This document shows, piece by piece, positions 1 through 36,800 of a stretch of DNA of 36,800 bases. Where the stretch lies: positions 1 to 36,800 of the forward strand of contig NZ_ASSC01000645.1 in the NCBI RefSeq assembly GCF_000520735.1, written 5' to 3'. The position numbers and the translations under genes are program-made. Origin of the DNA: Paenibacillus forsythiae T98. Lineage in GTDB: Bacteria; Bacillota; Bacilli; Paenibacillales; Paenibacillaceae. Under the pieces are notes generated by a model that saw only the letters and a program-made list of their open reading frames with translations, ran no database searches and had not been told where the DNA came from. How positions within the stretch are numbered: the first letter of the stretch is position 1; every line of letters begins with the position of its first letter.

Positions 1-1
1 G

Positions 2-1954
2 GAGAGCGAGAACCGGAGCGGCCGCTCGCGGATGGGCCTGGATGCGATTATCGACTTCGATTGGCGCATCTCCATCGGGGACGCCGACCTCACGGAAGAG
101 GAGTTCGCGGCGCTGGTCGCCCGGGGCGAGCGTCTCGTACGCTTCCACGGCCAGTGGATTCCCCTTGACCCGGCGCTGCTCGCTCAAATCCGCAGGGCGA
201 TGGATGGCATGGACAAGCGGCGGGGCCTGTCCTTCCAGGATGTCCTGCAGCTGCATCTCCTGAAGCCCGGCGAGGAAGCGGGAGATGCTGAAGCGGCCCC
301 CGGCCCGGAAGAGGAGGCGCGCCTGCAGCTTGAGGTTGAGCTGAACGAGCAGTTCGCGGGGCTTATGGGGCAGCTTGGCGGAATAGAGACTCTGCCGCAG
401 CTCGATCCGCCCGCCGGCCTGAACGCCGAGCTGCGCTCGTATCAGCTTGAAGGCTATGCCTGGCTTGTCCTCCTGCGGCGCTTCGGGCTGGGCGCCTGCC
501 TGGCCGACGATATGGGCCTTGGCAAGACCGTGCAGCTGATCTCCTACTTGCTTCACTTGAAGGAACAATACGAGGCGGGGCCGCGGCCGTCGCTTATCGT
601 CTGCCCGACATCCGTGCTCGGCAACTGGCAGAAGGAGCTGCGGCGGTTCGCCCCTTCCCTTGAGGTTATGCTTCATTACGGCAGCGGACGGCCTGGCGGG
701 GAGAGCTTCGCTGCTGCGGCCGCCGGGACCGATGTCGTGCTGACCTCCTACGCCACGGCAGCGCTGGATCAGGAGCTGCTGGCCGGGTTCACCTGGTCGG
801 CGGTTTGCCTCGACGAAGCGCAAAACATCAAGAACGCCCAGACCAAGCAATCGTCCGCCGTCCGCAGCTTCCCCGCCCTGCACCGGATCGCGCTCACCGG
901 TACGCCTGTCGAGAATCGGCTGGCTGAGCTATGGTCGATATACGACTTCATTACGCCGGGCTTTCTGGGGCCGCTGCCCGCATTTCAGAACCGGTTCATC
1001 CATCCGATCGAGAAGGAGGGCGACGCCAGGCGGACCGCCGAGCTCAGAAGGCTGGTCAAGCCCTTCATGCTGCGCCGCAAGAAGAAAGATCCCGCCATTC
1101 AGCTTGACCTGCCCGACAAGAACGAGATGAAGACCTATGTCAATCTGACGGGCGAGCAGGCCGCACTGTACGATCAGACGGTTAACGAGCTGATGGATAA
1201 CATGCGCAAGCTGGAGGGCATCGAGCGCAAAGGCGCCATTCTCGCAGCGCTTACCCGGCTCAAGCAGCTGTGCGACCATCCGCTGCTTGTCACCAAGGAA
1301 GCGCCGTCGCATGATGAAGCGGCCGGAGAGCAGGCGGATACGGGCCTGCTGATCGAACGCTCCGCCAAGCTGGAGCGGCTGCTCGCCATGGTCAAGGAGC
1401 TGCGCGAAGAGGGAGAGCGCTGCCTGATCTTCACTCAATATGTCGGTATGGGACAGATGCTTCAACGCGTGCTGCGGGAGGAGCTGCGCGAGCCCGTTCT
1501 CTATCTGAACGGAAGCACCTCCAAATCGGCGCGGGACCGGATGATCGAGGACTTTCAGTCCGGACGCGAGGCGCCTCTGATGCCGCCAGGCATGTCGGCG
1601 GCTTCTTCCGGAGAGGGACAGCGGCCCGGCGTATTTATCCTGTCCCTCAAGGCCGGGGGCGTCGGCCTGAATCTGACGGCCGCCAACCATGTGTTTCATT
1701 TCGACCGCTGGTGGAACCCCGCCGTGGAGAATCAGGCCACGGACCGCGCCTACCGCATGGGCCAGACTCGCGATGTTCAGGTGCATAAGTTCATCGCCCT
1801 GGGAACTTTGGAAGAGCGCATCGACGAGATGCTGGAGAGCAAGCAGCAGCTCAGCGACAGCATCATTACCAGCTCGGAGGGCTGGATCACCGAGCTGTCC
1901 ACCGAAGAATTGAAGGACCTGTTCACCCTGCGGCGCGATTGGCAATACGCCTGA
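2..1954 (+). CDS. SNF2-family DEAD/DEAH helicase, C-terminal part (5' end outside window)
   Basis: ATP-dependent DNA translocase of the SNF2/Rad54 superfamily, a group that remodels protein-DNA complexes or assists repair and transcription. The reading frame is open from base 2, so the true start lies upstream and about 650 residues are visible. Visible motifs, in order: Walker A DMGLGKT, motif II DEAQ, motif III ALTGTP with ENRLAELW, then the helicase C lobe with SLKAGGVGLNLTAA (motif V) and QATDRAYRMGQ (motif VI). A low-complexity insert rich in P, G, S and A sits in the C lobe just before motif V. It resembles the Bacillus/Paenibacillus YqhH/YwqA-type SNF2 proteins, which carry a long N-terminal region now off the left edge. 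A rho-independent terminator follows the stop closely. The family is certain; the cellular role is not. Confidence 0.93.
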   Translation, partial: ESENRSGRSRMGLDAIIDFDWRISIGDADLTEEEFAALVARGERLVRFHGQWIPLDPALLAQIRRAMDGMDKRRGLSFQDVLQLHLLKPGEEAGDAEAAPGPEEEARLQLEVELNEQFAGLMGQLGGIETLPQLDPPAGLNAELRSYQLEGYAWLVLLRRFGLGACLADDMGLGKTVQLISYLLHLKEQYEAGPRPSLIVCPTSVLGNWQKELRRFAPSLEVMLHYGSGRPGGESFAAAAAGTDVVLTSYATAALDQELLAGFTWSAVCLDEAQNIKNAQTKQSSAVRSFPALHRIALTGTPVENRLAELWSIYDFITPGFLGPLPAFQNRFIHPIEKEGDARRTAELRRLVKPFMLRRKKKDPAIQLDLPDKNEMKTYVNLTGEQAALYDQTVNELMDNMRKLEGIERKGAILAALTRLKQLCDHPLLVTKEAPSHDEAAGEQADTGLLIERSAKLERLLAMVKELREEGERCLIFTQYVGMGQMLQRVLREELREPVLYLNGSTSKSARDRMIEDFQSGREAPLMPPGMSAASSGEGQRPGVFILSLKAGGVGLNLTAANHVFHFDRWWNPAVENQATDRAYRMGQTRDVQVHKFIALGTLEERIDEMLESKQQLSDSIITSSEGWITELSTEELKDLFTLRRDWQYA

Positions 1955-1977
1955 CGCTACAGGCCGAAATGCCAGAA

Positions 1978-2016
1978 AGCCATCCTCGTATAAACGCGGG
2001 ATGGCTTCTTTTTTTC
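1978..2016 (+). terminator. Rho-independent terminator after the SNF2 helicase gene
   Basis: The perfect 8-bp inverted repeat AGCCATCC / GGATGGCT has a 13-nt loop and is followed by TTCTTTTTTT. It lies 23 nt after the helicase stop. On the minus strand the same hairpin is followed only by a short T-run, so it may weakly serve the convergent acetyltransferase gene. Confidence 0.85.
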
Positions 2017-2064
2017 CGATCCATGACTCTGCTCTGCGGCAACCGCCTGTTCTCCAAAGGGCCT

Positions 2065-2364
2065 CTAATGCTTCCATACATCCTCGTACTCCGGATTTCT
2101 TCTAAACTGGACGCTCACATACGAGCACTGGGGGATAATCTTGGCCCCCTCCGCTCTCGCTTCCTCCGCGAGCCTGCCCAGCAGCCTTTGGGCTATATTC
2201 CCTCCCCGGTAACGCGGCGACACATACGTATGATCGGCTACCCAGGTGTGCTTGTCCTTTGGCACATAGGTTATTTCTCCAATCGGCCCCTCCTCCGTAC
2301 GGATAACAAAGGCGTTGTGTTCCTTGTAAATCACGCCGATTTCATCGGTTTCCTTGTTGTTCAT
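2065..2364 (-). CDS. Small GNAT-type N-acetyltransferase (YjdJ/Acetyltransf_CG-like)
   Basis: A protein of about 99 residues with the compact single-domain GNAT fold: beta strands around a YRGGNIAQRLL segment that matches the acetyl-CoA pyrophosphate-binding motif, then an alanine/glutamate-rich helix and a closing IIPQCSYV strand. Proteins of this short class (YjdJ, GCN5-related) usually transfer an acetyl group to a small or peptide amine; the substrate is unknown. The frame stays open further upstream, but AAGGAGG lies 8 nt before the ATG at 2364, which decides the start. It runs convergently with the SNF2 helicase gene and divergently from the protease gene. The family call is confident; the substrate is not. 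Confidence 0.85.
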   Translation of the reverse strand: MNNKETDEIGVIYKEHNAFVIRTEEGPIGEITYVPKDKHTWVADHTYVSPRYRGGNIAQRLLGRLAEEARAEGAKIIPQCSYVSVQFRRNPEYEDVWKH

Positions 2365-2668
2365 GGCGTTTTCCTCCTTGTTGCTTCCTCTGGGTTCCAC
2401 TATTACTTTACCCATTCCGCCCATTTTTCTTCATAATTTGACATGAGGATTCGACGGGCGTTCATAGATTGACATTTGATAGGATCGCAAAAAAATGAAT
2501 ATTTCTCTGGATTTTCCAATTTACCGATGGTAGAATCTTCTTAATCTTTTTCCCTACTAATCTAGGTGGAAATACAAAGAGAATTACTGGAAAAGGAGAA
2601 TTCTACATAAGCTCCACCAAGGCGGCAGGGCAATTCAACAGTATACAAAACATTCGGGAGGGATTTTT
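2365..2668. other. Divergent intergenic region between acetyltransferase and protease genes
   Basis: About 300 bases without a supported gene. It must hold the promoters of both flanking genes. Two exact TTGACA hexamers lie on the plus strand at 2438-2443 and 2469-2474, but neither has a good TATAAT at 16-18 nt, so no promoter is called. The protease ribosome site GGGAGGGA lies at the right end (2656-2663). Confidence 0.5.
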
Positions 2669-5600
2669 TTGGAGTGGGGTAAATTGACACGCAAGCTGTC
2701 CGTCGCGGCTTTGGCCTTGGGACTAACCGCCGGAACCATTCCGGGCGCGGCCTTTGCAGCCGGAAGTTTGCAAGCACAGCTATCATCGAAAAGCATCTCA
2801 TTAACTCATAACTCGCCGGGAACGTACATCTCGCCCAAGCTCAACACCAAATCTTCCGCCGATGTCCGCGTTATCGTGCAGCTTAGCGGCCAGCCGGCAG
2901 CCGTCGGTAAATACGCGGCGAAGCAAGGAAATTCGGCTCTGGCGAAGGCAGCCTCCGAAGCGAGTGTAAACAGCCAGCAGGCCGCGGTTCTTGACAAAGC
3001 GAGGGACGAAGGCCTGGACCTTAAAGTCAACTACCAGTACAACACCGTGCTGAACGGCTTTGAGGTTACAATCCCTGCCGACGAAATCCCTGAACTGGCC
3101 AAAATCTCCGGCGTGACCTCCATTTACGAGAACAGCACCTGGTACACGTTGCCGGATGAGGAATTTGACGAAACGGCGGAGCCGCCTCAAAACGACATGG
3201 CTCCCCTGAATCAAATCGGCGCGACCTGGGCGCTCCTCAACAATTATACCGGCTCCGGCCTCAAAGTAGGCGTCATCGATACCGGCGTGGATTACGAGCA
3301 TCCGGACATCAAGCCTGTCTATCAGGGCGGCTGGGACTCCTTCTACAATGACGACGACCCTTACGAGGAGCCTCCTGTTTCCGTAGAACAAGACGTATAC
3401 GGCACAGGCTATGAAGGCACATACCATGGCACGCATGTCGCCGGCACGATTGTCGGCCAGTACCTCAACAGAGCCGGCGAAATCGCCCAGCTTGGAGTGG
3501 CTCCGGGTGCGGAACTGTATGCTTACAAGGTGCTTGGACGCAATCTGGACGATCCGAACACCTCGTCCGGCTCGTCCGCGCAGGTCATTGACGGCATTGA
3601 ACGCGCGGTAAAAGATCATATGGACGTCATCAATCTTTCGCTCGGCTCCGATGCGGAGAAGGACGTCAACTCCCCCGACTCGATCGCCATTAACAACGCG
3701 GTGCTGTCGGGCGTTGTAGCCGTGATCGCGAACGGCAATGCGGGACCCGGCTATTTCACCTTGGGCTCGCCCGCCGTTTCCCCCTTGGCTATTTCCGTCG
3801 GCGCGGTAAGCAGCCCAACCAAGACCTTCTCCAACAATCTCAAAGTGGAAATCGCCGGCGCTTCGGCGACAACGGCAACCTATTCCACCTACAATGAGGT
3901 TCGTGCGATGGCTTGGCAACTCGGCAATGAGGACTTCAAGAGCATTATCGGAACCGCCCCCGTCCCGGTGGTGTATGCGGACCTTGGCGACGACGAGGAC
4001 TACACGACCGATGACGTGAATCAAGCAGTTGTGCTTGTATCAAGGGGCGATTTAACTTTTGTTGATAAGATCGCCAAGGCGAGGGCGCATAATGCAAGAG
4101 CTGTCATCCTCTTTAACGGCAATGTAGGGGCTGACGGCAACGCGGACTTGAGCGAGAAGATTAAGGACCGTGACGACTACATCAATATCCCGCTTGGCGA
4201 CAATTACGACTATATTCCAACCTTTGACTTGAAAGGCAAGGAAGGACGCTCTCTGGCCAAAGCCATTCTGGGCAATCCCGGAAAGCCCGTTCAATTCACC
4301 TTCGATTCCGATTACCATGAGGGCATCTCGGCGGGTGACGAACTGGCCAGCTTCACCTCCTGGGGACCGAACGTTGACAGCAATCTGAGCATCAAGCCAG
4401 ACATTATGGCTCCGGGCGTGGGCATTCTGTCCACCTGGCCGGCATACGGCAAATATATCAAGGACGCCTCCTATGCTCAAGCTTACAACCGCAGCAGCGG
4501 CACAAGCATGGCAACGCCTCACGTCGCCGGTCTTGCGCTTCTGCTCAAGCAGGCGCACCCGAACTGGAACCCCTTCGATATTCGCGCCGCACTGGCCAAC
4601 ACGGCGGATGTGATTGGAGACGGCCAGTACGACGTCTACATGCAAGGCCCAGGACGGGCCAATGTCGAGCATGCGATCAAGACTCAAGCTCTGCTTCAGT
4701 CTGTGGAGCCGATTACCATTTTGGATAAAAATTTCAACCCGCAAAGCATCACCAACTATAATCCTTCCGCCAGCTTCGGAATACTGGCTCCGGGAGCTTC
4801 GGCAGTCAAGGACCTTCAGTTGAAAAACACAGGGAACCAAAGCCTGACGTACACCGCGTCCGTGGACTGGTTTGACGACACGCCTTCGGATGTTTCCGCC
4901 GTTCTGGATCAAACTTCGGTAACGGCGTCCGCTTACAGCACTGCGGCATTCAAATTGAATGTCAATGTAGACCCGAAAGCGGAGCTGGACTCGGCGTACC
5001 AGGGTCAAATCATCTTGCAGGCAGAGGGCCAGCCGGACCTTCATCTGCCGTTCGTTATCAATATCGGCAAGGAATATCCGGATACCGGAGCAGGCGTTCA
5101 GGAGCTGTCGCTCAGCCAGAAAATCATTGGGCCTGCTCATGGACAGACAGCGAAGCTGACCTTCAAGCTGAAGGCGGAAGACGCCAACTATTACGAGGTT
5201 GACGTTGTCGGCCTGGATGACAAGCCCCTTGGTTATTTCGATGCGCAAACGACGGGAAGCCTGGATAAATATTTCACACCGGGAACTTACACGGCGACAA
5301 TCGGCGCCGAGTATCATCCTTACAACAGCGATGGCGATCCTGTTCTGGATTCCCAAGGCAAGCCTGCCGTGGCTTACCTGACTGACGGCATTTACAAAAT
5401 CCAGGTTCTTGCCACAACAGATCTGGACAACAGCAAGGTTCCGGTCAAGATTGACCCCTACGAAGACTTCTTCTATACCGGCTATACCTCTTTCCGCCTG
5501 GATAACACAGCAGTAGGTGGTGGCGGTGGTGGTGGCGGCGGTGCATTAGCCCCCGCTGCGCCAGCCATCCCTGAATCCGCCGCCTCACTGGTGGATCAGG

Positions 5601-6778
5601 GCTTCAAGCAGGTAACCGTTACGCCTGCGACAACGGTGCAAAATGGCGTTACCGGCATCACGGTATCGGACAGCGACCTGAAGGCTGCTCTGGCCAACGC
5701 CACCGCCGACCATAATGCCGTCATCATTTCGGCGCCGTCGGTTAGCGGCTCAGCCGCCAAGGTCAGCCTGACCGCAGATCAGGTGAAGCTGCTGACGGGC
5801 ATCCCTTCCGGCAGCAAAGTCATCGTCAGCACGAAGGATGCCGCGGTTTCTCTGCCGGTAACGCTGCTGAGCGGCGCTCCTGCGGGCGCAGCCTTCGATC
5901 TGTCCATTAAGCCGGCTTCGGAAGAAGCGGGCACATTCACGGCGAGCGCTGCCGGATCATCTGTCATCGGAGCGCCGGTATCCTTCGAAGGAAGCTGGAC
6001 AACGGCAACCGGCAGCACGTATCTGACCGTGCCTAGCAATACGTTCATCAAGAGATCGTTCACGGTTCCCGGAAGCATCGCCGCGAATACGGCCGGCGTG
6101 CTCTTCGAAGAGAATGGCAAGATCACTCCGGTATCTTCCGTATTCAAGGCGCAAGCGGACGGAACGACGCTGGTTACCGTTAATCGTCCGGGCTTCTCGG
6201 TCTATGCCGCTGTAAGCCGACCGGCAACGTTCACCGATATCGCGGCATCGCTTGCGGCTTCGGACATCACGGCGCTGGCTAACAAGCTGATCTTCCGGGG
6301 CACCTCGGCAACGACCTTCTCGCCGAAGAGCAACCTGACCCGCGCCGAATTCACAGCATTGCTCGCACGCGCGCTCGGTCTGCGCACCGACGCACCTATA
6401 GCCTTTACCGATGTAAAAGCATCCGATTGGTATGCAAGCGATATTGCGGCTGCTACGAAGGCCGGACTGATTCTGGGTGTCGGGGGCGGCAAATTCGCGC
6501 CGAAGGCCCATGTCTCCCGTCAGGAAGTGGCCGTTATTCTGGATAGAGCCGTGAAGCTGGCCGGTATCGAGCTGACCGCCGCAGTTCCTGCCTTCACTTC
6601 CTATTCCGACAGCGCCAAGATTGCAAGCTACGCGAAGGACAGCGTTCAGTCCCTGTCCGCTGCGGGCATCATTGGCGGCGATTCGGGTTCGGTATTTAAT
6701 CCTGCCGCGCCAGCGACCCGCGAGACGATTGCAACTACACTTCGTCAACTGCTGGTCAAGGCTGGACTGGCTGAATAA
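2669..6778 (+). CDS. Secreted S8 subtilisin-family protease with PA insert and three SLH domains
   Basis: A cell-surface serine endopeptidase of 1369 residues. A signal peptide ends AAFA at residue 30. An inhibitor-I9-like propeptide spans roughly 65-150. The subtilisin domain carries the full triad: D204 in VIDTGVD, H253 in HGTHVAG and S613 in GTSMATPH. A PA (protease-associated) domain is inserted at about 440-540, as in Vpr and lactocepin-type proteases. Fn3-like modules follow, then nine consecutive glycines (950-958), a beta-rich spacer, and three SLH repeats (about 1187-1366) that would bind pyruvylated secondary cell-wall polymer. Start is TTG at 2669, placed by GGGAGGGA upstream. It stands alone, with a hairpin just after the stop. 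A role in extracellular protein degradation or surface-protein processing is inferred. Confidence 0.95.
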   Translation: MEWGKLTRKLSVAALALGLTAGTIPGAAFAAGSLQAQLSSKSISLTHNSPGTYISPKLNTKSSADVRVIVQLSGQPAAVGKYAAKQGNSALAKAASEASVNSQQAAVLDKARDEGLDLKVNYQYNTVLNGFEVTIPADEIPELAKISGVTSIYENSTWYTLPDEEFDETAEPPQNDMAPLNQIGATWALLNNYTGSGLKVGVIDTGVDYEHPDIKPVYQGGWDSFYNDDDPYEEPPVSVEQDVYGTGYEGTYHGTHVAGTIVGQYLNRAGEIAQLGVAPGAELYAYKVLGRNLDDPNTSSGSSAQVIDGIERAVKDHMDVINLSLGSDAEKDVNSPDSIAINNAVLSGVVAVIANGNAGPGYFTLGSPAVSPLAISVGAVSSPTKTFSNNLKVEIAGASATTATYSTYNEVRAMAWQLGNEDFKSIIGTAPVPVVYADLGDDEDYTTDDVNQAVVLVSRGDLTFVDKIAKARAHNARAVILFNGNVGADGNADLSEKIKDRDDYINIPLGDNYDYIPTFDLKGKEGRSLAKAILGNPGKPVQFTFDSDYHEGISAGDELASFTSWGPNVDSNLSIKPDIMAPGVGILSTWPAYGKYIKDASYAQAYNRSSGTSMATPHVAGLALLLKQAHPNWNPFDIRAALANTADVIGDGQYDVYMQGPGRANVEHAIKTQALLQSVEPITILDKNFNPQSITNYNPSASFGILAPGASAVKDLQLKNTGNQSLTYTASVDWFDDTPSDVSAVLDQTSVTASAYSTAAFKLNVNVDPKAELDSAYQGQIILQAEGQPDLHLPFVINIGKEYPDTGAGVQELSLSQKIIGPAHGQTAKLTFKLKAEDANYYEVDVVGLDDKPLGYFDAQTTGSLDKYFTPGTYTATIGAEYHPYNSDGDPVLDSQGKPAVAYLTDGIYKIQVLATTDLDNSKVPVKIDPYEDFFYTGYTSFRLDNTAVGGGGGGGGGALAPAAPAIPESAASLVDQGFKQVTVTPATTVQNGVTGITVSDSDLKAALANATADHNAVIISAPSVSGSAAKVSLTADQVKLLTGIPSGSKVIVSTKDAAVSLPVTLLSGAPAGAAFDLSIKPASEEAGTFTASAAGSSVIGAPVSFEGSWTTATGSTYLTVPSNTFIKRSFTVPGSIAANTAGVLFEENGKITPVSSVFKAQADGTTLVTVNRPGFSVYAAVSRPATFTDIAASLAASDITALANKLIFRGTSATTFSPKSNLTRAEFTALLARALGLRTDAPIAFTDVKASDWYASDIAAATKAGLILGVGGGKFAPKAHVSRQEVAVILDRAVKLAGIELTAAVPAFTSYSDSAKIASYAKDSVQSLSAAGIIGGDSGSVFNPAAPATRETIATTLRQLLVKAGLAE

Positions 6779-6792
6779 TCCGCTTTAACGGC

Positions 6793-6830
6793 AACGGGCC
6801 GATCAAGGACCACTCCTTGACCGGCCCGTT
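6793..6830 (+). terminator. Strong hairpin after the protease gene
   Basis: The inverted repeat AACGGGCC(G)ATCAAGGA / TCCTTGACCGGCCCGTT has one mismatch and a 4-nt loop, 14 nt after the stop. No T-run follows, so it may be a stabilising 3' hairpin or an imperfect terminator. Confidence 0.6.
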
Positions 6831-6870
6831 CGCTTGTCCTGAACCTCTTAAGCTTGGAACACAACTCAAA

Positions 6871-6921
6871 CAGGAGGCTGCCACCATGGGGTCCCGCAGA
6901 CCCCGGGGGAACAGCCTCCTG
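6871..6921 (-). terminator. Long hairpin downstream of the carbamoylase gene
   Basis: Perfect 10-bp arms CAGGAGGCTG / CAGCCTCCTG enclose a second internal stem, GGGGTC / GACCCC. It lies 45 nt past the minus-strand carbamoylase stop. Only TTTGAG follows on that strand, so termination is likely but not certain. Confidence 0.6.
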
Positions 6922-6965
6922 CCATATAAACTGCGCGTAAAGTGAAACGCGACTTCCTCCAAAGC

Positions 6966-8201
6966 TTACTCCCCGCTATCCGCCAGCAGCGTCAGCACCG
7001 TCTCCAGCATGACGTTGACGCCTTTTTCGCAGTCCTCATAAGAAGTCAGCTCTTCTTCACAGTGGCTTTTGCCCTTCACGCTGGGGACGAAGATCATGGC
7101 CGACGGCAAATAGCTTGCGACGAACTGGGCGTCATGCCCCGCGCCGCTGGCTATTTTCTTATGGGAATATCCAAGGGACTTCACCGAGCTTTCAATCACG
7201 CCGCATACCCGCTCGTCGAACCAGACCGTATCTCGGCCCCACAGTTTCTTCTTCGTTACAGAGCAGCCTCCCTGCGTTTCCGAAAGCGAGTGAATGATCG
7301 ACTCCACCTCGGCGATGACCCCTTCATTCTTGTGCCGGGCCTCGACGGTGAAGACAACTTTATTCGGGATGACCGTGTGAATATTGGGATACACATTGAC
7401 CCGGCCCATCGTATAGACCAGCTCGGAATCCAGCCCGCCCAGCTTGCTCCGCAGCTCTGTCACCAGCTCGGTAGCGGCGAAGAACGCGTCATTCCGCATC
7501 CCCATCGGCGTCGTTCCGGCATGATTGGATTCCCCGGTGACTTCAATTTCGTAACAGACCATGCCAACCACACAGTCGACAAGCCCGATGGACAGGCCCT
7601 CGCTTTCAAGCACGGGCCCCTGCTCGATATGCAGCTCCAGATAAGCGGTCGCTTCCTTGATGCGGTTCCGGGTCTCTCCTTCGTATCCGCTGGCCTTCAG
7701 CGCCTCCCCGAAGGTTACCCCCTCCGGGTCCTTGCTCTTCAGCATAACCTCTTTATCGAATTTGCCCGACAGCACGCCGGACGCCATCATCGAAGGCTCG
7801 AACCGCGCGCCTTCCTCGTTCGTGAAGTTCATAACCGTCACCGGAATGCGCGGCTTGATGCCATGGTCCACCAGAGTCCGGACAACCTCAAGACCCGTAA
7901 TCACGCCGAGAATGCCGTCGAACCGTCCGCCTTTCACCACGCTGTCCATATGGGAGCCCATAACGATCGGAGGCTTATCCTCGGCGCCTTCCAGCGTCGC
8001 ATACATACAGCCCATATCATCCACTTTGACCGTCATGCCCAGCTCTTCGCAGCAAGAACGGAAGTACTCCCGCACCTTGATGTCCTCTTCGCTTAAGCTC
8101 AACCGGGTGACGCCGTTCGCGGGCGTACGCCCGAAATCGGCAAATGCCTCGATGGTATCCTTCAGCCGGGCTCCGTTAACGAACAGGTTTTGCGTCTGCA
8201 T
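6966..8201 (-). CDS. M20-family Zn-dependent hydantoinase/carbamoylase (N-carbamoyl-amino-acid or allantoate amidohydrolase)
   Basis: A cytoplasmic amidohydrolase of 411 residues that hydrolyses N-carbamoyl amino acids, ureidoglycine/allantoate-type compounds or beta-ureidopropionate, releasing ammonia and CO2. Metal ligands are visible: H84 in GSHMDS, D95 in GGRFDG, and the E129/E130 pair in NEEGARF. NHAGTTPM marks the dimerisation-domain substrate site and SGAGHDAQ the C-terminal His. Length is normal for the AtzC/HyuC/AllC group. The longer open frame begins 69 nt earlier, but GGAGGGAT lies just upstream of the ATG at 8201. A PucR-type regulator gene lies 169 nt upstream on the same strand, which suggests purine, pyrimidine or hydantoin nitrogen scavenging. 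The exact substrate cannot be read from sequence. Confidence 0.9.
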   Translation of the reverse strand: MQTQNLFVNGARLKDTIEAFADFGRTPANGVTRLSLSEEDIKVREYFRSCCEELGMTVKVDDMGCMYATLEGAEDKPPIVMGSHMDSVVKGGRFDGILGVITGLEVVRTLVDHGIKPRIPVTVMNFTNEEGARFEPSMMASGVLSGKFDKEVMLKSKDPEGVTFGEALKASGYEGETRNRIKEATAYLELHIEQGPVLESEGLSIGLVDCVVGMVCYEIEVTGESNHAGTTPMGMRNDAFFAATELVTELRSKLGGLDSELVYTMGRVNVYPNIHTVIPNKVVFTVEARHKNEGVIAEVESIIHSLSETQGGCSVTKKKLWGRDTVWFDERVCGVIESSVKSLGYSHKKIASGAGHDAQFVASYLPSAMIFVPSVKGKSHCEEELTSYEDCEKGVNVMLETVLTLLADSGE

Positions 8202-8370
8202 TCTTATCCCTCCGTCCATGATCTGGTCGTTCCTACACACTATGTTACGACCCGTATCCTCTCTTTTCATTGTACAGATTGTAATAAGATTGGCGCAGTA
8301 ATGCCCGGTTTATGTTACATCCATGTATATATTTTCTGCCATTTCATTCGCTTATCCGCCACACCTTCCA

Positions 8371-9624
8371 TCAACCTTCCGCAAACCACTGGTTCAAGTG
8401 CCGGGTCTCTTCCGTCAAAATATCCAGATAGATCGAGAAGCGGTAATGGGTATCCTTCAGGTTCTTCCCCGTAATTTCGGCGATCCGGTTCAGCCTGTAC
8501 ATTAAGGTATTCGTATGAATATGCAAAAAAGCGGCGGACTCCTTCAAATTACCGTTAAACGACAGATAGACGGCGACGGTCTTGACAAAATCGGTCTTGT
8601 GCACCCGGTCATGCTCCTTCAGCGGATTCAGCAGAGGACTTCTGCGGCCCCGGCTCCGCTTCTGCTCCATAATCGCCGGAATATGCGCCCAAAACCCCAT
8701 ATCCTCATAGAGCAGCAGCTCCCGGGCCTGGAAAGGCAGCAGACGCTTGACCTCGACAATCGACATGGCCTCCGTATAGGCGACAGCCGCAGAGAGATAC
8801 TCCCCGTAATAAAGACTGCATCCCCCGGATATCCGGTAGCCTTCACTCTTGCCCATTTGCCCGACAAGCAGCTGCATAAAGGAGGACAGCGCCTGAGTGC
8901 CATCTATGGAAAAAAGAAAGGAAAACAGAATAATAATCCGGTTATGCTCCGTTGTCATGAACACCAGCGAGACACCGGAATACCCTTCGGCCGTCTGCCG
9001 GAATTTGAACAGAAAATGGTCGTCCACCGCCTGTTCAGGCTCAAATACGCCGATAAAATATCCGGGCGGCAGCATGATGTGATCGTCCTCCGCATCCCGC
9101 TTGATATCCTGCTCTGTCCCGTAATGCGAGGTCAGCAGCTTCCAGAAGAAATCCTCCTGCGCCCGGGTCTGCTTCGTCTTCCAGCCCCGCTGCTTCAGCA
9201 GGTAGCGCGCGGCGATCTGCGCCGCTTTTTCCACAACGCTCTCAGCGTAGCCCTCCGCCAGATTGCCTGCATCGACCACCCAGATATAGCCGAGAACTTC
9301 CTTCTGGTGCTTGATGCACATCGCCAGACGGGGTCCCAGCCCCACCTCCATTACACCCGATATCCGGATGGGATGCGGTGTATTCTCCAGCTGGCGCATA
9401 ATGCCCTTCTTGCGCAAGCCGATAATGACGGAGTCGGGGACGCGCTTGCCGATAATCGTCGAGATCCGGGCAGGATCGCTTTCAAATTGATGGGAACTGT
9501 AGCCGATGACATGATGCTTGTCGTCTTCAATGGTCACCTGGGATTGCAGCGATTCGCTGATCGTATCCGCCAGAGACTCCATACTGTCAAAAAAACGGTC
9601 AAAGATTACGCCTGTTTCTGCCAT
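8371..9624 (-). CDS. PucR-family transcriptional regulator
   Basis: A DNA-binding regulator of 417 residues. The C-terminus carries the PucR-type HTH_30 domain: the run NGNLKESAAFLHIHTNTLMY, then RLNRIAEITG, is the typical recognition-helix region. The N-terminal and central regions resemble the GAF-like sensor and GGDEF-like/CdaR-type segments of this family. PucR/CdaR regulators usually control purine or sugar-acid catabolism. GTG at 9663 is possible, but GGAGTGG stands at proper distance only before the ATG at 9624. The likely target is the carbamoylase gene downstream on the same strand. The ligand is not evident. Confidence 0.88.
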   Translation of the reverse strand: MAETGVIFDRFFDSMESLADTISESLQSQVTIEDDKHHVIGYSSHQFESDPARISTIIGKRVPDSVIIGLRKKGIMRQLENTPHPIRISGVMEVGLGPRLAMCIKHQKEVLGYIWVVDAGNLAEGYAESVVEKAAQIAARYLLKQRGWKTKQTRAQEDFFWKLLTSHYGTEQDIKRDAEDDHIMLPPGYFIGVFEPEQAVDDHFLFKFRQTAEGYSGVSLVFMTTEHNRIIILFSFLFSIDGTQALSSFMQLLVGQMGKSEGYRISGGCSLYYGEYLSAAVAYTEAMSIVEVKRLLPFQARELLLYEDMGFWAHIPAIMEQKRSRGRRSPLLNPLKEHDRVHKTDFVKTVAVYLSFNGNLKESAAFLHIHTNTLMYRLNRIAEITGKNLKDTHYRFSIYLDILTEETRHLNQWFAEG

Positions 9625-9708
9625 TGCTTCCACTCCAGCCTTCAGAATAGCCAAGACCTGCACGTATTATGAGATGTTTTGGTTCATCGGATTTCTTTGG
9701 GTTTTTTC

Positions 9709-9737
9709 ATTATAGTATGCTTCGTCCTTGCTGGCTA
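9709..9737 (-). promoter_or_regulatory. Candidate sigma-A promoter for the PucR gene
   Basis: On the minus strand TAGCCA (4 of 6 matches to -35) is followed after exactly 17 nt by a perfect TATAAT. It would start transcription about 80 nt before the ATG at 9624. Confidence 0.5.
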
Positions 9738-9813
9738 TAGGCGCAAGAATGATATGATAGATAATATGACACATCATGATTACTTCGTTGACCGAACCCG
9801 GGAACTTTCAGCA

Positions 9814-9847
9814 CAAAAAGAACAGTCCCAAATAAATGGGCACTGTT
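9814..9847 (-). terminator. Rho-independent terminator after alanine dehydrogenase
   Basis: On the minus strand AACAGTGCCCA / TGGGACTGTT forms a 10-bp stem with one bulge and is followed by CTTTTTGT. It lies about 70 nt after the ald stop. Confidence 0.85.
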
Positions 9848-9919
9848 CCATGAGCGATTGGGGTTCTCTTCTTCATTGGGAATCGTCTTTATCATCTATT
9901 AGCCGACTCTTCATCTAAT

Positions 9920-11053
9920 TTAGATCAGGGTAGATTCCTGCGACATCGCTTGGGCTACCGTGAAATACTCCTCACCGAGCGCGTCGGCCACGGCCTTACA
10001 GGTGATCTTGCCATTGGCGATATTGACGCCGTTCAGCAGACCTTCATTTTCTTGTACGGCCTTCAGCGCGCCCTTGCCCGCAATTTGCAGCGCATAAGGA
10101 ACCGTAACATTCGTCAGGGCAATGGTCGAGGTCTTCGCGACAGCGCCAGGCATGTTGGCTACCGAATAATGCAGCACGCCGTGCTTCTCGAATACAGGAT
10201 CGTCATGCGTCGTCACATGGTCGATAGTCTCCACGATGCCGCCTTGGTCGATAGCCACGTCGACGATAACTGAGCCGGGCTTCATCGTCTTCACCATTTC
10301 TTCCGTGACGAGCTTCGGAGCTTTCGCGCCCGGAATGAGCACGGCGCCTACCAGCACATCCGCTTCGGCAACCGCCTTGGCGATGTTGTACGGATTCGAG
10401 ATCAGCGTATTGATTTGTGCGCCGAAAATATCGTCAAGCTGACGCAATCTGTCAGCGCTCAGATCGACGATGGTAACGTCCGCTCCAAGGCCAATTGCCA
10501 TCTTGGCCGCGTTCGTGCCGACAACGCCGCCGCCGATGATGCTGACCTTGCCTCTGCTTACGCCGGGAACGCCGGCCAGCAGAATGCCTTGGCCGCCATA
10601 GTTTCTTTGCAGGAATTGAGCGCCCAATTGAACGGACATCCGTCCGGCCACTTCGCTCATCGGCGTCAGCAGCGGCAGCGTTCGGCCTTCGGTAACCGTC
10701 TCATAGCCGATGGCGAATACGCCTTTTTCTTTCAGCGCCTTGGCCAGAGCAGGCTCCGGAGCGAGATGAAGGTAAGTAAACAGTACGAGACCTGGACGGA
10801 AATAGCCGTATTCGCTCTCCAGCGGTTCTTTCACCTTCATGACCATTTCGGCGCTGCTCCACACCTTCTCGACTTCGCCGATCAATTCCGCTCCGGCTTC
10901 CTTGTATTCTTCATCAAGGAAGCCGCTGCCCAGGCCTGCGCCCTTCTCTACCAGTACCGTGTGACCTTCTTTAACAAAGCTGACTACTCCGGCAGGGGTA
11001 ATAGCAACCCGATTCTCATTATTTTTGATTTCCTTAGGGATTCCGATGATCAT
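9920..11053 (-). CDS. ald: Alanine dehydrogenase
   Basis: NAD-dependent oxidative deamination of L-alanine to pyruvate and ammonia, and the reverse; in Bacillus it supports alanine use and sporulation. 377 residues, the usual length. Visible features: catalytic K75 in MKVKEP and H96 in YLHLAPE, the Rossmann loop [11 protein letters not shown], and VDVAIDQGG around the conserved catalytic Asp. The ATG at 11053 has AGGAG 9 nt upstream and gives the standard [10 protein letters not shown] start, so the 8-residue upstream extension is rejected. It is a single-gene unit with its own terminator and a candidate promoter. The call is firm. Confidence 0.97.
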
Positions 11054-11094
11054 TCTTAACATCTCCTGTCTGGTCAATGTCCTCTATGTAAAGA

Positions 11095-11122
11095 ATGATA
11101 ACATACATTGCAGGCTTGCCAA
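11095..11122 (-). promoter_or_regulatory. Candidate sigma-A promoter for ald
   Basis: The minus strand reads TTGGCA, then 16 nt, then TATCAT (5 of 6 to each consensus hexamer). It lies about 40 nt upstream of the ald start codon. Confidence 0.45.
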
Positions 11123-11201
11123 TTGGTGAAAATTTAAAACTTTATCTGCCATGATTGTGTTTTATCACAATGAGCGGTCAATCCCTATGGAAGCTTCTGG
11201 T

Positions 11202-11540
11202 CTAGGATATCGTGATCACCTCATACTGCGCGGACAGCTCGATGAAATGTCCCATGCTCGAAACTTCACCCGCATACAGCTGATCGCTCAGCCCGTAGTA
11301 GTTCACACAGGTGCCGCAGGCCAGCACCGGAACCCCGCGGTCGGCCAGCTCCTTTAAATGGAGGGAAGCCATTGATTTGCCCGTCAGCGCGAGCACGCCC
11401 CGGTTCACACAGAATACGGCGGCCGGAAGCTGCTCCTGCTGTTTGAGAAGCGTGAAATACGTTTCCAGCAGTTGTTCTCCAAGCCGGGTATCCCCGCTCC
11501 CCATACTGTCTGTCGTAAGAAAAATAATTTTGCCATTCAT
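11202..11540 (-). CDS. DsrE/YedF-like sulfur- or selenium-associated small protein
   Basis: A soluble protein of 112 residues with a DsrE-type alpha/beta fold: an N-terminal IIFLTTDSMGSGD strand-loop, a long LGEQLLETYFTLL helix, and a central ACGTCVNYYGL segment with two cysteines that could carry a persulfide. The pattern matches the C-terminal domain of YedF-type proteins, which normally have an N-terminal TusA-like domain that is absent here. The alternative start three codons upstream abuts the ribosome site, so the ATG at 11540 (AAAGGATG upstream) is preferred. It lies alone, divergent from udk. The function is inferred only from the fold. Confidence 0.8.
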   Translation of the reverse strand: MNGKIIFLTTDSMGSGDTRLGEQLLETYFTLLKQQEQLPAAVFCVNRGVLALTGKSMASLHLKELADRGVPVLACGTCVNYYGLSDQLYAGEVSSMGHFIELSAQYEVITIS

Positions 11541-11708
11541 CTTCTTCATCCTTTCTTAATGAAATGTATGCGCTTATCATACTTATGTTGGTGTAAATTG
11601 TATATAACAATCCTTACTTCTATTCCGAATTCATCGGGACAAGGTGAAAAATCAAGGCCGCTGTGCTACAATACTGGAATTGGCAAAGGGAATTTGTTGG
11701 GGAGGTTT

Positions 11709-11732
11709 ATGAAAACGCTATGCTTATTATAG
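11709..11732 (+). CDS. Possible 7-codon upstream peptide overlapping the udk start
   Basis: ATG at 11709 encodes MKTLCLL and a TAG stop at 11730-11732. GGGGAGG at 11699-11705 has better spacing for this start than for the udk ATG at 11720, which lies inside this mini-frame in another frame. It could be a coupling or regulatory uORF, or an accident of sequence. Confidence 0.3.
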   Translation: MKTLCLL

Positions 11733-12352
11733 GAATTGCCGGCGGAACAGGCTCAGGCAAAACGACGGTGGCCCGCTCTGTCATCGACCGTCTCGGTTCA
11801 GGCAAGGTCACCTTTATCTCTCAGGATAATTATTATAAAGACCATTCGCATCTCAGCCTTGCCGAGCGCGAGGCGATCAATTATGACCATCCGTTCGCCT
11901 TCGACAACGAGCTTTTGATCAAGCATTTGAAGCTCCTTCGAGCGGGGAAACCTGCTCATGCGCCGGTGTACGACTTTACCGTTCACACCCGTTCCATGGA
12001 GGATACGGTCGAGCTGCTTCCGAACAATATCGTCATCATCGAAGGGCTGCATGTGCTGTACGACGAGAACCTGCGCGGGCTGCTTGACATCAAAGTGTTC
12101 GTCGACACCGACCCCGATGTCCGCATTCTGCGCCGGGTTCTGCGGGATATCGAGGAACGCGGCCGCACCATCCAGTCGATTCATCAGCAATATTTAACGA
12201 CGGTCAAACCGATGCATGAAGCGTTTATCGAGCCGTCCAAGAAATACGCCGACCTGATTATTCCCGAGGGCGGGCAGAACGAGGTGGGCATTCAGCTGCT
12301 GTCCGTCCTGACCGAAAAATATTTGACAGGCGCAGACTGGACCGGCGCCTAA
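11720..12352 (+). CDS. udk: Uridine/cytidine kinase
   Basis: Phosphorylates uridine and cytidine to UMP and CMP in pyrimidine salvage. 210 residues, standard for the family. P-loop GGTGSGKTT is at the N-terminus; QDNYYKDHSHL, NYDHPFAFD and the nucleoside-site region YDFTVHTR follow, and the C-terminus has IIPEGGQN as in Bacillus Udk. ATG at 11720 is the only near start, but it lies 14 nt from GGGGAGG, an unusually long spacing explained perhaps by the 7-codon mini-frame that starts 11 nt earlier. An extended -10-like TGCTACAAT at 11664-11672 may be its promoter. It is convergent with yebC, sharing a bidirectional terminator. Confidence 0.95.
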   Translation: MLIIGIAGGTGSGKTTVARSVIDRLGSGKVTFISQDNYYKDHSHLSLAEREAINYDHPFAFDNELLIKHLKLLRAGKPAHAPVYDFTVHTRSMEDTVELLPNNIVIIEGLHVLYDENLRGLLDIKVFVDTDPDVRILRRVLRDIEERGRTIQSIHQQYLTTVKPMHEAFIEPSKKYADLIIPEGGQNEVGIQLLSVLTEKYLTGADWTGA

Positions 12353-12383
12353 GCCTGTTATTGGGGAAGGGCATTTCGCGGTT

Positions 12384-12431
12384 ATAAAAAAAGAAACGGC
12401 GGCCTATCCTCCTCAGGATGGCCGCCGTTTC
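12384..12431. terminator. Bidirectional terminator between udk and yebC
   Basis: The stem GAAACGGCGGCC(T)ATCC / GGATGGCCGCCGTTTC has a 6-nt loop. An A-run (12386-12392) gives a T-run on the minus strand, so it best terminates yebC; on the plus strand it ends in TTTC after udk. Confidence 0.85.
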
Positions 12432-12445
12432 TGCTATGCAGAAGG

Positions 12446-13165
12446 CTATTCTTCCGAATCTACGTTATGATACACCTGCTGCACATCTTCCAGGTCCTCC
12501 AGCACATCAATCAGCTTCTCGAACTGCGCCTGGGAATCTTCCGGTATCGCCACATAGTTCTGGGGAAGCATCGTCAGCTCGGCAACCGTAAATTCGGTTA
12601 CGCCCGCAGTCTTTAACGCTTCCTGCACGGCATGGAACTGATCCGGCTCAGCGTACACAATGACGGCTTCATCCTCTTCCAGAATATCGCGCGCGTCCAC
12701 GTCCGCTTCCATCAGAATTTCCAGCACTTCCTCTGCGCTCTTGCCGACCAGACCGATAACCGAAGTCGAATCGAACATATAGCTGACCGATCCGCTGACG
12801 CCCAGGCTGCCGCCGTTCTTGCTGAATGCGGCGCGCACTTCGGAGGCGGTGCGGTTGACATTGTTCGTCAGCGCGTCGACGATAATCATCGATCCGTTCG
12901 GTCCGAAGCCCTCGTAGCGAAGCTCGTCGTAAGTCTCGTCCGAATTGCCCTTCGCCTTCTCAAGCGCGCGGTCAATGATCGCCTTCGGAACATTGTAAGT
13001 CTTGGCGCGCTCCAGCACGACCTTCAGCGCCCGGTTCGATTCCGGGTCCGGTTCGCCCTGCTTGGCCACTACATAAATTTCACGCCCGAATCTTGCATAT
13101 ATACGACTTGTGTTGGCGTCCTTGGATGCCTTCTTTTCCTTAATATTATTCCACTTACGGCCCAT
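12446..13165 (-). CDS. yeeI: YebC/PmpR-family regulator (YeeI-type)
   Basis: 239 residues, close over the whole length to Bacillus YeeI as I recall it: it begins [20 protein letters not shown] and contains [20 protein letters not shown] and [10 protein letters not shown]. YebC-family proteins were first described as DNA-binding regulators; recent work assigns some a role in helping ribosomes through proline-rich stretches, so the name 'transcriptional regulator' is not safe. AAGAGAG upstream of the ATG fixes the start. Single gene, with a terminator shared with udk. Confidence 0.93.
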
Positions 13166-13305
13166 ACTTTATCGCTCTCTTTCAACAGTGATTAAACGCA
13201 GTCCTTTATATTATACTCCTCCCAGTATATCTCTTAAAGGGGGAGCAGGGCAAATAAGGAGGGCTTCCGGCTTGTCAAATTGAAAATCCTGTGAATAACC
13301 CCCGG

Positions 13306-13557
13306 CTATAGCCGCACATATTTCCGGTAAACGGAACTGGGCGGCAGGGAGCTGCCAATCCGCCGCATAAAGGCGAACATTTGGCGGCGCTTCCGTAATC
13401 CATCGGGAAATTCAAACGTGACGAGCTGCCATTTCCGGTCCCATTCTTTTGCCGATAGCTCGGGCTTTTGGTTAAAGGACTGGACAAACGAAGCTCCAAC
13501 CTCGATGACGGAAGCGCAGGATATCAGATAAACAATCTGCTTCTCGGTGGAGAGCAT
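13306..13557 (-). CDS. Hypothetical small basic protein, 83 aa
   Basis: I do not recognise a family. The protein is soluble and rich in basic and aromatic residues, with an N-terminal MLSTEKQIVYLISCASV helix/strand and a C-terminal RMR/KYVRL-type basic tail. GGAGG stands 6 nt before the ATG at 13557, a strong ribosome site, and composition looks coding, so it is probably a real gene. A TATAAT on the minus strand at 13756-13761, about 200 nt upstream, could serve it. Nothing nearby suggests its function. Confidence 0.65.
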   Translation of the reverse strand: MLSTEKQIVYLISCASVIEVGASFVQSFNQKPELSAKEWDRKWQLVTFEFPDGLRKRRQMFAFMRRIGSSLPPSSVYRKYVRL

Positions 13558-13605
13558 GATGAACCTCCGGTATAGAATTACATTTTCATACGCACAGATA
13601 GCCGC

Positions 13606-13767
13606 TTATTCCACGGAAGGGCTCCCGCTCGGTGCGGCTGCATCCGTCTGTCTCAAATCGCAGGATTCACCCGGCTTCAGCACCGTTCCGGAATGGCCTT
13701 GGCCTCTCAGCCGCTCCAACCAGGCCGCCGCATCCTGGCGGATTGGAGGAAACGTATTATAGTGCAT
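13606..13767 (-). CDS. Possible small protein, 53 aa
   Basis: The frame reads from ATG at 13767 (MHYNTFPPIR...) to the stop at 13606-13608 and has a plausible protein-like composition (DAAAWLERLRGQGHSGTV). It ends 48 nt before the next small gene on the same strand. Against it: no clear ribosome site, it begins only 17 nt after the modD terminator, and a TATAAT overlaps its first codons. It may instead be untranslated leader of the 83-aa gene. Confidence 0.28.
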   Translation of the reverse strand: MHYNTFPPIRQDAAAWLERLRGQGHSGTVLKPGESCDLRQTDAAAPSGSPSVE

Positions 13768-13783
13768 ATTCGAAACGCAGCTG

Positions 13784-13819
13784 AAAAAAGGTATTCCACA
13801 GCCACAGCCATGAAATACC
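13784..13819 (-). terminator. Rho-independent terminator after modD
   Basis: On the minus strand GGTATTTC / GGAATACC pairs over 8 bp (one G-U) around a 14-nt loop and is followed by TTTTTT. It lies about 65 nt after the modD stop. Confidence 0.75.
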
Positions 13820-13885
13820 CCTTTAGGCCAGGAACATGCACCCGCTTGCTTGCCGCAAAACTGGGCAGAATTGTCTTAAGTCCCC

Positions 13886-14737
13886 TTACTTCACGTCCGG
13901 AAGCAGCCTGACGCTCATATCCAGCGGCTTCGCGAAGAACAGGCTCGTCGTCACCAGCACATCGACGCCAGCTGCCGCGTAAGCTTCGGCATTATGCTCG
14001 TCGATGCCTCCCGCCGCAAGCAGCACCACATTCGGGTTCGCCGCCCGAAGCTCCGCGCTGCCCGCAAGCAGCACATCCGGGGGGAGCTTGTCGAACTGCA
14101 GGCAGTCCACCCCGGCACGGCACAGACGAAGGCCGTATTCCATGGAGTCCGTCTCAACGACCAGCTTTTTCTCCGGGACCCTGGACTTCAGCTCGCCGAT
14201 CCGTTCCACGAAGGCGTTTGGCCCGCCGCAGAAATTCGCATGCTCCTTGAAGACGAGCACGGTCTCGGACAGTCCCAGACGATGGGGCGCGGCGCCGCCG
14301 CACAGAATCGCCTTGACGCTCATCGCCTTGGTGCCGGGAAAGCTCTTTCTCGTGCTCGCTACCGAGACATTCGGATTAACCGCCTTCACCTTGTCGACGA
14401 TCCGTTTTGTCTTGGTGGCGATGCCGGAGCAGCATTCCAGCAAATTTTGCGTAACCTTCCAGGCCATATGCAGCGACTCAGCCGTACCTTTTCCAGACAG
14501 ATATACCTGCCCGGGCTCAACCGCCGTTCCCGACGGTAGACTTGAAACGGGCGTCACCCCCAGCTTGGCGAACATGCGCAGCACCTCTTCGGTCCCGCAC
14601 AGCACCGCATGCTCTCTGGAGAAATACTCGATGGTTCCCGGCGATCCGCCGATATCCAGCGCCCAGGTCGTCAGATCGACGTACGGAACATCCTCCCTGA
14701 TCATCCGGTCGATCGCTTCATCGGAAATGTAAATCAA
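13886..14737 (-). CDS. modD: ModD-like protein of the quinolinate phosphoribosyltransferase fold
   Basis: 283 residues with the NadC/ModD two-domain fold: N-terminal DLTTWALDI, the central TRKSFPGTKAMSVKA helix/loop (the phosphoribosyl site region), and a barrel ending LLAAGGIDEHNAEAYAAAGV. NadC itself decarboxylates quinolinate to make nicotinate mononucleotide; ModD is a homologue usually found beside molybdate transport genes, with unproven activity. Start choice: ATG at 14746 directly abuts AGGAGG (zero spacing), whereas TTG at 14737 lies 9 nt from it and gives the usual family start MIYIS. No nadA/nadB or modABC is nearby, so the pathway is not indicated by context. NadC remains the alternative. 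Confidence 0.85.
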   Translation of the reverse strand: MIYISDEAIDRMIREDVPYVDLTTWALDIGGSPGTIEYFSREHAVLCGTEEVLRMFAKLGVTPVSSLPSGTAVEPGQVYLSGKGTAESLHMAWKVTQNLLECCSGIATKTKRIVDKVKAVNPNVSVASTRKSFPGTKAMSVKAILCGGAAPHRLGLSETVLVFKEHANFCGGPNAFVERIGELKSRVPEKKLVVETDSMEYGLRLCRAGVDCLQFDKLPPDVLLAGSAELRAANPNVVLLAAGGIDEHNAEAYAAAGVDVLVTTSLFFAKPLDMSVRLLPDVK

Positions 14738-15172
14738 TTGCTTCATCCTCCTGTTCAGGCGTGAGCGCTTCATCTATGTACGCCTATGCTGCCTCGGAAC
14801 AGCTCATTCGCCAACCTTAATATTGTAAGTAGATATGGCGCTAATTGTATTCGTTATTGCGTCTTCTACAAATGAAGAAACTCATAGGGCGGGTTATCCA
14901 TCGCTGCAAAAACCGGTTTTACACTTGCTCCCCCCTTGTCACTTTTCATACACAATACGGGTGGAGAAGATTTTTTTCTAAATTTTTCTTCAATATGTCA
15001 TTTGTATAGATTAAAATACTTGTTTTTCCATGTCAAAAATTGTATTCTTGTTGTTGTAAGAAAAATATTGTTGTAGAAGGGGTGAAATTGTTTCCACATC
15101 TTATGCACATGCACAATTTTTTATGGTAAGAGCTTTTTATTTCAACTTAATTACTAGAGGAGATGTTTAATT
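14738..15172. other. AT-rich intergenic region upstream of a secreted orphan
   Basis: About 430 bases, increasingly AT-rich to the right. It holds a 13-residue frame, TTG at 15088 to TAA at 15129 (FPHLMHMHNFLW after the start), preceded by AAGGGGTG; this could be a leader peptide or chance. No strong promoter with both hexamers was found. The ribosome site for the next gene is AGAGGAGA near 15156-15163. Confidence 0.45.
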
Positions 15173-15562
15173 GTGAAAAAATATCAAAAAACAGTAATTG
15201 CAGGGCTTTCTACCATGGCTATTCTCCTAACACCTATACAAGCTGCTTTCGCTGACGAAGCCGTTACTAATAGCACTCCGGCACAGGAAGTTCAGGCATC
15301 AAATGGAATTGCTACAACGCAAGGAACAATTTATGGGTTAGTCGGAGACCCTACTACGGATATATATATGAATGGAGTTGTTACGGTTGGAGTTACTGCT
15401 CCTAGTGGTGGTAATTTTGTAGTTTATGCTATCGACCAATATGGTTCTTATATTTATTTAGGAGAAATAATAGGTTCAGGTACAATACACACACAATTAT
15501 ATGGCTACCACAAAATTTATGTATCTTCAAGTTTCTCAGGAACATTCTATGTTACTTATTAA
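15173..15562 (+). CDS. Secreted small beta-rich protein, unknown function
   Basis: 129 residues. Lysine-rich n-region, hydrophobic stretch, and signal cleavage site AAFA-DEA near residue 27. The mature part is rich in Gly, Thr, Tyr and Val with alternating polar and nonpolar residues, as in an all-beta exported domain; there is no cysteine. GTG start with AGAGGAGA upstream. The gene and its flanks are much more AT-rich than the helicase and protease genes, which suggests recent acquisition. A strong terminator follows at 15656. I recognise no family. Confidence 0.8.
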   Translation: MKKYQKTVIAGLSTMAILLTPIQAAFADEAVTNSTPAQEVQASNGIATTQGTIYGLVGDPTTDIYMNGVVTVGVTAPSGGNFVVYAIDQYGSYIYLGEIIGSGTIHTQLYGYHKIYVSSSFSGTFYVTY

Positions 15563-15655
15563 TAACCATTGATTTTTTTCTAGTTATAGAACTAAAGATT
15601 AGAGAATACTTACCTAATTATTTGCAACCAAATTAATGGATATACCAATCTTCTA

Positions 15656-15690
15656 AACCCCACCGGTCAAAATGGTCAGTGGGGTTTTTA
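15656..15690 (+). terminator. Rho-independent terminator after the secreted protein gene
   Basis: AAACCCCAC / GTGGGGTTTT arms around CGGTCAAAATGGTCA, with the 3' arm running into TTTTTA. It belongs to the secreted orphan and lies just before the IS630-type element. Confidence 0.85.
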
Positions 15691-15704
15691 GCAATTTCAA
15701 TCTA

Positions 15705-16842
15705 GTGCCCCTTCAGACAACCTTGATCTTGTTTTGCTCTCGTAAAATAATGGCCTTGCGTTTGTTCTTGTTTCGCCAGCGAAGATACGCCTGAATGGCT
15801 AGTCCGAGTTCTTGGTGTTTGGCAAAGTCACTGCCTTCCAGGACAAACTTCCGAAGGGGTCCAAAATGACATTCGATTCGGTTCAGCCAGGAAGCATAGG
15901 TGGGGTGAACACGAGTTCTACATTATTCTCAGACGCCCACTTCTTTACTTTCTTGTGATGATGCGGGGAGAAGTTGTCCAGGATGAGGTAGAGCCGCTCG
16001 CTCCGGTGAAACCGGCGGCGCAGCACCTGAAAGAAACGAAGAATGTCCTGGTGCTTCTTCGTCTTGGAAGCATGTCCGTAAAGCTTGTCGATCTTCAGGT
16101 CCAGCGCGGCCAGCAGATGCCTCACGCCGTGAGGACGGTTGTAGGTTGCCCGAAGCCGGGTCGGTCTTCGCTTAGGAAACCAGCCCTTTCCCTTGTAAGG
16201 CTGAAGAGACAACGGGCCAAATTCATCGACGCAAATTACACGACCGTCTTCTGGAGGGTTCTCGTAGAGCTCTTCGATTCGTTTTTTTTAGATTCAAATT
16301 CCGGATCGGTTGAGGCTTTCCAGGTCTTCGTGTTCGAGTAGGTAATCTTGGCTTCATTCAGGATCACCCGGAGCGTTTCCAATGAAATTGAGGACACGAT
16401 GTGTCGTTCTTCCACGGCCTGCTTCAGTTTGGACAGTGACCAATTCATGAAAGGATACCCCGCACTCTGGGGAGGAATCTGGGCCAGTTCCGTAATCTTT
16501 GCCCGTTCTTCCGCAGTGAACGTCTGCGGACGTCCCCCGCAGTACCGGGGCTTTAGAGAGTCCATGCCTTCCTCGTTGAAACGGTGGATGGTATGGCAGA
16601 TATGTTCACCCGAGATATGGTAAAGCCGGCGGATTTCCGGCACTTTCATTTTTTGTGCAGAAGCCAGGATGAGCAGGGCACGGCGAACCTGAACCGGATC
16701 GGCGCCTTTGCGGGCAATCCGTACGAGTCGATTCCCTTCTTCTTTCGTTAACTCACGAACAAATACGGTCATGACCCTCACCTCAAATCGTTTGGTTATA
16801 CGTTATTACCCGTATTCCCAAGTACGATCTCAGAAGGGGCAC
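15705..16842 (-). mobile_element. IS630-family insertion sequence
   Basis: 1138 bp. The terminal inverted repeat GTGCCCCTTC lies at 15705-15714 and, inverted, at 16833-16842; similarity continues inward (TGA/CGA...). The element is flanked on both sides by TA (15703-15704 and 16843-16844), the target dinucleotide IS630 elements duplicate. It carries one transposase on the minus strand, split by two frameshifts (see that entry). It inserted between the terminator of the secreted gene and a coding-like scrap. Confidence 0.9.
15713..16772 (-). pseudogene. IS630-type transposase, frameshifted twice
   Basis: A DDE transposase read in three frames. Frame 1 (16772 to about 16282) holds the helix-turn-helix region (HHL-type IRRLYHISGEHICHTIHRF) and WSLSKLKQAVEE. 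Frame 2 holds VICVDEFGP (first Asp) and YLILDNFSPHHHK (second Asp). Frame 3, ending at the stop 15713-15715 in the inverted repeat, holds WLNRIECHFGPLRKF with the catalytic Glu. The first shift is at a run of eight A on the minus strand (16282-16289), which gives A_AAA_AAC, a classic -1 slippery heptamer, so programmed frameshifting is possible. The second shift, at CCCC (15902-15905), looks like a 1-nt deletion and would separate the Glu. The start ATG is 16772. Confidence 0.85.
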
Positions 16843-16845
16843 TAG

Positions 16846-17079
16846 CTCAAAATACTGAACTGGTTATGATGGACGTCATCCGTAGGATAGGCTTCAGAAC
16901 TAAAGTCAAATGCCGCTCCAGCTTTCCGGATCGGGTCGAGCCACCAATATATTTGTTTTCAATTCTTTTGCAACGCTCTTCTTCATCGAATTCAAACCTT
17001 CGTCAGAACGGAGATTTTTGATCTGAAAAAGTAGATTTTATGTTATTATCCAAAGTCTTGTCTTTTGCTTGATAGTATT
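16846..17079 (-). pseudogene. Coding-like scrap beside the IS element
   Basis: About 230 bases without an intact gene. On the minus strand two frames look protein-like over short spans: one has IKNLRSDEGLNSMKKSVAKE, another WWLDPIRKAG then AAFDFSSEAYPTDDVHHN, ending at a TAG next to the IS element. This suggests a decayed C-terminal gene fragment; I cannot assign a family. It lies directly downstream of the DUF2812 gene. Confidence 0.35.
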
Positions 17080-17715
17080 TCATTCTTGTAGTTCAGAAAT
17101 TTTAATTGTATATCTATAGATACTATAAAATAACGGGAATAAAAACAAAAAATTAACTATTTTGAATATTATCCTAAAATCTAAAGTTTTGTATGCTGAA
17201 TACTGAGTGACTAGCATCAAAGGTGATGGAGAACTTATTAAAAATGTGAGTGTCAGAAGAATGCTGGCTAAAATATATGCACTACGTATTGTCGTATAAT
17301 AGTTTATTTTGCTTTTTTCGTCTGTATATATTTCAAAATTATCATCCTCTTCTTCTTTCTCTAAAATAAGTAATTCTGAATTTATTGTTCCAGGAGATGT
17401 AGCAAATTTTCCACCTTTATTTCCATATGGTCTCCACTTTATACTTCCATATGAGAATTTTCCTATATTAATCCCTTTACTGAAAGTAGCAATATTATTT
17501 TGTTTTAAAAAATTCTTGTAATCCTCAAGCTCTCTTCTTGACTTATTCCCAACAAACTCCACCCTATAAACAAATTTTTTGTCCATTGATCTCTCAAAAG
17601 TATAGAAGAATTGATTTACATTAAGTAATCTCCATCCCTCTGAAGCCATTTGATTCAACCACCGTTCCTGCCCCTCCAAAGCACTGAAAAAAACCTTAAA
17701 TACCGTCTTTTTCAT
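17080..17715 (-). CDS. DUF2812 domain membrane protein
   Basis: 211 residues. The N-terminal DUF2812 region has the typical WLNQMASEGWRLLNVNQFFY segment; two C-terminal hydrophobic spans (about 145-165 and 180-202, the second SSP...FLFLFPLFYSIYRYT) should be transmembrane. DUF2812 genes usually sit beside PadR regulators and are thought to be their partner or target; the molecular role is unknown. It is preceded by GAGGAGGA, and its start codon overlaps the end of the frameshifted padR gene by 20 nt, so translation was probably coupled. The gene is AT-rich like its neighbours. Confidence 0.85.
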   Translation of the reverse strand: MKKTVFKVFFSALEGQERWLNQMASEGWRLLNVNQFFYTFERSMDKKFVYRVEFVGNKSRRELEDYKNFLKQNNIATFSKGINIGKFSYGSIKWRPYGNKGGKFATSPGTINSELLILEKEEEDDNFEIYTDEKSKINYYTTIRSAYILASILLTLTFLISSPSPLMLVTQYSAYKTLDFRIIFKIVNFLFLFPLFYSIYRYTIKISELQE

Positions 17716-18032
17716 AACTATCCTCCTCTAAAAGAGTAGTGCCTAAATTATACAAATCATGCAAACGTACAATTTCTGTCTCCAAAACATTTCTGCCAAG
17801 TGGAGTTAATTTATATTTTTTTACATCGCCTTGTACATCAAATATATAAATCCACTTCTTTTCCAACAAAAATTGACAAAGCACCATAAAGGGTACCGGG
17901 ACCAAGTTTAACTTTCCCTTTAGTCAATTCATTTATGAATTTAATAATTCCATATCCGTGCAATGGGTGAATTGTTGCTAACAATATGTAATATGTGGTC
18001 TCACTTAGGGCGTTACTCTTTGTATTAACCAA
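17696..18032 (-). pseudogene. padR: PadR-family regulator, single frameshift
   Basis: A winged-helix repressor of about 110 residues if repaired. Frame 1 gives the PadR N-terminus with HPLHGYGIIKFINELTKG and KLGPGTLYGALS; frame 2 continues with LLEKKWIYIF, KYKLTPLGRNVLETE and HDLYNLG. The break is a T5 run on the minus strand (17868-17872); T4 would restore a clean ALSILLEKKW reading. This is a real 1-nt insertion, a phase-variable site or a sequencing error. Start TTG at 18032 has GAGGAGGGAAC upstream. It overlaps the DUF2812 gene downstream. If truly broken, DUF2812 would be derepressed. Confidence 0.82.
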
Positions 18033-18538
18033 GTTCCCTCCTCCTCTTATTACGTTTAACGATATATAGGATATTATATGCAGTAAATTCCATTTGGAAA
18101 TATAAAAAGTGAATTATAGAGGTTTTGGCACTTTTCGATTACCAAAAACACAAGTGTTTGTGCTGCAGCCTTTATCTAATCGCGGACCGATGACCAACTG
18201 GCCCCTCTCCTTCGTTATTTTGCACAACACATTACAGGAATACATATTCTCTTTTTCTAAACTTTTTCATCTATATGCCATTTTGTATATTAAAGAAACC
18301 TTAAAAATATTTAAAATTTTTGTGAACCTTCCTGTTTACCCTTTGTTTCTACTTCCCGTATAACATTTTTGTTGTCGCTAGATGATAGAGTTTATGCTAC
18401 ACTTTATAGACAACTAAATAAGCAAGAACTATGTCTCTACTGCTCTGTCGGAATGGACGCGCTGCCTTTATGCACCTAGCGCTGCATCTGTCACCTTGAA
18501 CCTTTCACGAATGACATTAAAAAAGGGAGGCGGTAAGC
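18033..18538. other. AT-rich intergenic region between padR and prkA
   Basis: About 500 bases. It holds the padR promoter area (minus strand) and the prkA leader (plus strand). A perfect short palindrome AAACACAAGTGTTT lies near 18150. I see no gene with a ribosome site, and no convincing sigma-A or sporulation-sigma promoter. The prkA ribosome site GGGAGGCGG sits at the right end. Confidence 0.5.
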
Positions 18539-20440
18539 ATGACGTTCTTGGAAAAATTACTAACGTATCGGGACAAGGAGAATGATCTCTTCTGGGAAGG
18601 CTCCTTTCTCGATTACCTGCAGCTTGTTAGAGAGAATCCGCGAATCGCCGGGACAGCGCACGAACTGGTCTACCGGATGATCGAGGCGGCAGGTATAACG
18701 GAGCTTGGGGACGGCCGGCGGGAGTACGCTTTTTTCAGCGGAACCCTGTTCGGGCTTGAGGACGCCATTCAGCTGCTCGTGGAAGAATATTTCCGGCCTT
18801 CGGCCCAGCGGCTAGATGTCCGCAAGCGTCTGTTGCTCCTCATGGGTCCGGTCAGCGGCGGTAAATCAACACTTGTCACCCTGCTGAAGAATGGTCTCGA
18901 ATCTTTTACACGTACGCCCGAAGGCGCGCTCTACGCCATTAAAGGCTGCCCGATGCAGGAGGAACCCCTCCATCTTGTCCCCCGCGAGCTGCGCGAGGAA
19001 TTCCGCAAGGAATACGGGGTGCACATCGAAGGCGATCTCTGCCCGGTCTGCCGGATGAGGCTGGAAAATGATTACGGAGGCCGGATTGAGGACATGCCCG
19101 TTGTCAGGGTTCTGTTCTCGGAGAGCGACCGGACAGGAATTGGAACCTTCGCTCCGTCGGACCCCAAATCGCAGGATATCGCCGATCTGACGGGCAGCAT
19201 CGATTTCTCCACCATTACCCGTTACGGTTCCGAATCCGATCCGAGAGCCTACCGTTTTGACGGCGAACTTAACAAGGCCAACCGCGGCCTGATGGAATTT
19301 CAAGAGATTCTGAAATGCGATGAAAAGTTTTTGTGGAATTTGCTTTCATTGACCCAGGAAGGCAATTTTAAAGCGGGACGATTTGCGCTCATCTCCGCCG
19401 ACGAACTGATCATAGCTCATACGAACGAAACCGAATACCGCGCATTTATCTCCAATAAGAAGAATGAAGCCCTCCACTCCCGCATGATTGTCATGCGTAT
19501 ACCCTATAATCTGAAAGCCAGCCAGGAAGAACGGATTTACCGCAAGCTTGTAGACGCCTCGGGCCTGAACAATCAGGTTCATCTTGCTCCCGGAGCGCTC
19601 TTTGCCGCCTCTGTCTTTACGGTGATGTCCCGTCTCAAAGAACCAAGAAAGCCCGGCATTGATCTTGTCAAAAAAATGTACCTCTACGATGGCGTCGAAG
19701 TCGACGGCGTGAAGAAGGGCGATGTGGACGAGCTGCGGCGGGAGCATCCCGACGAGGGCATGTCCGGGGTTGACCCCCGTTATGTCATCAACCGCATTTC
19801 CAGCGCGCTGATCAAAGGCGGGAAGTCCTGCATCAACGCACTGGATGTGCTCCGCTCCCTCAAAGAGGGGCTCGATCAGCACCCTTCGATCTCTAAGGAA
19901 GAACGCGAGCGGCTGATGAATCTGATTACACAGGCCCGCAAGGAATACGACCATAAAGCGAAGACCGAAGTGCAGCGCGCTTTCGTCTACTCGTTCGAGG
20001 AATCGGCCCACACGATGCTCAACAATTATCTCGACAATGTCGAGGCCTACTGCAGCGGACACAAGATCAAGGACCCGATCACCTCCGAGGAGCATGATCC
20101 CGACGAGAAGCTGATGCGCTCCATCGAGGAGCAAATTGGAGTCACCGAGAATCAGAAGCGGGCGTTCCGCGAAGAAATTCTGATCAAAATCTCGTCGTTC
20201 GCCCGGCGCGGCAGACAGTTCGAGTACACCTCGCATGAGCCGCTGAAGGATGCCATTGAGAAAAAACTGTTCGCTGACCTGAAAGACGTCATCAAGATTA
20301 CGACCTCGACGATCAACCCCGACGAGAGCCAGCTCAAGCGCATGAACGAGGTCTCGCGGCGCCTGATCGACCATCACGGCTACTGCGCCACCTGCGCCAA
20401 CGAGCTGATGAAATACGTGGGTAGTTTGCTGAATCGGTGA
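18539..20440 (+). CDS. prkA: PrkA serine protein kinase / AAA+ protease-like protein
   Basis: 633 residues, typical of PrkA/YeaG. P-loop GPVSGGKS is at about 103-110, followed by the conserved Cys motif CPVCRMR and a C-terminal kinase-like region. In Bacillus it is sporulation-linked and needed for late sporulation transcription; homologues have been reported to act as AAA+ proteases or as kinases, so the biochemical role is debated. ATG at 18539 with GGGAGGCGG upstream. It leads the conserved prkA-yhbH-spoVR cluster (yeaG-yeaH-ycgB in enterics); a 208-nt gap with two hairpins precedes yhbH. Confidence 0.95.
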   Translation: MTFLEKLLTYRDKENDLFWEGSFLDYLQLVRENPRIAGTAHELVYRMIEAAGITELGDGRREYAFFSGTLFGLEDAIQLLVEEYFRPSAQRLDVRKRLLLLMGPVSGGKSTLVTLLKNGLESFTRTPEGALYAIKGCPMQEEPLHLVPRELREEFRKEYGVHIEGDLCPVCRMRLENDYGGRIEDMPVVRVLFSESDRTGIGTFAPSDPKSQDIADLTGSIDFSTITRYGSESDPRAYRFDGELNKANRGLMEFQEILKCDEKFLWNLLSLTQEGNFKAGRFALISADELIIAHTNETEYRAFISNKKNEALHSRMIVMRIPYNLKASQEERIYRKLVDASGLNNQVHLAPGALFAASVFTVMSRLKEPRKPGIDLVKKMYLYDGVEVDGVKKGDVDELRREHPDEGMSGVDPRYVINRISSALIKGGKSCINALDVLRSLKEGLDQHPSISKEERERLMNLITQARKEYDHKAKTEVQRAFVYSFEESAHTMLNNYLDNVEAYCSGHKIKDPITSEEHDPDEKLMRSIEEQIGVTENQKRAFREEILIKISSFARRGRQFEYTSHEPLKDAIEKKLFADLKDVIKITTSTINPDESQLKRMNEVSRRLIDHHGYCATCANELMKYVGSLLNR

Positions 20441-20488
20441 CGAGGCAAGTCAGTTTCGGAGCCGTTTCAGATTGCTGAATCGATAATC

Positions 20489-20554
20489 GGGAGGGCAAGT
20501 TTGCCTGGAATCCCTTCCCGTATCCAGCCTGCGGGTGACGGCCGAAATGGCCGT
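20489..20554 (+). other. Two hairpins in the prkA-yhbH gap
   Basis: GGGAGGG (20490s) can pair with CCCTTCCC near 20511-20519, and ACGGCC / GGCCGT (20538-20543 / 20549-20554) forms a tight stem followed by CGCCCCTTTTCCTTTTTT. Together they could be a partial terminator or mRNA stability element between prkA and yhbH. Confidence 0.4.
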
Positions 20555-20648
20555 ACGCCCCTTTTCCTTTTTTCATGTCTGTACGATTGCAAGCCGGAGC
20601 TGCTGCTTTTTCAGGTTAGAAAACCATTTATTCCGGGAGGTGGGCGGC

Positions 20649-21992
20649 ATGGACAAGCGATTGTTCGTGATCGCGCGCGACGACTGGTCGCTGCACCGCA
20701 AGGGAGAAATCGACCAGGAGCGTCACAAGCGCAAAGTAAAGGAAGCGATTCGTGAAAATCTCGCCGACCTAGTCAGCGAAGAGTCGATTATAATGCCCCA
20801 GGGCGATAAAGTGATCAAGGTTCCAATCCGCAGCCTGGACGAGCCGAAGTTCCGCTACAACACCCAGGACAAGCCTCAGGTTGGTCAGGGACAGGGCGGC
20901 ACCCAGGTCGGGGATATCATCGGCAAGGCGGGAGACGGCGAGGCGGCGGGGCCGGGCAAGGGACGCGAAGCGGGCGATCAGCCGGGCGCCGATTATTACG
21001 AGGCGGAGCTGACGATTGACGAGCTTGCCGAGCTTGTGTTCGAGGATTTGAAGCTGCCGAAGCTGAAGCCCAAGGCCGCTCCCGACCTGACCGTCGAAGA
21101 CGTCCGGTTCGAGGACGTCCGCAAGCAGGGCATGATCTCGAACGTCGACAAGAAGCGCACGCTGTTCGAGGCGATCAAGCGCCAGGCGCTGAGCGGCGGA
21201 CTGTCAGGCGCGGCGGCATGGTCGGAATCGGAGAGCGATTACGGCGACGCCGGGGGCGGGACTGCCGGAGAAGTCCCGAGTTCAGGCACGAGTGATCTGG
21301 CCGGAACTGCGGCGCAGCTCGGACTGACCCTTGGACTTCACTCGGCTGGCGGCACTAGCTACATCCCGGATTCAGGCGCCGGGGTTCCCGTCCTTGGCCC
21401 GATTATCGGCGACGATCTGCGGTTCAAGACATGGGAGGATATCCGCAAGCCCCAGTCCTCGGCCGTCGTGCTGGCCATGATGGACACATCCGGATCGATG
21501 GGCAGCTTCGAGAAGTACGTGGCCCGCAGCTTCTTCTTCTGGATGGTCCGCTTCCTGCGGACCAAGTACGAGAATGTGCAGATCCGTTTCCTGTCTCACT
21601 GCACGGAGGCGAAAGAAGTGGACGAGGACTCCTTCTTCCGCAAAGGAGAGAGCGGCGGAACGAAATGCTCCTCGGTATACGAGCTTGCGCATGCCATTCT
21701 GGATGCGGACTATCCTCCGGGCCAGTATAACGCCTACGCCTTTCACTTCTCGGACGGAGATAATCTCGACAGCGACAACCCCGCAACCATGAAGCTGGCG
21801 GGCGATCTGCTGGAGAAGGTCAACATGCTCGGCTATGGTGAAATCCGCCAGCATATCTACGGCAGCAAGCGGCTATGGGAGTCGCTCGCGGGTCTGAACT
21901 CCCCTGCCTTTGTTCAGGCGATTCTGAAGGAAAAGGAAGATGTGTTCAAGACGTTGAAGGCGTTCTTCGGCGATGAGGTGGCGGCAAGCTAA
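20649..21992 (+). CDS. yhbH: YhbH, DUF444 sporulation protein
   Basis: 447 residues of the DUF444/YeaH family. The C-terminal half is a von Willebrand A-like domain with the MIDAS-type DTSGSMGS near residue 279; the central part is acidic and repetitive, with a Gly/Ser-rich linker. YhbH/YeaH are partners of PrkA and SpoVR. A longer frame reaches back to 20535, but GGGAGG stands just upstream of the ATG at 20649, which begins MDKRLFVIARDDWSLHRKG, the expected family start. spoVR follows after 39 nt. Confidence 0.93.
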   Translation: MDKRLFVIARDDWSLHRKGEIDQERHKRKVKEAIRENLADLVSEESIIMPQGDKVIKVPIRSLDEPKFRYNTQDKPQVGQGQGGTQVGDIIGKAGDGEAAGPGKGREAGDQPGADYYEAELTIDELAELVFEDLKLPKLKPKAAPDLTVEDVRFEDVRKQGMISNVDKKRTLFEAIKRQALSGGLSGAAAWSESESDYGDAGGGTAGEVPSSGTSDLAGTAAQLGLTLGLHSAGGTSYIPDSGAGVPVLGPIIGDDLRFKTWEDIRKPQSSAVVLAMMDTSGSMGSFEKYVARSFFFWMVRFLRTKYENVQIRFLSHCTEAKEVDEDSFFRKGESGGTKCSSVYELAHAILDADYPPGQYNAYAFHFSDGDNLDSDNPATMKLAGDLLEKVNMLGYGEIRQHIYGSKRLWESLAGLNSPAFVQAILKEKEDVFKTLKAFFGDEVAAS

Positions 21993-22031
21993 AGGCATCG
22001 AAATCTATAACGTCAGGAGGAGACGGCGCTT

Positions 22032-23276
22032 ATGATCGATCAAGAAGCGGAACAATTGGAGCAGGCGGCGGGGCGCCTGACGGAGCTTGCGCTGGAGCAC
22101 GGGCTCGACTTCTTCCCGATGCGCTATCAGGTATGCCCGGCCGAGGTGCTGTATTCCATCGGAGCTTACGGCATGCCGACCCGGTTCGCGCATTGGAGCT
22201 TCGGCAAGGCGTATCAGCGGATGAAGACGGAATACGACCATGGCCTGAGCAAAATTTACGAGCTGGTGATTAACTCCGATCCCTGCTATGCGTTTCTGCT
22301 GGACAGCAATACGCTGCTTCAGAACAAGCTGATTGTGGCGCATGTGCTCGGGCACAGCGATTTCTTCAAGAATAACGCCATGTTCGCGGGTACAGACCGG
22401 CAGATGGTCGAACGCATGGCCGTATTCGCCGACCGCATCGAGCGGTTCAGCCATGAATACGGCTCGGACGAAGTCGAGAACTTTCTGGACGCAGGCATCG
22501 CCATTCAGGAGCACGTTGATCCATTCGTGCGGTTCGGCAGGTCCGAGGGCTTCCGCGAGGCGGACGGGGGAGTGAAGGATGTGATCGGCTATATCGCGGG
22601 GCACAGCCGGTATCTGGAGGAATGGCAGCGGGAAATCCTGTATATGCTCCGCGCCGAAATGCTCTATTTCTGGCCGCAAATGGAGACGAAGATTATGAAT
22701 GAGGGCTGGGCCAGCTACTGGCATTTGAAGCTTGTCCGCGAGCTTGACCTCAGCGATTCGGAAATTGTCGAGTTTGCCAAAATGAACGCAGGCGTCATCC
22801 AGCCTTCCCCGGGACGGATCAATCCGTACTATCTGGGTCTCATGATGCTGCGGCATATTGAGAAGAAGGAGGGGCTTAAAGCGCTGTTCGAAATCCGGGA
22901 GACCGAATCGGACGTATCGTTCATCCGCAACTATTTGACAAAAGAGCTGGCGGAAGAGATGGATCTGTTCGTCTTCAAGCAAGAAGAGAAGGTATACAAG
23001 GTGACGGCCAAAGACGTTGCCGAAATCAAGGATAACCTGATCCGTTCGCGGACCAACGGCGGGTTCCCCTACTTGACGGTCAAGGACGACGACCTGCACG
23101 GCCGGGGCGAGCTGCTGCTTAACAACCGCTATGAAGGACTGGAGCTCGACCGGAAATACGTTGAACGCACCCTTCCGCTCGTTCACCGGCTGTGGGGCCG
23201 GAGCGTGCATTTGCGGACGATCGTGGACGGGCGGGAGAAGACGTACATGTACGACGGCAAGCAGTTGGCAGGATAA
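22032..23276 (+). CDS. spoVR: SpoVR family protein
   Basis: 414 residues; SpoVR proteins contribute to spore cortex formation in Bacillus, with no proven enzymatic activity. The typical conserved stretches are seen: FFPMRYQVCP, FPTRFAHWSFGKAYQ-like (here MPTRFAHWSFGKAYQRMKT), NEGWASYWH and NPYYLGLMMLRHIE. AGGAGGAG lies 8 nt before the ATG. It ends the prkA-yhbH-spoVR operon and is followed by a strong terminator. Confidence 0.94.
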   Translation: MIDQEAEQLEQAAGRLTELALEHGLDFFPMRYQVCPAEVLYSIGAYGMPTRFAHWSFGKAYQRMKTEYDHGLSKIYELVINSDPCYAFLLDSNTLLQNKLIVAHVLGHSDFFKNNAMFAGTDRQMVERMAVFADRIERFSHEYGSDEVENFLDAGIAIQEHVDPFVRFGRSEGFREADGGVKDVIGYIAGHSRYLEEWQREILYMLRAEMLYFWPQMETKIMNEGWASYWHLKLVRELDLSDSEIVEFAKMNAGVIQPSPGRINPYYLGLMMLRHIEKKEGLKALFEIRETESDVSFIRNYLTKELAEEMDLFVFKQEEKVYKVTAKDVAEIKDNLIRSRTNGGFPYLTVKDDDLHGRGELLLNNRYEGLELDRKYVERTLPLVHRLWGRSVHLRTIVDGREKTYMYDGKQLAG

Positions 23277-23296
23277 AAGCATACACCCCATTGCTC

Positions 23297-23328
23297 AAAA
23301 AACGCGCTTCAATTGAAGTGCGTTTTTT
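23297..23328. terminator. Bidirectional terminator after spoVR
   Basis: AAAAAACGC(G)CTTC / GAAGTGCGTTTTTT around AATT; both strands gain a T-run. It ends the prkA operon and lies just beyond the decayed hydrolase on the other strand. Confidence 0.9.
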
Positions 23329-23333
23329 GACAT

Positions 23334-23915
23334 TTACAGTCGCGCAAACAAAGTCACGATCTCGTCGATTACCAACTGTGGGTTCTCAAGATGCACGTAA
23401 TGGCCCGTTGCCGGAGAGTCCACATGACGACTGTAATCAGATAGTGCCGCCAAGTCATCCTGCAACCCGGCCCAGATTTCCTCCATCTCGGGGCCGGTGC
23501 CGTGTTCCGTAGCCGAAATTACGGTCAGCGGCACATTTCGCAGACGATCCTTTTTTACGCGTGTGGGCAGCTTCTTGCAGACTTTTTGTTACCTCGGCGT
23601 AATTCCCTTCAGCCGTGAACTGCCCTATATACAGATCGAGCAGTTCTGGCGGCAACGATGCCAGAATAGCCTCTTCTTGATTCTCATGCGAGGAATCCAC
23701 GAATACAACCCCGGCTACCTCATTCTCGCAGCGATCTGCAAAACCCGGACATTCAGCCCCCCGATGCTGTGGCCGACCAAAATATACGGTCCCGGGATAT
23801 GTGCTTTACGCAGCAGCTTATGCAAATCCACGGTTGGATTTGCAGTCACCTGACCTTCAATGTTGGCGTAAAGACCAAAAGTTCGTACTTGCCGCTGCTG
23901 CCAACCTGACTGATC
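23334..23915 (-). pseudogene. Alpha/beta hydrolase, N-terminally truncated and frameshifted
   Basis: Remains of a cytosolic alpha/beta hydrolase. Joined over three frames it reads LRKAHIPGPYILVGHSIGG (nucleophile elbow with Ser), NEVAGVVFVDSSHENQE, LASLPPELLDLYIGQF, and finally VPLTVISATEHGTG and GHYVHLENPQLV with the catalytic His. There is a 1-nt loss in the GTTTTG run after GGLNVR and another shift in the CGTAAAAAAGG run. An in-frame TAG lies upstream, so the N-terminal third is gone. Confidence 0.85.
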
Positions 23916-24091
23916 CTAAACGCATGGGAGTTTAACTAAAGTTATATCATTATTGAAATATGTAAACCGATCTCAATTTATATTGACTGTAATTCCCTTT
24001 TTTGATAATTTGATTACTGTAATATGTAGTACAATGTAAATAAGTAATTATATTGTAAATATATATAATAGGAGAAAACAGGAGATTGAGA

Positions 24092-24574
24092 ATGAAAAAA
24101 AGAGGAGTTTTATTGGGGGCTTTATCTTTAGCATTGGCAACAGGCCTAGCAGTTCCATCGGTTTTTGCTGCAACAAATGAAAGGTCATCAAGTAAGTCTA
24201 CTTATGGGGTTGGGGATGGCGGGCCTGTAATCACCCCTTCTCCTTTTGGTAACAACTGGTCTGGAAATACATCGGGATCTACTATAACCTCCTCTTCATT
24301 TTTCGTACCAACTGGCTATGGACATGTTAAGTTGTATTTCCTGAATAAAGGAGCAGGCACTGTTACAATATCCGTTAAACATGTTACTTCCGGCATGATA
24401 TACTTTACAGAAAATGTTGCACCAGGTAAGTCTTTTACTTGGAGAAGCTATGTGAATTACCCGCAAGGCATGCGAGGCGGTGATTATATTGTTTCCTATC
24501 ACTGCGGCACTGCTAATGTGAACGTTGATTACGCCGGATTTGCTTCTAACAATGTAGAAGAAACGAAGAGCTAA
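24092..24574 (+). CDS. Secreted small beta-rich protein, unknown function
   Basis: 160 residues. A signal peptide MKKRGVLLGALSLALATGLA with cleavage after VFA near residue 27. The mature part is rich in Ser, Thr, Gly and aromatics with alternating beta-strand patterns, a single cysteine near the end and a charged EETKS tail. ATG at 24092 is preferred over TTG at 24086 because GGAGA is at good spacing only for it. The region is AT-rich, with TTGACT at 23983 and TAATTT 17 nt on as a weak possible promoter. It lies directly before an IS1182-like remnant. No family recognised; superficially like the secreted orphan at 15173 in type but not obviously homologous. Confidence 0.78.
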   Translation: MKKRGVLLGALSLALATGLAVPSVFAATNERSSSKSTYGVGDGGPVITPSPFGNNWSGNTSGSTITSSSFFVPTGYGHVKLYFLNKGAGTVTISVKHVTSGMIYFTENVAPGKSFTWRSYVNYPQGMRGGDYIVSYHCGTANVNVDYAGFASNNVEETKS

Positions 24575-24597
24575 AATAAATGTCGCTTATAAAAAAT

Positions 24598-25071
24598 GGG
24601 GCTGTCCAGAAAGTCAGTGAAACCTGACTTCTGGGTCGCCCCGTTTTTGTTGAGTGGTAAAATAAGCACATAAAACCGCCTTTTCTTGTTTTTGTTTTAC
24701 ATCATCCACCAGCGACTTACCGATACCCGTTGCTTCATCCCACATATGGAGCGCTTGGCGGCGTCTTCTTTGCCGATGCCGAAAACGGTGATTGCCGATG
24801 CTGGATATCGTAGTGAAGAGAACTACTTGTATGCGGTGGGTGAAAAGCGTGTTCGGTCACATCAAGGGCAATCGCTCGTTCCGTCGCTTCTCCTTGCGAG
24901 GGCTAGAGAGGTTCACACCGAGTTTGGAATTGTGGCTTTGGCCCACAATCTACTGAAGGTGGCTGCCATCTGCTTTACTGCTTTCCCGCAAAAGCGACCG
25001 AAATAAAAAGTTGGGCAGAACATGACGTTCTCCGCCCAACTTCTTATTTTGGGGACTTATTGGACAGCCCC
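24598..25071 (+). mobile_element. Internally deleted IS1182-like element
   Basis: 474 bp bounded by inverted repeats: GGGGCTGTCCAGAAAGTC at the left, and its inverted counterpart GACTTATTGGACAGCCCC at the right (25054-25071), with two mismatches. Inside are fragments of an IS1182-family transposase and a hairpin AAGTTGGGC / GCCCAACTT (25008-25042). No target duplication is evident. It is too short to encode a full transposase (normally about 450-550 residues). Confidence 0.82.
24707..25006 (+). pseudogene. IS1182-family transposase remnant
   Basis: Recognisable pieces: HQRLTDTRCFIPHMERL then TVIADAGYRSEENYLYA (second catalytic Asp region), a jump into another frame reading VFGHIKGNRSFRRFSLRGLE, then back to VHTEFGIVALAHNLLKVA and the C-terminus. 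The N-terminal half, with the first Asp, and a central block are missing; it cannot be active. Confidence 0.85.
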
Positions 25072-25079
25072 TTAGAGCA

Positions 25080-25133
25080 TTAACCATATGCACCAGAGTT
25101 CGGGAGGAGTCCGGACCAATTCGTAGACGGCAT
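25080..25133 (-). CDS. Possible 17-residue peptide downstream of the radical SAM gene
   Basis: ATG at 25133, 30 nt after the radical SAM stop, with AGGATAAGGG upstream; it encodes MPSTNWSGLLPNSGAYG and stops at 25080, ten bases from the IS element. It may be the stump of a gene cut by the insertion, a short peptide, or chance. Confidence 0.22.
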   Translation of the reverse strand: MPSTNWSGLLPNSGAYG

Positions 25134-25163
25134 TCTGCCCTTATCCTCTTGTTTCCGTGACAA

Positions 25164-26363
25164 TCAGACGGCGGAAGGCTCGCCCTTGAAGACCGGCAGA
25201 CGCTCCTCCTCAATCTTGTAAATATCGTTCCAGATGCCGTCCGCCGAGGCGCTGGAATCATACAGCTGCTCATAGGTGAACCCGGCGCTGCGGAAAATAT
25301 CGACGATCTTATACGCAACGTCCAGATGCCACTCCGGAAGCGGCGACCGGTGGCCCTCATATTCCGAGCCAAGGTTCGGAATCCAGGACCCGGCGTAGGC
25401 GATTACCCCCTGGGAGGCAAGATATTTCACGCCTTCCAGCGTAGATTTCTTGGTCTCCATGCCGCCGACAAAGTTGGAGCGGACCCGGCCATGCCCGAAG
25501 ACGACCGCAGCCCGTTCCAGCGCCTTCACCCAATGCTCCCAGCCGCCGCAGTGAATCACCTTTCCGGGGCAGACGGAATTGAAAATATGTTTATCCCATA
25601 TTTCGAGATTCATGGCAATTGTGCGGTAACCGGCGTCTTTGTAACGCTCAAGGATACCAAGGTCCAGCGGCGCGCCGATAACGGCCGTTCCATTGAAGTC
25701 CTGAAGCCCCGTATGCTCCTGGATCGCCTCCGCCACGTCGAAATAATAATCAATTTCCCGCCGCTCGGGGATAAAGCCTCCGCTGATTGTAATATGCTTC
25801 GCTCCCTCCTGGTAAGCGACGGCAGCCGTTTCGCCGATTTGGCGCGGGTATTTCCAGCTTACGCCATGCTCCTCCCCATACGTATCATGCGTATAGTTGA
25901 TATTGCAATATTTGCAGTCATGCCCGGTTTCCTTCAGGAAGCACTCGTTGCTGTAGGAGACGAAGATCGCCCCCTCCCCGTTGTGGGTCGCAACCTGGTT
26001 CATGTTGGCGCCGTCCGATGTTTTCAGACTGTAATATTTCGGGCGTTTCTTCAGTGTTACCGGAAACAGCTCCTTGCGCTCATGGTACAGAATGAACTGG
26101 TTGCCCTCTCTGCGCAGCTTATAAGGAGAGCGGTCGTTCCAGCGGTAGCCGACGCGCAGTCCCCCGGGGGTATAGAAGCAGACCGGCAGAACAACGCCTG
26201 TATGATTATGCAGATTGTAATCGAACAGCGTCTGAATCTGTTCCTGATATTTGTCGCCCAGTCCTGCCCCTTCGAAAATGGCGGGGTCGGCGTTTATTCC
26301 CTCAACCTGACATGCATTCTTAATGGCAAGCTCCTCATGAAGCCGGTTTTTCAAATCGCTCAT
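25164..26363 (-). CDS. Radical SAM enzyme with unusual CX8CX2C cluster motif
   Basis: 399 residues, cytoplasmic. The [4Fe-4S] ligands appear to be C141, C150 and C153 in ECFLKETGHDCKYCN, a CX8CX2C spacing instead of the usual CX3CX2C. ITISGGFIPE (around 191-200) takes the place of the SAM-contacting GGE motif, and a TIM-barrel-like C-terminal half follows. The N-terminal 130 residues look like a separate domain. Broad layout recalls the radical SAM family of the Nit1 cluster (MSMEG_0568 type), but I cannot place it firmly. AAGGAG touches the upstream ATG, so ATG at 26363 (9 nt spacing) is chosen. It follows the ABC transporter genes by 21 nt, so it probably acts on the imported substrate. Confidence 0.85.
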   Translation of the reverse strand: MSDLKNRLHEELAIKNACQVEGINADPAIFEGAGLGDKYQEQIQTLFDYNLHNHTGVVLPVCFYTPGGLRVGYRWNDRSPYKLRREGNQFILYHERKELFPVTLKKRPKYYSLKTSDGANMNQVATHNGEGAIFVSYSNECFLKETGHDCKYCNINYTHDTYGEEHGVSWKYPRQIGETAAVAYQEGAKHITISGGFIPERREIDYYFDVAEAIQEHTGLQDFNGTAVIGAPLDLGILERYKDAGYRTIAMNLEIWDKHIFNSVCPGKVIHCGGWEHWVKALERAAVVFGHGRVRSNFVGGMETKKSTLEGVKYLASQGVIAYAGSWIPNLGSEYEGHRSPLPEWHLDVAYKIVDIFRSAGFTYEQLYDSSASADGIWNDIYKIEEERLPVFKGEPSAV

Positions 26364-26384
26364 GGTATGCATCTCCTTTATTTT

Positions 26385-27407
26385 TTACTGGACATTTACT
26401 TTATCGGGAAAAGCTTCCTTCAATCCTTCCAGCGCCAGCTTGTCGTCAAGCTTGAAATCCTGCTCGATATAGCCGTTCGCAATGCTCCATTCCTTGATCT
26501 CCTTCAACTGGTCATAATCCTCCTGATTGAAACGAACATCAAACTCCCATTCATTCTTGATTTCCTGCAGAGCGTTATCCTTTGGAATCTTCAACTCTTT
26601 GAACGCCAGTTCGGCGGCCTCCTCCGGATGATCGGCAATATACCGGGACGCTTCGTCCAGCGCCTTGTTCAGCCCCTCCGAAATTTGAGGCTTATCCTTA
26701 ATCAGAGAATCTTTAGCGACCAAGAATCCCTTCGTCCGGATGTTAATCGCGGATAAATCATTAAGCGCTTTGGAGCCCTCCACCTTCTCCGCCTTGTCGA
26801 AGAACGCGGTGCCGAACCAGGCGGCCTGGATATCGCCTCTGTCGTAAGCGGCCAGAATCTCCGCCGTGGATTGCAGCGGGACGAGAGAAACCGCCTTCGG
26901 GTCGATATGGAACGTCTCAAAATACTTGCCCCAAATGTATTCGTTCACCGTTCCCTTTTGCACGCCCAGCTTCTTGCCGATCAGGTCCTCCGGCTTGCTT
27001 ACTCCGTCTCTGGCGTACAGCTTCGAGCTGGTCGCTTTCGGCGAGGAGAACAGGGACAGCACCTTCAGGTCCCCCTTGGAAAGCGCGCTCAGCGCCGCAT
27101 AATCCATCGCTTCCCCGACGTCCACCCGGTCGGTCAGCACCGCATTTAATGTGTCAATACCAAAGGAGAATGTCGATATTTCGGCATCAATTCCGTTTTT
27201 CTCAAAGAATCCCTGCTCCTTGGCTACCCGAAATTGCAGCGAGAATATGGCCGAGTCTCCCCCGATGCGCACTTTCTCCAGCTTGGCGCCATCCGCCGCC
27301 TCGGGCTTCGCCTTGGCGTCTCCGCAGCCTGACAATGAAATCACGATTCCCATTAACAGAACTGCCGCAGCGACTGCTTTCCATACTTTGCTTAACTTCT
27401 TGTTCAC
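26385..27407 (-). CDS. ABC transporter substrate-binding lipoprotein (SsuA/TauA/NMT1-like)
   Basis: 340 residues. GTG start at 27407, behind GGGGGACAAG. A lipoprotein signal ends in LSGC with the lipid-modified Cys at about residue 28. The mature domain has the NMT1/THI5-like periplasmic-binding fold: FSLQFRVAKEQGFFEKNGID, the ligand-loop region KKLGVQKGTVNEYIWGKYF, and WFGTAFFDKAEKVEG. This family binds sulfonates, nitrate, thiamine precursors or similar compounds; the ligand is not decidable here. It is third in the ATPase-permease-SBP-radical SAM operon, 31 nt after the permease. Confidence 0.9.
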   Translation of the reverse strand: MNKKLSKVWKAVAAAVLLMGIVISLSGCGDAKAKPEAADGAKLEKVRIGGDSAIFSLQFRVAKEQGFFEKNGIDAEISTFSFGIDTLNAVLTDRVDVGEAMDYAALSALSKGDLKVLSLFSSPKATSSKLYARDGVSKPEDLIGKKLGVQKGTVNEYIWGKYFETFHIDPKAVSLVPLQSTAEILAAYDRGDIQAAWFGTAFFDKAEKVEGSKALNDLSAINIRTKGFLVAKDSLIKDKPQISEGLNKALDEASRYIADHPEEAAELAFKELKIPKDNALQEIKNEWEFDVRFNQEDYDQLKEIKEWSIANGYIEQDFKLDDKLALEGLKEAFPDKVNVQ

Positions 27408-27438
27408 TTGTCTTGTCCCCCCATGGCTCTTGTCGAAT

Positions 27439-28215
27439 TTACTTTCCAAACCTTGTTTCTTTGGCAATTCCGTAACGCCCCAGCGTGGTCTTGCCCATCC
27501 AGCGCAGCAGCTGATCCCCGGCAAAGCCCATCAATCCCAGCAGCAGAAGGCCGACGAAGATCCAATCCGTCTTGGAGTAGAGCCTGGAGGTCCAGATCAG
27601 GTAGCCGACTCCTTCGTTGGCGGCAATCATCTCCGCTCCCACAATAGCCATGAACGAATTCCCCATAGCCAGTCGGACCCCGTTGAAAAAGGCGGGGACG
27701 ACAGCCGGAATAATGACATGGATCAGTATCTGCCGCTCCGAGGCTCCCAGCGACCTTGCCGACCGGATTTTGTCATCCTCGACATTGACCACACCGGCCG
27801 CCGTGTTCAGAATGACGATGAACAGCGTTGCATACATAATCAGAATGACCTTCGACGGCTCCCCGATTCCAAACCACAGAATAAACAGGGTAATAAAGGC
27901 CAGCGCCGGAATGAACCGGAAGAAGTTCAGGTAAGGCTCAACCAGCTCCCGCAGCCATTTGAACCGGCCGATCAGGAGGCCCGCCGGAATGCCCAGCAGA
28001 CTGCCCAGCAGCCACCCGAGCACCACCCGCTTAAAGCTGATAAGGACATAGGAGATCAGAGAGTTGTCCGTTAACAGCTCAACCGCACCTTTCAAGGTCT
28101 GGATGGGAGTGGGGAAATAGTCCGGATTCGAGTTCATCGCAACCAGCTGCCACACAATCAGGAACAGCAGCCAGGAAACCAGCCCCGCCTTCAAGCCTTT
28201 CCTAACAAAACGCAT
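27439..28215 (-). CDS. ABC transporter permease (SsuC/TauC-like)
   Basis: 258 residues with about six hydrophobic spans and the cytoplasmic coupling motif in the region RSARSLGASERQILIHVIIP (EAA loop). It should form the membrane channel of a nitrate/sulfonate/taurine-type importer with the neighbouring ATPase and lipoprotein. GAAAGGAGG before the ATG is strong. Starts 24 nt after the ATPase gene. Confidence 0.92.
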   Translation of the reverse strand: MRFVRKGLKAGLVSWLLFLIVWQLVAMNSNPDYFPTPIQTLKGAVELLTDNSLISYVLISFKRVVLGWLLGSLLGIPAGLLIGRFKWLRELVEPYLNFFRFIPALAFITLFILWFGIGEPSKVILIMYATLFIVILNTAAGVVNVEDDKIRSARSLGASERQILIHVIIPAVVPAFFNGVRLAMGNSFMAIVGAEMIAANEGVGYLIWTSRLYSKTDWIFVGLLLLGLMGFAGDQLLRWMGKTTLGRYGIAKETRFGK

Positions 28216-28239
28216 CGCGCTTGCCTCCTTTCAAAAAGC

Positions 28240-29088
28240 CTATAAATGAAAATACAGATCGTCCTGGAAGATGCTCTGCAGCTTTTTCTGCATCAGATTG
28301 AATTCCCGCGAGGTTAAATCACGGGGATATTCGAGGCGGTTGTCTATGATTTCAAATACGCGCGAGTCCGGACCAATGGACATAATACCGATGCGGCCGC
28401 CGAGCAGCACCGCCTCCTGGATATCATGCGTGACGAAAATGACCGTCTTCTTGGTCTCCGTCCATATCCGCACCAGTTCGTCCTGCATCACCCTGCGGGT
28501 GAACGCGTCGAGCGCCCCGAGAGGCTCATCCATCAGCAAAAGCTCCGGATCGTTCGCCAGCACTCTCGCGATCTGGACCCGCTGCTTCATCCCGCCCGAT
28601 AGCTCCCGGGGAAACTTGCGCTCATGTCCCGTAAGTCCCGCCAGCTCGATATACCGGTCGGAGACGGCCTTGCGTTCCCCGCGGCTCACTCCCTGCATAC
28701 GTAGGCCGAATTCGATGTTCTCCCGCACATTCAGCCAAGGGAACAGGGAGGCATCCGGATGCTGAAAGACCATAGCCCGTTCTTTGCCAGGCCGGTCAAT
28801 GGGCTTCCCGTCCACGAGCAGCTCGCCTTCGGTCTGCTTCTCAAAGCCGGCGATCAGGTTAAGCAAGGTTGACTTGCCGCAGCCGCTGGGACCCAGAAGG
28901 ATAAAGAACTCCCCCCTCTTGATGTTCAAATCGACATCTTTCAGCACCTGGTAGCGAACGGCCCCCTTGCCGCTGCCAGATACAAAAGACTTGCCGAGCT
29001 GCTTGATCGAAATAATCGACTGCGAGGCATTCTCTTCTGTGGAAGCGTCGGTTATCGCGTCCGTGGAGATCAATGGATAGCGGGACAT
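28240..29088 (-). CDS. ABC transporter ATP-binding protein (SsuB/TauB-like)
   Basis: 282 residues. Walker A GPSGCGKST (about 66-74), Q-loop FQHPDASLFPW, signature LSGGMKQR, Walker B LLLMDEPLGALD and switch VTHDIQEA are all present. It powers the adjacent permease. TTG at 29109 and ATG at 29094 lie too near AGAGGAG; the ATG at 29088 has 8 nt and is chosen. The N-terminal 20 residues before the ABC domain are a non-conserved extension. First gene of the operon; its leader contains a terminator-like hairpin, so expression may be attenuated. Confidence 0.93.
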   Translation of the reverse strand: MSRYPLISTDAITDASTEENASQSIISIKQLGKSFVSGSGKGAVRYQVLKDVDLNIKRGEFFILLGPSGCGKSTLLNLIAGFEKQTEGELLVDGKPIDRPGKERAMVFQHPDASLFPWLNVRENIEFGLRMQGVSRGERKAVSDRYIELAGLTGHERKFPRELSGGMKQRVQIARVLANDPELLLMDEPLGALDAFTRRVMQDELVRIWTETKKTVIFVTHDIQEAVLLGGRIGIMSIGPDSRVFEIIDNRLEYPRDLTSREFNLMQKKLQSIFQDDLYFHL

Positions 29089-29147
29089 TTGCATTGCTCC
29101 TCTCGTCAAAATGAAGATAAAGCCGCGAAGCAGACCTTATGTTAGAC

Positions 29148-29192
29148 ACAAAAGGCCGTTTCTTTCTCCCGGAAGGAAGAAAAATACGGCCT
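29148..29192 (-). terminator. Leader terminator/attenuator hairpin before the ABC operon
   Basis: On the minus strand AGGCCGT / ACGGCCT joins TTTCTTCC / GGGAGAAA into one long stem of about 18 pairs (few mismatches) with a UUCC loop, followed by TTTTGTGT. It sits between the promoter at 29252-29280 and the ATPase start at 29088, so transcription must pass it. Confidence 0.7.
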
Positions 29193-29251
29193 GCGGCTGT
29201 CCGCTCGACTTTATTTAAGGATACAGGAATAATTCCGAGTTACATGATAGG

Positions 29252-29280
29252 ATTATATTGTTTTGGTTTTACGGCGTCAA
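29252..29280 (-). promoter_or_regulatory. Near-consensus sigma-A promoter of the ABC-radical SAM operon
   Basis: On the minus strand TTGACG, exactly 17 nt, then a perfect TATAAT. Transcription would begin near 29245, leaving a leader of about 157 nt. Confidence 0.8.
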
Positions 29281-29521
29281 TATTCTGGTTTGTAAATCCC
29301 GAATATTTCTCTAAAATTGTTACAATTCTGTGTTCGGGCCGACGTCACGAAACCGGCAGGAGCTATCGTCATGCATGCACTCATTCGAAGGGATGAATAT
29401 AAGGTGAACTATTGAGGTATGTACACTGGTTTGACTTAGGGCTTAAACTAAACCTAAAACTATCAATTTCAGGAAACGAGAGAATAGCGGAGCAACCCCC
29501 AAAAAAGAGGTGAACGAAGCA

Positions 29522-30328
29522 TTGACCGACAGCAAACGATTGTCCGTTGTGATTATCACGCAGAACGAGGAAGAGAAGATCGAACAAGCGATTCTCTCCT
29601 GCCGCCCCTTTGCGGACGATATCGTCGTCGTCGATGGAGGCAGCACCGACGGAACGGTTCTCATTGCGGAGCGGCTCGGCTGCAGCGTCTACCACAATCC
29701 CTGGCCGGGGTACGCCAAGCAGCGCATATTCGGGGCCGATCAGGCGCCCAGCAACTGGATCTTTGTCATCGACTCGGATGAGGAAGTAAGCGAAGAGCTT
29801 CAGAAATCGCTGCTGGCCTGGAAAAAGGAGCCTGAGAATGAGGTGAAGGCCTATACGGTCTACCGGATCGGCGATTTTCTTGGCAGATGGATGCCTAAAG
29901 GGGAGCATCTCGTAAGATTGTACAAAAAAGACGAAGTTCGGATGAAGGACGTCCTCGTGCACGAAGGCCCGGATGTCGATCCGTCCGCTGTTCCTTGTCT
30001 GAGTGGCACACTCTGGCATCACGGCTACCGCAGCATTCAGGACCATGTGCAGCGGTTCAACAAGTACACGGATCTTGAAGCCCGGAAGGATTATGACCGG
30101 GGAAAAGCCTTCAGCCTGCTGAGACTTCTGCTTAGGCCGCCCGCCAAGCTGATCTACACCTTGTTCGTCCGCCGGATGATTACGAAAGGAATTGCCGGTT
30201 TCAGCGTCGCCTTTTTCTGGATGTATTATGAGTTCCTCAAGGAAATCAAGCTGTATGAGCTTCATGCCCGGGACAAGAAACGGGAGAAACCGGTCTATGC
30301 CATCGAAAGCGAGAAACACCCAGTTTAA
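29522..30328 (+). CDS. Family 2 glycosyltransferase (WaaE/KdtX-like)
   Basis: 268 residues. GT-A fold: LSVVIITQNEE, then VVVDGGSTDGT and the DSDEE metal-binding motif; a C-terminal region with hydrophobic GFSVAFFWMYYEFLKEI suggests membrane association. Related to small inverting enzymes that add sugars to lipid or cell-wall polymers. GTG at 29510 lacks a ribosome site; GAGGTG is at 9 nt before the TTG at 29522, so that is the start. The next glycosyltransferase follows after 16 nt, so the two work on the same glycan. Confidence 0.88.
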   Translation: MTDSKRLSVVIITQNEEEKIEQAILSCRPFADDIVVVDGGSTDGTVLIAERLGCSVYHNPWPGYAKQRIFGADQAPSNWIFVIDSDEEVSEELQKSLLAWKKEPENEVKAYTVYRIGDFLGRWMPKGEHLVRLYKKDEVRMKDVLVHEGPDVDPSAVPCLSGTLWHHGYRSIQDHVQRFNKYTDLEARKDYDRGKAFSLLRLLLRPPAKLIYTLFVRRMITKGIAGFSVAFFWMYYEFLKEIKLYELHARDKKREKPVYAIESEKHPV

Positions 30329-30344
30329 AGGAGGGGTGACTTCC

Positions 30345-31430
30345 GTGCGTATTCTTCATATCGCCAATCATGTGAAGGAAACGGGTAATGGAATCGTCAA
30401 CGTTATGGTCGACCTGGCTTGCGAGCAGGCTGCAAGAAATCATCAGGTGGGCATCATATCGGCAGGAGGACAGTATGAAGAGCTTATTGCCAGGTACAAC
30501 ATCCGGCATTACAATCTGGACCAGACAAGAAAGCCCGCTCAGCTGATGCGGGCTGTTTTTGATTTCAGACGGATTGTGGCGGACTTCTCACCCGATATCA
30601 TTCATGCGCATATGATGACCGGCGCGCTGCTGGCCCGCTATTTGAAAGGCTTCCGTAAATATAAGATCGTGACCCATGTTCACAACGAGTTCCAAAAAAG
30701 CGCCGACTTCATGCGGGTGGGCGACCGGGTGATTGCCGTCAGCCAAGCCGTCTCAAGCGCCATGGCAGGCCGGGGTGTCCGGCAAGACAAGCTTCGCGTC
30801 ATTCTGAACGGCACCATCGGAAGCCCGCGCAATTCCGGGTCCGGGCCTGTCCCCCTGCAAGGGCGGGCCATTGTCACGGTTGCCGGCATGTACGAACGCA
30901 AAGGGATCTCCGATCTCATCGACGCCTTCGACCTTCTTGCGGGCGACCATCCGCAGGCAAGGCTCTATATCGTAGGCGACGGGCCGGACCGGGCCAGGTT
31001 CGAGGAGCGGGCGGCCGCCTCGCCTTTTGCCGGCAGAATTACGTTCGCAGGCTTCCAGGCCGAGAGCCGCCGGTGGATGAAAGCCGCAGAGGTGTTCGTC
31101 CTGGCCTCCCATAAGGAGCCGTTTGGGCTTGTCCTGATTGAAGCCCGGGAATCAGGCTGCGCCATTGTCGCTACCGATGTAGACGGCATTCCTGAAGCGC
31201 TGGATCATGGAGAAGCGGGAATCCTCGTCCCGCCGGGGGACGTCAGGGCGCTCTCCACAGCCATCGGGGAGCTCCTCGCCAATGAAGCCAAGCGCCAGCA
31301 TTACCGCGCCCGGGCCGGGACAGGACTGGACTATTACCGCGTGGGACGCGTGGCGGAAGAAATACTCCGGGTTTACGATGAGCTGCTGGGGGAAGCATCC
31401 GTGCTCGCAGGGGCTGCGGATAACAAGTAG
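30345..31430 (+). CDS. Family 4 glycosyltransferase
   Basis: 361 residues with the GT-B layout: N-terminal domain with MRILHIANHVKETGNG, then a C-terminal Rossmann domain with VTVAGMYERKGISDLI, YIVGDGPDR and the ESGCAIVATD/GIPEALDHGEAG nucleotide-sugar site (EX7E region FGLVLIEARESG). Start GTG at 30345, with AAAGGAGG 10 nt upstream. It is the second gene of a two-gene unit with the family 2 enzyme; polymer or glycolipid synthesis is likely, with the product unknown. No terminator or third gene is visible downstream; a decayed gene on the other strand follows. Confidence 0.9.
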   Translation: MRILHIANHVKETGNGIVNVMVDLACEQAARNHQVGIISAGGQYEELIARYNIRHYNLDQTRKPAQLMRAVFDFRRIVADFSPDIIHAHMMTGALLARYLKGFRKYKIVTHVHNEFQKSADFMRVGDRVIAVSQAVSSAMAGRGVRQDKLRVILNGTIGSPRNSGSGPVPLQGRAIVTVAGMYERKGISDLIDAFDLLAGDHPQARLYIVGDGPDRARFEERAAASPFAGRITFAGFQAESRRWMKAAEVFVLASHKEPFGLVLIEARESGCAIVATDVDGIPEALDHGEAGILVPPGDVRALSTAIGELLANEAKRQHYRARAGTGLDYYRVGRVAEEILRVYDELLGEASVLAGAADNK

Positions 31431-31470
31431 AGTTTGGCGTCTCACTCCGCACTATGCTTCACACCGCCCT

Positions 31471-32450
31471 TTAAGTCAACAGGTTGACCATGAAATATTT
31501 GCGCGGTGAAGCGGTGCTCCAATCAAAACCGTCAAAGGCATCAACCCTAACTGCACACTGATGATTCTCCAGAAGCGCTCCCGCATGAACTATCCACTGC
31601 TTCTGACCAGACGCTTGCTCCCGGACTGAACGACGATATTGTCGGTCGTCGCATCCAGTATGCGTACCCAGTATCGCGCTGCTACTCATCGCCGTCGTTG
31701 GAATAGCTCCATTTCATAATCGGCGTCATTGTACTGATGATGGTCGGCGTGGATGCCGTGTCACTCGTTGGAAAGATGCGTCCCACCACAGGCAGACATT
31801 TTTTTACGATGAACGCACGTGAGAACTCTCTCCTTAGCCCAAATGAATCGGTCACCACCTGACGGATCGTAAATGTGTCGTTGGTCGTGAATTGTTTGGC
31901 AAAGTGATCCGACGCGCTAATCAAGCTCTCCGTATCTCCGCTGGGTTTCAGGTAATATTGATAGACCAGAGTGTCCCCCTTCGGCAGATCATCGTTGTAT
32001 GCCGTCCTGGTAACTTGCAAGACATCGGTACGGTATATAGGCGTCTTGGTGGATATCTATTACTAAAGAGAAGCCCTGAACCGGAGGGTTATCCAAGATG
32101 AACGCCTTTTCGTTAGAAATCTCAGACCAGTTATTCTTCTTCGAAAAGGTCCGGTTCTGTACGGAATAGTGCAGGAATCGTTCCAGAGACTGGTTCGGCA
32201 TCTGCAACTGTCTTGTATATTGCCCGTATTGCCCGTATTCTCCACACCTTTGGCAAGCAGACCATCCTTCATGAAAACCTCCAGCCGGTACTTCTCCTGC
32301 GTATCATTCTCCGGATCGTCGTAGGTCCACTTGATGAACGGATCTCCCTCTTGCTGCGCGTCGATAATGGAAGGATCTTCCCTTGTACCAACCAGGGTGG
32401 CTTGGGCCATGCATTAGGGTCGATCTTCCAGCATCCAATATAGAATCAAT
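31471..32450 (-). pseudogene. Decayed repeat-type extracellular protein, at least four frameshifts
   Basis: The minus strand reads in pieces. Segments include DPFIKWTYDDPENDTQEKYR, NPPVQGFSLVIDIHQDA, QVTRTAYNDDLPKGDTLVYQ then YYLKPSGDTE, PIMKWSYSNDGD joined to QRYWVRILDATTDNIVVQSG, and VRVDAFDGFDWSTASPRKYF, stop at 31471. The W-Y-D-D-Q-Y...SG...VRV...DG..WS pattern is that of tandem Ig/Fn3-like domains of large Paenibacillus surface proteins. The N-terminus is absent (in-frame stop near 32415 and AT-rich sequence beyond). I would not reconstruct a function. Confidence 0.82.
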
Positions 32451-32699
32451 TAATATAAATGTTACAAATTATTAAATATTGTTACATTAAATGAAATAAA
32501 ATAATATAAATCTATGTACATCCATCAAAAAAACCGTAATGTATATATATGGTTATTATATAAATTAACAACCATATTCTCTAAAAAAGGGGAGATTCTA
32601 ATTTGATCCAAGTATAGCGACAAAAGAAAAAAATATTCTACGACAAGGAAGCGACTTTAATTGACCTAACTTTATCACTATTTAATGGGAGATGTTTCT
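32451..32699. other. AT-rich intergenic region before the amidase-like gene
   Basis: About 250 bases. TGTTACA occurs twice on the plus strand, 13 nt apart, near 32460-32490, a possible regulator site. A ribosome-site-like GGGGAGA (near 32590) precedes a 4-codon frame (TTG ATC CAA GTA TAG), probably a relic. The site GGGAGAT of the next gene is at 32687. Confidence 0.45.
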
Positions 32700-33815
32700 G
32701 TGCAAAACCGGAAAAAACCGCTCTTTGGTGTTATTTGTTCTTTACTCATTTTTTCTGCTCCAGCATATGCCTCCGAAAAGATTCCTGATTCAAAAAAGGC
32801 TGAAAACCCTTATGTTACGCAATACTTTTTTGAAAAATTTGCTCATCCAAATAAGACAGACTTAGTTGATCCTGTAGTTGAAGATCAGATAGCTATCGAC
32901 GCTCTTACGTCCTACTACAATGCCGATGTAAAAGTAGCAGGTATTCTAGCTTTATATGACAAGGACGCTAATCTGTTAAAAAAAGCAACCTCCTTAAATA
33001 AAGAGGATAAGATTCAAGTGATGCATATAATTAAGAAAGTGTATCCATCAGTTACCGATCTAGAAAACCAACAGGCCCTGAAAGGATTTCTAAAAAGATA
33101 TGCTCAGAATATTAATGAAAAAGAGTCAGTAAATTTCTTGAAAGAAATCAACCCTAAAGAAAATCAAAATATTTCCATTAATGAAGTAAATAAAGCAGAG
33201 GGTGCAAATATAAGAGAAATTAAGTCCAAAGAAGTCTCAGAAGAAACTTTTAGCATCGCTTCTTCATATAATGGAACTGCCGCTGCTGATTGGGCGTATA
33301 ATCACTATAATACTTATGATTCAGCTTTCCCTGCATTTAATGCTGGATATGGAAGTGATTGTACTAACTTTGTCTCACAGGCTTTGTGGCACGGCGGCAA
33401 GACAATGGCAGATAACTGGTATTCATACAAGAAAAACTCTACATACTTATCACCAGCTAGCGCAGCAGAGTTGGATTATAGTTGGACCTTGGCCGATCCT
33501 AGTCCTTGGATTAGCAAGGATGAATTCAATGACTATTGGAGACCTAAATCCACTGTCCATGGTTATAGTAAAGATTACTATGTATCGAATCATACTAGTA
33601 TTTATAATTTGTCGATTTATAAAGGTGACGTCCTTGTGTTCCATAATGGTACTGCTGGTTTTGTTACTTGGCCAACACATGTTATGATTATCTCTGGTTA
33701 CGATTCAACAAATAAAGATTTTCTTCTTGCTGGCCATTCGAATAACCGCCAAGCATATCCTTTATTGACTGCCATTAGTAATTATGCTTATATCGAGTTT
33801 TTTGAAATACCTTAA
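32700..33815 (+). CDS. Secreted putative amidase-domain protein (Amidase_6-like)
   Basis: 371 residues. GTG at 32700 is preferred over ATG 32685 because GGGAGA lies 8 nt upstream of it. Signal peptide to AYA at about residue 24. The C-terminal half has the Amidase_6 (PF12671-type) pattern AAADWAYNHYN, C221 in GYGSDCTNFVSQAL, H327 in WPTHVMIISG and GHSNNRQAYPL, consistent with a Cys-His papain-like hydrolase acting on cell-wall or peptide amide bonds. The N-terminal 190 residues are helical and unfamiliar. AT-rich compared with the glycosyltransferases. The small downstream gene follows after 16 nt. Confidence 0.88.
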   Translation: MQNRKKPLFGVICSLLIFSAPAYASEKIPDSKKAENPYVTQYFFEKFAHPNKTDLVDPVVEDQIAIDALTSYYNADVKVAGILALYDKDANLLKKATSLNKEDKIQVMHIIKKVYPSVTDLENQQALKGFLKRYAQNINEKESVNFLKEINPKENQNISINEVNKAEGANIREIKSKEVSEETFSIASSYNGTAAADWAYNHYNTYDSAFPAFNAGYGSDCTNFVSQALWHGGKTMADNWYSYKKNSTYLSPASAAELDYSWTLADPSPWISKDEFNDYWRPKSTVHGYSKDYYVSNHTSIYNLSIYKGDVLVFHNGTAGFVTWPTHVMIISGYDSTNKDFLLAGHSNNRQAYPLLTAISNYAYIEFFEIP

Positions 33816-33831
33816 TGTTAGAGGTGAAATG

Positions 33832-34125
33832 ATGAAGAGTACTATAAATAGAAAGAAATATCTAATATTATTTTTAATACTCTTCGCTGTTCTTCAGTTT
33901 TCTACTGCCGTACAGAAAGGGGAGGCTATTCTTACCTCAAGGCTTTACTCAACTTTAAAGTATCATGATAGTCATCTTCAATATGATCGGATAGAATATG
34001 ATTCTCATTTTGGTGAGTACTTAGTCTCTTATCACGATAAAAACGGAAAAGTTGTTAGTTTTATGATTACACCGAAATTTCTACCTTTTTTTATATCTTA
34101 CGATCCGCTTGATACATCCAAATAA
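33832..34125 (+). CDS. Small membrane or secreted protein (possibly DUF3139-like)
   Basis: 97 residues. An N-terminal hydrophobic helix (YLILFLILFAVLQFSTA) is a signal anchor or uncleaved signal; the rest is a short polar domain with YDRIEYDSHFGEYLVSYHDK and FFISYDPLDTSK. The short size, helix and FxVxYD-type ending recall DUF3139 proteins, but I am not certain. GAGGTGA precedes the ATG at 33832, 16 nt after the amidase stop, so it is probably co-transcribed with it. A hairpin follows at 34138. Confidence 0.7.
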   Translation: MKSTINRKKYLILFLILFAVLQFSTAVQKGEAILTSRLYSTLKYHDSHLQYDRIEYDSHFGEYLVSYHDKNGKVVSFMITPKFLPFFISYDPLDTSK

Positions 34126-34137
34126 ACTACAGAACGA

Positions 34138-34164
34138 AGAGGCTGTCCCTTTCGGGCAGCCTCT
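34138..34164. terminator. Hairpin after the amidase pair
   Basis: AGAGGCTG(T)CCC / GGG(C)AGCCTCT with a TTTC loop, 13 nt past the stop. T content after it is low, so termination efficiency is uncertain; the minus strand likewise lacks a clear T-run. Confidence 0.65.
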
Positions 34165-34215
34165 CTTCCGGGAATATCCTGATGAATAAGAGTAACATCT
34201 CCGGCAGCGGAGGAC

Positions 34216-34542
34216 TCAGGCAGTAGCAAGCTTCTCCTGCGCATGCTTAAGCGAGATGTAATCGGTACTGAACGCAATCCCGCGCTCCTTAAGCTCCTCG
34301 CCGACCCCCATGCCGATCCGGCTGACCAGCACGGTGCTGCAATCGGATAAAAGGCCGATGATTTTGTTCAACTGCTCTTGGCTGTGTCTGCCCGTAAAGC
34401 CGTCGCTTCCGGTCTTGCGGACCTCCGCCAGAGTCCATTCTCCCTCTGCGGATACATCATAAATCATAAACTGCTCGCAGCTGCCGAAATGCTGGTCAAT
34501 CCATTGCCCGTCGCTGCTGCCTATCGCAACCCTGCTTGCCAT
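34216..34542 (-). CDS. NifX/NifB-C-like dinitrogenase iron-molybdenum cofactor-binding protein
   Basis: 108 residues of the Nitro_FeMo-Co domain (PF02579-type): VAIGSSDGQWIDQHFGSCEQF with the conserved cofactor-binding H-F-G, then the central MIYDVSAEG-EW and GIAFSTDYISLKHA. Such proteins bind FeMo-cofactor precursors or Mo/Fe-S clusters; many small copies occur outside nif operons. Two start ATGs lie six bases apart behind GGAGGAGGG; the inner one (34542) has better spacing, ATG at 34548 is the alternative. It is on the same strand as the nitrogenase-associated gene downstream in coordinates, but a terminator separates them. Confidence 0.85.
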   Translation of the reverse strand: MASRVAIGSSDGQWIDQHFGSCEQFMIYDVSAEGEWTLAEVRKTGSDGFTGRHSQEQLNKIIGLLSDCSTVLVSRIGMGVGEELKERGIAFSTDYISLKHAQEKLATA

Positions 34543-34704
34543 TTGCATCCCTCCTCCTACTGTAAGTGCCTGAATATTAACAACACTATACAGCCTGCCT
34601 GATAGAATACCAAGGCTGTTCAATGAACATTTGGAAACGGCGGGAGCTAAGCTAACATTTGAACAGGGCGGCGCGCCCCGACAATTGGCAAAATCGGCGG
34701 AAGA

Positions 34705-34733
34705 TCAAAAAGAGCGCCCCGTCAAGGCACTCT
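34705..34733 (-). terminator. Rho-independent terminator after the nitrogenase-associated gene
   Basis: On the minus strand AGAGTGCC / GGCGCTCT pairs over 8 bp (one G-U) with a 7-nt loop, followed by TTTTTG. Lies about 20 nt after the stop. Confidence 0.82.
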
Positions 34734-34753
34734 CTCATGTCTTCATTCCTTGT

Positions 34754-35176
34754 TTACGACCCGGAGGACGCGCAGGCGCCGCCCTGATCCTCTTTATGAC
34801 ATCCCGTATTGTAGCCGGAGGGAACTTCGCACAGGCCAATTTCCTTCAGATATTCCGCATCGAAGCCCGCAAGCACCTGACCGCCGATATTCATGAGCGG
34901 CCGCTTGATCAGGATAGGATTGCTGCATAGCAGATCCAGCGTGTCCTCCCGGGACAGGGCCCCAGGAATCATCTGGCCTGATTTGACCGCAGGAGCATTC
35001 GGATTAAACCACTCTTTCAGCTCCAGGCTGGCAAGATAAGGCTCCAGCGTCTCGGGCGTCCATTCCGCGCTCAGCAGCGACCGTTCCTCCAGCGTATGGC
35101 CGTAGCTTTCCAGCAGCGCCTTTTGGCGGACAGCTCCCATACAACCGGGTTTGGTATAGAAAATGATATGCGCCAT
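34754..35176 (-). CDS. Nitrogenase-associated protein of the ArsC/Spx thioredoxin-like family
   Basis: 140 residues. Thioredoxin-like start MAHIIFYTKPGCMGAVRQKA with one active-site Cys, then ESYGHTLEERSLL and the ILIKRPLMNIGGQVLAGFD segment of the ArsC/Spx family; the Cys-rich tail CHKEDQGGACASSGS is typical of the nitrogenase-associated branch, whose role is unproven. ATG at 35176 (GGGGG upstream) is preferred to the extension starting at 35212. Together with the NifX-like gene it hints at a diazotrophic lineage. Confidence 0.86.
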   Translation of the reverse strand: MAHIIFYTKPGCMGAVRQKALLESYGHTLEERSLLSAEWTPETLEPYLASLELKEWFNPNAPAVKSGQMIPGALSREDTLDLLCSNPILIKRPLMNIGGQVLAGFDAEYLKEIGLCEVPSGYNTGCHKEDQGGACASSGS

Positions 35177-35268
35177 GCAAGTACCCCCTAAAGATAGATT
35201 TATTAAATCCATAATAAGGCAGCACTCTTAACCTGGCAATGAATCTCACAATCTAGACAATAATTGTT

Positions 35269-36654
35269 CTAAATAAGGCGGTGCTGGTACCATTTTTTGC
35301 CGAGGAACCGTTTGAGGAAAATCCCGCCCCGCACGGCCCATTCACAGTCCATCGCCAGCCAGACGCCGAGAATGCCCAAATCGAGAACAATGCTCAAAAT
35401 ATAGCCAAGCACGACGCGGAACAGCCACATGGACAGCATGGACACGACCGAGGTAAACTTGGAGTCGCCCGCCGCCCGAAGCCCCGAGGGGAGAATAAAG
35501 CTGATAGCCCACAGCGGAATTTGAACAAGCGTATTGATAAGCACAATCAGGAAAATATCGTCCACAATTTCAGCAGGGGGATGAAACAGCGATACGAGCG
35601 GCCTGAATAACGGCAAAATCAGCAAGCCCATGAGCGCAAAGGACAGCGACGACGCCACAATAAACGATTTGATGAATTTTCTCGCATCTTTAACATCACC
35701 CCGCCCCATGCATTGACCGACCACCGTAATAATGGTCAGAGCCAGCGCGTTCGCGGGAATTTGCATCACCCCGGCAAAAGCGGCGCCGATCGCATTGGTC
35801 GCTATCGCATAGGTGCCCAGGCTCACGATAAAGATTTGGGTCAGGATTTTGCCCCCGTTAAAGAACATTTGCTCCGCCGCAAACGGCAGGCCGATGAACA
35901 TAATTTTCTTGAGCATGGACAAATTGAAGGACAGAATGTCGCGAAGCTTGATTTGCAGGCTGCTATCCAGCCGGAACAAATAGTACAGGGCGCACAGCGC
36001 CGCCAAATACCGGGCTATATTGATCGATATGCTCATGCCGAGAACGCCCATGTTCAGCAGGTTAATGAATACAAGATTCAAGAGAACGTACACCAGATTC
36101 ATAATCAGCGACAGAACGAGCGAAGCCCGCGTACTGCCGATTCCCCGAAGGGCCCCGCACACCGCCTCCACAACCGCAATGCCCAGGAAGGAGATGCTGC
36201 TTCCGATCAAATAGGTTCTGCCGTTAGCCATAACATCCGGCGCCGCCGCCCCGAACAGGAGGTTAAGCAGAGGACCGTGCAACAGCACTCCGAATAACCC
36301 GACGCCAAGCGCCAGTAAAGAAACGGAGGATACAGCGCCCGCCGTCGCCTTGGAGACCATCGCATGGTTGCCGCTTCCCTTGTATTGGGCAACTACAACC
36401 GTTCCGCCCGTCGACACGGCGATAAACACGCTGATTAAGAAAATGTTAATGGAGTCGATCATATTCACGGCGCTAATCGCCGCCACTCCCGCTGAACTGA
36501 TCATGGCCGTGTTCAAGAGATTAAGCCCCACCACAAAAGCCTGGTCGATCAGAATCGGAATAAACAGCGCGATCATCTGGCGGTAGTCCATGGACTGTCC
36601 GGAGAAATATTTTTCAAGGAACCCTCTATTCATGCTCGCATTAGGCTGGATCAT
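35269..36654 (-). CDS. MATE-family multidrug/Na+ efflux transporter
   Basis: 461 residues with about twelve hydrophobic spans, the MATE layout: IPILIDQAFVVGLNLLNTAM at the first helices, and the mid-protein repeat FIGLPFAAEQMFFNGGKILT with the second half. It exports organic cations or drugs coupled to Na+ or H+; substrate unknown. AAGGTGAGG is at proper distance from the ATG at 36654. A terminator for the upstream tRNA stands before it on the same strand. A single gene on context. Confidence 0.93.
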   Translation of the reverse strand: MIQPNASMNRGFLEKYFSGQSMDYRQMIALFIPILIDQAFVVGLNLLNTAMISSAGVAAISAVNMIDSINIFLISVFIAVSTGGTVVVAQYKGSGNHAMVSKATAGAVSSVSLLALGVGLFGVLLHGPLLNLLFGAAAPDVMANGRTYLIGSSISFLGIAVVEAVCGALRGIGSTRASLVLSLIMNLVYVLLNLVFINLLNMGVLGMSISINIARYLAALCALYYLFRLDSSLQIKLRDILSFNLSMLKKIMFIGLPFAAEQMFFNGGKILTQIFIVSLGTYAIATNAIGAAFAGVMQIPANALALTIITVVGQCMGRGDVKDARKFIKSFIVASSLSFALMGLLILPLFRPLVSLFHPPAEIVDDIFLIVLINTLVQIPLWAISFILPSGLRAAGDSKFTSVVSMLSMWLFRVVLGYILSIVLDLGILGVWLAMDCEWAVRGGIFLKRFLGKKWYQHRLI

Positions 36655-36686
36655 ATATCCTCACCTTTCTACCTTAAATTGGTCCC

Positions 36687-36721
36687 AAAAAAAAGAAAAA
36701 CGCTCTTCATATTTGAAGAGC
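36687..36721 (-). terminator. Rho-independent terminator after the tRNA
   Basis: On the minus strand GCTCTTCA / TGAAGAGC with a 4-5-nt loop, then TTTTTCTTTTTTTT. Ends transcription of the tRNA before the MATE gene. Confidence 0.88.
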
Positions 36722-36764
36722 TGCTAAATGGCTTGGCCTGCATTATCATTTATTTATCTGAGTA

Positions 36765-36800
<36 letters not shown>

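Follow-up and report, generated by a model that had tools for sequence, protein, structure and literature searches.

Regulation of sulfur metabolism in Gram-positive bacteria, as described so far, involves CymR, LysR-type regulators, S-boxes and T-boxes. T-boxes contain an invariant UGGNACC sequence; ANTAR-controlled attenuators consist of two hexaloop hairpins; and the RAT elements recognized by BglG, SacY and LicT are short hairpins with an asymmetric internal loop and a 3' strand that runs over the foot of a terminator, being off by default and read by an RNA-binding factor. In clostridia, the cysteine T-box attenuates cysK and cystine-transport genes, as described in PMC2940859, and in Bacillota, LoaP mediates protein-dependent antitermination through dfn, a leader hairpin of the UNCG type that lies upstream of, and separate from, an intrinsic terminator (PMC12691694). 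The accessible portions of PMC11109978, PMC2940859, PMC12691694, PMC5670726, PMC3828012 and PMC11487621 describe no element of the kind analyzed here, and no report of this element, or of a function for the YezD protein discussed below, was found in the open-licence literature.

We examined the leader of an ABC transporter/radical SAM operon in a 36,800-nucleotide stretch of the Paenibacillus forsythiae T98 genome (hereinafter, the window); this leader is apparently one copy of a small, uncatalogued RNA on/off switch of Gram-positive sulfur operons. The operon is located on the minus strand and encodes an ABC ATPase of the NitT/TauT type (first gene, 28240..29088), an ABC permease (27439..28215), an SsuA/NMT1-like substrate-binding protein (26385..27407, with the GTG start at 27407 picked by eye) and a variant radical SAM protein that matches NF045502 (25164..26372). 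Judging from the leader element, the predicted function of this operon is probably sulfur acquisition. Close copies are present in P. rhizophilus (L016) and other Paenibacillus genomes: the radical SAM protein has a match at E<=1e-60 in 10 of 100 genomes sampled from the genus, and in 8 of these 10, including that of the window, the operon adjoins a divergent glycosyltransferase, with the copy in G034 being truncated. In this truncated operon (L036), the leader is retained, the permease runs near the C-terminal part of the radical SAM protein, and no match to the binding protein was detected.

The leader spans the region from the promoter (29280-29252, minus strand) to the start codon of the first gene at 29088 (ATG 29088-29086, or 29094). 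The TTGACG-17-TATAAT promoter that the earlier note placed some 160 nt before the first gene holds up well: it scores 11 out of 12, the highest of the 19 promoter-like sites in 28000-36800 (compared with a mean of 10.2 such sites in shuffled sequences), both the -35 TTGACG (29275..29280) and the -10 TATAAT (29252..29257) are the same in 8 of the 8 aligned genomes, and the distance from the inferred +1 near 29245, a sequence prediction, to the start codon is about 157 nt. Alignment of the leaders of homologous operons, the check that had been proposed, was performed for the 8 Paenibacillus genomes in which the operon lies beside the divergent glycosyltransferase, and the leader is conserved in all of them: the constant parts are the promoter, a CCTATCA.G.AA...GG block around the inferred start, the GAGCGGA...CCGCAGGCC run and a terminator, with a linker that varies in length and sequence. 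The start-site block (29231..29251, minus strand), in which CCTATCA.G.AA.T.GG is invariant among 10 copies, is a candidate CymR-like DNA operator; by eye, it is similar to the CymR site of Bacillus subtilis cysK given in PMC11487621. Farther upstream, at approximately -71 to -88 (29316..29333, minus strand), the element ACACAGAATTGTAACAAT is found with small changes in 7 of the 8 aligned operon copies, and is weaker in G032.

The strong terminator-like hairpin previously noted between the promoter and the first gene is borne out by folding and conservation, on which its identification is based, given that a simple terminator scan of the window did not list it. This predicted intrinsic terminator (29153..29192, minus strand) comprises 7 and 10 bp around one mismatch, has a folding energy of -24.4 kcal/mol on its own, and is followed by the U-rich tail UUUUGUG (29147..29153); the leader as a whole (29245-29090) folds at -51.9 kcal/mol (z -3.80, with none of 200 shuffles as good). 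The core hairpin of the element (29189..29209, minus strand), delineated by alignment covariation and folding, consists of P1 (29209-29207/29191-29189), an internal loop with GA (29206-29205) opposite A (29192), and P2 (29204-29201/29196-29193) closed by the loop ACAG (29200-29197). In the window, all three P1 pairs form, namely the first two (U-G and C-G) and the third, 29209/29189 (G-C); across the element copies, the core comprises P1 of about 3 bp or more, the 5'-GA/3'-A internal loop, P2 of 4 bp and a mostly 4-nt loop. The 3' strand of P1 (GGC..) is also the foot of the terminator (29191-29189), so that P1 and the terminator compete. Of the two smaller stems that had been suggested to precede the terminator, GCGG/CCGC, that is, P2, is real and conserved, whereas GGAAT/ATTCC was rejected: it is present in the genome of the window but the linker that contains ATTCC differs in the other aligned genomes.

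Comparison with the known systems reveals similarity in design to the RAT elements, namely a short hairpin with an asymmetric internal loop that overlaps the 5' foot of a terminator; unlike RATs, which belong to sugar operons and PRD-containing proteins, the element has a different sequence and its candidate partner is a DUF2292 protein. By analogy, the element may work in the manner of a RAT-type antiterminator, with no claim of membership in that family. The element would share transcription attenuation of sulfur genes in Bacillota with the SAM-I riboswitch (S-box, RF00162) but the SAM-I aptamer model has 108 positions, and RF00162 shows no match in the window at the gathering score or in the leader at E<=10 in the same kind of search that finds the S-boxes in L017 (see below). 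With the cysteine T-box, it would share the attenuation of cysK, and GUGGNACCGC slightly resembles GCGGANNACCGC; nevertheless, neither the window nor any of 20 other loci has an Rfam T-box match, and P2 of the element covaries away from UGGNACC. Unlike dfn, the element overlaps the terminator, and UNCG occurs in none of the 59 distinct loops; unlike the ANTAR-controlled attenuators, it has a single hairpin before the terminator, with a loop of 4 or 5 nt in the 59 distinct copies. More generally, no Rfam 15 family matches the window, or the element in the 20 other loci, at the gathering score, in line with the earlier view that the leader belongs to no known class, such as the S-box or T-box: the leader alone at E<=10 yields only PK-BYV, mir-1954 and DnaX, far below the gathering score and all on the plus strand, and in the 20 other loci, the matches are limited to tRNAs (L176) and a THF riboswitch (L195), all off the element. 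Two further candidates were considered. A CsrA site (GGA) was rejected because most of the type-2 copies read GGU, and for a leader peptide, no conserved short frame was seen by eye in the type-1 leaders of Paenibacillus.

The covariance analysis that had also been proposed supports the core hairpin, P2 in particular. For 37 copies chosen by us and aligned without structure (alignment A2; L087, L089, L092, L094 and L125 were dropped by eye beforehand, and not all weaker matches to the whole-leader model R1, described below, were inspected), the pairs tested were those of P2 and two pairs of P1. The fraction of paired cells is 97.7%, compared with 86.0% in shuffles, there are 23 double-change cells compared with 5.5, and the covariation score is 0.410 compared with 0.188; on each of these three measures, none of 500 shuffles was as high, whereas the number of further pair types was not above that in shuffles (199 of 500 as high). 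The model used to fit a larger alignment of 97 matches, with 94 distinct rows (A3), already includes P2, and the P2 counts of A3 are therefore partly by construction, a flaw of which A2 is free. In A3, pairing reaches 99.5% for P2, three of whose four pairs show 60, 35 and 14 double changes, and 97.9% for P1, with only 6 double-change cells. Further pair types in A3 again did not exceed shuffles (428 of 500 as high); as many pairs with a double change were also seen in 55 of 500 shuffles, which is no clear excess. The support for P1 is modest: 3.63 contiguous pairs on average compared with 3.28 when the partners were swapped, with 1 of 1000 swaps as high. In the 59 distinct copies, the motif can be written as Y-GA-[4 bp]-loop-[4 bp]-A-G, with GA present in 55 and A29 in 58; the P2 loop has 4 nt in 54 copies, all of them (A/U)NMR, and 5 nt in the other 5, and P2 itself varies between GCGG/CCGC, CUGG/CCAG, UUGG/CCAA and CCAG/CUGG.

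The element recurs well beyond this operon. A search of 100 genus genomes for GAGCGGANNNCCGCAGGC yielded 26 matches, distributed over 19 genomes, compared with 0 for the reversed control; on reading, 11 of the 26 are of the leader type, and the other 15 appear to be coding or unrelated sequence. Among 394 genomes of the family, TATAATNCTATCANGNAANNNGG matched 10, of which 9 are known carriers and the tenth is G150 (reversed control, 1 match). The G150 match to TATAATGCTATCAAGAAAGGAGG (G150:C47:294890-294912, L100) comes from another genus of the family. At E<=0.1, R1, a covariance model of ten whole leaders, had matches in 25 of the 100 genus genomes, plain terminators among them. R2, a covariance model built from the A2 hairpin plus the terminator, matched 181 of 388 sampled family genomes (E<=0.01); in a sample of 299 genomes from across Bacillota, it matched 17 (E<=0.001), including 13 that do not belong to the family. 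As a rough guide from E-values, about 4 of 388 and 0.3 of 299 genomes, respectively, would be expected by chance. Because R2 was trained only on Paenibacillus, its failure to match elsewhere means little. A strict pattern applied to 199 Bacillota genomes gave 5 matches compared with 1 for the reversed pattern, which is weak on its own.

Copies of the element precede many sulfur-uptake and assimilation operons, SsuABC-like ones among them, along with genes that have no obvious role in sulfur metabolism. Among the 29 first-gene proteins scanned, from chosen loci that include 6 from Paenibacillaceae (L162, L163, L168, L169, L172 and L175), 9 are plainly or probably sulfur-related: ATP sulfurylase (L187, L206, L214), PAPS reductase (L202), PLP enzymes of the cysteine synthase type (L162, by eye; L186, by NCBIfam), MetK (L188) and sulfate-type binding proteins (L180, by NCBIfam; L182, by likeness). 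Another 8 are plausible, namely permeases (L172, L178), FMN reductases (L169, L200), nitrogenase-like proteins (L189, L198), a protein with a FeMo-cofactor domain (L183) and an FAD protein (L204), and 12 have no clear role in sulfur metabolism (L163, L168, L175, L176, L184, L185, L192, L193, L195, L205, L211, L213). A further sat gene is found at L207. Some of these element matches are weak, in particular, those of the cysH copy L202 (E 0.064) and the sat copies L206 (E 0.0025) and L207 (E 0.12), and the copies in these three loci were found only beside DUF2292; in the predicted fold of L207, the 3' strand of P2 also pairs with downstream sequence.

In Paenibacillaceae, the contexts include a NifX-like gene (identified by eye) with an O-acetylhomoserine sulfhydrylase gene and a nitrogenase component 1 gene, or with a NifH-like gene; a MarR gene with genes for an arylsulfotransferase and an NMT1-type binding protein; several NitT/TauT-type transporters; and a cysteine synthase-like gene. 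Family matches back metK, NifH-like, arylsulfotransferase, MarR, OpuAC, NMT1, permease and nitrogenase component 1 assignments as well as that of the O-acetylhomoserine sulfhydrylase, in this last case for a partial protein and below the cut-off; the arylsulfotransferase gave nothing in the NCBIfam scan at E<=1e-20. Operons for methylthio-alkane reductase (Mar) and other nitrogenase-like sulfur-salvage systems are likely targets, represented here by NifX-like, NifH-like and nitrogenase component 1-like genes with O-acetylhomoserine sulfhydrylase or metK, their identity as Mar being putative. In Proteobacteria, Mar is controlled by a protein activator, in contrast to the RNA element found here. 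In L115-L120, metK and nitrogenase component 1 genes, with a variant radical SAM paralogue nearby, lie under the same leader. In L086, L091 and L124, an OpuAC binding protein is followed by genes that, by eye, resemble DUF427, urocanate hydratase and DUF917, and through which ergothioneine or thiourocanate might be exploited for their sulfur.

Two loci, L017 from Clostridium luticellarii and L020 from a member of Lachnospiraceae, had been selected solely for encoding relatives of the radical SAM protein of the window, and in both, the element is found upstream of the gene for this relative. In the search with R2 with filters off, these were 2 of the 7 protein-fetched loci outside Paenibacillus, with scores of E 1.3e-5 for L020 and E 1.8e-5 for L017, where a second copy is weak (E 0.022); L018, L019, L021, L022 and L023 gave nothing below E 8. 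In L017, a SAM-I riboswitch with its terminator precedes each copy, which puts this homologous operon also under sulfur control by a known RNA. At L017:470-718 and 6993-7238, the arrangement of a SAM-I riboswitch followed by the element thus occurs twice before radical SAM genes, that is, two attenuators in series.

At L020, a gene for a 50-aa DUF2292 protein (YezD family) ends right before the element, and this protein family, which is also present in B. subtilis, co-occurs with the element at large. DUF2292 is encoded in 14 of 17 element-positive but only in 31 of 281 element-negative Bacillota genomes (Fisher p 2.2e-10, n=298, the element survey having covered 299 genomes), and outside the home family in 11 of 13 compared with the same 31 of 281 (p 9e-9); these Fisher tests, like the binomial test below, treat genomes or matches as independent, which they are not. 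Seven genomes counted as element-negative (G418, G429, G489, G496, G555, G584 and G697) have a same-strand match downstream of DUF2292 in the single-locus search at E<=0.5, that in G555 at 1.3 kb and that in G697 at only E 0.12. For adjacency, one locus was taken from each of 30 of the 45 DUF2292-positive genomes, 3 of the 30 being from Paenibacillaceae. Among the 22 element matches obtained (R2, filters off, E<=0.5), 14, from 14 of the 30 loci, are on the same strand and no more than about 250 nt downstream of DUF2292, with E-values from 5e-8 to 0.12 (binomial p 1e-14, with matches treated as independent), 3 more, at two loci, lie 1.0-1.3 kb downstream, and 5 are on the opposite strand. Within Paenibacillaceae, DUF2292 is near-universal (51 of the 55 genomes searched, with or without a detected element), so that co-occurrence inside the family is uninformative, and none of the 25 Paenibacillaceae DUF2292 loci has the element nearby. 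A permease gene (BPD_transp_1; cysW-like by eye) precedes yezD in L254, with the same layout by eye in L239, L233 and L235, and a SAM-I riboswitch lies upstream of yezD in L202 and L205 among the 20 loci scanned.

The suggestion of a riboswitch or a protein-controlled attenuator, made from the sequence of the window alone, is thus supported by the conserved leader, the covariation of P2, the recurrence of the element and the lack of Rfam 15 matches at the gathering score in the window and the 20 other loci. We consider it somewhat probable that the leader is a sulfur-status transcription attenuator that is off by default and is read by a trans-acting factor, with YezD as the leading candidate. 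The leader is conserved, P2 covaries, the hairpin overlaps the terminator, and the element recurs before operons many of which are sulfur-related; sulfur shortage would be the ON state, and the factor would be a protein, most likely YezD (DUF2292). Under this scheme, RNA polymerase would start at TTGACG/TATAAT and by default stop some 100 nt farther, at the terminator; the 21-nt hairpin (P1, the GA/A internal loop and P2) would act as an antiterminator on the same GGC strand that forms the foot of the terminator; and the trans-acting factor, by holding the hairpin, would prevent the terminator from closing, so that the genes are read. An RNA element common to ATP sulfurylase, cysK, metK, sulfate/sulfonate transport and nitrogenase-like operons would constitute a missing layer of control and would give DUF2292, a family without a function, a testable one. 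The broader proposition, that YezD is a sequence-specific RNA-binding antiterminator which, together with the 21-nt hairpin, defines a global post-initiation sulfur-limitation regulon across Bacillota, atop SAM-I and CymR, and covering sulfate assimilation, organosulfur scavenging and nitrogenase-like salvage, is put forward tentatively, as close to an even call. Should the factor indeed be YezD, we would have an antiterminator of very small size that is also a convenient tool.

The sulfur genes behind the element, the attenuator layout and the C. luticellarii copies that follow SAM-I riboswitches would also fit a riboswitch in which no protein is involved and a sulfur metabolite, such as O-acetylserine, cysteine or sulfide, is bound directly by the hairpin, YezD being just another member of sulfur operons, in or beside which it is found anyway; YezD could be such a bystander. 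Furthermore, DUF2292 was not found in several genomes that have the element, namely the window's own draft assembly (91.9% complete, 895 contigs), G028 (99% complete, 710 contigs), G492 (97% complete, with a strong element match) and G659 (85% complete); the case of G028, given its completeness, slightly lowers the odds for YezD. Nonetheless, the conserved part spans only about 21 nt, its loop being variable and mostly of 4 nt, which is small for an aptamer, and the co-occurrence and adjacency with one small protein speak against the metabolite, so that we regard the riboswitch as unlikely and the evidence on the effector leans to a protein, YezD.

In the window, the state with the full terminator has a predicted energy of -31.3 kcal/mol compared with -23.0 kcal/mol when P1 is forced, so that the switch should be off unless P1-P2 is held, and the antiterminator, with a deficit of about 8 kcal/mol relative to the terminator in this copy, needs a bound factor or kinetics. 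The opposite, TRAP-like polarity, with YezD or another factor on the hairpin favouring termination when sulfur is plentiful, is compatible with the minimum-energy fold of the window, in which P2 and the terminator coexist, and the direction is not fixed by sequence alone; the terminator is, however, strong unaided, and P1 would open its foot, which makes factor-aided termination distinctly unlikely.

In nearly all cases, the element has a gene to read: a same-strand downstream frame, defined by a mechanical rule (at least 55 aa, start within 420 nt), is found for 57 of 60 element rows, the exceptions being L055, L138 and L228. This, together with the free variation of the linker, argues against a stand-alone small RNA that would act in trans, with the operon served by occasional read-through or another promoter. 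Such an RNA would account for L055 and L069, which have convergent genes on either side and no gene to read, and a promoter of their own is conceivable for the NifX-type genes: a TGTGA-N6-TCACA (Fnr/Crp-like) site is present within 150 nt after the element, between the terminator and the gene, in 13 of the 14 type-2 leaders checked (L080-L084, L093, L096-L099, L111, L113 and L114), being absent from L138, which suggests a second control or a second promoter in these NifX-like leaders. On balance, we find the small RNA quite improbable. L055 and L069 (in G089 and G034, respectively) are complete promoter-element-terminator units flanked by a TerC gene and, in convergent orientation, a gene for an RlmN-like radical SAM protein (a family match in the case of L055); ACACGATTGTAACAT is found upstream of both orphan copies.

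Coupling to translation, in which ribosomes ending an upstream frame (yezD in Clostridia) would mask or free P1, is highly improbable: it would agree with the yezD stop codon lying from 4 nt past to 17 nt before P1 in 8 of 13 adjacent loci, but the stop is 99-133 nt off in 4 of the 13, by eye no conserved frame precedes the element in the type-1 leaders of Paenibacillus, and in the 25 Paenibacillaceae loci examined, yezD is not located next to the element.

Attenuation by a trans-acting factor, as favoured above, may be combined with separate control of initiation. In particular, 4 of the 10 arylsulfotransferase (MarR) leaders checked (L147, L152, L153 and L155) carry, instead of the CymR-like block, AACGTT-N9-AACGTT between the promoter and the element, an inverted repeat that is perhaps a MarR operator. 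Initiation may thus be set by promoter-specific repressors, with the hairpin as a common second gate.

As for YezD itself, a single-sequence AlphaFold2 model of one family member predicts a helix-strand-strand fold (pLDDT 74.7, pTM 0.35), and a Foldseek search with this model gave nothing at E<=1; both results are uninformative. In some Bacillota (L229, L230 and L231), two DUF2292 domains are found in one open frame. Elsewhere in the window, the sporulation genes for PrkA, YhbH and SpoVR are arranged in a row on the plus strand (18539-23276), convergent with the ABC/radical SAM operon.
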